Shown: one piece after another, positions 1 through 64,000 of the stretch
How the letters are laid out: the number at the start of each line of letters is the position of its first letter
Position numbering within the stretch: position 1 is the first letter of the stretch
DNA from: Phragmites australis
Taxonomy: Eukaryota > Streptophyta > Magnoliopsida > Poales > Poaceae
DNA: 64,000 nt
Reading direction: 5' to 3'
NCBI RefSeq assembly: GCF_958298935.1
Contig: NC_084943.1
Span: 15,121,001 to 15,185,000 of the forward strand
Notes under the pieces: model-generated
What the model was told of the DNA's origin: nothing
The model's input: the letters and a program-made list of their open reading frames with translations, nothing else
Databases searched by the model: none
Translations under genes and position numbers: made by a program

Positions 1-1528
1 GCCCTTAGCTAGTTTATTTCCCATCTCAGAGATCAAGGACTTCCCTTCTTCAAATTACTAACACAACATGATAAGTTTCAATGGTCAAAAGAAGCAGACG
101 AGGCATTCGATAATTTGTAGAGGTATTCCCCCCCCCCCCCGTGCTAATCATTCCCAACCCTAATGAATATTTGCTCTTATACATCGCAGCCGGACCATAT
201 GCTATAAGTAGGGTATTAGTGGTGGAAAGAGAAGTGCAAGACAAACGAGAGAAAATCCAGCGATCGATGGTCTCTACGGTTCTAAAGAATGCTATTCGCA
301 AGTGCAGAAGTTACTATATGGTGTATTGGTGGCCTCTCATATGTTACAACATTACTTCCAGGATCACAAGATTATCGTACCATCAATATTTCCACTGGGC
401 AAGATCCTGCACAACAGAGATGCAATCGGTCAAATCGTCAATTGGTCCATTGAACTAGGAGAATTCAACGTCTATTTCATGCCTCGAATAGCAATCAAGT
501 CTCAAGCACTCGGCAACTTTGTGGCTAATTGGGCAGAACTAGATCAACCCCAAGATGACTGTGGCCACTTATCAGATGTATGGACTTTATTCTTCGATGG
601 ATCACTCATGCTTCAAGGCACAGGGACTGGGATCATACTGATCTCTCCAATAGGAGAAAGCCCGTAATACACTTTGCAAATCGATTTTCTGGACATGAAT
701 AACGTAGCCGAATATGAGGGTTTACTTGCTGGACTCCGATTAACTTCTACTCTTGGCATTTGCTACCTACTTTCACAGTTGGTGGTAAAGTAAGTTAGCA
801 AGGAGTATCAAACTTCAGATAAGACCATCATAGACTACCTCGCGGAGGTGAGGAAGCTGGAAAAGAAATTCCTCGAACTCAAGGTCAAATATATCCCAAG
901 GAAGGACAATTGTCTCGCCAATAGTATTGCCTGCCTAGCATCCTCACGGTCTCCAGGACAACCCGAGATTTTCAAAGATAAACTCTCAAAACCGTCTGTG
1001 AAATCATCGAAGGACACAACTGAAGGAGTGGTGGTCTACAAGACCTATAACTAGTTTTGGGAATTGCCAAGGATTGATGCCCCAAAAGGAGTCACGGGGG
1101 AACTCGTAGCTCAGCTTGAAAGTGAAGTTTCATGGTCAGACCGAATCTGCAAGTACCTTCAAGATTGAGTTGTGCCTGAGGACGATGCACTAACCAAGCA
1201 AATTTCCTGTCAATTCAAGATGTATACCTTGGTGGACAACGTTCTTTATCAAAGAGGCAGTCATGAAGTACTCATTAAATGCATCTCCCAGAAGCAAGGT
1301 AGAGAATTACTCGAAGAAATCCATGGAGGGGTGTGTGGAGCTCACGCTTCCTTCCGAACCCTTGTCGGAAAGACATTTAGACAAGGTTTCTATTGGCCTA
1401 CGGCACTTCATGATGCAAGCGAGTTAGTAAAAAAGTGTACGAGCTATCAATTTCATAGCAGACGGTACAGAAACCTGCACAAGCCCTACTGATGATCCCC
1501 TTGTTGTGGCCATTCGTGACTTGGGGGA
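1..1528 (+). pseudogene. Tat-lineage Ty3/gypsy pol fragment (RT end, RNase H, second RNase H, integrase zinc-binding domain)
   Basis: Decayed polyprotein cut by the window edge; several stops and frame changes. About 1-240 reads as the RT thumb and start of RNase H (FISHLRDQGLPFF, FQWSKEADEAF, LLLYIAA). About 300-550 is the RNase H connection (QKLLYGVLVASHMLQHYFQDH, then INWSIELGEFNVYF-like). At 583-660 a second RNase H begins (WTLFFDGSLMLQGTGTGIIL) and continues to about 950 (NNVAEYEGLLAGLRL, KYIPRKDNCLANSIA). This tandem, archaeal-type RNase H is known as a hallmark of the Tat lineage. 1172-1492 is the integrase H2C2 zinc-binding region (ELLEEIHGGVCGAHAS, GFYWPTALHDA). Coding stops abruptly at W-G-M (about 1521-1530), where a solo LTR is inserted; the frame resumes at 3130. 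Non-functional. Confidence 0.85.
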
Positions 1529-3129
1529 TGAAGGGATCGGTGATGTCCTAAGAAAGGGGGTGAATTAGGACACTTAGAACTATTTTGGCTCCAAAAGCAA
1601 TACAAGATAAACCTATATCAAATTCTATCTAGATGTGCTCTAGGTTTATCTAGTGTCTACTCTACCGATCAAAGTACTTGCGACCTATCTAAAAAGGTAA
1701 ATTGCAAGAATGTAAATGTGAAAACATAAACAAGGTAGAGAGAGCAAACTCAGCACAAGGATTTTTTCCCCGTGGTATGAATGCCACCCCTAGTCCACGT
1801 TAGAGCTCCACCAAGGATATACTCCCAGTCGGCACCCAGTCACGGCTATTGAGCCACCAAGTCACAAAGACAAGACCTCCACCTAGATGAGCCATCAAGC
1901 CACCAAGACATCAAGGCAAGATCTCACCACTAGCCTCTCTTTTGGTTCCTTACCGCCGTGATCACTTCGGAGCTTGAGCCACCAAGGCAAGGGTCTTCGT
2001 GTTCCTACACAATCGCCTTGTCGTCACTCCACACCAAGTCAGAGGGTCAACAAGCTTGCCAACGAGTCACCAAGACTCTAAGGTACCAACGTACCACTTG
2101 GTACAAGGTTGCATCACTCCTTGATCCACTCTCTAGGCAGCAATCACTTAGCAATACTCTCTCTAGGCCTATAAGCATTAAACACTCTCCAATATTATGC
2201 TTAATTGCCTTGGATAATCACATTAAGTACTTTGGTGGCTTTGATGTCTTCTCAGGTGTACATAAACTTCTTTAGACTCTAGCACCATCAAATGGCCAAG
2301 TGGGTGGGTATTTATAGCCTCAAACTCGCACACTAGCAGTTAACCCAACGGCTCAGAAAAGTTGTTAACACCAGATGATCCGGTGAGAACAATAGTACTA
2401 ACACCGGATCATCCGATGAGTACACACTCACAAACTAGCCGTTGGAACCCCACGCAAGTCTTTATGAACACCGGACACTCGGTGTATCTTTCATCTTCAT
2501 CACCGGACTATCCAATGAGTTATCCTAAGCCATCCGAGTCTTTCCTTCCTCTCTGTGTAAATTGCTCCGGTGAAAGCATCTGGTGCACATCACTTTATCA
2601 CCAGACTATCCGGTGAGTTAATTTCACCAACTGAGCCAATACAACCCTCTCTGAAAATAATACTCTGGTGTGCATAGCCTTCATCATTGGGACATTCGAT
2701 GCGTTGAATTTTGTTCTGCCTCTTTACATTGTTCATTATCTGGTGTGTGCAACATATTGATCACCAGACCATCTAGTGGTTTGATCTTCAACTTCAATGG
2801 ATACAACCTTATCTAGACAAAATACTCCAGTATGTATCTCCTCTGATCACCGGACCTTTCGGTGAGGTGTGAGGTCTTCAGGCCACTCTTCCCTTTGTCA
2901 AATATGCTCTAGTGAGTTCAATACTCAGAGCACTGGACCATCCGGTGAATTTATTTCTTCTGGGACTTCTCCAATTCAATCAAACTTTGTTCCGATTATG
3001 GTGGCTTCTTCATGTATTGCATCCATGAGACTTACTAACATATATTCTTAACAAACATGTTAGTCCCATTAACTGTGTTGTCCTTAATCACTAAAATCAC
3101 AATCATGACCTAATATAGTCATTTTCGCT
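1529..3129 (-). mobile_element. Solo LTR of a SIRE/Maximus-like Ty1-copia element (copy 1)
   Basis: Homologous along its length to the LTRs at 35044-36178 and 39417-41054 and to the solo LTR at 49233-50821. Shared landmarks are the left-end block tgatgtcctaagaaaggggg, the 'caccaagact' block near 2070, a cluster of imperfect palindromes (accggatcatccgatg type, 2370-2960), and the right-end block near 3060-3125. The orientation comes from the copy at 39417, whose outer edge abuts a Met-tRNA primer binding site read on the minus strand. It sits exactly between two halves of a gypsy integrase (W-G-M | D-I-L-G-P). No clean TSD is visible; a deletion of about 9 bp at the right junction would explain this. 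Confidence 0.8.
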
Positions 3130-3785
3130 GGATATTTTGGGGCCCTTACCGATAGTGCTCAGGGGCTACAAGTTCCCATTCATCATAATTGATACCTTCA
3201 CCAAGTGGACTGAAGCCGAACAGTAAAAAAATTACTTCGGCGGCCGCCAAGAAGTTCAAAATGAAAAGTGTCATGCCAAGATTCAGTGTCTCGAGTAGGG
3301 TCATCACTGACAATGACACTTAGTTCTCCAGCGCAGCGTTCATCCATTACTATGAGGAACTTTGCACTACAGTCTGCTTTGCGTCTGTGGCTCATCCACA
3401 AAATAATGGACAGGTCTAGCGGCAATGGCTAGTACTTCAAGGAATCAAAACTCGTGTCTTCTACCTTTTATCAGCCTACACTAAAGCCTAGGCTTCCGAG
3501 TTGCCTAATGTACTCTGGGCACTTCGAACGATGTCTAGTAGGGCGACAGGTGAAACACATTTCTTCCTAGTCTATGGGGCCAAAGCAATGCTGTCCTATG
3601 GACTAAAAATCAAATCTCCCCGAGTCAAACTATATGCCGACAAGGATGAAATCCTAAGAAGACAGGATGACCTCAATATTCTCAAAGAAAAAAGGACACA
3701 AGTGTTGATAAGATCAACGCAGTACCAACAAACTCTCTGGTGCTACCATGACCAAAACATCCGCAAAAGATCTTTCTAACCTAGG
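3130..3785 (+). pseudogene. Tat-lineage gypsy integrase core and C-terminal fragment (continuation of 1-1528)
   Basis: The frame interrupted at 1528 resumes here with DILGPLP, DTFTKWTEAE and VITDNDT*FSS (catalytic-core signatures holding two of the DDE acidic residues, with a stop inside). It goes on to LPNVLWALRT, ATGETHFFLVYGAKAML (3501-3600) and a C-terminal stretch ending RSTQYQQTLWCYHDQN, all typical of Tat/RIRE2-type integrases. Stops and frameshifts (3222, 3321, 3420 area) make it non-functional. The D-I-L-G-P start completes the W-G-M-D-I-L-G-P motif split by the solo LTR. Confidence 0.85.
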
Positions 3786-5510
3786 GATATTAGTTGCCAT
3801 ATTATCAATATATATCTTTTACCTATTTCGAGACAATGCCTTACAAAAACTGAGATAAGCTGCTATTTCGACCACTTACGCCCATGCACACTCGGAATTT
3901 TAAGACTACCAATCCGAGAATCTTTCCCCAATAACTAGTCGGGGGCTCCATGTACACTAGGACCACAAAACTTGTCATACGCGCCATATTTTTTACGAGA
4001 AGGAAAAAATATCTTAAGGAACCAAAGAAAACTTTATGATGTCCCCAAAGTGCTTGAGAACTAAGGTATTTTCCACTTGGAGTCTGACATAAGGTGAGCG
4101 CGATGAACATTCCAATAAGAAACCTCGAAAGCTCCCTAACCTACTCAAAAAAAACAAAGCCCGAACAATTGTTTCAATTTTTCTTGTATTCACAAGAATA
4201 TTCACAGTCATACACAGGTATTATAGTAGAAATAAGAGCTTTTCGTTTAACAAAGATTTTGAGCTCTTTTACAGATAAGTTAAGGGAAAAAAGGATTACA
4301 AGAAGTCCTAAAAGATCTACTCGATGAAGAGGAAGGAGACTTCCTTGTTTCTCTCCAACCACCGATGCCAACAGAGAGGACAGGGTCATCAACGCTCTGG
4401 CCCCCTGCCGAACTCGCAACTGTCACCGCTTGATCATTGACATCTCCGATGACGATATGTTTCGGTAGAGGAATTGGCTCCCAACCTTCATCGTCGATAT
4501 CGCTACTCCAGCTACTCCCTCCAGCCATCCTCCCTGGAATAGCACGAGGATGGAGAGGATGAAGAGGTTGGCGTCTTGTTGCCTTTAATGGAGATGCTGT
4601 CTGATGCCTCCCTCTTCTCCAACTCAGCTGCTGCTTGTTCCTCCTCTATTTCTACCTCCAAGATGTCCCAGTCCACCTCACCTTGGACTGAAGATGCCTA
4701 TGGCTTACCATCTCTAACAGGGACACCGCGAGTCGCCACCTTTTCTTCAGCGTCCTCGTCGGAGGAGATGTCGATAACCTCCATTGATGAACCAGATTCG
4801 GTGGGAGATGACGGTGGGGTAATGGGTGAGTACTCGGGAGAGGATAGGGAATAGTCAAGAGATGAATGAGTGTATTCAGACGAAGAAGGAAGTTCCATGA
4901 TGGAGTTCAGGTTTGATGTAGCCAAGCTCCGGCACCCGCGGGTTTATTTTGGCCAACGGGTCAAGAGACACATTGTTTCATCTCCCAAACATTAATTTTG
5001 GATGCAACCACATTATGAGCTGCGGACGCCCAAGCGACGTATGGCCATCGAGGCAACCTCTTTTCAGCTAGCTTGCACAGACAAAAAGGCGAACACAGGT
5101 GCACCCCTTTATTCGCTGGATTTTTTAGTGCATGGGGTATAGTCGAAAAGATGATATAGCAACTCTTCCGCAAATCTTTTCACCACTGTGCAAAATTTCC
5201 GCTACAACATTTCAATTTCCTAGCCTGGCCAGCGATAAGTCTTATCTCCCTCATACCTTTACAAGGACGAGATGATATTTACGGACCAACTAGAAAATTT
5301 ACCCGGATGGAACACTTTCTCGAGGACTCGTTTGACTAAGGTGTTCAAAATCCTGAGTAGATGATCTGAGAGTTCGGAAAATCCTGTTAGATGCTTCATC
5401 CTAATCGGGGACCTAAGTCCTACTCGATGACATGGTCGAATAAAAAGCTTATCTTTGTTGGTCATATACTTGATCCGTTGAAGACTCATTTCACGTACCG
5501 ATGGGGGTCT
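3786..5510. other. 3' untranslated region of the Tat-like element with an antisense ORF
   Basis: No pol homology. Contains a gypsy-style linker (gtcgggggctcc near 3938) and low-complexity Ser/Asp/Glu-rich ORFs. On the minus strand 4698-4925 encodes 75 aa starting MATSNLNSIMELPSSSEY and including EVIDISSDEDAEE. Another minus ORF, 4280-4528 (82 aa, starting MAGGSSWSSDIDDEGW), lies beside it. A sense IDISDDD string occurs at about 4434. A related sense ORF with [11 protein letters not shown] is at 15462-15797 inside another Tat-like element, so these acidic ORFs belong to the elements. Antisense or extra ORFs in this position are known from some Tat elements such as Grande. Whether any is expressed is unknown. 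Confidence 0.5.
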
Positions 5511-6738
5511 TAAATCATGAAGATGTGAAGCAAATGTTCAGAATTGTTGCACAGATCTTTTTATGCAGGTAATATGACAGGAAAATGTATATTTTCAATC
5601 AATTGATATGCAAATCAGCAAATGTGTTTCAGGATTCCAGCGTGTAGTTTCTTTGCAGATTAACATGGAATTGGGTGGGGTGGCACAAATTCTCGGCCGT
5701 TTGCGTCCGGTTGTCCCATTTTCAGATGCGTCTCTTTGATTCTTTAATGGTTCATCGGATTCCAAATTTCCAAATGTTAATCCGATATTCAGATAGGATT
5801 TGTGTGACTACAGCTAGAACTGTATAGTGGATTGCTCGATGATTCCTATCAAATATGCTCTTAGATAAAAAGGTGTGGTCATCATCAATTTACAATTTGT
5901 ACCTGTCATCTAATTTTCTTCTTTACATATGTTTCTTATATTATGCTGACTTTATTTTTCCTATGTTTTTTATAGTGTCTAATTTTTTATGTATGAACTC
6001 CTTGCAGCCTGCGTGTCTTTATATATTCTTTCACTAAAGATCATGATTTTTTTATCTTTATTTTTGTTATGATCACTGGGTAGGTACCATTTGTTCAACT
6101 GTAGATGCCTTGCCTTTTAATACTACCTGACAGCCCACTTAACTAACTTAACATATGCAGTTATTTACAAGATTTCATGGTTAACTTTCTAGACTGATGT
6201 GCCAATATCCCATCTATAGCTGATAGCCTGACAATAATAAGAATCATGTAAAAATTACATCATAGGGGCTCTGCAACTAAATTGCAGACATTAGTACCTC
6301 AAAATGTACATTTTCCGATTGATTCAATTAATTACTATATATTATCGTCGGTGTTTCCATGACATCTACCCAAGTTTACCAAGCATTTCCGTTAAATTTA
6401 TGTTTTCTTATATATATTTTATCTTGCAGACATTATCTAAGTTATCTGGTCCTCCTAAATTACTTCAGCCCCTTGCTGAATGTCAAGAAATTAAGCTGTG
6501 GCTTGATATCCCTAGCGCTTGCTGGTTAGGTGCTTACAAACAGCACTAGAGGTTGTTTAGTTTTAGACAGGTGCATTGTGTTGCTGCATCAAAATTTTAC
6601 GCTATGCATGCAGCAGGTTAGGGCCAGGTTATTGGCATGAATAACTTGATCATGTCACGGCCTCCAGTTCTTCATCACTTTTCCACTCATTCATCATCAG
6701 ATGTTATGCCATTTTTTTCTTAAAAACCTAGTTATGTA
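5511..6738. other. Intergenic stretch, no gene recognised
   Basis: AT-rich sequence. Two short stretches look exon-like but could not be tied to a family: about 5520-5565 (EDVKQMFRIVAQIFLC followed by a gtaat) and about 6428-6548 (after a cag: TLSKLSGPPKLLQPLAECQE). They may be remnants of a host gene. No complete ORF, RNA gene or LTR was seen. Confidence 0.3.
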
Positions 6739-6997
6739 CTCTCTCCATTTCAAAGTATATGATGTATTAGGATTCGATAAAGTCAAAACTTTGTAAAATT
6801 TGATCAATAATTAGTCAATTTATATGCATGTTTATTGTATAAAAGATGTATCAATATATTCATAATTCATGTATCTTTTAGTAAGATATTGGTTTTTGTA
6901 ACAATTGATAATATATTGTAAGAAAATTTAAAGTCCAAATTATATTATTAAAGACTTTTTCAAATCATAACACGCCTTAAAAAATAAATGGAGGGAG
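6739..6997. mobile_element. Stowaway-type MITE
   Basis: About 259 bp, AT-rich, with terminal inverted repeats ctctctccatttc at the left and aaatggagggag at the right (matching the grass Stowaway end CTCCCTCCrT). Flanked on both sides by TA (6737-6738 and 6998-6999), the target duplication of Tc1/mariner-derived MITEs. No coding capacity. Confidence 0.85.
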
Positions 6998-6999
6998 TA

Positions 7000-7818
7000 T
7001 TTAACCGCATTTCTTGTGAGATAGCAATCAATGGAAGAATGAGCAAAGCAATGACCTGATTGCTTCGGCTTTTGCGTTTTCATGCTGAGCTATCTTTCAA
7101 TAAATGTAATGGTACTGTTTATCAACTGCATATCCAACACATCAACCCATTGGGTGGGTATTGGTTTGATACCTTGACTTGGATTAAACAAATGCAAATA
7201 CCACCGCTTTCCTGTATGTGCACCAAACATGTATGCATGGTGTTTAATGTTACGTTGTTTATCTGCACTGCATTCTGCACAGGAACCTGGCTGCTGTTTT
7301 TTGCGTGTGGTTGTGTCACATGTTCACCGAATAGAAGTTCCAATTGGATTTATTTTTCTTTGTGTTGGTTACTAGATTCCATAACATAATTTATGTGTAT
7401 AGGGCTGCATACATTCGCATGACGTATGAATGGCTACGAAATGAACATAAACATGTATTTCTCATCTGAGCATGATATATTCTATAAAACACCATCTCAC
7501 ATTATTAAACGATTAACTATGCAAACAGGCTTGTAGCCTTGATGGCAAACCTCCAAAGGTGGAGAGAGCCGATCAGAGACTCGAGCTCCCGGTCTCGCAT
7601 ACCCGTCAAAAAAGCCTCCAACGAAGACTCAGAAAAGAAGCCCAGTGTTCAACGATTAACTGAAGATTCAAGCACATTATACCTCACCTGATTGTATAAG
7701 CACAACTATAATTCTATCTGTGTTGATATATAAGAGTGCAGCCCAGCGTGCTTACCTACCTAGTGTTATTGTTTCTAGCCAGCGGAAGCTTGGCTACAAG
7801 TACACACGTGTCCGGGGA
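7000..7818. other. Intergenic, nothing recognised
   Basis: No ORF with recognisable protein character, no LTR or inverted-repeat ends. The 109-residue ORF at 7060-7389 has random-looking composition and was not accepted. Confidence 0.3.
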
Positions 7819-7922
7819 GGTGCAAGCCTTTGAATCTAAAAGAAAATTTTATATGATTGGATCCTTAGAAGGTGCAAGCCTTTGAATCTAAAAGAAAATT
7901 TTATATGATTGGATCCTTAGAA
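7819..7922. repeat. Perfect 52-bp tandem duplication
   Basis: The 52-bp unit beginning ggtgcaagcctttgaatcta occurs twice head to tail (7819-7870 and 7871-7922) with no differences that I can see, so the duplication is recent. No function is evident. Confidence 0.9.
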
Positions 7923-8611
7923 AGACTCGCTCCCCTACCATGGCATGTGTTCTTCTACTTCTCTCTTCTGCACGCGTCAACCTCTGAATTAGAAGAAAAA
8001 TAATATAGATCAGAGTCTCATAAAGATCTTTTTATAAAGAGTTCTATAAAATTATGTTGCTTCAATCTATATATGTCGATGTTGGATTCTAGAATCCATG
8101 GGCACGATTTCCGAATCAGATTTGAGGGAGTCTTCCTCTATAGTCTGTCAGTCTGTGCCGTTCCTCCCCTCGCTGCCTCCACCCTCCACCATGACTTAAG
8201 GAGGCGTTCGGATATGCTCCCTATGCTTCTGTACTCTCTAGGTTACATTATTTCAAGTAAAAAGCTGTTTAAATTCGAGTTGATAAGCGGATTCGAGATG
8301 CGGAGACATGGTTGGAACTGGAACAACGTATGACGCGGACGTCACTCCCAATTGCTTGCTGGAACATGTGGGACAACGGCCGAACACCTCGGACTGCCAA
8401 GAGTGGAAACAATCCGGAGAGGTCCAGCGCTGAATCCTCGTTGACATCGAACCTCCGACTCCGACTCCAAGTCTCCCTCTGTTAGATTCCTATATGCTCC
8501 CGTCTTTGCCACTGGCCAGGCGTTCTCCCCTCATCATCCACTTCCCTCCGCCGCTCCCGTCTCTCTCTCCAGCAAGCAACTAGTCCGGCGTCTCTCCCTT
8601 CAACACTTGCG
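7923..8611. other. Upstream region of the kinase pseudogene
   Basis: No ORF of interest. Composition shifts from AT-rich to GC-rich near 8480, as is usual before a grass GC-rich first exon. Promoter elements could not be assigned with confidence. Confidence 0.3.
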
Positions 8612-9668
8612 ATGGCGCAAGCTGCCGCCGCAGGAGGGACCCGCAAGAGGCAGCGCGTCCCCATCGCCAGCACCGAGGACTACGAGGAGACCTGCCGCCT
8701 CGGCGCCGGCGGCTTAGGCGTCGTCGTAAGGGCGCGTCACCGCGCCACCGGCGAGACCGTCGACATCAAGCGCCTCCACTCCAGCGACGGCGGCAACGGG
8801 GAGCTCTTGCGAGAGGCGCGCTTCCTCGAGGCGTGCAAGGGCCAGTCTTTCCTCGTCGGTTACCACGGACCTCTGCCTCGTCATGGAGTACGTCGGGCCC
8901 AGCCTACACGACTACCTGCGCGAGCGTCGCCGCGGACTGCCGCTGCCGGAGGCCACCGTTCGCACCGTGGTGTGGCAGCTACTGACGGGCGCCCAGAAGA
9001 TGCGCGAGCGCCACGTCGTCCACTGCGACATCAAGCCCCGCCAACATCCTCATCGGACGGTCGGAGACGACCACCGGATCGTCAAGATCTGCGACTTTGG
9101 GCTGGCCATATCCATGCGCCTCGCGCCGCCGTACACGCAGGCCGGCACGCTGCCGTACATAGCCACCGAGGTGCTGCTGAGGAAGACCGACTACGACGCG
9201 CTCGTCGACACCTGGTCGCTGGGCTGCGTCATAGCGGAGCTCATCAAAGGGAGGCCACTGTTCGAGGGCAACGACGAGGTGGAACAGCTCTGCGCGATCT
9301 TCGACGTGCTCGGCGTGCCGGACAAAAAGACGTGGCCGGGGTTCACGTCCATGCCACTCGCCGCTGAGGTGCAGACCCTGCAGGCGCAGAAGCGCAACCG
9401 TCTGCGCGAGCTGTTTCCCGAGGAGATTCTGTCCAAGGAGGGATTCGAGGTCTTCAACGGCCTTCTTGCGTGCAACCCTGACAAGCAGCTCACGGCGGCC
9501 GCCGCACTCAAACTCCCGTGGTTTGCCAAGGTCGGCGCGCTGGCGTTGGCGCTGCCGCAGGAGGAGGCAGCGATCACATCGTCGGCGTTGCCCAAGAAGA
9601 AGAGGGTGCTGATCATTCCACCGCCATTGAAAGAGACCCAAGGTCTTGTGGGCCTGAGCATCCATTGA
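8612..9668 (+). pseudogene. CDKF-like (CMGC) serine/threonine protein kinase, intronless, frameshifted
   Basis: Starts MAQAAAAGGTRKRQRVP, then a glycine loop (RLGAGGLGVVVRARH) and the VAIK equivalent VDIK. The frame breaks at about 8868-8880, where several residues between LVGYHG and DLCLVMEYVG are missing. The second frame (to 9668) has HCDIKP (catalytic Asp kept; the usual HRD Arg is Cys), CDFGLA, GTLPYIATEVLL (APE-like), DTWSLGCVIAELIKGRPLF and a C-lobe. Between 9041 and 9085 the sense is shifted: an alternative frame gives ANILIG, so two compensating indels flank the subdomain VIb loop. Closest remembered family: grass putative cyclin-dependent kinase F-2 type genes, which are intronless. 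The missing segment, shifted loop and HCD argue for a decayed copy; a sequencing error could explain single breaks but not all of them. Confidence 0.7.
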
Positions 9669-10428
9669 TCATTGCACGCATGTAAAGTCCATTCTTTCTT
9701 TACAACAAAACCTGGAAACTTGTAATGCAGTGAATTTTTGTGAGATGGTGAGATGTTAATGGCACTATTAGATCCTTTGTTGCTGCTTTTTTTGAATGAG
9801 TTCCGCTTGGGATCGCTGAATTTCGGTATGCCAGAATCGAATAGTATGTGCATGGCTCTGGTGTGTATGTAGCCAGGCAAACTATGATCATGAGACTCAT
9901 TTTGGAACACCCAGCCATACGAAAGTATCAATGTAAGCTTGACATACATTAAATCGATGATTGGATCAAAACATGAACATGATTACTTGCATAACAAAAC
10001 ATTGGAAGTGATTGTAAACACGAACATTTTCTGGACTCAAACTGGATGCATGGATTACGACAAAAAGGGCATAGCTTAGAAATGTATCAGGAGAGAAGGC
10101 ACCAGATGGCCTGTCGAACTAATATCAACTTTCAGCATCTCCATGAAAATCATGCCTCATACAAATTCGATTATTCAATTATTGATACAATTTGAGACAC
10201 TTCCATGATGCTTTTATTCCAGAAGCCAGACATTCTACTGCACATTGTTTCCAATATGATAGTCAGAAAACGAAGTCATGGTGAGGATCCCGTAAACATA
10301 CCATTCAACACCCGCATCTAAATCAACCAAATGAAGTGGAAGATTAGCACAAATGCTGCCGGGCAAGCATGCTCTGTAACATCTCAAGCATCATTGCCGC
10401 AATGCATGAAGAAATGGCAAGATGGATA
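9669..10428. other. Convergent intergenic region / 3' UTRs
   Basis: Lies between the kinase end (plus strand) and the amidohydrolase stop (minus strand), tail to tail. AT-rich, no ORF of note; probably holds both 3' UTRs. No transposon ends were seen. Confidence 0.5.
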
Positions 10429-13400
10429 CTACACGTAGTTCATCCTTTTGGGGAGGTTAATGCCAGCTCGCGCAAGGAGGTCTTTCGCTCTTTCTACAGC
10501 AGAAGAAATTACCTCCTCCTGGACCAGAGAAATAAAACAGACATGAGACACCATCAGTGGTATCCTTAGTTATCTATGTTCTCTACTGATTACAGACATG
10601 GTTTGCGGTCAAGAAAACATCATACATAAATATTTAGCTGATGAAAAATGGCTACTATTTCAAAATCCAGATCTTTAAAAATCTGCGGAGTTTATTGCAG
10701 CACATGATTTTCCAAGTTCCAGCATTGCTTAATTAAGCTAGTTTGTGGCAGTGCTACTCCAAAGAACTGTCACTAGTGAAAAAGAGAATTTAGGCAGAAC
10801 CACATATTGTTTGAAATATATCCTCCTGATATGACCATTATGGCGTGAGATGGCAGGATAATTCTGCCATCATGCTGATATGGCTATCATGGCTGTTTAT
10901 GGCAGATTGATTCTGCCATTAATTGTGCCATTTATTAGCTAGATTATTTCCGCTGTAATTAGATGTAATTACCTACCAAAATCTGTACATCCTGTACATT
11001 ATATATATATGCCTAGAGCATCAATGGAAAGAATCATCCATTCCAATTCCTTCCTTCTTTCATGGTATCTGCCTAAACCAATCCTTCCACCCCTCCCTCC
11101 TGCCATGGGTGACAACAGAGAAGCCGCCACTACCTTTGTCAACCTAGCTTCCGCATTATCCACAATCAACGTGCGCTCACACATCCATTTCTCCCTCAAG
11201 ATGCACCCTCCAAATTTCAGCCGATGGCGTGAGCTGTTCACATGCTTTCTTTGCAAGTTCGGTGCCTCCAAGCACATCAATGTCACACAGCACCCAAAGG
11301 TACCGACCCTGTGTGGCAAGCCACCGATTATGGGGTGCGCTCGTTCCTCTACGCTTCGATCTCGGAAGAGATCATCTCCATCGTCCTCACTCCCAGCACC
11401 TCTACTTGCACCATTTGGACCAACATCGAAGGCCTGTTCCATGAAAACAAGGCCTCGCGTGCTCTCTCCCTAGAGGCTGACTTTCGCAATCAAGCGCAAG
11501 GCGATACGTCGATCTACTGCAGGCACCCGTCGCACCCCATCCAGCAAAAGGAGAATACCAAAGACAATTGGCCTAACATGAAGTAACCGACAGTTAATGC
11601 TAGAGCAAGTGGTAGCCACCCTGACATCCCAGCGCAAGTGGGAGCCAGACTGACACATTGGACAGTGCGGTGCCGCAATAAGCGACCGGCTGAGTGCCAC
11701 GCCCTTAGGGCCAATTGGACCATTGTATTGCCATAGTAGATAATATTTTCTGATTAGGGTAAATGCATCCTACCTAGGCTCATGCTGTGCGATTCGATCG
11801 GTCCTAGACCCCTATGATATAGTGATAAGTTGTATCGCTACCTCTGTAAAGGCATGCTTGCACATTTACACCCTAAACGACACTATAAATACAGACCCAT
11901 GGCCATCAGGCCAGAGGACGAATCTTTTGGACGATCAACACGTTTTTGGTTCTCCCTTCTCTCTGCTTCTTCTTCAAGCTTGAGTCTCCTCTCTAGAAAA
12001 GACTATCGCCGCACTCATACGTGGGCCCGGGCCCTAGATGCCTCCTGTGATGACGCTCAGGGCACCTTTGCCGAGCCAGTGTCCTCTGAGAGCCTGGTCG
12101 CCCGGCAGCCCCGACGGCCTCCCCGCGGGGAAGCAGACTCCGGGGACACCACTGGCCCCGAAGGGCATAAATCCCGCTGACATCCTTGGCACCGACCACA
12201 AGCTCCAAAACCACCGGAAGGGTACTAATGCATCCTGCACGGACCTGGACATGGTAACAATACAGACGGTTGCCGAACCCTCATAGCTCTCCGAGAGGAT
12301 TACCTCAAGAGACAAACGGGACACCCGGCAAGGGAAAAAAGTCAGCGACAAGTAACCCAAGGGTCGCAAACCTACAGCGGACCGCCAGGTGGGCGATCAG
12401 GCCTTACCAAGCCCCCCTCGGCCCATTATGAGGACTAAGTCGCAAAAAGGCCCTAGCTATAAACAGAGTTTGGCAAGCCTCCAACGTAGGGGGGCCCGCA
12501 TGAGCCTCCGGAGCGGTTAGGGCCCACGACGTGCATTCCCGTCGGGTTCGATACTGGTGGGATTGGCCGTGGCAAAGAGGTGCAGGGCTCCGGCAATAGG
12601 GCTCTGAGTCCTCCGAATGCACACACAACCCAAACCCTTCAGCAGACAGCCTCGGCCAGAGAAGTCGACCCTTCCACCGCCTTCAGGCTGCAGAGTTCTT
12701 CCTGCCCTTCGACCTTACTATGGAGGCCTCATTTTGGCAAAGGTACGCCCGCTTATAGCCACCTAGCAATAGCTTACCTAGCTAGTTAGTATTTATACAA
12801 CAAAGTCAACGTACTCTAAAAGTAGCTAGCTTATCTTATTGAAAGTCTCCAGATAGCTGCTAGGTAGCAACAGGATACTGTAAGACTTAAGTTATATCTC
12901 TATTTAAACAATAAATAATAAAACCTAAGTTATATCTACAGTCAAAACTTAAGTTATACATTCGCTAAAATGAGACATAGAGGCATCTTAAAAACCTCCC
13001 CCACCGATGGCTTAGCCTCGGTGGCGGGGACACCTTAAAAACCTCCCCCATTGATGGTATGGACTCAGTAGCGGCGATACCTTAAAAACCTTGAAAACCC
13101 TCCGACAGGTCGTAAGTGTAAGCCCAGATGTCATTTTAGTACAAAGAAACCCTCCGGCAGGTCGTAGGCGAAAGCCCCGATGTCATAGAGGTTCTAAAAA
13201 CCCTTCGACAGGTCGTAGGCATAAGCCCTGATATCGTAGAGGTACAAAGAAACCCTCCGCCAGGTCGTAGGTGAAAGTCCCGATGCTGTAGAGGTACTAA
13301 AAACCCTTCAGCAGGCCGTAGACATAAATTCGATGTCGTAGAGGTACAAAGAAAACCTCCCGCAAGTCGTAGGCGAAAGCCTCGATGCCGTAGAGGTACT

Positions 13401-16400
13401 AAAAACCTCCCGACAGGTCGTAGGCGTAAGCCCTGATATCGTAGAGGTACAAAGAAACCCTTTGTTAGATCGTAGGCGAAAGCTCCGATGCCGTAGAGGT
13501 ACTAAAAACCATTCGACAGGTCGTAGGTGTAAGCCCCGATGTCGTAGAGGTACAAAGAAACCCTCCGACAGGTCGTAGGCGAAAGCCCTGATGCCGTAGA
13601 GATACTAAAAACCCTCCGACAGGTCATAAGCGTAAGCCCTGATGTCGTAGAGGTATAAAGAAACCCTCTAGCAGGTCGTAGGTGAAAGCTCCGATGTCGT
13701 AGAGGTACTCAAAACCCTCTAATAGATCATAGGCGTAAGTGTAAGCCCCAATGTCGTAGAGGTATAAAGAAACCCTCTGACAGGTCGTAGGCGAAAGCTT
13801 TGATGTCATAGAGGTACTGAAAACCCTCTAATAGATCGTAAGCGTAAGCCCCGATGTCGTAGAGGTACAAAGAAACCCTCCGACAGGTCGTAAGCGAAAG
13901 CTCCGATGTCGTAGAGGTACTGAAAACCCTTCAGCATGTCGTAGGCGAAAGCCCTGATGACGTAGAGGTACAGAAAACCCTCCGACAAAGTTGAAGGCAT
14001 AGCATCGATGTCATAAAGGCACGGAACCCTCTGGCAGCTCAAAGGCGTTGGCCGAGTACCAAGAGGTCGCGGACTGTCCCCCTCGGTCTAGCTATTGGTT
14101 TCACCTCCGGCAACTGCCGCAGGGGGCTAGATGGCCCTACCTCCGGAGCCTCACCACGGCTAAGGGCCAAGAGGATCGCGGACTGCCTCTCTCGGCCTAG
14201 CTATCGGTTTCACCTCCGGCAACTGCCGCAAGGCATCGGATGGCCCTGCCTCCGGAGCCTCGCCACAGCTAGGGGTGGGCCGAGGGTGTTGCGGACTGGC
14301 TCCCTCAGCCTGGCCATCGGTTTCACCTCCGGCAACCGCCGCAGGGCGCCAGATGACCCTACCTCTGAAGCCTCGCTATGGCTAAGGGCTGAGAGGATCT
14401 TGGACTATCTCCCTCGGCCTAGCCATCGGTTTCACCTCCGGCAACTACCGCTGAACTTCAAAGGGCCTTGCCTCCGGAGCCTCGCCACAGCTAAGGTACA
14501 AGGGGGTCGCGGACAACCTCCCTCGGCCTAGCTATCGGCTTCACCTCCTCCAACTGCCACTGAGCTCCGAATAGATTGCTTTGAGTCGGAAATCTGAAAC
14601 AAATTTGGAGAGGAGTCTATGCCGGCATCGGATAGAAAAATGTTCGTGTCATGCTGGAGCTTAGTGACAGCCAGGGTTGACAGGGTCATAAATGGCCTCC
14701 CTCAGCCTTAATCGTCGACTTCACCTCTATCCACCGCCACTAGGCTTCGGAACTACCTCGCCTCCGACAAAGAGCTCGTCTCATGGCCCCACTATTGGCT
14801 ACACCTCCTCTGCCAGGAACGACTAGGTCACTATCCCCTGCCAAAAGCGTTAGGGTCCAAACCCTCCGCACGTCGATGACACCTACCTTGGTTGTGTTGA
14901 GGCTTAAATCTGTGTAAGACTTCGTCGCTCTAGTCGCCCCTAAAGTGCAAAAAAAAAAGAAACCTACAATCGCACTCTCTAACTGCTAACAACCATTGCG
15001 TGCAAGGGCGCCGGGAAGGTAAGGCACTGAAGCTTAGATACACCAAAAAAAAAAAAAAAAAAAACATGTCTGGCCGTATGCCTGGAGGATCGCCATACAC
15101 TTCGATCAAGAAAAGAAAGAAGAAACACTTAGCGGACCCAAGGACTTAGTTATATTAATAATTTTCACATCCAAAAAGATGCTTACATGCCTTCCAGAGT
15201 ACCTAGTATCTGGACTACTCGGGACCAAAAGCATTGACCAAAGATGGGGAAGAAAACTACAAGCCTTAACAGTGGCGGATGAAGAGGCATATGCGCTTCA
15301 CCTACGGCCTACCGTTGCGGAGGCCGATGTAGTAGCCAGCCCTCACGCTGTCAGACGACGATGACAAGGACGAAGAGGACTCCTCCATGGCCTTCTCTCC
15401 CTCCTCCTTGGCCTTCTCCGCCTAGGCTGCCTCCTTCGCTTTCGCTTTCACCTTCTCTTCCTTGTCGATCTCCTTCTCTAAAAATTCCCAGTCAACCTCC
15501 TCATCGTCAGAGATATCGGTAATCTCGACTGGAGCGACCAATCGGGCTGAAGATCAAGACGGAGTGGCGGGGGCCGGCTCTCCCTGCAAGGATGGAAGCA
15601 CGATGGTGGCCGACTCTAACCTTGCAAATATGCTCGCGGGACCGCTCGCCCCGGAGGCACCACGGCCCGGAACTAGCGTCAGCGCCAGAGGAGACCCCGC
15701 CCCAATCAAGCCTGTCAAAATCATCGACATCTCCAACGATGAGAAGGACGACACCATGATCAAGCTGAAGAAGAATCGGTCTCTTCCACGGCAATAAAGG
15801 ATCAATTGGGTCGACCCCGGCTTTTATAGCCAGACCAATTATTTGCGTACGTCTAGGGAAGGAAACAGAACCGCCACGGGTACCGTCCCGCGGCCTTCCC
15901 AATTATTATCCTAAAGGGTTGTGGCCACATCCCGGTCAGTTCCGCGCGCACACAGCAACCCTTAGTTTTTTCATACACATCCTATTCGCATTTATTAGTT
16001 GAATCCCTTTCGTCACATGCAAGGGCAATCGGCACAAGACCCCATAAGAACCGGCGCATTACCCAAGTCAAACGCAATGACGTTACCATGCGTCATTAAG
16101 CGCTTCAAGAAATAGGGAGAATATCTTGTCTCTACATGCGATCCCCATTATGACAGTTCAAATGGCGAAAAGGCTCGCTATCAGAGAAGCTGAAGAGCTT
16201 GCTCTGACCGCCACAGGGCTTCAATCGGCCTTTAGCTCCAACGCCTTTACGCCTCCGGCCTCAGCACGGGCTCCGGAGTACATGGTCTCCGCTCGAACCT
16301 CGACGGTCTTCGGCTCCAACGACTCTACACCTCCGGCCTCAACACGGGCTCCGGAGCGCATGGCCTCTGCTCGAACTCGACGACCTTCAGCTCCAACGCC

Positions 16401-19400
16401 TCTACACCTCCGACCTCAGCATGGGCTTCGGAGCGCATTATCTCCGTCCAAACCTCGACGGCCTTTGGCTCCAACGCCTATATGGCTCCAGCCTCAGCAT
16501 GTGCTACGGAGCGTATTGACTCTGCTCAAACCTCAACGACCTTCGGCTCCAATGCCTCTACGCCTCCGGTCTCAGCAAGGGCTCCAGAGCGCATCGCCTC
16601 TGTTCGAGCCTCGACGGCCTTCGGCTCCAACGTCTACCGCGTCTCCAACTCTCGTCATTGGACTCCGAACCACACAGTTTCCTCCAGGTTACGCCATCTT
16701 CATCTGGCTTCGTCACCATCGCTTACGATCATCACCGAGAAGCTCTTCTACGACTAGAAGCTATATCAGAATATACTGATTATGAGGCTAGGCTAAAGAT
16801 AGTTCCTTCTACATCTGCTCACCCCTCCACACCTCGGGGCCAACAGATGAAGGGGTACTATTGGTGGAAATATCCCAGCCCACGGATAATACTAAGGGGA
16901 TGCCGTCAAGAGCTTCTCCGGAGCTCTTGGGCTCCGTACTCCCTGCAGAAGCTAATGCTTTCAGAGGTTGTGAACCCCTCCGACCATTGGCTCTCAAGAC
17001 AGGGGAAGAAGCTAGCCTCCAGAAGCCATATCAGCAAAACAACACCAAGGGCAACTGGCCTAACACGAAGTGACCAGCAATTAATGCTGGTGCAAGTGGT
17101 GGCCACTCTAACATCCCAGCGCAAGTGGAAGCCGAACTGACACCTTGGACAGTGCGGCGCCGCAATAAACGACCGGCTGAGTGCCACGTCCTTAGGGCCA
17201 ATTGCACCATTGTATTGACATAGTAGATAATATCTTCTGATTATGGGTAAATGCATCCTACCTAGGCCCATGCTGTGCGATTCGACCGGTACTAGGCCCC
17301 TGTGGTATAGTGATAGGTTGTATCGCTATCTCTGTAAGGGCATGCTTGCATATTTATACCATAAACGGCACTATAAATACAGACCCATAGCCATCAATCC
17401 AGGGGACGAATCTTTTGGATGATCAACATGTTTTTGGTTCTCCCTCCTCTTTGTTTCTTCTCCAAGCTTGAGTCTCCTCTCTAGAAGAGGCTCTCGTCGC
17501 ACAACACTAACTCCAACGGCTCCATGGCTCATTACAAGGCGTGGTGGGTTCTACAAGGCTTCTCACAGCAACCTAGCCTCGATTACGACGAGATATTTAG
17601 CCCTGTCGCCAAGCCATCCACCATTCGAACAGTACTATCCCTCGTCTTTGTAGCAATTGGCCCATCCAGCAACGAGACATCAAGAGTGCCTTCTTGCCTG
17701 ACACCCCCGCTAAGATCGTGTACTGTCAGCAGTCGTCTGGCTTCATTGACTCCATGCACCCGGACCATGTGTGCTGCCTCAACAAGTCACTCTACGGGCT
17801 CAAACAGGCGCCACGCGCTTGGTATAGTCGCTTCCAAGCCTTCATCCACACCATTGGCTTCCAAAGCTCCAAGTGCAACACGTCCCTCTTCATCTACAAC
17901 AATGACTCCGAGTGATTGCATCTCTTCAGCAAGAATTCTTAATGACTGACTTGGGTGCCCTACACTACTTCCTCTGCATCACAGCTCTTCGCTCACCCAA
18001 TAGCATCTTCCTCTTTCAAGAGAAGTACGCTGCCAAGATCCTGGAGCGTGCCAAGATGACTCAGTGCAATCCATACGCCACCCCCATTAAGGAACACTCC
18101 AAGTTGTCATCTACAACCGGCAATCCCGTGTCTGATCCCACACTTTATCGAAGCCTCGCTGGTGCCTTACAATACCTCACCATCACTCACCCCGACATAA
18201 CTCATGTGGTGCAACAGGTATGCCTCCATATGTATTATCCTCGGGAACAACATTTCTCCCTCATCAAAAGAATCTTGAGGTACATCAAAGGCACATTGGG
18301 ATTTGGGACGTGTTTGGTTCCTGGCCCCCACAGGCCAAGCCAAATTTTGGCCATGGACAAATTGAAGCAATGCCAAAATTTTGTAAAAAAAATGTTGTTT
18401 GGTTCGTGACCAAACCAAAGTTAGGGCAGTGACAAAATTAAGGTTTGGATTGCAACCATGCCAAAATTTCTAAAAGTTATGAGTATGACATGTGGGACAC
18501 ATAACTAATTTATTTTAGCGTCAGAATATAGTCAACATGGGTCTTGATTTGTAGATTTAATTACAAGGAATGCGACGGTGCAAACGCATTAAAAGTCGGA
18601 TGCATGGTTTAGGAGATATTGTGATTTAAAATTTGTTAATCCAAAGCTTTTGAAATACGTGCAGCCAGTGGGCAGCTACCACCTCAGCCAGTGGGCAGCT
18701 ACCACCTCAGCCAGTGGCCAAGACAAATGTTGGGCGACCGTTTTGCTCGCCCAGAGCCCTACCCGTGTTCCTCGTTGTCCGTAGCTGGGCCGGCCAAAAA
18801 AATTTTGGGTATGACCAAAATTTGGCCCCCAACCAAACGGAGGCCAAATTCACGGTTGGCTTGGCCTGTTAGGGTCATGATCCAAACACACCCTTGGACT
18901 TCAACTATCCCGTGGCTCAACTAGTGACCTTATCATCTACTCCGACGTTGACTATTTTTCTAAGGGAAAAAGGAAAATAGAAGGTGGATTATTGGGCTAG
19001 CTGCCAAGGCACACGTCGCTCCACCTCTGGCTTCTGTGTCTTCCTTGGAGACAGCCTCATCTCATGGTCCACCAAACAGCTCTAGCGCAGAAGCTGAGTA
19101 CCGCAGAGTGGCCAATGCTGTTACTGAGGCATGCTGGCTACGACAACTTCTCGTCGAACTCCGTCGACCTCTCAAGAAGGCCACCATTGTCTATTGCGAC
19201 AACATCAGCGCCGTGTATCTCTCCACAAGTCCAGTGCAACACCAACGCACCAAACATGTGGAGATAGATTTGTACTTCGTTCGTGAACGCGTTGCTCTCG
19301 GCTACATTCGTGTTCTTCACATTCCAACCTCCCTACAGTGTGCGGATATCTTCACCAAGGGACTGCAGCAATCTTCAACTTTCGGTCCAATCTCAATGTC

Positions 19401-22400
19401 CACTCCACTCCCGGTTGACACTGCGGGGGTTGTTGGAATATATTCTCCTGATATGACTATTATGGCGTGAGATGGCAGGATAATTCTGCCATCATGATGA
19501 TATGGCTATCATGGCTGTTTATGGCAGATTGATTCTGCCATTAATTGTGCCATTTATTAGCTAGATTATTTCTGCTGTAATTAGGTGTAATTACCAACCA
19601 AAATCTGTACATCCTGTACATTATATATATATGCCTAGAGCATCAATGGAAAGAATCATCCATTCTAATTCCTTCCTTCTTTCACATATCATATCAAGGA
19701 AGTTCTTTCCCATGCATATATAGTATATTAAGAATCTAGTGCCTATGTATTCATTTGTCTTTTCAGCTTTCACTGTGTCACAACTGTCTTCAGAAGTTAC
19801 CAACTTAGGTATAAATTAGAAACGAAACGATTTACAATGGTGCCATCATGTTTGGAGTGACAAATAGTAATCTAGGTACTTTCTGGTTATTTCAATGTTT
19901 GAAGTACAATAAACAAGTAGTAAATTACCTCATTCAGATTCACAATCTTATGATCCTTCATAATCCACCGACCATTGCACATAACAGATTCAATATTCTC
20001 TGTCCTCATGCAATAAACAATGTTGGCAACGCTGCATATTAGGAGAAGTGTTATGCCAATAGTCAATGATACAACAAAAGCCCAGCAGTATGTCACAACT
20101 CGCAATATTATAGGCCAGATAGTTTCAGGGAAAAAAAAGTCTAGATACATCAAGTAACAATAAGATTTGCTAGTTACGACCATAAAAGGTTTAGAGTACA
20201 CAATTGACAAAGATATTAGAAAAAAGCTATTATACACTTCTAATACAAGAGTGAAAACATCGATTAACAAAAAAGCCCAGAATGAAACCCATTATGAACA
20301 CTGTAGTAATTCAAAAACTTAACAAATAGATAACTAAAGCATAGTAGTGCACACCTGTCATGTAAAGGGACCATGGACCATTTAAATGGATTCACAACAA
20401 CCAAGTCCGCCTACACAAACAAGAATCGAAATCCATTTCAGTTTGCTACACAAAATAAGCTGGTCAAGCCACTCTTGACTTGAGACAAAGAAATACAGTA
20501 GGAAGCCAGGAAACAACATAATAAAAATGTCACAACGTAAACAAAAATATTGATAGTGTAGTTTCAGGATGACGAAAATGGAGATTTATCCACTTCCAAA
20601 ACGTGTGGACCTATGTTATTGGGCGCCATACACAAACGGAATAACAACTAGGAGCATCACCTTTTTTCCAACCTCCAGTGAACCTATTTCATTATCCCAC
20701 AGAACTGCTTTTGCACCATTAATAGTAGCCATCTTCAGTACAGTCTCAGCAGGAAGAGCAGTTGGATTCGTTGTACCACTGATGTATGCCTCTCGGCCTT
20801 TGTTAATTAGGGATGCTAGGTACATCTCATCCACTGTATAGCACAGGGTAGTCATGTAAATCATTGTGGGGGCTACATCGTTTTATATGTATTGAATAAC
20901 AAAGGTGAACATTCAGTGGAGATACAGATATATAACATACTAATAAAGACAAGGTGGATAGTACAAAGTTCAATTTCATGTAAAAATTGTGCAAACACTG
21001 TTTCAATGAGTTTAAAGAAAACAGAGGAGAATTTGTAACTAAATGGAGGCCTCAAGTAGCAAAAAAACTAATACCTAGACTAAGTATAAACAGGGCAAAG
21101 AAAAGAGAGGAAATAATACTAGTGCTATTTACTCTAATTTTCATTCAACTTTTTCTTAGATTAATTATTATTCTACGCTTTTCCACAAAAGTAGTATTTA
21201 CCTTTGTCTTTTGTTTTAGTGTTGCTTCATATAACTGCACAACTGAGGTCTACTTTAATCTCTACACTACATAGCAACCTAATAATCCATTATCTTTACA
21301 ATTACTGCTTCTACGCATAAATCAAATGGAAAAGGTATTTGAAAATTCTAGTGACGATTTTGAAAAGATGTTGAATACCTACACCACAACATTATTGTTC
21401 TAAATAGCGAACATTAGATAATTATTTGGTTGAAACAGTCTAATGGATAGTCAAGTGGATAGTCAACTAGACTCTCTGATCTATATTCTCTAAATAAGAA
21501 CTTTGATGTTGTATCATGATTTAGGCCCTGTTTGTTTCAGCTTCTTGTAGCTTCTGCTTTTCAGAAGCCAGAAGCTGAAACAAACAGCCTACTTTTGCTA
21601 GCTTCTGGCTGTGGTTTCTGAGAAGCAAAAGCAGTCTTTACTACTACAGAAGCCTGAGAAAACAGAAGCAAGTCTGGATGTATTTGTATTAGAAGCAGGC
21701 TTCTAGAGAAGCCACAGCTTGTAGAAGCTTAAACAAACAGGGCCTTAAGCTCACACATGCTCATAAAATGTTTGTTGTGAGGATATTTTTAAGGCAGACC
21801 AATGCTCATTCTGTTATTGCTTGGTGCTCCATCTGTACCAAGAGAGACACAAACACCAGAATCCAGCATTTCTCTAATTGGAGCAAACCCCAACATCCGC
21901 ATTGCAGATGCAGGGCAGTGAGAAACCTTGACACCAGCCTTTGAGAAATGCCCTATCTGCATTTGAGAATCACAAAAAATGAAACCTTTGTGAAAGAACT
22001 TGCTAGAAGCTGTACTTAAAATTGCAGTATTGCAATCTATTAGAAAAAAAAAGTTGGTAAATAACCGAAATCAGTGCAGAAATTAAGCCAACAGATTTAC
22101 ATGTGGCAAAAGAAACATTCTCGTACAGCTGTGTTAGCAGAGTCATGATGACTTCTACATGATCTAACTAAGTGTACACAGAAGCAACCTTCTTCGGTGT
22201 GCAGAAATTAGCAGAAATTCGTGAGTAGCAGTAGCAGCATTCAGGTTAGTTTTGGTTTTGTTGAATTGGGGAGTTCAGTTTTGTCAGGACTCAGGAGTTC
22301 TGATATTGGAAGGTCACATACAGGCTGAAAAGTCAAGCATATATTAGTTGATTTGTACCAGGCAATGAGATTAGTCCATGCATTAGTCTAAGTAGTCCTT

Positions 22401-25400
22401 TTATAAGGTGATCGTACTCCATTTTGGGCAACAAATGCATAATCTATGTATCTCTTTCTCTTGCATCTACTTATCCTTCCCTGCCGAGCCGAGACCCTTT
22501 GTTATAGCCTGCAGTTCTCATCTTTCTCTTGCCATCACAGCACCGACAGGCTGGCATTGACCTTGCCCTCTGTTAACTCATCCCCACTACCTACACAACA
22601 ACTCAGTCCACAGTTACAGCTAGTAACATTTTTAGCCTATTTTTGATATTTCGTAACTACTGCACATTTTCAGACTACAAACAGGGTAGACAATGTGAAA
22701 GGTAACAATTGATTGTGAAAAAGTTTACTCACCTCAGGTTCATTCAGCCAAACAGAGTGGGCAGCCAGCAAATTACTCCTCAGGAAATTAATTTTCTCTA
22801 GATATGTCACTGTGCCATGATCAATTCCCTTATTCTGCACTATAAGTTGATTTTCATATGGTATTTCTGCAATATGCTGTAGAAAAATTGCAAGACCAAG
22901 GTGTAAGGAAATTACTGCAGATAGCTAAGCAACAAATTATTACAAGACTGGTAAGGTTTTTTTTCATATGCAGCACTTCAGAAAAGCTATATTGGACTCA
23001 ATATAGGTAATTTAGCACAAGCACTTTAGGGGAGCACAAAGCATAAACATGCCCAACTTGAAAACAGTTCAAGCCATTACTCAGACTATCCATGAATACG
23101 TGAACCAGGTTATCATGTAAGTATGCACCAAATGAAGTAGCACACTATCTTAGAAAAGATAAATTTGGATACATAAATATACTACTTTATATAAATACCA
23201 TATGGATTCCGGTATTTAGCTTCTGGGCAACATCTCTTGTTTCAAGCAGTAAACGGTCTGTTGCATTCATGATCTGTCTCAACCCAAACCATACCCTGAT
23301 ACGCCCATCAGCTGTGTTATGATGCTTTTCAAATAAATCCTTCTGCGACTGTACAAAAGAAACGCACGCTGTCACTCAAATCACATAACAGACAAATATG
23401 AAAAGAGCAAAGACATGTATATCTTACTTAGATGAACTTTAACTTGAGCAAGCAGACAAGACTAGAAAATATTCAACGAATAGAGAACACAACCTAACAC
23501 ACAGACTAACTTGGAAAAAAAGATCAACCCCCTAATAGCTGTAGCGCAAGAGAAAGAAAAGAGGGCAAATCAACTAAAAAAGAATGGTACTATAAAAAGT
23601 AACTATTTTGTTTGCACTTTTCATCTTTTCCTACTCTTTTCCTACTTTGTATTATACCTTCAATTTTCACCACAAGTTGTAGCCTACGCTTAACATGCCT
23701 TCTCTGTTTATTCAAAGTTTTGAAATTGTTTACATTACACTGTTGACTTTACACGGAAATAGATCTTCCAGGCTTCCAATAAATACCAGCCCTTGCATAA
23801 TTTTAGCGGTAACCATAGCATGTAATTTTCATATGTTCTGAAGCCAAGAACATGAAACTACAATAGACAATGCCACACAGGAATCTGCTCCATAAATCAG
23901 GGTTCCATAAACCGGTGAGAACTGTAGGTTTTAGCCCAAAAAGGATCGAACAGTCTGTATCTGATTTTGGTATCCTGGTTTCAGGTTCAGCCAGTTCCCT
24001 TCACCCCCTTGAGCCCTTCTTTTAAATTCAACTTACTACCAAGAAGCATACAATTGCAGTACATCCAAACTTAAATCTTCAAAAAAAATTGAATGAATGG
24101 AGCTGGCTCCAGTATCCTAAACCCTGGGGTCAATATTGTCTTGAATAAAACCATTCAAGCTAGGGGAGAACAGAACATAAGGTGTTCATGTTTTTAGCAG
24201 TTCGGTACAGAGGCACGAGTAGGTGAAGCAAAAGAAAGGAGCAAGCAGTAGGTGACTGCATTCAGGAAAGTGGTTACACTGAAAACATTATTTAGTTCTC
24301 AGATAAAAGTGAATGATGTGAAGCAAAGGATGTGTAAACTCTATGGCAGAAGAACACCTGAATGCAATCGTCAGTGGAACAAGAACTCCAATTTGGAGGT
24401 AAACCCTCGCCACAATCCATTGTTGATTTTGTCAAACATGCACGCAAGCCCAACAACTCCACTGCCCGTGCCATTTCTGAAACAAACTGTCCACCTGCTT
24501 CGGCAAAGCATGTCACCTGTCATTCAATGACCAAAGGGGGAGAGAAAGGTTTAGGCATTTTGCATCATTCACGGTGAAAAAATCTGCAGGTTGTTGCTAA
24601 TTTGAGGCTTTGAACATACCAGCCATTCTGCCTACGGAGTACATGTGTAAAAACCAACCACATTCAGAAAAGATATGAAATACGATGACAATGAGCAACA
24701 CATGTGCCGTAGTTGTATATTAATTAAAAGAGCAACAAATGAAGCAATAAACAGGATAGAGAAGACAAAATTAAACAAATTATATAATAAATTTTGGCCC
24801 AGCATTGCCTTTAGCCATACCCCTTTTCTAGAATCTCATCAAGTCTCAACTTTCCAGGTTGCCTCTATATGAACCTTATGAGTGCACAACAGTCGATGGA
24901 TCAGCAAAAGACAACATAAAACAAGCCCTAAAATGCACAGAAATGCAACCAAACTTAACCTCACATGAAAACCTCCATCAGGAGACAAGCATAGCCCATT
25001 CCCCATGAAGATCACAACAGCAAATACTACCAGATTAGAAACCCATGAAGCCTTGCATAGAAATACAATGAATAGTACAAAGGAAATTCAACTTCTTTCT
25101 CTTTAGATTTTGGTTTCTAGCAACTAGTATGTCTTTTTAACGTAATTAAGCGAAGCAAAAGAAAAACAAAACAAAACTTTCTATATCTGATGATAACAAA
25201 AGAACATGTACGTTCATATCAATTACCAAGGTAACTCAACATACCATTCTCTCTTTTGAACAAGCAATTTGCCACCAAAAATTAGACATCCATTATGGTT
25301 TTGACAAAAGAATCCCTAGCAATCAATAGATAAGCCTACTGACTATAGAGCAAGAAACTGCTGGGTGGTGCTAGAGTGTTCCAATGTCACCAGGATATTA

Positions 25401-26232
25401 GGTAGCAGTCCATGTCCATACTCTGATGTTCTTCACTGTAATATTTCAAGAAAAAAATGAAACATTTTGTTTACCTTGACACAAACCTCTTTTAGCAGTC
25501 TAAATTAAGAGAATTTGCAATTATTGCATGAGCGTATCACCATTTTACGGTGCAGAACTAGAGAGCTTAGGCCTGTGAGGCACCCTTTGCATAACAAACA
25601 TATCCTTTTTTTTCTGAACTGTTTGCAAATAACCTTCACCTAGCACATTCAAAATAGCTGATAAACTAGATGCTGGTAACATCATACACACGATTCGTTC
25701 TCTAATTGATCATAACCTAGCTAAGAGAATACAGCATTGGTAACATGGAAAGCTGATGCTCACCCCAGAGCGGATGAGCTCGATGCCGCAGAGGAGCGTC
25801 GATGAGTAGGAGTCCTCCTCCGTCATGTGGGACTCGTACGGCCAGATCCTCCCGTGAAGCCACGTCATCAGGTCGACGTCGTCGGCGATCCCCCGCGCCA
25901 GCTGCTGCGACGTGTGCACGTGCGTGTTCACGAAACCTACCAAGCCAAGCAAGCAAGACGAAATCTACCAAAAATTAGACTAAATTTCGGGGGGAAACGA
26001 GCCTAATCAAGCGGAGGCGCGGCCACCAACCTGGGAGGACGATGCGGCCGCCGAGGTCGAGGGTCTGCGCGGCGCCGGGGAAAGCGGCAAGGACCTCGGC
26101 GGAGGGGCCGACGGCGGCTATGCGGTCGCCGGCGACGGCGACCGCGCCGCCCTGGAGGACGCGGAGCGCGCCGTCCATGGTGACGACAACCGCGTTGTGG
26201 AGGATGACATCGGCCGCCGGCGAGTCCGCCAT
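10429..26232 (-). CDS. ATZ/TRZ-family metal-dependent amidohydrolase (MTA/SAH- or guanine-deaminase-like), 10 exons, 468 aa
   Basis: Exons on the minus strand: 26232-26031, 25936-25764, 24516-24358, 23348-23199, 22876-22733, 21956-21800, 20833-20661, 20410-20355, 20031-19929, 10518-10429. All introns are GT-AG; the exons sum to 1,407 nt in one open frame ending RMNYV-stop. Metal and catalytic residues of the chlorohydrolase/deaminase TIM barrel are present: HxH in NTHVHT (His73, His75), His229/Glu232 in HIAEIP, His268 in AAHSVWLN, Asp318 in [10 protein letters not shown]. Known relatives deaminate 5'-methylthioadenosine, S-adenosylhomocysteine, guanine or triazines; the substrate here is unknown, the location probably cytosolic. 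The ATG at 26232 ([16 protein letters not shown]) starts the conserved region; an in-frame ATG at 26346 would add 38 residues. The last intron (9,410 bp) contains an 8.9-kb copia; without it the intron would be about 530 bp. Confidence 0.9.
10808..11062 (+). repeat. 5' LTR of copia C
   Basis: Begins tgtttgaaat and ends cttctttca; matches 19431-19684 with few substitutions (for example the start tgtttgaaatata versus tgttggaatata). Contains tatatatatat at about 11002-11012, a likely core promoter of the element. Confidence 0.92.
11063..11076 (+). other. Primer binding site of copia C
   Basis: tggtatctgcctaa directly after the LTR. The first seven bases match the initiator-Met tRNA complement (TGGTATCAGAGC) used by plant copia elements; the 3' part has diverged. 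Confidence 0.7.
11104..11535 (+). pseudogene. Copia C gag fragment
   Basis: Starts [20 protein letters not shown] with [16 protein letters not shown] (retrotrans_gag start), then shifts frame near 11285 to read [36 protein letters not shown] and [12 protein letters not shown] (UBN2-type copia gag). It ends at the left junction with the nested gypsy element; the zinc knuckle and everything up to RT are lost. Confidence 0.8.
11538..12019 (+). repeat. Truncated 5' LTR of the nested gypsy element
   Basis: Aligns with 17036-17506 from cagcaaaa through the shared blocks tgagtgccacg, acagacccat and cttgagtctcctctctagaa. Contains a probable TATA box (actataaatacagaccc near 11882). Its first about 180 bp are missing compared with the 3' LTR. 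Confidence 0.8.
12020..13085. other. 5' internal region of the nested gypsy element, no coding domain
   Basis: GC-rich to about 12730, then AT-rich. Several overlapping ORFs exist on both strands but none resembles gag. The stretch 12980-13085 carries two copies of an aaacctcccccacygatgg motif that leads into the array. Confidence 0.5.
13086..14035. repeat. Tandem array of about 54-bp units arranged as alternating dimers
   Basis: About 17 units containing ccctccgacaggtcgtaggc and gatgtcgtagaggtac. Units alternate between an A form (ggcgtaag... gtacaaagaaa) and a B form (ggcgaaag... gtactaaaaa), giving a dimeric higher-order repeat of about 107 bp. Because the unit is close to 54 bp, the minus strand stays open over several units (13624-13809, 13806-14042), but that is a repeat effect and not a gene. 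Confidence 0.9.
14046..14570. repeat. Second tandem array, about 105-120 bp units, 4-5 copies
   Basis: Repeated block with ggatcgcggactg, ctcggcctagctatcggttt, cacctccggcaactgccgc and ctccggagcctcgccac. Units diverge by small indels. GC-rich, adjoining but unrelated in sequence to the 54-bp array. Confidence 0.85.
14571..15461. other. Internal region of the nested gypsy element
   Basis: No recognisable coding domain. Contains a poly-A tract at about 15043-15064 and Ser/Pro/Arg-coding low-complexity stretches. Nothing else seen. Confidence 0.4.
15462..15797 (+). CDS. Hypothetical acidic ORF of the Tat-like element, 111 aa
   Basis: Starts [19 protein letters not shown] and ends in a charged tail containing [12 protein letters not shown]. 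The IDIS(S/N/D)DE string recurs in the 3' region of the gypsy element at 4.4-4.9 kb, once in sense and once in antisense. It is Ser- and Pro-rich with no fold that I recognise. It lies between tandem arrays in the 3' half of a non-autonomous element. The minus strand is also open (15554-15805), so coding status is uncertain. Confidence 0.35.
   Translation: MSISFSKNSQSTSSSSEISVISTGATNRAEDQDGVAGAGSPCKDGSTMVADSNLANMLAGPLAPEAPRPGTSVSARGDPAPIKPVKIIDISNDEKDDTMIKLKKNRSLPRQ
16230..16640. repeat. Tandem array of 78-bp units (about 5 copies)
   Basis: Repeated block with ggcctcagcacgggctccgg, ctcgaacctcgacg and cttcggctccaacg. The unit length is 26 codons, so plus-strand ORFs (for example 16126-16779) read through in frame; I consider these repeat artefacts. 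Confidence 0.85.
16859..17506 (+). repeat. 3' LTR of the nested gypsy element
   Basis: Starts tattggtggaaatatcc after a purine tract; ends near cgtcgcacaaca. The first 180 bp match, in reverse complement, the outer end of the LTR at 60447-61506 (tgttgggggaaaatata). The rest matches 11538-12019. Contains actataaatacagaccc (17371 area). Confidence 0.8.
17507..19430 (+). pseudogene. Copia C reverse transcriptase and RNase H fragments
   Basis: [41 protein letters not shown], then after a frame change [20 protein letters not shown] and [15 protein letters not shown]. The YVDD-containing segment that should follow YNNDSE is deleted; the frame goes straight to [20 protein letters not shown] (17915-). 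Then [18 protein letters not shown] and [13 protein letters not shown], interrupted by a MITE (18305-18893). RNase H follows at about 19070-19370: [58 protein letters not shown]. Catalytically dead. Confidence 0.9.
18305..18893. mobile_element. Non-autonomous hAT-like MITE inside copia C
   Basis: Ends are inverted: gggacgtgtttggttcctgg at the left; at the right, reverse complemented, ggg-tgtgtttggatcatg followed by aacaggccaagcca. Flanks ttgggatt and ttggactt look like an 8-bp target duplication with two differences, the hAT size. The insertion splits the RT C-terminal domain from RNase H. Inside is a 23-bp tandem duplication (18662-18707, cagccagtgggcagctacca). Confidence 0.65.
19431..19684 (+). 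repeat. 3' LTR of copia C
   Basis: Starts tgttggaata immediately after the polypurine tract ctgcgggggt and ends cttctttca, then catat (TSD). Nearly identical to 10808-11062, which suggests a fairly young insertion into the host intron. Confidence 0.92.
21524..21744. mobile_element. Tourist-like (PIF/Harbinger) MITE in intron 6 of the amidohydrolase gene
   Basis: 221 bp with terminal inverted repeats ggccctgtttgtttcagctt (left) and aaacaaacagggcc (right), flanked by the 3-bp duplication TTA on each side (21521-21523 and 21745-21747). The interior is internally palindromic (agcttctg/cagaagc motifs), so a transcript of the intron could fold on itself. It does not touch the splice sites (intron 20834-21799). 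Confidence 0.85.
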
Positions 26233-26430
26233 TTCGTTGGCGTTTTCCGGCGCGCAGCGCGTCCGTACGACGGAGCGGCAGTGGGTTTGTTCGGACTTCG
26301 AGTTGAGGGAATGAGAATCGCTCGCGAAGCAGGTTGTGGGAATCACTATGAGCGGCGAGTGTTTTTTTTTCCTTAACTACAATGTGTGTGTTTCATTTTC
26401 GGACGAGGTTTGTAGGGCTGCGTATAAATA
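26233..26430 (-). promoter_or_regulatory. 5' leader and proximal promoter of the amidohydrolase gene
   Basis: Immediately upstream of the ATG at 26232. An in-frame upstream ATG at 26346 reads into the gene without a stop (MIPTTCFASDSHSLNSKSEQ...), so it either extends the protein by 38 residues or lies in untranslated leader. A TATA-like element is not obvious on the minus strand; ctatttatac (reverse of gtataaatag at about 26420) is a candidate. Confidence 0.4.
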
Positions 26431-27165
26431 GAGTTTTGTTGAAAAAAAATGGTTGATTGTATTTATTTTAATAGATTAAGTTGAGTTTACGATTGATTAA
26501 ATGTAAGAGTTGATATTATGATTAGTTACTTGTAAGAAGATTTTGTGACACTGACAAATGAGTATGCTTGTATTAGTAGATGCGGAGTCTGTATCCAAGA
26601 GTCAGGCTACGGAGTAAAGCTCGAAACAAGCTTCACTCATGGGCCAGGATGAGATCGTATATTTGCATCTGTCAGATCAAGCTAAAACAGTTAATACGGG
26701 CAACCAAACATGTTTTATGTGAGATTTTGGTTGTGTTTGGTTTCTCGGATGGAGTTTTATGGAGCTGCATTGTATAGTCTGGCTGATCGAAGTCATATTT
26801 GTTGAAAAGAAAAGTGTTTAGTTGGTTGTATCTGTCTGGATAGGTTGAGCTAAGATTTTTTTTGTTTGGTTGACTGAATCTAATACTACATGAGCGAATG
26901 CAAGAGATGAGATTATGAATCGGTTGCTCGCATGAAGATTATTTGGTGACACTGATAAGTGGCCTACCTACATGAGCGACTGGATCAGGCTGCGAAGTGA
27001 AGCTTGAATTAGGCTAGGCTGAAGGCGTATATTTATATCTATCAAGCTAGACTGGAACAATAGATACAGACAACTAAATATATTTCTCTCTGAAATTATA
27101 TGTATCCATCGGACCATACTAGGGGAGTTTGAACAACAAAACACACACCAAACACACCTTATACG
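26431..27165. mobile_element. MITE-like repeats, two related copies in tandem
   Basis: Two segments (about 26435-26725 and 26729-27161) share a block order: gttg(a/g)ttgtat..., taagttgag, gatgagattatga, ttggtgacactgat, tgcggagt.aagctcgaa and cgtatatttatatct. The second begins ggttgtgtttggttt and ends ccaaacacacc, an imperfect inverted terminus. Superfamily not determined; hAT or PIF are possible. Confidence 0.45.
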
Positions 27166-27670
27166 CATCCACCGAGTTAGATTAGTAGAGATTCGGGCAA
27201 CCCAACACACCTAAGATGACTCACATGCATACCACTACACAGGCACATTAACTTCACACACCCAATACAACAAATATGAAATGTTAGAAAAACACCCGTG
27301 CTTAAGGATGTCTTCATAGTCGAGGATACACGTCTGTAAATAATGACATTTAAAACAATCGCATGTGCCTAAATTATAAGCTTCAAGATTTGAACTCTAA
27401 TGAGTAGAGTCATACCTTTACATCTATACCACCACATCAAAAAAATGGTTCCTAGACCTGGCCAAATGGACCAGGCCTAATGGGACAGCACGTGATCCGA
27501 TATTATGGGCATGACTAAATACGATACGGCCATTTATAATCGTGGCGGATCGGCATGGCAAGATGGGCCAGCCTGTGCTTAGGCCAAAACCACGATATGT
27601 AGGGCCGGCACGGCTCTTATGGACCAGACTAGCATGGTACGACCCACGACACTCCTAACATAGCACTATC

Positions 27671-30600
27671 TATCACGTCCCAAAATCCGTAATGGCATGT
27701 TTAATATTAAACATGAGTCATTAGCTTAAAATTCGAATTTGAAACGTTTTCGATCGCCAGATTGAAATTTGAATTGCAAATTCGTGATCAGATACTTCTA
27801 AGGATTTTAATCACGACATAAATTTTTCATAGATTTTCGGAGCACAATAGCATCTCAATTTGGATTAATGAGGTGGGAGAAAAGAAAATAAGAGAGAAAA
27901 TTGAATTAGAAGCAAATCTGGGATTGGTCACTTATATGTGGGTCCATTTGAGTGGAAAAGATTTCTCTCTTTCACTCAAAAGGGGCAGCCACCTCTCTCT
28001 CCCTCTCACTCCTCACGTACTCTCTCTCTCTTGTTGGCTGACCACCCCACAAGAGCTCACTCCCTCTCTAGCTCTCTCCCTTTCCCTCGTGGTTCCCGCC
28101 TCTACAAGCGAAATCGAGGTACGTATGTGGTACCTACGCAACCACACGTTCGAAAGCTACTCATCCGTCCAATCCTTTATCGTTTTTTCGAAGGATTCGA
28201 GCCGGTGTTGATCTCTTTCAGTGTTTAGATTGAAGTGTTTGGAGCACCGGAATTCTTCTTCGTCTTAGACTTTCCGCTTCTTCCCGAAGGTCACAAAGCG
28301 GGGCAAAAGCATCCTTGGTGAGTCCTTTAGGCTTCCCATGGCATGAACACACATTTGGATGATCGATTTTGGATTTGTATCGATTTTTGTGAAAGCAATG
28401 CGTTCTTGAGCATTAGGAGCGAATTATGGATTTGGTTGCGATTTGATCCAGGAATTGAGTTGCTAGGTGGTTAGTTAAGTTTTAGACTATCTAAACTCTC
28501 CCAAACATATCCCCTTTGAAGTAGAAAAAATCGTAAATCGATTTGGTAAAGTTTTCCCTTAAATAGGAGCAGTTCTGGAATGTCCGAAACCTCCGAAAAA
28601 TTGTCCGGAGGTTTCGTAGTCCGGAATCTCTGCGAAAAAGTGCGGATAGTCCGCAAAAATACGGAGGTTTAGCATAAAAGTGTGGAGGGTCCGTAGTTAC
28701 TATTCATCAGACGCATTGAGGCTTGTAATATTCATAATTAATTCATCCGAACTCCAAACGACGTGAGACTAGTTGAGTTAGCTTCGTATGAGTGTGAACT
28801 ATGTGTTAAAAATGTTGTAACTCTAGAAAATATTTTTTAAAAATAGTGAGTTAATTAAATGTGTTTCGGCTTGTTTAGGTCACGGTTAGTTGTTGCCATG
28901 TCCTAAAATTATGAAACCACTTTTGTTAACCTTGTATTAACATGCTCTATACATTAAAAATACTATAAGCCATGAGATGAGTGTTTGAATTCCGTTGGTT
29001 AATGAAATATGCGCTGAGGTTTAATGAGTCATTGTAATGGTTTCAATCTTTAACATTTCGTAATTAATTGAATCTAAACCCCTTATATAGTGTATGACTA
29101 TGTTTAGATAGAGTGTGTCTAGTATTCAAGTTGAATCGATCAACAAATCAGCGAAAACATATTTCCTGTCAATGTCCGGAGTGTTCGGAAAAATGTTTAG
29201 AAGATCCGCATAAATGCGGAAGGTCCAGAGAAATCTTCGGATACTTTGGAGAATCCCTGAGTTGCACAATGTCTGGATGTTCCGCATAATTTTGCAAATA
29301 GTCCGCATATGTCCAGAAGTTCCGCACTTTCGGTAACTTTTCAAATTGGTTTAAATCCTAATTTTGTTCTAGCTCGCATGTTTGCATTTTTAACATATTT
29401 TGCGCATCTTATGGCATGCATTATTGCATCTCATCCATACTCATGGCATTGCACGCGTTATTCTTTTTAGAGAACGTCGATCCACCGATTCCGACGAGCG
29501 AGGGCGATCCGGAGGCACCCCACCTTTCTGATCCAAGGCAGCAAGGCTAGCATCTATCATATTGCACCTTTGTTATATTGAATAAAGTCTAAATATTGAT
29601 AAATTATGCTTATGTATAGGTTTGCATGTATAGGAAGTTAATGTTGGGTTTTGATGGGTAGATCTTATGTTGAATTGCATTGTCTCTACCGTGATATATT
29701 GTTGATCCATATCCTTGTAGCCTGGATTTAATCATGCTAAGATCTAACTTAAAAGTGACACGAGATGCTTAACAATGCATAGGTCCTCGGTAGAAGTCGT
29801 GCGGTGGAACGTCCCATCGTTTGTGAGCTATAGGTTAATTACCTTCACAATGATTACAATGTTGGGTTGATGATGTTGGTTGGTGAGTGGTGAGTATGAG
29901 ACGAGATGTGGGCGGTGTTAGGGGTGTCGTCTGCCTCAGTGGAAAGTTCAGGGGGCAGGTCGGGAGAGAAAACCAGAGCGCCATAGACCGCTTGTATTGT
30001 TTAATGCCGTCCATCGGTACCGTTGGTTTTAGCACTTACCTTATTCATCACATGCCGATCTAATGGTAAGGCGAGCTGAATACCTTCACAGCTGTGGCTT
30101 TGTGGGGCCTAAACAACGAAGGTGTGAGAGGCGGGCTTGTAAGTGGTACTAGTTTGCTCCGAGAGTAGTTCTAGTACTACCATGCCGAGTGTTGCATGTC
30201 GCATACGGTTGGGGCTGGTTGGGAAAGGTTATCACGAGTACCCCTTGTGTGCACTTTAGCAGGTGGCACAAGCCGTATGGTCCTCGTATCGTGTAGGTCC
30301 AGGAGTATCTCTGCAGGGTGTATAAACATTTTGAAATGCCGCACTCTCGGTCATGAGCTTGCTATTATTTCATCCGTATCGATCGTAGAGTTCTCGCTTG
30401 TGGATTATGGTTATGGTATGTTGGGAGTGGATGTTGGTGGTCGAGATGGTTAGCAAGTTGGGTCTAAGTGGTTATGATTTCGTTATATTTATGCTTACTT
30501 ACTTTTTAGATGTATTTATGTTCAGTTGAGTGTTGCAGGGTAGAAGTACTTATTGTTGGTTAAGTTCAGGTGCTCACATATATATGTCTAGGTTGCTTAT

Positions 30601-31167
30601 CGTATATATGTTTCACTTAACCTTATGGCCTGATCTTGCTACCAGCTCAATGCATAATCCTTGGAGTCGGGATGTTATACTACCCATATTGTGTAAGTCT
30701 TGCGAGTAGCATCGTACTCATGGTACTGCCCTTAAGTTGATGCAGGTACTACTCAGATTGGAGAGGAAGAGGCGGTGTTCGGCTACTGGGTGCCCGCCGA
30801 TCAGGGTGGCGGGCAGGAGTAGCACATTCTACTCCGAACTCGGTGCTTTTGGTGTAGAGCCTAAGGGCACGTAGCTCTATACCCTTTTTATTGTATGGTT
30901 TTCTTCTACTGTGTAGTTGTTGTTTCCTTTTGATATAAATTGTGGAAACAGCTGCATGTTTAAAGACTTGTAATATAAATGCTTAATTACATGCGCTTTA
31001 TTAAACTGTGTTGTGATGCATATGTTGGAAGGCATGTGTTCCGATCCTTAGGCACAAAACATGTGCCGGGACTGCCGGAGTGGTATTTTAATTAATCGTC
31101 GAGGTTGTGATTATGTTAATGATCCGTCTGATGATTAATTCGAATACTGTTTGGTCAAGTCCTCACA
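27671..31167 (+). mobile_element. Solo LTR (3,497 bp) of a Tekay/Del-like Ty3-gypsy element
   Basis: Starts tatcacgtcccaaaatccg (TG of the canonical start mutated to TA; compare TGTCACG-type starts of Tekay LTRs) and ends gtcctcaca. It is flanked by a perfect 5-bp direct repeat ctatc (27666-27670 and 31168-31172). No coding domain. The last 500 bp are related to the fragment at 34441-35043 on the opposite strand. Contains clusters of tccgga-type palindromic motifs (28570-28690 and 29170-29330). A lone LTR with a TSD implies LTR-LTR recombination after insertion. Confidence 0.85.
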
Positions 31168-31499
31168 CTATCTGACCCATCAACATGGCACAATTCTTAG
31201 CCCCCTCGGCAACGGTCTTGTCTCCTGCGGTGGCCGCACCATTGTGCCAAGCAAGACGCGTGTCAGCTCGTGCAACTGTGCAGGCCTTGCATCGCACTCG
31301 CAGCAATAGGGCAGCAGCAGTTCAGCAAAGCATACTAGCGTAGGCACTAGTCGCACTACTACTACTAGTTTGATCTGGACATGCCAGTTAGATGGAATAA
31401 GAGCATATTTTCTGTTGTCATTCATACACATTATCATCATCATCAGCTCACACATTACTCACAGAAAATCATTGGTACATTACTGAAAGAATATTATAA

Positions 31500-32298
31500 T
31501 TTTTAGAACTCTTTTATGATGCATAATATTCTTGAAATTCCTACTTCCTTAAATAACTTTGAAAATGACATGGTACTAAGAGAATGTGTAGTTCCCATAA
31601 AATCTAAAATTTTGAAATATTGGAGAGAAATTCATATGTTGTACGCATTTGCATTCATTTTAGATCCTAAAGATAAATTACGAGGATTCAGTAATGTTTC
31701 CTCACTTCTAGCTGATGTTACTAGTCAAGATTATTCTACATGTTTTTTTAGATGTTTGTACTAAATTAATTAAAGTATACACTAAATATGAAAACAAGTA
31801 CCAAGGAGTTTGCTTGTAGCGATCTCCATGAGCCCCCACGACAGTTAAGAAGAAATCATGGGAAAAAATATGGAGTGCAAGACCTGCAGGTGGTTCTTTG
31901 TCAAGGAGTTCAGATTGTTCGTCAAGATTGTCTTCAGCAAGTGTAGAGTTGTGGAAAACTACCCTCCTACATCGACAGTGATGCCGTTAACTATAAAGCA
32001 GAAGACTTCAACATATTACAATAGTGGAATCATCACAAGTTAACATATTTAGTGTTTTTCATATTAGCACGAGATGTATTAATAGTTCCTGTATCACAGT
32101 TTTTTTAGTCTACTTTCAGTCTTATTGAAAGGATAATCGAGGAGCGAAGAATAAGTTTGACAAGTGAGATAGTGGAAATACTCACAATTGTCAAAGAATG
32201 GGAAGAAGCTAAAACACATGCGCAACACGCTATAGAAAATAAAGAATTGGAGTCAACATTTAAAAATTTGTATCTTGATGTAAATGAAAATGTGTAAT
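31500..32298 (+). pseudogene. hAT transposase fragment with hATC dimerisation domain
   Basis: 31516-31764 reads MMHNILEIPTSLNNFENDMV and YAFAFILDPKDKLRGFSNVS, a signature of the region before hATC. After frame breaks, 31990-32298 reads DFNILQWWNHHKLTY, ILARDVLIVPVS, FSLIERIIEERRISLTSEIV and ends ENKELESTFKNLYLDVNENV-stop. The LTSE..EILTIVKEWE pattern and the ARDVLIVPVS motif are characteristic of grass hAT (BED/RICESLEEPER-like) transposases. No N-terminal BED finger or DDE core remains recognisable. Confidence 0.8.
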
Positions 32299-33665
32299 TT
32301 TAGAGCTAGGCTCTACTCTTTTCCCTTCCTAGAGTTTCTTGTATTGAGTTTTTACCTAGGATGGTTTTTAATAAGGCAGCCAAAATATTAATAAAGCTCA
32401 CTATTTAATTACAATATGTGTGCGCCTATGCTTTTTCTATGTTTTTTTTAACTTTCTTGAGTTTTTCTGATTTTTTTCTGGATTTTCTTGAATTTCTCCT
32501 TTTTTATATTTTTTTGTGATTTTTTCACATGCTAACAGGTTAATGTGCTTAACGGGCCCAAATAGGCGCATCAAGCCCAAAGTGAATAAGACGTAGTAAT
32601 AGCAGAGCCTGCTAGTGTACATAAGAATTGATATTTTTTCCTTCTTGTCCTTCCAACGATCAAGGACCGGTAAAATGATCAATTTTATTTAGAGTTTTTT
32701 TTATCTAATCCCAAGAAAATGACGGGGAAAATGATTATTTACTAGAATTCATGGGCACAGGCACGGTAGTGTGGGGTCAGGTTTTTTTACCGTAAATAAA
32801 ATTTATCGGAGGTCACCGGTAAACATGATTTATTTGATATATCGGATATTTCAGACAAAATTCAAACAAATTTAAACAAAATTAAATAAAATACCTGTAA
32901 ACATAGTATTTTTCTACTGGGGTCCATCAGTTGACTGGCTAAAGTAGATATATCAGATATACCGGGCCGAATTTTTTTCCCTAGGTGGGGTTGTGCTCCT
33001 CTTCCTCACAGATTTGCAGCCTAAGCCCCAGCGCCGCCCAACCAGATGAAGCTGTCGTCGCTGTTAAACTGTCACTTGTAGCCGGAGGGCTGTCGTGCAC
33101 TCCTCATGATACTACCACTCATAGGGAATCTAGCAATCCATTTCAGGTGTAGCGAGTGCACTCATTCATCTTCTGTCGTTGCCTAAATGCACATCACGGA
33201 AAACCACCCATGAAAACTAGCTTAGGGTTATATACGTGGTATTGCGTAATTCATGGTGTTAAATGTCTGGTTTATTAACTGAGAATGAAATTTGGAGATT
33301 CAAGCGAATTTCAAGGATGAAGTTCTCTATGGAGAAAGGCCAAGGAGGGTCTTACGCATTTGCTTTTGGAAGTGGAATATATCGAATTTTTCATCTATTG
33401 TTCAAAAACTTCTTGTGCATTCGATGATTTGGTAATAGGGATTTTTTTGATTTCTTCTGTCTCCCTCGATACCATTACCTCTGTGCAACAAAGCAAGCAA
33501 GGAACTAGTTAGGCCATCTCCAGCAGCGAGTCGACGCATGGGAAAAAAAGTCGGCCACGTATGTCCTCCATGGTGTGATACAAAGATTGGGTTCGATTCC
33601 TCTCTCTCTCCTCCATGGTTCGATGTCCTCCAGTAGTGGGTTCGACTCATGTTGACACCACGTAA
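32299..33665. other. AT-rich region, no gene seen
   Basis: Includes poly-T-rich stretches (32400-32530), several cggatat/gatatatcgg motifs (32820-32970) and no protein-like ORF. Probably the hAT 3' side followed by intergenic sequence. Confidence 0.35.
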
Positions 33666-33931
33666 GACCATCTCCAATGGTTTTCTGTTAGGTCCAGAAT
33701 CTCTTCACGAAAAGATTTTCGTTTCTTTCAGCGTTCCAACAGTTTTCCTTCACGGTTTTCCTTACAAAGGGATTCCCAAGGTCATTCCCTTCAGAACGGG
33801 ATTTTCTCTCCTTTCCCTTCACGAATCCCTTCGAAGGGAATCTGTTGGAGATGAGAGAAAATAAAGAGAATGGAAATGGGGAGGGGAATTGGAAAGGGAA
33901 CGAAATGAAGGGAATATGCTTGGAGATGATC
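33666..33931. mobile_element. Tourist-like MITE
   Basis: 266 bp with inverted termini gaccatctccaa (left) and ttggagatgatc (right), flanked by TAA on both sides (33663-33665 and 33932-33934), the PIF/Harbinger target duplication. It ends 29 bp before copia B starts. Confidence 0.8.
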
Positions 33932-33960
33932 TAAGACCATGGTTTGCTTTTTATTCCTCA

Positions 33961-34143
33961 TGTTAGATAGATAGAATAGAATCACATGTATTATGTAACC
34001 ATGAGATATGTAAAGATGGATTTTCTTAGAGGTAAATTTTGTAAATCAATCTTGTAACCTGCCCTAGCCTTGGTGCTCGGCTATATATATATTAACACGA
34101 AGGAAGGCACAGATGAAGTGCACATTTTCAATCCAATCTCATA
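33961..34143 (+). repeat. 5' LTR of copia B with adjoining primer binding site
   Basis: Shares with 44706-44880 the blocks atgtaaccatgagatat, tgctcggctatatat and gcacagatgaagtgcaaatt-like. The initiator-Met-type primer site tggtaatcagagcc is at 34144-34157. The LTR is short for a copia element. Confidence 0.88.
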
Positions 34144-34185
34144 TGGTAATCAGAGCCATCTCCTCCAAACGCATCTAGGGTTTTT

Positions 34186-34440
34186 TTGGCTATGTCATCT
34201 TCCTCGACCTCCTCCCTGGGTGCATCGGCCCTTGGTCACCCTGTCTCGGAGAAACTTGGTCGGGACAACTTCTTGGTGTGGAAGGCCCAAATTATGCCAA
34301 CGGTACGAGGAGTGCAGCTGACCGGTTATCTGGACGACTCCAAGGTGATGCCGCCGGAGAAGCTTACTGTCTCAATGGCGGACAAAGGAACTGGGGTGGA
34401 AGTTGACAATGCTGTCTATGCGTTGTGGATCGCCTAAGAC
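34186..34440 (+). pseudogene. Copia B gag N-terminal fragment
   Basis: MAMSSSSTSSLGASALGHPV, then EKLGRDNFLVWKAQIMPTVR and GVQLTGYLDD, the conserved start of plant copia gag; ends ALWIA-stop-D where A-Q-D is expected (CAA to TAA). Host sequence ends at 34440 and a foreign LTR terminus (tgtgagaaac) begins at 34441. Confidence 0.85.
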
Positions 34441-35043
34441 TGTGAGAAACCGTCTAAATAGTATTCTAGTTAATCATTAGGACGATCATTTTTCCATAAT
34501 CACGCCCATAATGATTAACCGAAATACCACCTCGGTAGTCCCGATATGTGTTTACTTCTAGAATTGAAACACACGTCTTTACAACAAGCACATCATCACT
34601 AAAATATGAGAGCGAGTAATTAAATTAAGTTACAAGTCTTTAAGTAGATTAAACTTTACATCAAAATACATAACTCGAACATATAAGTTACATAACGATA
34701 AAATATGGACAACGTCATTTGCCCTAAGGCGCCATCCCAAAATAACAACATATGAGTAGAATGGCACTACTCCTGCCCGTCGCCAACATTGACGGCGTAA
34801 AGTAGCCAAAAACTAATTTTTTCTCACCTGAAAAGCAAACAAAGCATGTGAGTAAGAAAGTACTCACAAGACTTAATCCATAATAGGCATTTATAAATAG
34901 CCCGACTCCAAGGAGAATGCATATGGGTAATTAGCAAGAACTCGGTCACAAAGGTTAAGTAACTTCATATGCAAAAGTGATTTGGACTCAAGTGTAAGCA
35001 TCTACACCTAACCAAAACATCCTTGTATCCTGAAAAGGGTTTC
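34441..35043 (-). mobile_element. 3' portion of a Tekay/Del-like LTR, truncated
   Basis: In reverse complement it ends ...tttagacggtttctcaca and shares blocks with the last 500 bp of the solo LTR at 27671-31167: ccttggagtcggg, gcgggcaggagtag-type, gggactaccgaggtggtattt and tgattaa..gaatact. It ends abruptly at about 35043 against SIRE-like LTR sequence, so it is a deletion remnant. Confidence 0.75.
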
Positions 35044-36178
35044 CACGTCTCCATACACGTGCCTTGCCGCTGCTCCACACCAAGTCAGAGGATCAACAAG
35101 CTTGAGTAACTCCGGCTCAAGTTACCAGCGAGTCACCAAGACTCCAAGGCGTCGGCGTACCTCTTCGTACAAGCTAGGATCACTCCTTGATCCCCTCTCA
35201 AAACCGCAGTACCTAGATACAACTCTCTCTAGACCTATAAGCACTTATCACTCTCTAATATTGTGCTCAATTACCTTGGATGATCACTTTAAGCACTTTT
35301 GTGGCTTTGATGTCTTCTAAAGTGTCTAAGGGCTCTCCTGGACTCCAGCATATTCAAGCCTACTCAAATGGATGAGTGGATGGGGTACTTATAGCCTCAA
35401 CCCTACAGACTAGCCGTTGTTCCAACGGTCACAATTTGTTGTACTCATCGGATGATCTGGTTTGTGCAACATTACAAGCGCCGAACTATCTAACGTGCAC
35501 TCTCTAAAATCTAGCTATTGGAACTCCACCATTTTTGTGAACACCAGAAGGTTCGGCATGATGTCCTCTTTGAACACTGGAACATCAAGTGTGCACACGA
35601 TGGCAACCGAGCCATCTGTAACCCCTCTGCACAAAATAGTTCAGCGTGTTTATTTTGCGAACGCCGGATGTTCCGGTGTGTATTAGGCCCCATTTGGAAG
35701 CTCTCTGGAAAAAACAATATGCCAAAAACTTCTTGTGAACGCTCGAACATCTAGCATGTTCATTTTTCGGAACACTGGAGTATTTTTGTGAACGCTAGAG
35801 TATTTTAATTGTGAACGCCAGAAGGTCCGGTGTGTACAATTTTCAGCCAATAAGCGATTCGTATTTCGGGCATAACTTTCTGCTCCGAACTCCAATTTTG
35901 ATGATCTTTGGCTCTTTGGAAAGCTTGTGAAGTGCTCTACATGATTGTATAGAAATATATCCCATTTGATCATGTAAAAAATCCTAAGACAAATCCAATT
36001 CATTTTTCTCTTTGTCCCGTCTTCGGTGGCTTCTCTTTTGTTGCATCCATGAGGCCTACTAAAGTATATACTTGATAAACATATTAGTCCCATTGACTAT
36101 ACTTTAATTAATCACTAAAATCACATACATGCCCTAACGATATTCCGCTACAATCTCCCTAAGGGCCATGTCGCTACA
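35044..36178 (-). repeat. 3' LTR (truncated) of the SIRE-like element
   Basis: Aligns with about 39910-41054 of the 5' LTR from the ccttgccgctgctccacacc-like block onward. Includes the palindrome cluster (35440-35830) and ends at the polypurine tract. Confidence 0.85.
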
Positions 36179-37399
36179 ATCTCCTCTTTTTTGGTGATTG
36201 ATGATATAACAACCAAAGCAAGAAGCAAATGAAAACTGATACCAATTGTAAATAGCCGAAGACCTTACCTCTTTGCTTGGATGCTTGTTCTTACCACTTA
36301 GTCCCGTTATTGTTGTAGCTACAATGGAGATAATTTTTTCCCTTTCTCTATCATCACTATCTCCCTTGATCGACCATGCAAGAGCTGTAATTCTCCCCCT
36401 TTTGTCTACCATCATACCTCTTTGCTTTGGTCATCAAAGTTCTCCCACTTTGTCAACAATCTCAAAAATAGCTACAAACACATATTAAACTCAAGGGAAA
36501 ATGTTAGAACATTTGACAGAGAGTTACATAAATCATGATCCAATAAAAATGATATTACTTGTAGAAATCTAAATGGTTATGTGGATACCAATTGAAGTAA
36601 AATAACATGGATCATAATTCATAAAACTCACATAATATGAGCTAAACTCCCGCTATATGTGTGCATATATATGATGAGAATAAAACACATGCACAATTAG
36701 ACAAAATGTAGAGATGAGAAGTGTATGCCATATTATGCATGGAGGTAGCTTAAATGTATGAATAAATTGACAATGATATCAATTGAATCCAATAAGCATC
36801 ATATACCTCCAGGGATCTGTAGATTACTATATGAGACTACAAAAGATATCATTTGCAACACATGTTGGTCTTAAAATCACAACCCATAGAATATGCTCCT
36901 CCTAAATGAGTGCATAAAAGTTTCGAATACTTGTGAGAGATATACACTTGTCATTAATGACAATGGAGAATTTATCCTATAGATTAGACTCATAGCATAC
37001 AAAGAAATATTACTTGTAGGAAAATTCCATGAAAAAGTCTACCATTAATAAACCATGTAGGTTGCTCATTTACTAGAGAGAAACTTAAGCCACCTACCAT
37101 ATGAAAAAACTTACGCTAGGCATTGCAATAAATTAAAATATACATATGCAATCCTAGACAAGGCAAATGAGCTACATCAAATGAAAGTATTTTGCATCTA
37201 CCTCTATTACCTATTTTACCTTTAGATAGCGATTTGGGTATGTGATGATCATAATCTTCATCAATACGCCCATCTTATATACTTGACTTCTTTACTTAAA
37301 TCTTCACTTTATTTTGTAAGCCAAGCCTCTAAATCCCCATACCCGCCTTGGGCGTCAAGTTTTCTTTGGAATCCAAACCGATTGGGCCCCTTCATGTTG
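36179..37399 (-). other. 3' internal region of the SIRE-like element, non-coding
   Basis: AT-rich; begins at the polypurine tract and contains no recognisable pol or envelope-like domain on either strand. The minus ORF 36134-36415 has no family resemblance. Confidence 0.5.
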
Positions 37400-39330
37400 G
37401 TGATAACTTCCTTGGGCATCTAAATGGGTTAGTTCTACCTCCTAAACTTTTTCTCAACCATGTCCGCAACCACATTATCATTGTTCTTCTTCTTGAGTTT
37501 GTAGTGGTTGTTTTTGATCTTGTTCTTGTAGTTGAGCTTGGTGTAGAGGTTGAAGGTTTCGTTGAAGAGGTTAGCCATCTTCTTCTTCTCATTGGTCTCC
37601 TTCTTGGTATACTTGCATTGGAAAGACATGTGACCTTCTTGATGACATTTATAGCATGTCACAGTGGATCATTCCACAAGCTTGTTCACTATGGTAGCAC
37701 GATTATCTTGAGGAGGTTGAACACGTTCTTTGCCCTTTAATCTTGCCAAGTACTTCTTAAGCTTTTCCACTTCTTGTTTAAGCTTATCATTCTCTTGTGC
37801 AATGATGTTATTAGATGATTCTATAATATCATCCTCAACACAAATCTCATTGCAAAGGGTGATCTAGATAAAGTAATTAAATCATCACAAGAATTAGAAG
37901 TATCTACGTTAGGATTGAAATTAAATAGAGAGGTAGATTGCTTCAAAGGAACCTTAGTTTGAGATTCAATGCACTCAAAATTAGCCTTAAGCTCTTCATG
38001 CTCATTGTTTAGCAAATTGAATTTACACAATAATTTTTCATAATTAGAAACAAATGTAGCATGAATATCATTAAGTGCATTAAATTTTTTAAACTCTTTA
38101 GATTGTTTCTTAAGAGACTTTTGTTGCTCATTGATCAAATGAAGGAGTTCATCATAGGAAGGAGAATTCTCATCGGATTTATCATCACTTATATTGCTAT
38201 CTATACCTTTGGCTATAAGGCATTTGTGAGATGACTTGCGCAATAACGACTTGTGTGATGACAACCTTAAGGAAGAGTTTTTCTTGGAGGGAAGGATGGT
38301 GAAGCTTTCATCACTTGAGCTTGATTCTTCATCGTCTCTCACCCATCTTCCTATGCTTATGAATACCTTTGGCTCTTCCCCTTGTCTCTATCTTGTTCTT
38401 GGTCTTCTTCTTCTCTTTTTTGATACGATTAATTTTATTAACCAAGTCTTCAATGGAGATATAATGATCAACCTTGGCATTGATCTTCTTCATGTTCTAC
38501 TCTAACTTTGAGAAGAGCTTGACCATCTTAGGATAAATTTTTCAATCACTTGATGTGCTTTGATCATCCTCTTCATAGCTCTTTTCATCTTGATCACCAT
38601 CATCTTCGCTTGAGCTTCACTCTTACTCTTATCTCCTCATCCTTGCCTTCATATATCAGCTTTGAGCTTGCTTGCTTGTGAGAGCAAGGTTCTTGGTGTT
38701 GGATGAAGAAGAAGCTTCTACCCTATGTTCATTGTCATCTCAGGTTGTGATCTTGCCAAACACTTGACTTAGAGTCATCTTCTTGATGTCATTGTTGTCG
38801 TAGATGATGAAAACTATCAACTTATACTTCGGAAGAAGAACTTGAAGTGTTCTTCTTACCACTTAATCATCTTCAATTGACGTCACACCTAACACATTGA
38901 TGTCATTGGTAAGAGTATTCAAACCTGACTACATGTCATTAGTATTTTTATGGGCAAATTGTTTGATGCCATTGAGCTTAGTAACGAGAACATGATATTT
39001 CTCATTGCGCATATCCTTTGTGCCTTCATTTATTTTAATGAGACTAATCCAAATATCATGTGCATTGATTAGAGAATAAACACAATTAAATGCATTAACA
39101 CAAAGAGATGATAAAATAATACTCTTCAACACGACATCGAATTCTTTCTTTGTTTGTGACTCGAGCTCTCATCCCCTCCTCAATGACTCTCCAAATATCT
39201 AAACCTTTGGCTTGCAAATAATAATGCATTATAATTTCCAATGGGGGAAGTTTGTGCCGTCAAAGTGTGGAGCACTACCAATATCCATTCTAACATCAGA
39301 CATCACAACTCACTAGATGGTGAAGCCTAA
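37400..39330 (-). pseudogene. SIRE-like copia gag fragments
   Basis: On the minus strand, 39132-38929 gives AFNCVYSLINAHDIWISLIK (UBN2 gag domain). 38342-37821 is a Ser/Asp/Lys-rich coiled region (SSSDESFTILPSKKNSS, LLHLINEQQKSLKKQSKEFK). 37662-37435 has the CCHC zinc knuckle CYKCHQEGHMSFQC. Frames are broken between pieces. This gag layout with a long acidic, coiled segment before the knuckle is usual for SIRE/Maximus elements of grasses. Confidence 0.8.
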
Positions 39331-39416
39331 CCGATCAAAATACGACGAGCTCTCAAAATGCCACTAGAATTGCATGTCCTTGTGAAAGGTGTGTGAGCCC
39401 CAGCTCTGATAACAAT

Positions 39417-41054
39417 TGAAGTGATCAGTGACGTCCTAAGAAGGGGAGGGGTGAATTAGGACACTTATAATTGACTTCAAAAGCTTTATAAGATAAATCT
39501 ATATCAATTTCTATCTAAATGTGCTATAGGTTTATCTAGTGTGTCTACTCTACTGAACAAAGAGATTTGCAACCTATAGTCAATCATAGCAAAGTACCCT
39601 AGGGTAAATGCGCAAAGGTAAATTGCAAGTATGTACATGTGGAAGCGTAAAGACGGTAGAAAGAGCAAACTGGCACAAATTTTTTTTATCTTGTGGTATT
39701 GATGGCATGAATACCACCCTTAGTCCATGTTGGAGCTTCACCAAATATATGCTCCCGATCGGCACCCAGTAACAGCTCTTGAGCCACCAAGCTACAAATG
39801 TAAGGTCTCAAGCTAGATGAGCTACCAAACCACAAAGGCAAGGTCTCACCTCTAGCCTCTCTTCCGGTCTCTTGCCGCTGTGATCACTTCGAAGCTTGAG
39901 CCACTAAGACAAGAGTCTCCGCATTCCCGTACATGTGCCTTGCTACCGCTCTATAGCAAGTTGGAGGGTCAATAAGCTTGAACAACTCTGGCTCAAGTTA
40001 CCGGTGAGTCACCAAGACTCCAAGACGCCAGCTTACCTCTTTGTTACAAGCTATGATCACTCCTTGATCCCCTTTCAAAACTGCAGCACCTAACTACAAC
40101 TCTCTCTAAAACTATAAGTATTTATCACTCTAATCTTATGCTTAATTACCTTGGATGATTACTTTAAGCACTTTTATAGCTTAGATGTCTTCTCAAGTGT
40201 CTAAGGGCTTTCCTGGACTCCAGTACACTCAGGTCAACTCAAATGGATGAGTGGATAAAGTATTTATAGCATCAACCCCGCAGACTAGCTGTTGCTCCAA
40301 CGGTCATAATTTGTTGTACTCACTAGATGATCCGGCGTGTGCAACATTACAAACGTCGGACCATCCGGTGTGTACCCCTAAAAACTAGCTGTTGGAACTC
40401 CACCTTTTTTTGAACACCGGAAGGTCCAGCGTAATGTCCTCTTTGAATGCCGGAACATCCGGCGTGCATACGATGCCAACCGAGCCACCTGCAACCTCTC
40501 TGCACAAAATAGACCAACGTGTTCATTTTGTGAACACCGGAACATCTAGCGTGTATTAGACCCCATTTGGAAGCTCTCTTGAAAAAAAATAATCCGCCGA
40601 AAACTTCTTGTGAACGCTAGAACATCCGTCGTGTTCATTCTTTGTAAATGCTAAAGTATTTTTGTGAACACCAGAGTATTTTAATTGTGAACGCGGGAAG
40701 GTATGACGTGTACAATTTTCAGTCGATAAGCGATTCGTATTTTGGGCATAATTTTTCGCTTCGAACTCCGATTTTGATGATGTTGGGCTCTTTGGAAATC
40801 TTATGAAGTGCTCTACATGATTGTACAAAAATAAAATCCATTTAGTCATGTCAAAAATCCTAAGACAAATTCAATTCATTCCTCTCTTTGTCTCGACTTT
40901 AATGGCTTCTCTTTTGTTGCATTCATGAGACCTACTAAAGCATATACTTGACAAATATGTTAGTCCCATTGACTATGTTATCATTAATCATCAAAATCAC
41001 ATACATGCCCTAACGATGTTCCGCTACAATCTCCTTAAGGGCATGTTCACTACA
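39417..41054 (-). repeat. 5' LTR of the SIRE-like element
   Basis: On the minus strand it starts tgtagtgaacatgcccttaa and ends atcacttca next to the primer site. It carries an extra 26-nt terminal segment (tgtagtgaac...ggagat) followed by a second tgtagcgg; solo LTRs 1 and 3 lack the extra segment. The palindrome cluster lies at about 40320-40700. Confidence 0.85.
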
Positions 41055-41069
41055 GATAGTTCCTTTCAG

Positions 41070-44000
41070 AAATCAGCGTAATCAACTTTGATGTCCTATA
41101 GAGTCGACACCAATTGGTATACAGACACTGGTGCAACGGATCATATCACCAGTGAGCTTGATAAGCTCACCACTCATGAGAAGTACAATGGGACCGAACA
41201 GGTTCACACCGCTAATGGCGCATGTATGAGCATTAGTCACGTTGGTCAAACTTCTTTTCATACCCCTATTAGAAATCTTCATCTTAACAATGTTCTTAAG
41301 GTTCCTAAAGCCATGAAAATTTTGGTTTATGTCCATCGTTTTGCCTCTAACAATGATGCATTTCTTGAGTTTCACCCTGACTCTTTTTATGTAAAGGACC
41401 GAGCAACAAAGAGAATTCTTCTTCAAGGTAGATGTCGAGGTGGTCTTTATTCTATTCCATTGGAGAACTCTACACATCAAGCCCTCAGTACTGTCAAACC
41501 CTCATCGTTCAGATGGGTATAATCGCTTAGGTCATCCTTCGTCTATCATTGTTCACAAGGTCCTTACAAATAATAGTCTCTCTTTTGTTCTAGAGTCCAA
41601 TAAAGAGTCTGTCTGTGATGCTTGTTAGAAGGCAAGAAGTCATCAGTTGATGTATCCTAAGTCTACTAGTGTGTCCACTGCTCCTCTTGAGTTAGTTTTC
41701 TCTGATGTCTGGGGTCTTGCACCCCAGTCAATAGGAAGATATCAATACTATGTAAGCTTCATCGTTTATTTTAGTAAATTTGTTTGGGTCTATCTTCTAA
41801 AGAACCGATCTGAAATATTTCAATTCTTCCTCAATTTTAGAAACATGTTGACCACCTTTTCAATAAAAAGATAGTCGTTATGCAAATTGATTGGGGCAAT
41901 GAGTATCAAAAGCTTAATTCCTTCTTCTAGAAGATTGGAATTGCACACCATGTCTCTTGTCCTTATGCACACCAACAAAATGGGTGTACTGAAAGAAAAG
42001 ATCGTCACATTGTTGAAGTTGGGCTATCTCTTCTTGCACATGCATCTATGCCCTTAAAGTTTTAGGATGAGGCTTTTCTTACAGCTGCATATCTTATTAA
42101 TCGCTTGCCCAACAAAGTGATTAATTTTACTACACCTCTAGAATGCCTCTTTCATGAACAACCCAGCTATTCCTTCCTTCATGTGTTTGGATGTGCATGT
42201 TGGCCCAATCTCCGTCCCTATAATGCTCATAAACTTCAGTTTCGCTTGAAATAGTGTGCCTTTCTTGGCTATAGTGTCATGCACAAAGGGTACAAGCACC
42301 TCGATATTTCTAATGGGTGTGTGTATATTTCTAGGGATGTCATATTGGATGAATGATTTGCCTTCCAATGCTAGTGCTCAACTGCGCTCGGAAATTCTTC
42401 TTCTACCGCTAGCTCTATTGAATCCTTCATCTTTTTTCGGGGATATGAATAGTAGTTTTCCATCTAATACTAATGCTACTAATGATTTATTGGTTGAGTT
42501 ACCTATTGAACAACAACAGGGCAACACTAATCATCCGGATTCCTACGTGCATGCAACTATGGATGTGCATGATGACATGCACTCCAATGTTGATCCATCT
42601 CCCGCCAGCAGTTCTGGTTTGGACATAGATGCTCCTGCTACATCCGTGCTACCAGCTGACGGCTCACGCGTCCCTTTCAAGGTGGATTCTCCCAGGCAGT
42701 CTGGACTACATACGGCTATTGCGCCCTTGGCTATCAAGGATGGACCTTCTGTGGCTGCATTGAGGGAGTCAACTGCTGACATTGGTGCTGCACATATGCT
42801 TCTTGGATTAGCTGCGCTGCCATCGGGTTCTTCTATGACAGTTGTACTATCTCCTTCTCGCTCGCAGACTTGGCTGTAGAATGACATTCGCAAGCCCAAA
42901 ATTTATACAGATGGTACAGTTCTGTATGGGTTGAGTTCAACACGGGAACCTGGTACATTAGAGGAGGCACTTGGTGATGACAGATGGAGAGTAGCCATGG
43001 ATGAAGAATTTACGGCACTAATGAGGAATAATACGTGGCATCTTGTACCACATCACAATGGCACCAATATCATTGATTGCAAATGGGTGTATAAAATTAA
43101 GAAGAGGTCAGATGGGACAATAGACAAGTTCAAAGCAAGGTTGGTGTCAAAAGGATTTTGACAGCGGTATGTTATTGACTATGAGGACACTTTTAGTCAT
43201 GTTGTTAAAGTTGCCACTGCTCGATTTGTGCTAACCTTTGCAGTGTCCAACAATTGGAGTATACGTCAACTAGATGTGCAGAACGTGTTTCTTCATGGTG
43301 TTTTGGAGGAGGATGTTTATATGAGGCAACCACCGGGACATGAGGATAAGAAGTTCCCAACTCATGTGTGTAAGCTTGACAAGGCTTTGTATGGCTTGAA
43401 ACAGGCACTAAGAGCATGGTACTCTCGTCTCAATAGTAAGTTGCAACAACTGGGGTTTATACCATGTAAAGCTGATACTTCCCTATTCTTCTTCAAGAGG
43501 CACAATGTTACTATATATTTTTTTGGTATATGTTGACGATATTATTGTAGTGAGTTCTCATGATCAAGCAATTTCTACACTCCTTCAATATCTTAGGTGT
43601 GACTTTGCTCTAAAGGATTTAGGGGAGTTACACTATTTTTTATGCATTGAAGCTACCTGTCGACAAGATGACTTGGTTCTATCGCAAGGGAAGTATGCAA
43701 CTGAGTTGATTGCATGATATGGTCTAAAGCATTGCAAACCGGTCAGTACCCCTCCGTCAACTTTAGAGAAGCTCTCAGCCATGGTGGGTGATCCTTTGGG
43801 CAGTGAAGAAGCTACTCATTATCGGAGTATAGTAGGCAGATTACAGTACTTGACTTTAACCTGTCCTGATATTAGTACTCAATGAATAAAGTGTGCCAGT
43901 ACCTTCATGTGCCTACTACAGATCATTTAACTGCAGTTAAACGGATCCTAAGATATATTAGTGGTACTCTAGGGTATGGACTTCAAATTGTGAAGTCTTC

Positions 44001-44690
44001 ATCTACTGTGATGTTCAGATGATAGGAGATCCACATGAGGCTTTGCACTATTTTTTGGTTCTACTCTTATATCATGGAGTGCATGTAAACATGCCACAGC
44101 TCAAGGTCCAGTATTGAGGTAGAGTATAAATTGTTGACTAATGCAACAGCTGAAGTTATATAGGTACAGATATTGCTTCATAAGCTAGGTAGGATTTAGA
44201 TCCCCTGACTTTAGGGTATGAAGTCATGGGTGAACAGTAAATATATGAGAGATGGAGCAGTACCCTGATGGCAAAACAATGTGGCAATGGTACTGTAGCA
44301 ATTTGGCCAATTTTTACTGTTCACAATGTACTATAGCATCAAAATCTGATCCATCGATTTATGATCCAAGGGTGCGCAGCGATTTGAAGTCACCTGACTT
44401 CACCCTCGTGAAGTCAAAGGATCCCATTCCGAGTTTGGTATTCCTCAACCAAAAGCATCCATTCTTTGGTGTGATAACATTTGTGCTATTTATCTTTCAG
44501 CTAATCCTGTGTTTCATACGAGGACAAAACACATTGAAGTTGATTTTTACTTTGTTAGAGAAAGGGTAGCACAAAAACTTCTGGATATTAGGTTTATATC
44601 ATCCGGTGATCAAGTGACTGATAGTTTCACCAAGTTATTGCCAATGTGAAAGTTCAAGGATTTTCAGAACAATTTTAACTTGTGTAAGTT
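41070..44690 (+). pseudogene. Copia B pol: protease, integrase, RT, RNase H (broken)
   Basis: Protease YTDTGATDHITSEL (41120). GAG-pre-integrase NRLGHPSSIIVHKVL (41520) and a zinc-finger-like C..C near 41625. Integrase core LVFSDVWGLAPQS, SKFVWVYLLKNRSE, then degraded to 42060. A hydrophilic linker runs from 42256 to 42879. [57 protein letters not shown], then after a frameshift [14 protein letters not shown] (43530) and DLGELHYFLCIEA. RNase H resumes after a [54 protein letters not shown] (44460-44650). Stops (41627, 43160, 43716) and shifts abolish function. Confidence 0.9.
44192..44430. mobile_element. Small MITE-like insertion in copia B RNase H
   Basis: Interrupts the host frame between HKLG and the [10 protein letters not shown] region. 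Left ggatttagatcccctgactt and right aagtcaaaggatcc form a partial inverted repeat, and a second inner inverted match (gaagtca / tgacttc) is present. Family unknown; boundaries approximate. Confidence 0.4.
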
Positions 44691-44705
44691 ATGATTGAGG
44701 AGGGA

Positions 44706-44880
44706 TGCTAGATATATAAAATAGAATTACATGTGATTATGTAACCATGAGATATATAAAGATAGATTTCCTTAAAGATATATTTTATAAATTAATCTTG
44801 TGATCTGCCGTAGGTACTCGGCTATATATTAATATGAAGGATGGCACAGACGAAGTGCAAATTTTCTATACAATCTCATA
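44706..44880 (+). repeat. 3' LTR of copia B
   Basis: Follows a purine-rich tract (gattgaggaggga) and ends ctcata, then cctca (TSD). More diverged from its partner than the copia C pair, so this is the older insertion of the two. Confidence 0.87.
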
Positions 44881-44885
44881 CCTCA

Positions 44886-45195
44886 AACCTCCTGTAATTA
44901 TTCTTTTTCCATATGTTACCATTGCGGTAAACTCCCATCTCGAAGGACGCATTCGGTGGGCGCAGCGCAAACAAGTGCAGGCCGTCGTTACTGTCGAAGA
45001 CCCTGATCCACGGCAGCAAGATGAGTCGCAGACAGGCGGGGCCCACCCGCTTTCCAACGTTCTCGTCAGCTCTGCTCCCCCGGCTGTTCGAAAAAAATTT
45101 AAACATCCCCTCCCTCCGTTCGTCCTCCCCTCCTACTCAATCTCCTCATCGGCTCATCGCCGCCGGGATCCAAACGCATCCTCCTCTCAACGTTG
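44886..45195 (+). promoter_or_regulatory. Proximal promoter and 5' leader of the cyclin gene
   Basis: 310 bp between the copia B target duplication and the cyclin ATG. GC rises sharply. The stretch gttcgaaaaaaatttaaac at 45086-45104 and CT-rich leader sequence (45107-45150) are candidate core elements. No canonical M-specific activator motif (AACGG) was confirmed. Confidence 0.4.
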
Positions 45196-48100
45196 ATGTC
45201 GAGCAACGCCGCCTTCCGACGCTCGACGTCGTCGGCAGCGGCCGCGACGGCCAAGCGCCCCGCGGTGGCGGCGGAGAGCGCCGGCGTGGGAGGCAAGGCG
45301 GCCCCAGCGGCGCAGGCCAAGAAGCGCGTCGCGCTCGGAAACATCACCAACGTCGTCGCTGGAGCGGGAGCGGGAGGGGGGAGGGCCATCGGCTCCGGGA
45401 AGGCCTTCGCGGCCCCGGCGAGCACCGCGGTACCGTACTTTTTGATGCTTCTTGGTTGTTCTTGGAATGGATCGAGTGCATTCCTGCTCTTTTCGTCTGG
45501 TGAATCGTTGATGCCTAAATGTGATGTACATTGCTTGAAGCCATCTTCGCCATGGAAATGAGTTATTTTTGGGCAGCTGCAGGAGAGGAGATACGCTGCT
45601 ATTTGTTGGATTTATTATCCATCCATCCAGTAGTATTTATCGTGTTTTTGTTCGTCATCCGACGTTTCTTGGGATATTGTGGCTTGAAAGATTTTTTCTC
45701 TCTTCTTCATCAATCTGATATTCTGATGTGGCGTGTCCTGTCGTTGGCTTAGCTTATGCACAACAGTCCATTTTGCGTTTCACCAGAATCTTACGGATTT
45801 TGTGGTTCCACACCGCAATCTGCAATGAATTTAGCCCATTACTTGTACTGTCCTTTCTCATGCTGAGTTCTAAGACTACGTCTCATGGATTTGTTACGTT
45901 TTCTTGATTGAAATCGTGGGATACATTGATGATCAAAATGCTAGGATGTACCTTATCCTTTTCGCACAAAATGTAGTAGCATTATCAGATGAAATTTTGT
46001 TGTTCACAATGTGTCAATCCTTTGTCTCTGTTTGCGTTGGATTCCTCTCTTGCAATATGATTTTATGCATTCGTAGCGTTGCTGCTAATTCTTGTAATCT
46101 CTTTTTGTACCCAATTAGTGGCGAACCCCAATTTAGAGATTTGAAATAACTTGTTCTTTTTGTTCACAGGAATTGAATCCAGCTACCTCAGCTGCACCAG
46201 TCAAGAAGGGATCCTTGGCAAGTGCTCGTGGTGTTAGCTCTGCTCAGTGTTCTGCTGTGAAATCTGCTTCGACCAAACCTGCTCCAGCTGTATCTCGCCA
46301 TGACAGAGCAACACAAAAGCACAATGTTCCTCCTCCGAAAGTGCCGACTGCTGTGCCTACTGTCGCGCTTGCCATTGCACCCTGCAGCAGCGTTGTGTCT
46401 CCTCTATACTCAGGAGACTCAGTTCCCATTGATGAGACGATGTCAGCTTGCGACTCTAAGAAAAGCCCAGACTTTTCTACATTGGAGACACGGTCTAATG
46501 AACACCTACGTATCTCGGAGGATAGAGACGTTGAAGGTTTGTTTTCCTTGCTGAAATTTCTGTTAGGATTTGTGCTTTATAGTGCATTTGGTTAGTTTTG
46601 GCTCATTTAAAATATATGTCTGATTTTATTTAACAGAAACTAAGTGGAAGAAGAATGCCCCTGCCCCCATGGATGAGGATCCGCAGTTGTGTCCTACTCC
46701 AGCTCCTGACATCTACATGCTCTTGCGTGACGCTGAGGTGGCATATTCTTATCTGAAGCTTTGTCTGTGACAAAATAATTTTCCTCAAATGCTTAACATA
46801 ATAACTATTTTTTAAAAATTCTTAGAGAAGATTTGAAATTTTGCATTGTTTATAATTAATGTTGGAGTTGATGCATCCGTCAACAGATAAAAACTATACA
46901 TCCATTGCACCAAATCAACGAGACCGTAATTTATTTACTGTACTTACGTTTGAGCATATCAGTTCACTTCCCCAGTGTGGTAGAAATAGATTATTGTTTT
47001 CTGAAGTTGTTTTGTCGGTGTATGGACTAAACTGGATTTGATCAAATGAATGTCTAAATCTGATCTGACGAGAAAGTCTTCAATTAGGGCCAGGCAAGCT
47101 CATGATCCATATATACATTCTAGAGTCCTAGAAGACCTGCTTCTTCCCTTTCGATGTATGTTGTTAATAGTACTCACTGCTTTCTAGCAGACCAAGAAAA
47201 GGCCATCAGCGGATTTTATGGAAAGGATTCAAAAGGATGTAACTTCAAGCATGAGGGCTATTTTGATAGACTGGCTTGTGGAAGTAAGCTATAAAGGTTC
47301 ACAAAAAATAAACTTACTTAAAAGCCTAAATTCAATCTTGTTTGACCTAACATTGTATATATGCTTTTTCCTAGTGCAGGTTGCTGAAGAATATCGTCTT
47401 GTTCCAGATACTATATACCTGGCAGTTAACTACATGGATCGTTATCTTTCTGGCAACCAAATCAACCGCCAAAGGCTGCAATTACTTGGCGTTGCTTGCA
47501 TGCTTATAGCTGCGTAAGATCCAGCTAATTCTCCTTTTATTTTTCTTTAAGTTATTGTCACTTAGTATTACACTGTTGGCATACTGAATTTGATATGTTC
47601 ACAACTTCAAATTCAGAAAATATGAAGAGATATGTGCACCCCATGTAGAAGAATTCTGCTACATAACTGACAACACATACTTCAGAGATGAGGTACGTTA
47701 TATGTTACTTTACTTCCAACAGTTCCTTGTTTCTATCTGTTAGATCATGCCATCCAACAGGCCTTATCCGTCGCCATTACTCTCTAAGTTGTACATGTAC
47801 AGGTTTTAGAAATGGAAGCTTCTGTCCTGAATTACCTGAACTTTGAAATGACTGCACCCACAGCAAAATGCTTTTTGAGGTCCTGCTCTTTTCATTTTAT
47901 TAACTTTATGACAATATCACTAAACTTCACTGACTCTTTCCTTGCTTACAATAGGAGATTTGTTCGTGCTGCACAAGTATTTGACAAGGTACTGCTGTTT
48001 TAATCAGCTTCTGCTTACCGGTTGCAATTCCAAAAGTTATATAAATGTTATTGCATTGCACTTACGACCTCTGTTTCTACAGGATCCAGCTTTGCATCTC

Positions 48101-48626
48101 GAGTCCATAGCCAATTATGTCGCTGAGCTATCATTGCTGGAGTACAATCTACTTTCTTACACTCCTTCAATAATAGCTGCGTCAGCTATCTTCTTGGCGA
48201 AATTTATACTCCAGCCAACGAAGTATCCTTGGGTAGGTGGCATCATCATGTTGCCGTTGGCATATACATTTGTAGCAGTTGCCAAATCAAATGTCTGCAT
48301 TGGCTAACATATACTTCTCATTGCAAATTGGAAGCAGAATTCCACCCTTGCCCAGTTCACACAATACAAGCCATCGGAATTATGCGACTGTGTGAAGACA
48401 CTGCACCGCCTTTTCAGTGTTGGTCCTGGGGGTAACCTTACTGCAATCAGAGGAAAGTACAGTCAACATATGGTAACTGGCAGTGCTCCCCAAACTCTTC
48501 AGTTAACAATATTATTGAAAAACTAATGCTGATCCTCTCCTTTTCCTTCCTCAGTACAAATTTGTTGCAAAGATTTACTGTCCAGCGTCAATTCCTACGG
48601 AGTTCTTCCGAGATGCGACGTGCTAG
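45196..48626 (+). CDS. CYCA1: A1-type cyclin (CYCA1-like), 11 exons, 490 aa
   Basis: Exons: 45196-45429, 46170-46536, 46637-46737, 47191-47283, 47380-47513, 47617-47692, 47803-47879, 47955-47988, 48083-48232, 48338-48472, 48555-48626. All junctions are GT-AG and the 1,473 nt form one open frame. N-terminus: MSSNAAFRRSTSSAAAA, then a destruction box RVALGNITN (Arg44, Leu47, Asn52). Cyclin box: MRAILIDWLVEVAEEYRLVP (from about residue 255), NYMDRYLSGNQINRQRLQLL, YEEICAPHVEEFCYITDNTY; a second cyclin fold contains LSLLEYNLLSY and ends FFRDATC. These match remembered rice CYCA1;4-type proteins throughout. Role: activates a CDK at S to G2/M; removed by APC/C through the D-box; nuclear. The spacer after DEDPQLC is shorter than in the rice protein as I recall it. 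3' UTR follows from 48627. Confidence 0.93.
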
Positions 48627-48984
48627 AGGGGAAGCAGCCCAGGAGTAGTTACAGTTGCTTACTGAATTCTTCCTCTTATGGCTCAAACCTCAAATGCCAG
48701 GTTGCACCGGACATCTGTGCAGCTGGTTCGTTAATGCAGAAGGTGCTGATGGCCCCTGTTATTTCAGGTGATTGGCAGATTGTAGGTTCTAGGCCGCTCT
48801 CGAGTGTTTGTGATATGTGATGACACTATGACAGCGGTGTGCTCCTTTGTCTTCCTGAGAGAATGCACCTATTTGACCCATGTTTTTTTTCATGTAAATT
48901 GGAGTCCTGCAGCAAAGCATAACATCTCGTTTGTAATATCATAAGACTGGGTGTCACAGGACTGCTCGCCTGATACCTTCATAA
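48627..48984 (+). other. 3' UTR of the cyclin gene and flank
   Basis: No coding potential of note. T-rich segments (catgtttttttt near 48880) and gtttgtaatatcataag may mark the 3' end of the transcript. Polyadenylation position uncertain. Confidence 0.45.
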
Positions 48985-50828
48985 GGGCATGAACAAACAG
49001 TCAGGTGTTTAAGAAAAAAGAGCGTTAAACACCTATATAAAAATTATAATTTCTAATACAAATAAAGACACAAGTATTTAAATATGATTAATAATTATCT
49101 TGTTATTAATAATATAAGCAACGGTGTTTAATTAAGCATCTTGCCTTTCACATAAGCACTTATGCTACGGTAGTTGAGAAAAATCTAGTTTTTTTCTATA
49201 AGCATATCCTCAAAGAATCTCATTATACATGCTGTAGGGATCAATGACGTTCTAAAAGAGGAGTGAATAAGAACACTTAGAAATCAATATCTCTAAAAAC
49301 TTTACAAGATAAATTTATTTTAATTTCTATCTAAATGTGTTCTAAGTTTATCCAGTATGTCTACTTTACCGCTTAAGAGGGATACAACCTATTCTAGCAA
49401 GTTAAATTGTAAGTATGTAAATACGGAAACGTAAATAAGATAGAGAGATAAACTTGGTACAAGAGATTTTTTATCTCGTGCTATCAGTGACACACAAGTC
49501 ATCCCTAGTCAATGTTGGAGCTTCACAAAGGATATGTTCTCGATTGTCATGTCTCTTTCGGTCACGGCTCTTGAGCTACAAAATCACCAAGATAAGGTCT
49601 CAAGCACGATGAGCCACCAATACGAGGTCTCACCACTAATCTCTCTTCCGATCACTTGTACGCCGTCTTCACTTCGGAGCTTTAGTCACAAAGATAAAGG
49701 CATCCGCTCTCTGCACAATCTTTTTACCGCTGCTCCACACTAAATTAGAGGGTCAATAAGTTATCGGTAAGTCACCAAGACTCTAAGGTACTGGCATACC
49801 TCTCGGTACACAGTTAGATCACTCCTTCATCCACTCTCTAGATTGCAGCACCGAAGAACACTTCTCTCTATGCCTATAAACACTAATCATTTTCTAATAG
49901 TGTGCTTTAATTATCTTGGATGAACACTTTAAGCACTTTAGTGGTTTGGATATGTTCTCAAGTGTGTATGAGCTTTCTCTGGACTCCAACAGCTTCAAAT
50001 GAACGAGTGGAGGGGTATTTATAACCTCAACCCTGTAGACTAGCTATTGCTCCAACGGCTCAACTTTACTGTAAACACTGGATGATACGGTGACAACAGT
50101 AGTACAAGTACCAAACCATCCGTTCAATACAACATCAACAACTAGCCATTGGAATCCTACTCAAATACATTCTGAACACCAGATTATCCGGTGTATCCTT
50201 CACTTTCATCATCGGATTATCAGGTGTGTTGTCTTGCGCCAAGCTGAGCCACTTCTTCTTTGTGCAATTAGTTCGTTGTGTAGACCCTCGTACCACCAGA
50301 CCATCTGATCTGTTGATCTTCATCTTCTACTGAGGCTTTGACATCTTGCTGGAAAACACTTCGATGTGTTAACTTCTTCATCACCGGACGATCCGGTGGG
50401 TTAAAATCTTTCCTTCCCTCATTCGCACAGCTTCTGTTAAATGCTCCGGTGTAGGCATCCGATGTGTAGTACTCTGATCACCGAATCATCCGATGAGGTC
50501 TTTATTTTCCTCTTCTGAGTGAAAACACTTCGGTGTGTATAGCCTTATGAGTATTGGACCATCCGGTGAATATAAAACACACCCGGGAGAAATACTTCGG
50601 TGTGTACAAAGTCCTGAGCACCGGACCATCCGATGTAATTATTTTTCCTGTGACTTATTCAATTCGATCTAAATTTTATCCTGGCTTCGATGATTTCTTC
50701 ATATATTACATTTATAGAACCTATTACTATATATTCTTGATAAATATGTTAGTTTTAATAATTATATTATCATTAATTATTAAAATTACAATAATGATCT
50801 AATAAAGATATTTTCGCTACGTATGCTC
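48985..50828. mobile_element. Tourist-like MITE split by a solo LTR
   Basis: Left end gggcatgaacaa (after TAA at 48982-48984) and right end ...catgctc (before TAA at 50829-50831) form an inverted repeat when the right end is reverse complemented (gagcatgtataa). MITE sequence is 48985-49232 plus 50827-50828 (about 250 bp), AT-rich. The interior from 49233 to 50821 is a SIRE-like LTR. Confidence 0.65.
49233..50821 (-). mobile_element. Solo LTR of a SIRE/Maximus-like copia (copy 3)
   Basis: Homologous to the LTRs at 1529-3129 and 39417-41054. Left edge tgtagggatcaatgacgttc; right edge attttcgctacg. Flanked by catgc (49228-49232) and tatgc (50822-50826), a 5-bp duplication with one difference. 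Contains the accggaccatccggtg-type palindrome cluster (50080-50640). No internal element sequence remains. Confidence 0.82.
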
Positions 50829-50831
50829 TAA

Positions 50832-51795
50832 GAGCACCAAAATTTAACAGTGCTCAATCGGACCCAGTCTTTACTTTCTGCCTCTTGTCCTTGAGTTATA
50901 ATAACTGATGCAGTGTCGGAGTTACATATTCCATTTAATAAAGATATGCAAAGGCTCTCTTTACCTAAGTTTGGTTTGATTTTTCTGTCATGAGAATTTT
51001 TTTTGTTTGAGTCAGCCTACAGAAAATGATGTTTGAGGTTGAAAGTGTTTTGCTTACCTTCTAGCCTCTTTGGACGGATCTTTCTGGCTGTTTCGGTCAA
51101 TGGAATAACCGCGTGTCATCTTTACCTTACCTGCAATACCTTCCTACTTAGTGCGGCGGGTGCGGATCCAGTGGCACTAGATACGGAGGAGGCAGGCAGG
51201 GAAAAAAAAAAATCTATGGAGGCGTGCTGCAAATCCTTCCGTATACGTCGATCTCAAAGACGTAGCTAGGGACGAGCCGAGACGCGGACGATCCAGCCGA
51301 GCGAGCGCAACTTACTTTCCTGAGCTGAGCTCATGCAGCCTAACGGGAAAAAGGTCCATGCAAATCCAGCGCCAGGTCCAACGCATGCGAGGTTGAAGCG
51401 TCGTCCTCGCGATAGGTCCATCGAGCTGCAGGCTTCCTCGTGCGCGAGATCGCTGCCCGCCGAGCAGGCCGGCGCTGCTGAGATCGCCGAGGTTGTCACC
51501 GCTGATGAGATGACGCTCGTCCCCTGCCGAGCAGGCTGGCACCGTCGAGATCACCGAGGCTACCGGTTCTGATGAGATGACGTTTATCCCTACCGAGATA
51601 GTCGAGTAAGGGGGGCTCTAGTCTTAAAAAAAGATAGCCGAGGCTGCTGCAGTTGATGTCCACGACGTCCTGCGGCAACAAGCCCTTGTTCAAGGATGGC
51701 AAGGGTTGCGGCTCATGCTCCCATGTAAAGTGTAAGTACGCAAATTAATTATTATCTAGCCATAATTAACTGTGTAATTATTCCAGAACATTAAA
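50832..51795. other. Intergenic, no gene recognised
   Basis: 50850-51150 AT-rich; 51150-51720 GC-rich with a loose internal duplication (ctgatgagatgacgctcgtc at 51501 and ctgatgagatgacgtttatc at 51569). ORFs on both strands (51033-51269, 51266-51572) look non-coding. Confidence 0.35.
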
Positions 51796-52150
51796 CACTA
51801 CTACACAAAACGTCATCACAGGCGAGTGATAACACCTTTTTCACAGGTGTTTAGCGCACCTACCTGAGACCGAAGGCCTGTGAAAATAAACGATTTTCAC
51901 AGACGCAAAATAGACCGCCTGTGGAAAACCATTTCTACGACCGGTTGGCTTAAGAAACCACATGTAAAAATAGATTTCTACAAAATTTCCACAGGCGGTT
52001 GACTTAAGAAACCACCTGTGGAAATCCATTTTCACAAGCAGTTCCTTAAGTCAACCACCTGAATTTCCACAGGCGGCCTACTTTAGTTGCCACCTATAGA
52101 TATAAAGATTTCCACAGACGGTTCCGTAAGAGAACCGTCTGTGGTATGTA
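51796..52150. repeat. CACTA terminus and subterminal repeats
   Basis: Starts with the CACTA terminal motif, preceded by aaa as a possible 3-bp duplication. About eight copies, in both orientations, of a 15-20 bp motif related to tttccacaggcggttgactt; neighbouring copies form hairpins such as tttccacaggcggtt ... aaccacctgtggaaa. Known role of such repeats in En/Spm: binding of the element's TnpA-type protein. Confidence 0.85.
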
Positions 52151-52589
52151 TTTCTTTCAAAAAAAAAATAATGAGCATATATTTTATTCCCTTCAGATTT
52201 CACATAGTTTCAATACAGATTTCAACATCACAGATTTCAATAGCATAAAAAATTTCACAAAATTTAATATTTAACACAAGTACAATAATATTCACAACAT
52301 CACAAACCTATATTGCTAAGAGTCTTTCCTCTCCCACTCACAAAGCTTCGGATGGCTAGCTAATTCGCCTCCGTGATCAAAGAATCTGCCACTCTTGTGG
52401 ATGACTTCATGCATAATAAATCGGTACATATCACGTTGGACATTTTGGATATCTTCGTCTATGAGAGATTAGTTGGTACGTTGGATCATCCGTGCCTGAA
52501 ATGGAAACACAACTAAAAGAGTTAAAACACTACTGACAATGAAAATATAACCAAATAAGAATGTGCAGACGCAATGATGAGTTACGTCC

Positions 52590-55500
52590 TCATGGTTCGT
52601 TGTGTACCTCCCATTTACCCTAAGAAATTGGCAAACATAGTATCCACAAAGAACGCTATTGAAACCTTGCTTGTGGCACTACAAATAGAAACACAACGTA
52701 TTCGTTAGTTCAATAAGAGTCTTCGTCATAAAAGTGAGATACAAGCATTAGAAGTGTGTTATTATCGGAAAGTGTGTATGGACCGTCATCGCATCCGTCT
52801 TGTCTGTATCGTGTATCCCACATTTCGTTACGTACCACTTGAAGGCCCTATTCGAATACTAATAAGTAATTATTAATTCATAAATGATTTATAAGAATTT
52901 TACGTATGGAGATTTCATTTACCTCTGTATAACATCAATGAAATCTTGGTAGGATTTTTGTTCAAGATCGGCTGAGTCAAGGACCACAATTTTGCTAGAC
53001 TTCAGCATCAACATTATACAAATATAGTGGTTGCTACATGAATACTTATGTTAGATTCTTGATCGATCAATTAAGTTGAATACTTATGTTAGGTTCATGA
53101 CATATCGCACTTGCTTAAAGTTGTAGGGAGCCAAGATGTAGTCCTTGTCCTGCATTTCTAGCATAGTCCTTCCTATGTAGACTGACATTTCGAGCTTTTT
53201 TGTTTTGGTCAAATCTCTTATGACCCTTGATTTCTCCTTGTTACTCTTTCCTTTAATCTTGGGGTCATCAGTCCTCAAGTTCATGATCATGTTAGGCTGG
53301 GAAATTCGTTGCGGGTTAATGAATTCGACGGGCCTCTTCAACTTTTCCGTATCGCTAAATTGCATCCTACAGAACAAGTCACTAGTCATTAGCTTCTATA
53401 GCATATATTGGTAGATATATAAACGTAGGGATAGATTGTAGGCACTTACAGGCACCACATGCTTATGAGATAGATGTCGAGTTTTTCACGGCGCAACAAA
53501 GCGTGCATATCCTTAAAATCCATCATGAGATAGGAGTCTCCGCTTAGATAAACATTAGCGGGGACAAAAGCAGTGATCATGGAGAACCTTGCACGACATG
53601 CCCTCATGTACCATTCGTGGAATTTCCTCATCTCCCATGGACCTTCTTGGAGTTGAAACGATGGCAGAAATAGCTTGCCATGCTCATATTTCTCAGGAAC
53701 ATCCAGTGTAGGCAAGAAATCCATCTAAGAGGTACTTAATATTTTGCCGATCTCTTTCGCGAGATCGCCCTTCGTTGTAGATTCCTGAGCGGATGATGCC
53801 TTTGCTTTTGATGAGGTCAGAAGCCACCTCTTCACCGGATCAGGTAGAGTCTTTTCGTATGGGGTAACCATGACAGGGACTCTCTGATGCTCAGGTGAAT
53901 GTGGTGGAGGCGCAGACACTGGAGACAGAGATGCCGGAGTCGCAGACACTGGAGGTGGAGGTGCTGGAGTCGCAGACAGTGAAGCATGATGCGAAGATGC
54001 CTGAGGCGGAGATATTGGCCGTGGGGGCGAAGGTGTCTGAGGCGGAGAGGCTTGACCCTGGGGCGGAGGTGTCTGAGGTGGAGAGGCTCGGCTCTGGGGT
54101 AGAGGTGCCTAAGGTAGAGATGCTGGGCACGGGGACGGTCGTGACGCTGGCGATTGTGACTTTTGACGACTGAAGATGATATCCCAGGCCACAGAATGAA
54201 GTTGCCAACAGCCTCATCGAGAAGCTCGATACCCTTAGGTGTGCTGATGTCTAGCTTGTACTTCATGAAAAGCAGCTGTACCGAGTCCACTTGTACCTTG
54301 GCGTAACCGGCCGAAATGTCTTGATTGTGAAACATACGGCCTGGAATGGCCTGGCCCGTGGCAGCCTCAACAGTGAAGTCTCTCTTGCTGACCGGAACAT
54401 GTAGCATGCAGGGGGTAGCCTCTGTGATATCATCCACATGATATCTCTGGTTATCGGCTTGCGTGGACCCGACGCTACTCTGAAAGCCTAGGCTGGTTGG
54501 TTGCTCTATCAGCATTAATGCCCCCCTTTCCTTCTCCTTTTCATTCCACATCTTCATGAATTGGACCTTGACCTGTTCTTGTATATGTTCCTCTAGGGTC
54601 TTCTTATATCTATTACGGGTCTTATACTGGCCTGCGGCGTCCGGGAACCCATGCTTCTAGGCCACTTTTGATCCGATGTCTCGAGTGCGACCCGAGTGTT
54701 CCATGTTCCCCAGGGCCTTGGTAAGCAGGTCATTCTCCCTGTCGGGCTCTAGAGACCCTTCCTTAGCAATTCTTTGAATGGTCTGGGTCACCTCCATGGT
54801 CTCATGACTATTGAAGGCTAAGTCCCCAGACTCGGTTCGTCGTGACCGAGCGTAGACCTAGTTCCTGCTTCACTCATCACAATTTTCTAAAGGGTTCGGT
54901 TTTCCAGCCCAGGCAACCTCTTCTTCTTGCCTCCTCCACTCAGGAATTTTGGGGGCGTACCCAGACGAGCGCAAGTGATGGTGGTGCTTGTTCTTCTTCG
55001 CAAGGTGCTTCAACGATTCACCCAATTTGATGGCCTCAGGTGTGGTCTTCTGCCTAACAAACTCTTCCCATTGGTCTGGCGTAATCTTTCCGTATTTATT
55101 AAAGGGTACCAGGTTCTTCTCCACAAAGTCATTATTCAGCTCACTCTTCCAGCCCCGGAAGCTCTTTCCCATAGTTTTCAATGCATTCTGTTTGGCGGTT
55201 TTCTCTGTTCCCGAGGAGAATCGGATGGTTCTCTACAATGTTGCCCATAGGAACTCCTTCGTCTCATCCGACAGCAACCGCCAATCAGTTATAGTGATTG
55301 GGACGTACTCCTTGACAAGAAATATGCAACTGTTATGGAATTTGGCGCAGGCCTCACGAGGTGCAACAGGCTCCCCTTCAACACCGACCTGTGTTATTAT
55401 ATAAATGCCGGACGACAACTTGTTTCTGCTACGCTCGACCCTTCTTCATTTCAGTGTAGGCCCAGAGGGACCCGAAGTTTTGGGCACAGAGGTAGCGGTG

Positions 55501-55877
55501 GGTTGTGGCGCAGATGATCGACGTGAAGATCTTTGCACCCTCACCCTCTAGAGAAAAAAAAGTAGAGTTGACATGAACAAAAGATATTCCTCCATTTAAG
55601 AAGTATAAAATGCATTGACTTAACTAAATACCTCTTCGGCGGGATCGTAGTCGTTGTCACTTTCCCGACGTCGGATCTCCCGATCGCACGGAACAAGGCT
55701 CGGACTGTGATACGAGCCCGAGCTTTCGCTGCTGTCGGAGGAGGATGGCTGATACGGGCTTGGGCTCCTATCCGACCTCCTACTTGCATCCACCCCATCT
55801 TGTATCGGGACGTCCTCTATTGGGAGCGGCCTCTGTGCCGGGGCGCCCTCTATTGGGAGTGGCCTCTTAGGCTCCAT
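52590..55877 (-). pseudogene. CACTA transposase-associated gene: Transposase_24-like region plus Ulp1-type cysteine protease region
   Basis: Minus-strand pieces in order: 55877 start MEPKRPLPIEGAPAQRPLPI (Ser/Pro-rich). 55418-55233, EGEPVAPREACAKFHNSC and DWRLLSDETKEFLWATL. 55181-54870, SFRGWKSELNNDFVEKNLVP, ITPDQWEEFVRQKT, HHHHLRSSGYAPKIPEW (Transposase_24). 54557-53730, a low-complexity repeat region. 53724-53446, LPSFQLQEGPWEMRKFHEWY. 53371-53084. Then a C48-like protease region with HYICI (catalytic His), VVLDSAD (Asp) and [12 protein letters not shown] (Cys, about 52650). The triad is visible. The frame is spread over several segments; some gaps are plausible introns, but stops were not all resolved, so function is uncertain. 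Confidence 0.7.
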
Positions 55878-55936
55878 GGTACTTACTCGATAACTTAATT
55901 ATTGTTACATAGAAAGATGCAATAATATTATTTTAG

Positions 55937-56046
55937 AGGAAAGAAAAGGAATCAATGTATGTGTTTTAAATATTTCGTATAGGAAAGAAAAGGAATCAAT
56001 GTATGTGTTTTAAATATTTCATATAGGAAAGAAAAGGAATCAGGTG
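55937..56046. repeat. 44-bp tandem repeat, about 2.5 copies
   Basis: Unit beginning aggaaagaaaaggaatcaat starts at 55937, 55981 and 56025; the first two are nearly identical (one base differs near the end: ttcgtat / ttcatat). Confidence 0.85.
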
Positions 56047-56585
56047 GCATTATTATTGAGCCATATTTAATTCAACTAACTATTTCGTTTTTCTTAGTCT
56101 ACATTTTTTGAAGCAAATTGTTGATAAATTCTGATGACATTTGGACATATCCATGTTGACATTTTTGAAGCAATAATTCAACGAAGAATGATTTAAGTTT
56201 GCACAAACATGAAGTTTCCATCAAGCATGACAAACATGATGTCAGAGGTAGTTCTTGTTGCACACCGTTCTTAAGACTATAAACACACATAACAATAGAT
56301 GGGCACCATAAATAATTTTCAAAATAGTTCAAGAGATAATTTTGTGAGAGCTATATATATCAATGTAAGAGAACCAAATTAAGGAGAGCTAATACTCTTA
56401 TTCTTTTAATTCGTCGCACTAACTCAATGCGAGTGCATCATTAATCATGATTACATGCATTGAAATTACAGAACAACGTGTACAGCAACAAAAAATGATA
56501 GAGAATGACTCTACTTGAGACACGCTGTTTTTTATTCGCACTATTTTGGTTTTTGCTCATTGGTTTTATCTGAAATACCTTTCAG

Positions 56586-57065
56586 GCAAAGAAAGCTGGG
56601 TCGCAGCTGAAAAGCTGCATTGTTGCACACAAACCTGTGGTTGAGTGTGCAGGACTTATTGAAGAATTGGAAAATCAAATTTCTACAATCATTCAAGAAG
56701 AAAGGTTAGCTCCTAGCCGTTTCGTGGTAGACTTTTGTTTGAACTATGTGAATAATTTACATCCTTCGAATTTTTGGGAGGAAAGAGCTATACGAAAAGC
56801 TGAAATGGAAGTCACAAAGGTTAATCTTCTAAAAGTCCCATTTTATTCTCAATAAATTTGTTGCCTTTAAATGCCAATTAGTTTATCAGAAATCAGTTTA
56901 AACATTCTGGATGGCTATATATATTTACACTTTTCTTTGCCATTACATATTTGAATCTATCAGGCAGAAAATATGATAGCTCATAAGGAAGAGATATATT
57001 CACATCCAAAGCGAACCTGGTTTGCTACTACAAGGGAAAAGATGCTTTTGGCAAAGGCTACTAAA
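56586..57065 (+). pseudogene. Fragment of a DEAD-box RNA helicase gene (RH28/DDX27-like C-terminal region)
   Basis: Three exon-like segments with introns retained: 56586-56704 (AKKAGSQLKSCIVAHKPVVE, LIEELENQISTIIQEER), 56777-56819 (EERAIRKAEMEVTK) and 56964-57065 (AENMIAHKEEIYSHPKRTWF, ATTREKMLLAKATK). This matches the segment after the helicase core of plant RH28-type nucleolar helicases as I remember them. Segments 1 and 3 keep ag/gt borders; segment 2 has a ttttg where an acceptor ag should be. No helicase core motifs precede it. It lies between CACTA genes on the opposite strand, so it is most likely a captured gene fragment. Confidence 0.75.
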
Positions 57066-57446
57066 GTAAGTTCATCCTAACTTTTTTATGTGCAATATAT
57101 TTATCGCTTTTTTGGCGAGGTGTTATGCATTTATCTGACACCAATTGCATTTACAGTGTCTTAAACAACACATATTATTCTTGTGTATATGTATTATATG
57201 CATGATATTTGATGTCCATAATACTTTTGGTTAACTGGTTATTCCTATATGGATGGCAATAGCATACATACATTGATTAACCAAAACTTCCATACATGCA
57301 GTATTAACCAAAACTTCACTTAGGTGACCACTTGTTTTGCATGTGGCATTTCATCGAACATATGGCATGCACAACTGAATATACAAAGCTTCTTAATCTA
57401 TTTGCTTCATCATGATAGCAGGCATTACAACCCTACTCTCCTGACA

Positions 57447-57954
57447 TTACAACGGCATGATGGTCGGTATCACAAAGAGAAGAAGGGCATCACACGGCTG
57501 GCCGGAGCACCGGCCATGACGGCTCGGCCGGGAGGGGGATGGAGCTACACACCACGTACGGCTTCGGCGGCGGTCATCGTCGGGGGGGGGGGGGGGATGC
57601 GGCCGGAGTCGGGAGGAGCGCGTTCCGGGGAGGAGGTGGCCAGAGTCGGGAGGGAGCGCGAGCCGGGGAGGAGGTGGCTGGAGTCGGGAGGAGCGTGGCG
57701 AGGCGTCGCCGGTGGGACCTCCTCGTCGGGGGCGGTGGCGTCGCGAGGAGGTGCCTCTTCGTCGCAGATGAGGAGAGCAACGGCGGGGGGACGGCGGCGT
57801 CGGGGAGACGGTGAAGGCTGCCGGAGTCGAGGAGAGCACATGGCCGAAATCGGGGAGGAGCGCGATGAGGGAATAGGGCAGCCTGATGGCGCGCGGGCAA
57901 ATTTCGTCAAAAAGATAGGGTTTCAGGGGCCTCGGTGGGTAATTTATATAGAAT
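57447..57954. other. GC-rich low-complexity segment beside internal CACTA repeats
   Basis: Contains a run of about 13 G (57582-57595) and repeated gagtcgggaggagcg / ggggaggaggtggc motifs. Long ORFs exist in four frames (57324-57974 plus; 57447-57910 minus), the usual effect of GC-rich repeats; none has protein-family character. Could be the leader/first-exon zone of a CACTA gene. Confidence 0.4.
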
Positions 57955-58087
57955 TAATTTCCACAGGCGGTTGACGTAAGTAACCGCCTGTGAAAATCAT
58001 TTCCACAGGTGGTTGCTTACGTCAACCGCCTGCGGAAATAATTTTCATAGGCGGTTGCTTACGTCAATCACCTGTGAAAATGATTTT
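57955..58087. repeat. Internal block of CACTA subterminal repeats
   Basis: Three hairpin-forming pairs such as tttccacaggcggttgacgt ... aaccgcctgtgaaaa, the same motif as at 51840-52140. Such blocks normally lie within a few hundred bases of an element end. Confidence 0.8.
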
Positions 58088-58329
58088 TTTTACTTTTTTT
58101 GGCAAAACACCAACTTGTTAATACATGTGCTAAAGCATATTATTTATGCCATACATGCCCTTGAAATAAATTAAAGCATAATCTTACATATTGCATACAA
58201 AGTCCTTGACTGTGGATACATTTCGAGTAGAATAACGCAAAAAATCAACTTGTTTGGTCAAAGGAGGCCCACAATGATATTTTCAGAAACAGTAAAGTTT
58301 TCATAAGTTACATAACATCGCACTATTTG

Positions 58330-59163
58330 CCTTGAACTGTTTTCTCTACACCATCAAGGCGTATGTAGGGCATCACAGATCTATCTAGGGTTGCTTCTAC
58401 AAGTTTGATCTTTTCTGGATCTCTGAAAGACGGCACGTCGTCGAACTGATTGTATTTTCCTCATCCTCCACATTCTCGACTTCGACAATTCTTTGTTTTC
58501 CGGCAACAACTATGTGCTTCTTTTCATTCGCGGGGTCGATTATATAGAAAACTTATGCGACGTGATCAACGAGTACGCACAGGTCATCTTTGTGTCCTAT
58601 AAGGCTGAGGTCAACAGTTGTGAACCCGTAGTTGTCCACCGCCACGCCATTTGGGTGTTTGACCCATTTGCACCGAAAGATGAGGATTTGCAGATTCACT
58701 CCATAGTCAAGTTCCCAGATTTCATCTATGAACCCATAGTAGGTGACATTTTCTCCTGTTGTGTCATAGGCTTCTTGTCTTCTGTTCGAACGCCGTTGTT
58801 TTGGGTCGTGCTCTTCTTGTCCTTTGCTTTGGTATAAAACGTGTACCCATTAATATCATACGCTTGCCATGACGTAACTAAACTTGATGGGCCACAAGCT
58901 AACATTTTCACATTTTTTTTATCTACAGATTCACCATCCAGAAGGTTTTGATTCTTGAACCATGTGGTGAAGCGACGCTTGTGCTCTTTCAAGATCCAAT
59001 CATATGAGCGGTCTTGATTTTTTGTGTGGAGCTCATCCAAGTGTTGCTCGACGTACGGCGCCACTAACTGGAGCTGCTGCAAGATGGTGAAATGTGCTTC
59101 TTCCACTGCTTTGTAATCATGATCGATGAATCTTTTCTTTCCTTTGGTCCCTCTCCCCGACAA
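58330..59163 (-). pseudogene. CACTA TNP2 (TnpD)-associated C-terminal fragment with DUF4216-like domain
   Basis: Minus strand, 59163-58726: starts MSGRGTKGKKRFIDHDYKAV, then PYVEQHLDELHTKNQDRSYD, FTTWFKNQNLLDGESV, MLACGPSSLVTSWQAYDING, YTFYTKAKDKKSTTQNNGVR. In the next frame (to about 58440) come a YYGFIDEIWELDYG-like stretch and LIGHKDDLCVLVDH, AQVFYIIDPAN, IVVAGKQRIVEVE. This order is typical of the region after the transposase core in plant CACTA TNP2 proteins. The core itself is absent. Confidence 0.75.
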
Positions 59164-59699
59164 CCTCCCCTCATGTCGAGATGCTTATACGTGAGAGAGA
59201 TTATCACTGCCTAAGAGATTCAATTGCCTTGTTAACTCGCAACCTCTTTTCAATTTTTTTTGGAACACAAAATGCACTTTGTTATCCACGAGGTAATAAC
59301 ATAGCTCTAAAGTCTAAACCTAAAATTGTATAAAAACATCCTACATCCTCAATAATTTCTCATGGCTCCTAACATTTCTTCTTGTATATGTGCTTAGTTT
59401 GTTCACCTTAGCGATTAATCACCTTGACAATCTCACGAATCATGCATGCATGCAATTGTAGCTCGCAAGTCACACATTGTATTATCTGCACTCACATATA
59501 CGCATATGCACTTCCAGGTTACAATTTAGTCTAGTGGATTATCGCAGCTCTGTATTTAGTCTAGACTAACTATCAAGAAGGAAACCATATTTCATGAATA
59601 AACACAATGGGAACAGAGCTACCGGAACATGCATCACAGAACAATCACAACAAATCACAACTTGTAAAACAAATAGATAATTGATATCTAACTAAAATA

Positions 59700-59895
59700 T
59701 TAGATTCGAGCTAGCATCACAAAGTGCAAAAAATCTCATACACCACTATCAAGTATTCTTAGCACAAATAAATCAAACAAGAAACCACTACTAGTTCGGC
59801 GAAAGATCTCAATACCAAGAGACGACCAGGAGGACCGAACCCTATGCGGTGAGCACGAGGGCGCCCCCAGCGGCCTTGATCTTCTTCTCAGCAGC
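59700..59895 (-). pseudogene. 3' tail of a ribosomal protein L27a gene (last about 17 codons and 3' UTR)
   Basis: Minus strand, about 59892-59842, reads AAEKKIKAAGGALVLTA-stop, the C-terminus of eukaryotic RPL27a. About 140 bp of AT-rich sequence resembling a 3' UTR follow to about 59700. Sequence upstream of the match (59896 on) is unrelated GC-rich DNA, so only the tail is present. Its position beside CACTA remnants suggests capture, but a simple rearrangement would look the same. Confidence 0.6.
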
Positions 59896-60446
59896 CAGTT
59901 GCGGGAGGAGGTGGGCGGATGGGGGCTAGCTGCAGGAGGAGGCAGCAAGTGGTGTGCAGAGGCAGCTGGGGCCGGGCAGAGTCAGCCGGTGGTGGGAGGA
60001 TGGGGGCTAGACCAGAAATCACCTCTGGGAGAAGTCGGGCGGGGCAGGGGCTGATGTGGGGCGTGAGGGGTGGGGGTAGGAGGTGCGGGGGGTATTACCC
60101 CAGTGGCAGTGGCGGGTAATTATGCCCCAACTCTACGAGGATATATGAAAATGGGATTCATGGAGTACCTCTTTAGCTACTCCACCAAAATGAAATATGA
60201 GAGGAGCTGCTTTATAGATTTGGCGGATCCACGAATTGGTAGAGATGAGGGTGTTTGGAAGGGCTTCGCCCAAACCCACAGTGGAGTTTGGAGCTGGAGC
60301 CCTCCAAGCAGGCCTTAAATCGCTAATTAGGCCATTAATCTACTGGCCTCCTAGGTAATGCTACTACTAGGGCGGAGCCAGGATTAGATGATAAGGGGGC
60401 TTAAGAGAGACAAACTTGAACCGATTGTAGAAGAACAAACTCTAGG
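59896..60446. other. Unassigned GC-rich then MITE-like sequence
   Basis: 59896-60115 is G-rich low complexity. 60130-60315 contains ggcgttcgcccaaac-type and gagctggagccctcc motifs reminiscent of MITE ends, but no matched termini were found. Confidence 0.3.
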
Positions 60447-61506
60447 TGTTGATGTTGGTGAAAGAAAATATCTTCCACGAACAAGGATGGCGAGAGCACA
60501 CTCACACGAATGGCTCAAGCTTGAAGAAGAAATTAAGAGGAAGGAACACTAAATGTATTGATTGTCAAAAGATTCGTCCTCTAGTTTGGTAGCCAGGGGT
60601 CTGTATTTATAGTGCCATTCGGGGTATAAATATACAAGTATGCTATTGGAGCAAGAGTTCCGTCTTGTCCCAGCAAGTACGATGAGAGTTTCTTCTAAGG
60701 AGGAGACTCTAGCTTGGAGACGAAGTTTAAGAAGAAGGAACATCACAAATGTATTGATAATAAAAGTGTGGACTAGGCTAGGGGGAGTATCACCGAGAGA
60801 CTGTGATTATACTCCTCTGTTTTGTATCGAACGGCTCCTTCTGACCTCTTTCTTCCAGGTGACCACAACCCCCTATTATAAGGTAGCACATAACTTAGTG
60901 TACAAGCTATCATGATATACAAATATCTAGGATATGGCCGAATTACTAGATCTTATCCTGGATAACTACCTTTTACCCTACATAGAAGATAAATATCTAT
61001 CGTGGTAACTATTTCGGTGCCAGCCCCCTGAGGGGTGAGCCGGTTGCCAATTATGGCCCGGCATCGCTTTGCCGGGGGTGTCAGGATGACTTGCATCGTG
61101 TTGGGGTGTCAGGATAAGCACCACTTGCACCGGCATTAATCTCCTGTCACCTCGCATCTGGTCAGCTGCAGAGGAGGGTGTCATTTCTTCCCTGATATTA
61201 TCTCTGGAGGCCGATCGTGCCTTTAGGCTTTGGAAGGCCGCATGGGCACTAGAGGGGTGGCTCAAAGGGGTCCGCAGCCTCCGGTGATACGGCCTCCTAT
61301 TGAGTTAAGAGGCCAAAGGCTCTGGGGGTACTTGTTGTAACTTCGAGTCTTTAGAAGGCCACGTACATGCCAGAGTGGTGGCCCGAAGGGGTTCACAGCC
61401 TCTGGGGATAGGGCCTCCTGCCGAGTCCGAAGTCTGAAGGCTCTGGAGGGACCTTTGATAGCGATCGTCAAGCATTATCCTCAGGATGGTATATTTTCCC
61501 CCAACA
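60447..61506 (-). repeat. LTR of a second Tat-like gypsy element (3' LTR, minus strand)
   Basis: On the minus strand it starts tgttgggggaaaatata (61506) and contains the blocks shared with the nested element's LTRs at 11.5-12.0 and 16.9-17.5 kb: cttcttcaagcttgag, gacgaatcttttga and actataaatacagacccctg (about 60600). It is about 400 bp longer in the middle than the LTR at 16859. The left end is approximate. Confidence 0.75.
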
Positions 61507-61639
61507 GTACCCATTCTCTAGCCTCGATGTTTAGAGGGGTGAGAGGATGTAGAGGAAAACCAACTCCAGCCTGGGTTTGCAACAAGAATGCCCGAAGGCC
61601 ATTCTCTGTCCTCGACCCCCTCGGCCCTTAACCGCTGCC
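61507..61639 (-). other. Internal sequence next to the LTR, polypurine side
   Basis: On the minus strand this is the 3' internal edge: ...ggctagagaatgggtac then the LTR start, comparable with ...gatgaaggggtac before the LTR at 16859. No coding signal. Confidence 0.5.
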
Positions 61640-61970
61640 TGGCTCCGGAGGTAATCCGCCTGGAGCCTGGCGATGGCGTGTCGGAGGCGAAGCCAAAGGC
61701 TAGACGGGAGAGGTGGTCCTCGACCTCCTCTGCCCTTAGCCGCTACCCGGCTCTGGAGGTAATCTGCCCAGAGCCTGGCGACAGCGTGTCAGAGGTGAAG
61801 CCGAAGGCCAGACGAGAGAGATGGTCCTCAACCCCTCGACCCTTAGCCGCTGCCTAGCTCCGGAGGTCATCTGCCTGGAGCCTGGTGACGGTGTGTCAGA
61901 GGCAAAGCCGAACGCCAGATGAGAGAGGTGGTCCTCGACCCCCTCGGCCCTTGGCTGTTACCCGGCTCCT
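61640..61970. repeat. Tandem array of about 108-bp units (about 3 copies)
   Basis: Repeated block with ctccggaggtaatcygcc, gagcctggcgayggcgtgtc and gacgggagaggtggtcctcg. The unit is 36 codons, so plus ORF 61588-61857 repeats the same peptide; treated as repeat artefact. It occupies the same place relative to the LTR as the 78-bp array of the nested element. Confidence 0.8.
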
Positions 61971-62229
61971 GCAATAATCAGCTGGGGATACCATACTATT
62001 TCCCATGCCACACAGAGTGGGCTTTTACTTAATGTTAGCATGATCTTCATAAACGACGTATGAATCGTGTCTTTAGATGAGACTGCAGGGTAATAGCTTT
62101 ACCTGTTACCATACGTGTTTTGAGTCATGCGGTCCATACATCTTCGTGCGGGGAGGAGGATTTATATCCCTTTGGTCTATTGGCTGTGCTTGTCGGGGGC
62201 TAGTGGGCTTCGCACCCCTCTGGTATGGA

Positions 62230-63175
62230 GGGGCTTGCCTTCAAGATGCCGGGGAATTTTGTCCGATAGGTTTTTTGGAACCTCTCTGTCTAGCGGAGGT
62301 TTTTGGAAGACATTCCTGCTTGCGGGGGTTTTTGGAACTCTCTCCGTCTTGCAGAGATTTAGTAAGACTCTCTATCTTGCAAAGGTTTTGGGAGTCTCTC
62401 CGTTTTGGCGGAGGATTTGCAAGACTATTTGGCGGAGGTTTTTGTAAGACGCTTTGCCTCACAGAGGTTTTCGGAAGTCTCTCCGTTTTTGCTAGAGCTT
62501 TTGTAAGACTCTCCGTCTTGCGGGGGTTTGGGGAGTCTCTCCATTTTGGCGGAGGTTTTGCAAGACTATCCGTTGTTGGCGAAGGTTTTTGTAAGACGCT
62601 CCGCCTCACGGAGGTTTTCGGAAGTCTCTCCATTTTTGCCGGAGCTTTTGTAAGACTCTCTATCTTGCAGAGGTTTGGGGAGTCTCTCTGTTTTGATGGA
62701 GGTTTTGCAAGACTATCTGTTGGTGGTGGATGTTTTTGTAAGACGCTCCGCATCACGAAGGTTTTTGGAAGTCTCTCCATTTTTACCGGGGCTTTTGTAA
62801 GACTCTATTTTTGTCAGAGGTTGGGTAGGACTCTCCGTTTTTGTCGGAGGTTTTCGGAAGTCTCACCGTTTTTGTCGGAGCTTTCTCATGGCTCTCTATT
62901 TTTGTCGGAGGTTTGGTAGGACTCTCCGTTTTTTGCTGAAGGTTTTGTAGGACTCTCCGTTTTTATCGGAGGTTTTGTAGAGGACTCTCCATTTTTGCTG
63001 GATGTTTTGTAGGACTCTCCGTTTTTGCTGGAGGTTTTATAGAGGACTCTTCGTTTTTGCAAGAGGTTTTGTAGGACTCTCTATTTTTGCTGAAAGTTTT
63101 GTATCTTTTTGTAAGACTCTCCATTTTGTCAGAGGTTTTGTAGGACTCTCCGTTTTTGCCAGAGGTTTTGTATCC
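62230..63175. repeat. Tandem array of about 32-bp monomers with 147-bp higher-order units
   Basis: Monomer like gaggttttgtaagactctcc gtttttgc. Between about 62440 and 62800 monomers are organised in a higher-order repeat of 147 bp (about 2.5 copies, containing acggaggttttcggaagtct). From about 62800 to 63175 the array is simpler, monomeric. Plus ORF 62077-62919 (280 aa) and minus ORF 62241-62780 (179 aa) are produced by the repeat. Confidence 0.88.
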
Positions 63176-64000
63176 CATTCGCCATGTATTAACACCGAAG
63201 GCTCTACACACTATCGGGGCTATGCAATACCTTCCAGGTGACCTAGGCATACTACGCTTGCAGTGTGTAGTCTTGTCATGCTCCCGAGGAAATGCCCGGG
63301 GTGCACTGCAACACTGTCCACCAAGGGTGTTGTCGGTGGATGAACACCGCAAGCGGGGATCCTGAGGGACCCCCTTTGAGATTCGGCCTGGGGGCTGATT
63401 CTGGATCTACCTCGTACGTGGATTTAATGCGAATGTATGAGGTCTAGGTGGGAAGGATGATCATCGGCTAGTAAAAGTAAATGCTCAAGAGATTTTAGAC
63501 AGGTTCGGGCCGCACGGAGCGTAATACCCTACTCCTATGTGTATGATGTGCTATTAATGCTCTTGGAATGCCTTTCTCTGGATCTCTGTGTTACAAGGTG
63601 TTTTGTCTAACTCTTGGGCTTCGGTCTTGCTTCTTGCTTCAAGTTCGCCTCTAGTTAGCCTGTCGCTAAAGCTTCTCCGCTAAAAAACCTCCTCGTTCTC
63701 CGAAGTGCTCCCTCCCCCCTTTATCCTACCGGGGGGAGGCTCGGCGTGCCCAAAACGGGGGCATAAGTCCCCGTAAGCTATAAATAGAAAGCAACCATTA
63801 TGGGTCGACAATTTGATGTTACAGGGGTTGAAAATGCGCCCTCTGGCCGGTCCCGTCGCCCATTACGCCCCAACTTTAGCAGGTGCAGGGGGCCCACCGG
63901 CCAGCCGCTGAACATCCCCGCATGCCCGTCCGGTCAGAGCAGACCTGACACGGTCTGACACGGTAGGGTGGCAGGCGATACGCCTCGAGCCCAGTGACGA
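63176..64000. other. Retroelement sequence to the window edge, probably gypsy
   Basis: No coding domain. 63495-63540 contains gttcgggccgcacggagcgtaataccctac, cut here as gcgtaataccctactcct, a phrase common in LTRs of grass gypsy elements. 63780-64000 is GC-rich, no ORF. It could be more of the minus-strand Tat-like element or the LTR of another one. Confidence 0.4.

Follow-up and report, generated by a model that had tools for sequence, protein, structure and literature searches.

The deaminase gene and its last intron

The window, by which we mean the whole stretch of 64,000 nucleotides analysed here, is C23:15121001-15185000 of Phragmites australis, and the genome searched comprises 848,066,252 bases in 28 contigs. 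Within the window lies a gene of ten minus-strand exons, running from 26232 down to 10429, which add up to 1,407 bp, that is, 468 codons and a stop codon with no internal stop, and all of its introns are bordered by GT..AG. The parts of the gene, in window positions and with the basis of each assignment in brackets, are as follows.

26031..26232 (-): exon 1, start codon at 26232 (GT..AG border and homology to grass proteins)
25764..25936 (-): exon 2 (joined frame, GT..AG border)
24358..24516 (-): exon 3 (joined frame)
23199..23348 (-): exon 4 (joined frame)
22733..22876 (-): exon 5 (joined frame)
21800..21956 (-): exon 6 (joined frame)
20661..20833 (-): exon 7 (joined frame)
20355..20410 (-): exon 8 (joined frame)
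19929..20031 (-): exon 9, donor GAG/GTAATT (joined frame)
10519..19928 (-): intron 9, 9,410 bp (joined frame)
10429..10518 (-): exon 10, final 29 codons and stop (joined frame, alignment to grass proteins)

The initial annotation had placed exon 10 at 10429-10518 and exon 9 at 19929-20031, had joined ten exons into a 468-aa frame and had noted a gap of 9.4 kb between the last two, and our reconstruction reproduces each of these points. It had also forecast a compact intron of about 530 bp, and removal of the inserted element described below does leave 528 bp, intron 9 being now about 18 times its earlier length. Both splice sites of this intron are untouched and lie 239 and 284 bp away from the insertion; the earlier suggestion that the insertion could be tolerated provided that splicing occurs can be upheld in that conditional form, the gene being otherwise intact. 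Reading through the exon 9 donor would add 13 further codons, VIYYLFIVLQTLK, followed by a stop. Exon 10 is the C-terminus of the other aligned grass proteins, with the exception of Dichanthelium oligosanthes P0008, whose annotated tail differs. Because exon 10 matches these C-termini, and because the alignment of a related fragment on C16 runs gap-free through the insertion point, we see no reasonable account by which gene structure and insertion could both have arisen by chance.

A Pfam scan of the 468-aa protein detected an Amidohydro_1 domain (PF01979, E 1.4e-60) at residues 64-428, and the protein is collinear with ten aligned grass proteins at 87-94% identity (three of these lack an internal stretch and one, P0008, has a different tail), which upholds the earlier assignment to a deaminase family. 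Among the best 120 of 5,205 matches, identity reaches 93% over 100% of the length with Miscanthus and 94% over 98% with Urochloa. The tail encoded by exon 10 is kept in the aligned grass and other monocot relatives except P0008, and the bacterial relative 4f0r can be aligned as far as residue 458. The best 25 of 57 NCBIfam matches all fall below their cut-offs, with 5'-deoxyadenosine deaminase at the top and guanine deaminase lower. The characterised rice guanine deaminase is OsGDA1 (LOC_Os12g28270, on chromosome 12), and the excerpted text of its description names seven positions at which we could compare it with the Oryza punctata protein P0006 (PMC8360030). At an offset of one, P0006 has three of the reference residues and three of the named variant residues (the latter by eye), whereas the others among the 13 offsets tried gave at most two reference residues. 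From the sequence identity, the lack of a second complete reed gene and this residue check, we infer that the reed gene is the OsGDA1 orthologue and of guanine-deaminase type; the two belong to the same protein family, and the guanine-to-xanthine activity of the reed enzyme is a prediction.

Two observations concern the tail in other grasses. The OsGDA1 variants E450G, I452R and R454S, called destabilising in the excerpted report (PMC8360030), coincide with what Oryza punctata P0006 has at these sites, and the arginine at the second of these sites is common to all nine grass proteins with a regular tail, so that the arginine state may be ancestral, at least at OsGDA1 residue 452. P0008, for its part, diverges from the other aligned grass proteins right after exon 9, either because its gene model is mistaken or because the same intron has changed independently in that species.

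The element in intron 9

The insertion had been described as an 8.9-kb copia element with perfect catat target duplications, and both size and duplications were confirmed: the outer element occupies 10808-19684 (8,877 bp), between CATAT at 10803-10807 and CATAT at 19685-19689. It consists of the following parts.

10803..10807 (no strand): target-site duplication CATAT, left (sequence; unoccupied site in the C16 fragment)
10808..11062 (+): 5' LTR of the outer copia-type element (LTR alignment)
11063..11516 (+): copia remnant preceding the inner piece (aligned to a copy on C7 up to 11481; right end by eye)
11542..17502 (+, strand of alignment only): inner fragment of an LTR element, both ends apparently truncated (arm repeats, family copies)
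17503..19429 (+): copia remnant after the inner piece, with two RVT_2 pieces in different frames (Pfam, alignment to the C7 copy)
18307..18893 (no strand): MITE-like insertion of 587 bp, TTGG at both flanks, within the copia coding region (absent from the C7 copy)
19430..19684 (+): 3' LTR of the outer copia-type element, with a TATA-like run at 19622 facing antisense into exons 9 to 1 (LTR alignment)
19685..19689 (no strand): target-site duplication CATAT, right, with an extra CATAT directly adjoining at 19690-19694 (sequence)

The outer LTRs, of 255 bp each (TGTT...TTCA), are identical at 245 of 255 sites, and the ten differences (six transitions and four transversions) correspond to a K of 0.040 with a standard error of 0.013. 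Taking 1.3e-8 changes per site and year for rice LTRs, the insertion would have an age of 1.55, roughly 1-2, million years. Of the two RVT_2 pieces, one passes the PF07727 cut-off (1.8e-8) and the other falls short of it (5.7e-7). Because these reverse-transcriptase pieces read on the plus strand and the gene on the minus strand, the outer element is antisense to the deaminase gene. The remnant at 11063..11516 sits in what we take to be the gag position, and a Pfam scan of its frames gave no match; the stretch following the RVT_2 pieces is presumably RNase H, and a Pfam scan of this stretch likewise gave no match.

The outer LTR has 13 matches in the genome, two of them the window's own, and a two-LTR copia copy, about 4.8 kb long, is found at C7:9475500-9485000 (L050). 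Relative to this copy, the window element lacks about 2,473 bp between its first part and the reverse transcriptase, as well as 60-70 bp more near 17910, and it carries the MITE-like insertion at a site that is uninterrupted on C7. In Ty1/copia elements the integrase lies upstream of the reverse transcriptase; in the outer element, about 2.47 kb of the C7 copy is missing at that very place, a loss that we read as decay. The RVT_2 match and the relatives of the element lead us to assign it to the Ty1/copia LTR retrotransposons. With 2.5 kb missing in comparison with C7, a foreign LTR fragment, a reverse transcriptase split between frames and the MITE-like insertion, it looks dead.

The initial annotation had spoken of a nested retrotransposon. 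This is correct in that a second LTR-type piece lies inside the copia element, but not in the sense of a clean nested insertion with its own termini and target duplication, because the flanks of the piece do not match, 2.47 kb of copia is missing and sequence of the inner family passes the borders. By eye, all 17 of the other distinct copies have family sequence beyond the left border and 13 have it beyond the right one, the match ending short in the remaining four. At the flanks of the inner piece no target duplication is visible, and it sits where the approximately 2.47 kb held by the C7 copy is missing. It thus looks like a truncated fragment that replaces 2.5 kb of copia, by one of three routes: capture, deletion after insertion, or recombination. 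In our searches for this LTR-type family, 40 of 142 candidates were scored in one and 40 of 568 in another; the latter 40 included no recent donor of the fragment, the best relative having 82% identity over 1.3 kb. If the 474-bp arm were read as a complete LTR, copies flanked on both sides by family sequence would have to be tandemly arranged; we favour instead an LTR longer than the arm, the piece being truncated.

That a composite of copia and captured LTR fragment arose elsewhere and entered intron 9 as one unit is a tentative proposal, which we regard as possible and somewhat doubtful. The arms of the inner piece (11542-12014 and 17029-17502) are identical at 415 of 473 sites, and are thus more diverged than the outer LTRs (58/473 versus 10/255, P = 0.00015), as if the piece had been old on arrival, an idea that its truncated look and the lack of a visible target duplication would fit. 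The 58 differences comprise 47 transitions and 11 transversions, and the transition excess persists when calculated per GC site (P = 0.002, counted sites). However, the excess is confined to transitions (47 versus 6), and transversions, at 11/473 versus 4/255, give no support by themselves (P = 0.59), so that we do not treat the older look of the arms as proving a composite origin; methylated GC-rich DNA may decay faster, which could account for the transition excess. Nor was a second composite found, the left junction being spanned by the window alone among the 40 of 142 candidates scored. As a separate observation on the inner family, the region C13:2033000-2042999 (L056) holds three arm copies on one strand that share their left flank, as tandem or recombined elements would.

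Other copies and constraint on the coding sequence

A six-frame search of the whole genome with the entire protein yielded 12 matches from 16 scored candidates, nine of them to the window gene, two on C16 and one on C19, and no second complete copy of the deaminase gene was found. As far as these searches go, the window gene is the sole complete copy, without a complete partner in this allotetraploid. The alternative raised in the initial annotation, that a locus with the compact intron exists elsewhere and that the window holds a silent copy, is not borne out by the C16 and C19 matches, which are fragments only; since no second complete copy was found, the window gene would be no silent spare.

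The deaminase fragment at C16:5107386-5108637 (L003/L004) can be aligned with exons 8-10 and with the 3' flank, the protein matches corresponding to exons 9 and 10 and exon 8 having been seen separately. Its intron 9 is compact, and the insertion site is unoccupied and aligned without a gap, its five target bases being different. Exon 9 of this fragment is without its last bases and original donor, with GTATGT after the new in-frame end, and exon 10 shows 11 differences from the window, nine synonymous and two not; the fragment might be part of a chimeric transcript. The C19 piece is an exon-7 fragment with one TGA in the matched stretch, a 3-bp insertion and a 1-bp deletion. The C16 fragment was considered as a homoeologue, its divergence from the window (258 of 1,370 aligned sites, exons included) being near the published reed subgenome Ks peak of 0.2, but this was rejected: the neighbouring stretch at 45193-45500 of the window has its best match outside C23 on C22 (79% at C22:14416264, a single weak marker). 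This suggests C22 as the homoeologous chromosome, and the whole-genome protein search, with its 16 scored candidates, gave no match to a deaminase gene there. We therefore keep the C16 and C19 pieces as dispersed fragments.

Residues private to the reed protein number seven out of 468 in comparison with the ten grass proteins, which have from 2 to 29 each (20 in P0008, mainly through its divergent tail). At the LTR-derived rate, a coding sequence free of constraint should have gathered about 20 missense changes since the insertion, and the probability of seven or fewer is 0.001; with the neutral rate halved it becomes 0.24, so the outcome hinges on the assumed rate. The missing stops prove little, because only 0.77 nonsense changes would be expected and the probability of none is 0.46. 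Taken as a whole, this favours a constrained coding sequence. Of the seven private residues, two lie in exon 10, which encodes 29 residues: at residue 448 the window has E, against K in the C16 fragment and in all nine grass proteins whose tail is regular, and at residue 451 it has K, where C16 and four of the nine have N and the other five S or T. In the nine other grasses (P0008 dropped), exon 10, with 29 of 468 positions, accounts for 9 of 87 private residues. There is a hint of relaxed constraint on exon 10; it is not significant either against the nine grasses (P = 0.16) or in a Fisher test on length alone (0.064), and we dropped relaxation on these grounds.

Fate of the transcript and known intronic elements

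We consider it probable that the locus is a working, sole-copy gene of guanine-deaminase type with a dead antisense copia element in its last intron, and that the 9.4-kb intron is spliced out; transcription, splicing, heterochromatin, enzyme activity and age are all features that we infer. A low-copy copia-type element would have jumped recently, in antisense orientation, into the last intron. Because both splice sites are untouched, at the distances from the insertion given above, intron 9 would most likely be transcribed and then removed by splicing, and the element would persist as intronic heterochromatin, by analogy with maize and rice genes of this kind.

It is unlikely, in our estimation, that transcripts mostly stop in intron 9, so that after residue 439 the protein would end in VIYYLFIVLQTLK and lack the 29 residues that exon 10 encodes. 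The frame does stay open for 13 codons past the donor before reaching a stop, and the Amidohydro_1 match finishes at residue 428, ahead of exon 10; the catalytic domain would thus be kept, and exons 1-9 could be under selection while exon 10 drifts, a pattern that the two of seven private residues in exon 10 would fit. Intron 9 also contains, on the gene strand, six AATAAA/ATTAAA hexamers, five of them within the element (a raw count, without control). However, the alignment of 4f0r to residue 458 gives much of the tail a bacterial counterpart, exon 10 is more variable in the other grasses too (9/87), the intron 9 acceptor and exon 10 itself are intact, and the termination signal of the antisense element should face away from the gene transcript. 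Very unlikely, to our mind, is a silent or dying copy, shut by heterochromatin or by antisense RNA from the outward-pointing 3' LTR, whose TATA-like run at 19622 is aimed antisense through exons 9 to 1. Loss of the gene is perhaps tolerated in a grass, since some rice accessions carry OsGDA1 variants read by the authors as possible null alleles (PMC8360030, excerpt). Yet the reed gene shows few private residues and no stop, frameshift or splice-site loss, no other complete copy was found that could take over, and in the excerpted maize survey intronic transposons have no link to lost expression (PMC4133378). As for a mistake in the assembly, long repeats can be misjoined, but the perfect target duplications and the matching unoccupied site, together with a PacBio and Hi-C assembly that has 59 gaps genome-wide and a QV of 66 (PMC11549543, excerpt), make this explanation practically negligible.

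A working gene with a spliced, element-filled intron would not be exceptional. According to the excerpted survey of maize, 4,156 of 39,656 filtered genes have intronic transposons of more than 1 kb, most of the long ones are LTR elements, and unexpressed genes are no commoner among the carriers (PMC4133378). For rice, the count is 4,227 gene models with heterochromatic introns out of 37,866 (about 11%); many of these loci are transcribed, and some are protected by OsIBM2 from premature polyadenylation (PMC7145194, excerpt). Because so many maize and rice genes carry comparable introns, the reed case is most likely a further and ordinary member of this class. It shares with the maize carriers a long intronic element of LTR type, and with the OsIBM2-dependent rice genes an element-filled intron and a predicted need for transcription through heterochromatin; unlike them, it is one gene in another grass, and whereas heterochromatic introns in rice are enriched near promoters, the reed element lies in the last intron. 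RPP7 of Arabidopsis offers a copia element in the intron of an intact gene with a possible effect on transcript ends, but there COPIA-R7 is in intron 1 and its 5' LTR is the polyadenylation site, whereas the reed element is antisense and in the last intron (PMC7529245, excerpt).

IBM1 is like the reed gene in being linked to methylation and in having an intron (intron 7 of IBM1) that, in the reed, is probably methylated as well, but a regulatory loop has been shown for IBM1 (PMC11265718, excerpt) and would be conjectural in the reed gene. According to the excerpted report, knocking out OsGDA1 left rice with less SAM, SAH and adenosine and with more DNA methylation (PMC8360030), and IBM1 is an example of a gene coupled to genome methylation through a methylated intron (PMC11265718, excerpt). 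Intron 9 could then be imagined to act as a valve, controlled by methylation, on an enzyme that in turn restrains DNA methylation, which we regard as a long shot. If full-length reed transcripts required the element in intron 9 to be methylated, as is the case at IBM1, less methylation would mean less full-length enzyme and methylation would be pushed up again; one recent transposon insertion would then have created the metabolic equivalent of the IBM1 loop. The link between enzyme and methylation makes the locus worth considering, at low odds, for a methylation-sensing loop other than that of IBM1. The locus is also a tidy natural example of a sole complete, conserved gene of purine catabolism in an allotetraploid that has recently accepted a last intron about 18 times longer, with an unoccupied relative of the insertion site present in the same genome. 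Since the insertion looks young and several reed lineages have been sequenced, accessions with and without it may exist, and these would permit a direct measurement of its cost.

Other features of the window were noted in passing. Just downstream of the deaminase gene, at 8612-9668 (+), two overlapping open frames, with a protein-kinase domain in the second (the one that was scanned), probably represent a frameshifted, decayed kinase gene. At about 45193-48307 (+) lies a cyclin gene with a Cyclin_C domain in the frame at 47942-48307; we take it to be of the A-type, with its first exon at 45193-45500, a stretch in which a Pfam scan gave no match. Finally, the repetitive open frames on both strands at 62077-63352, with their short recurring motifs, are probably a tandem repeat inside another element.
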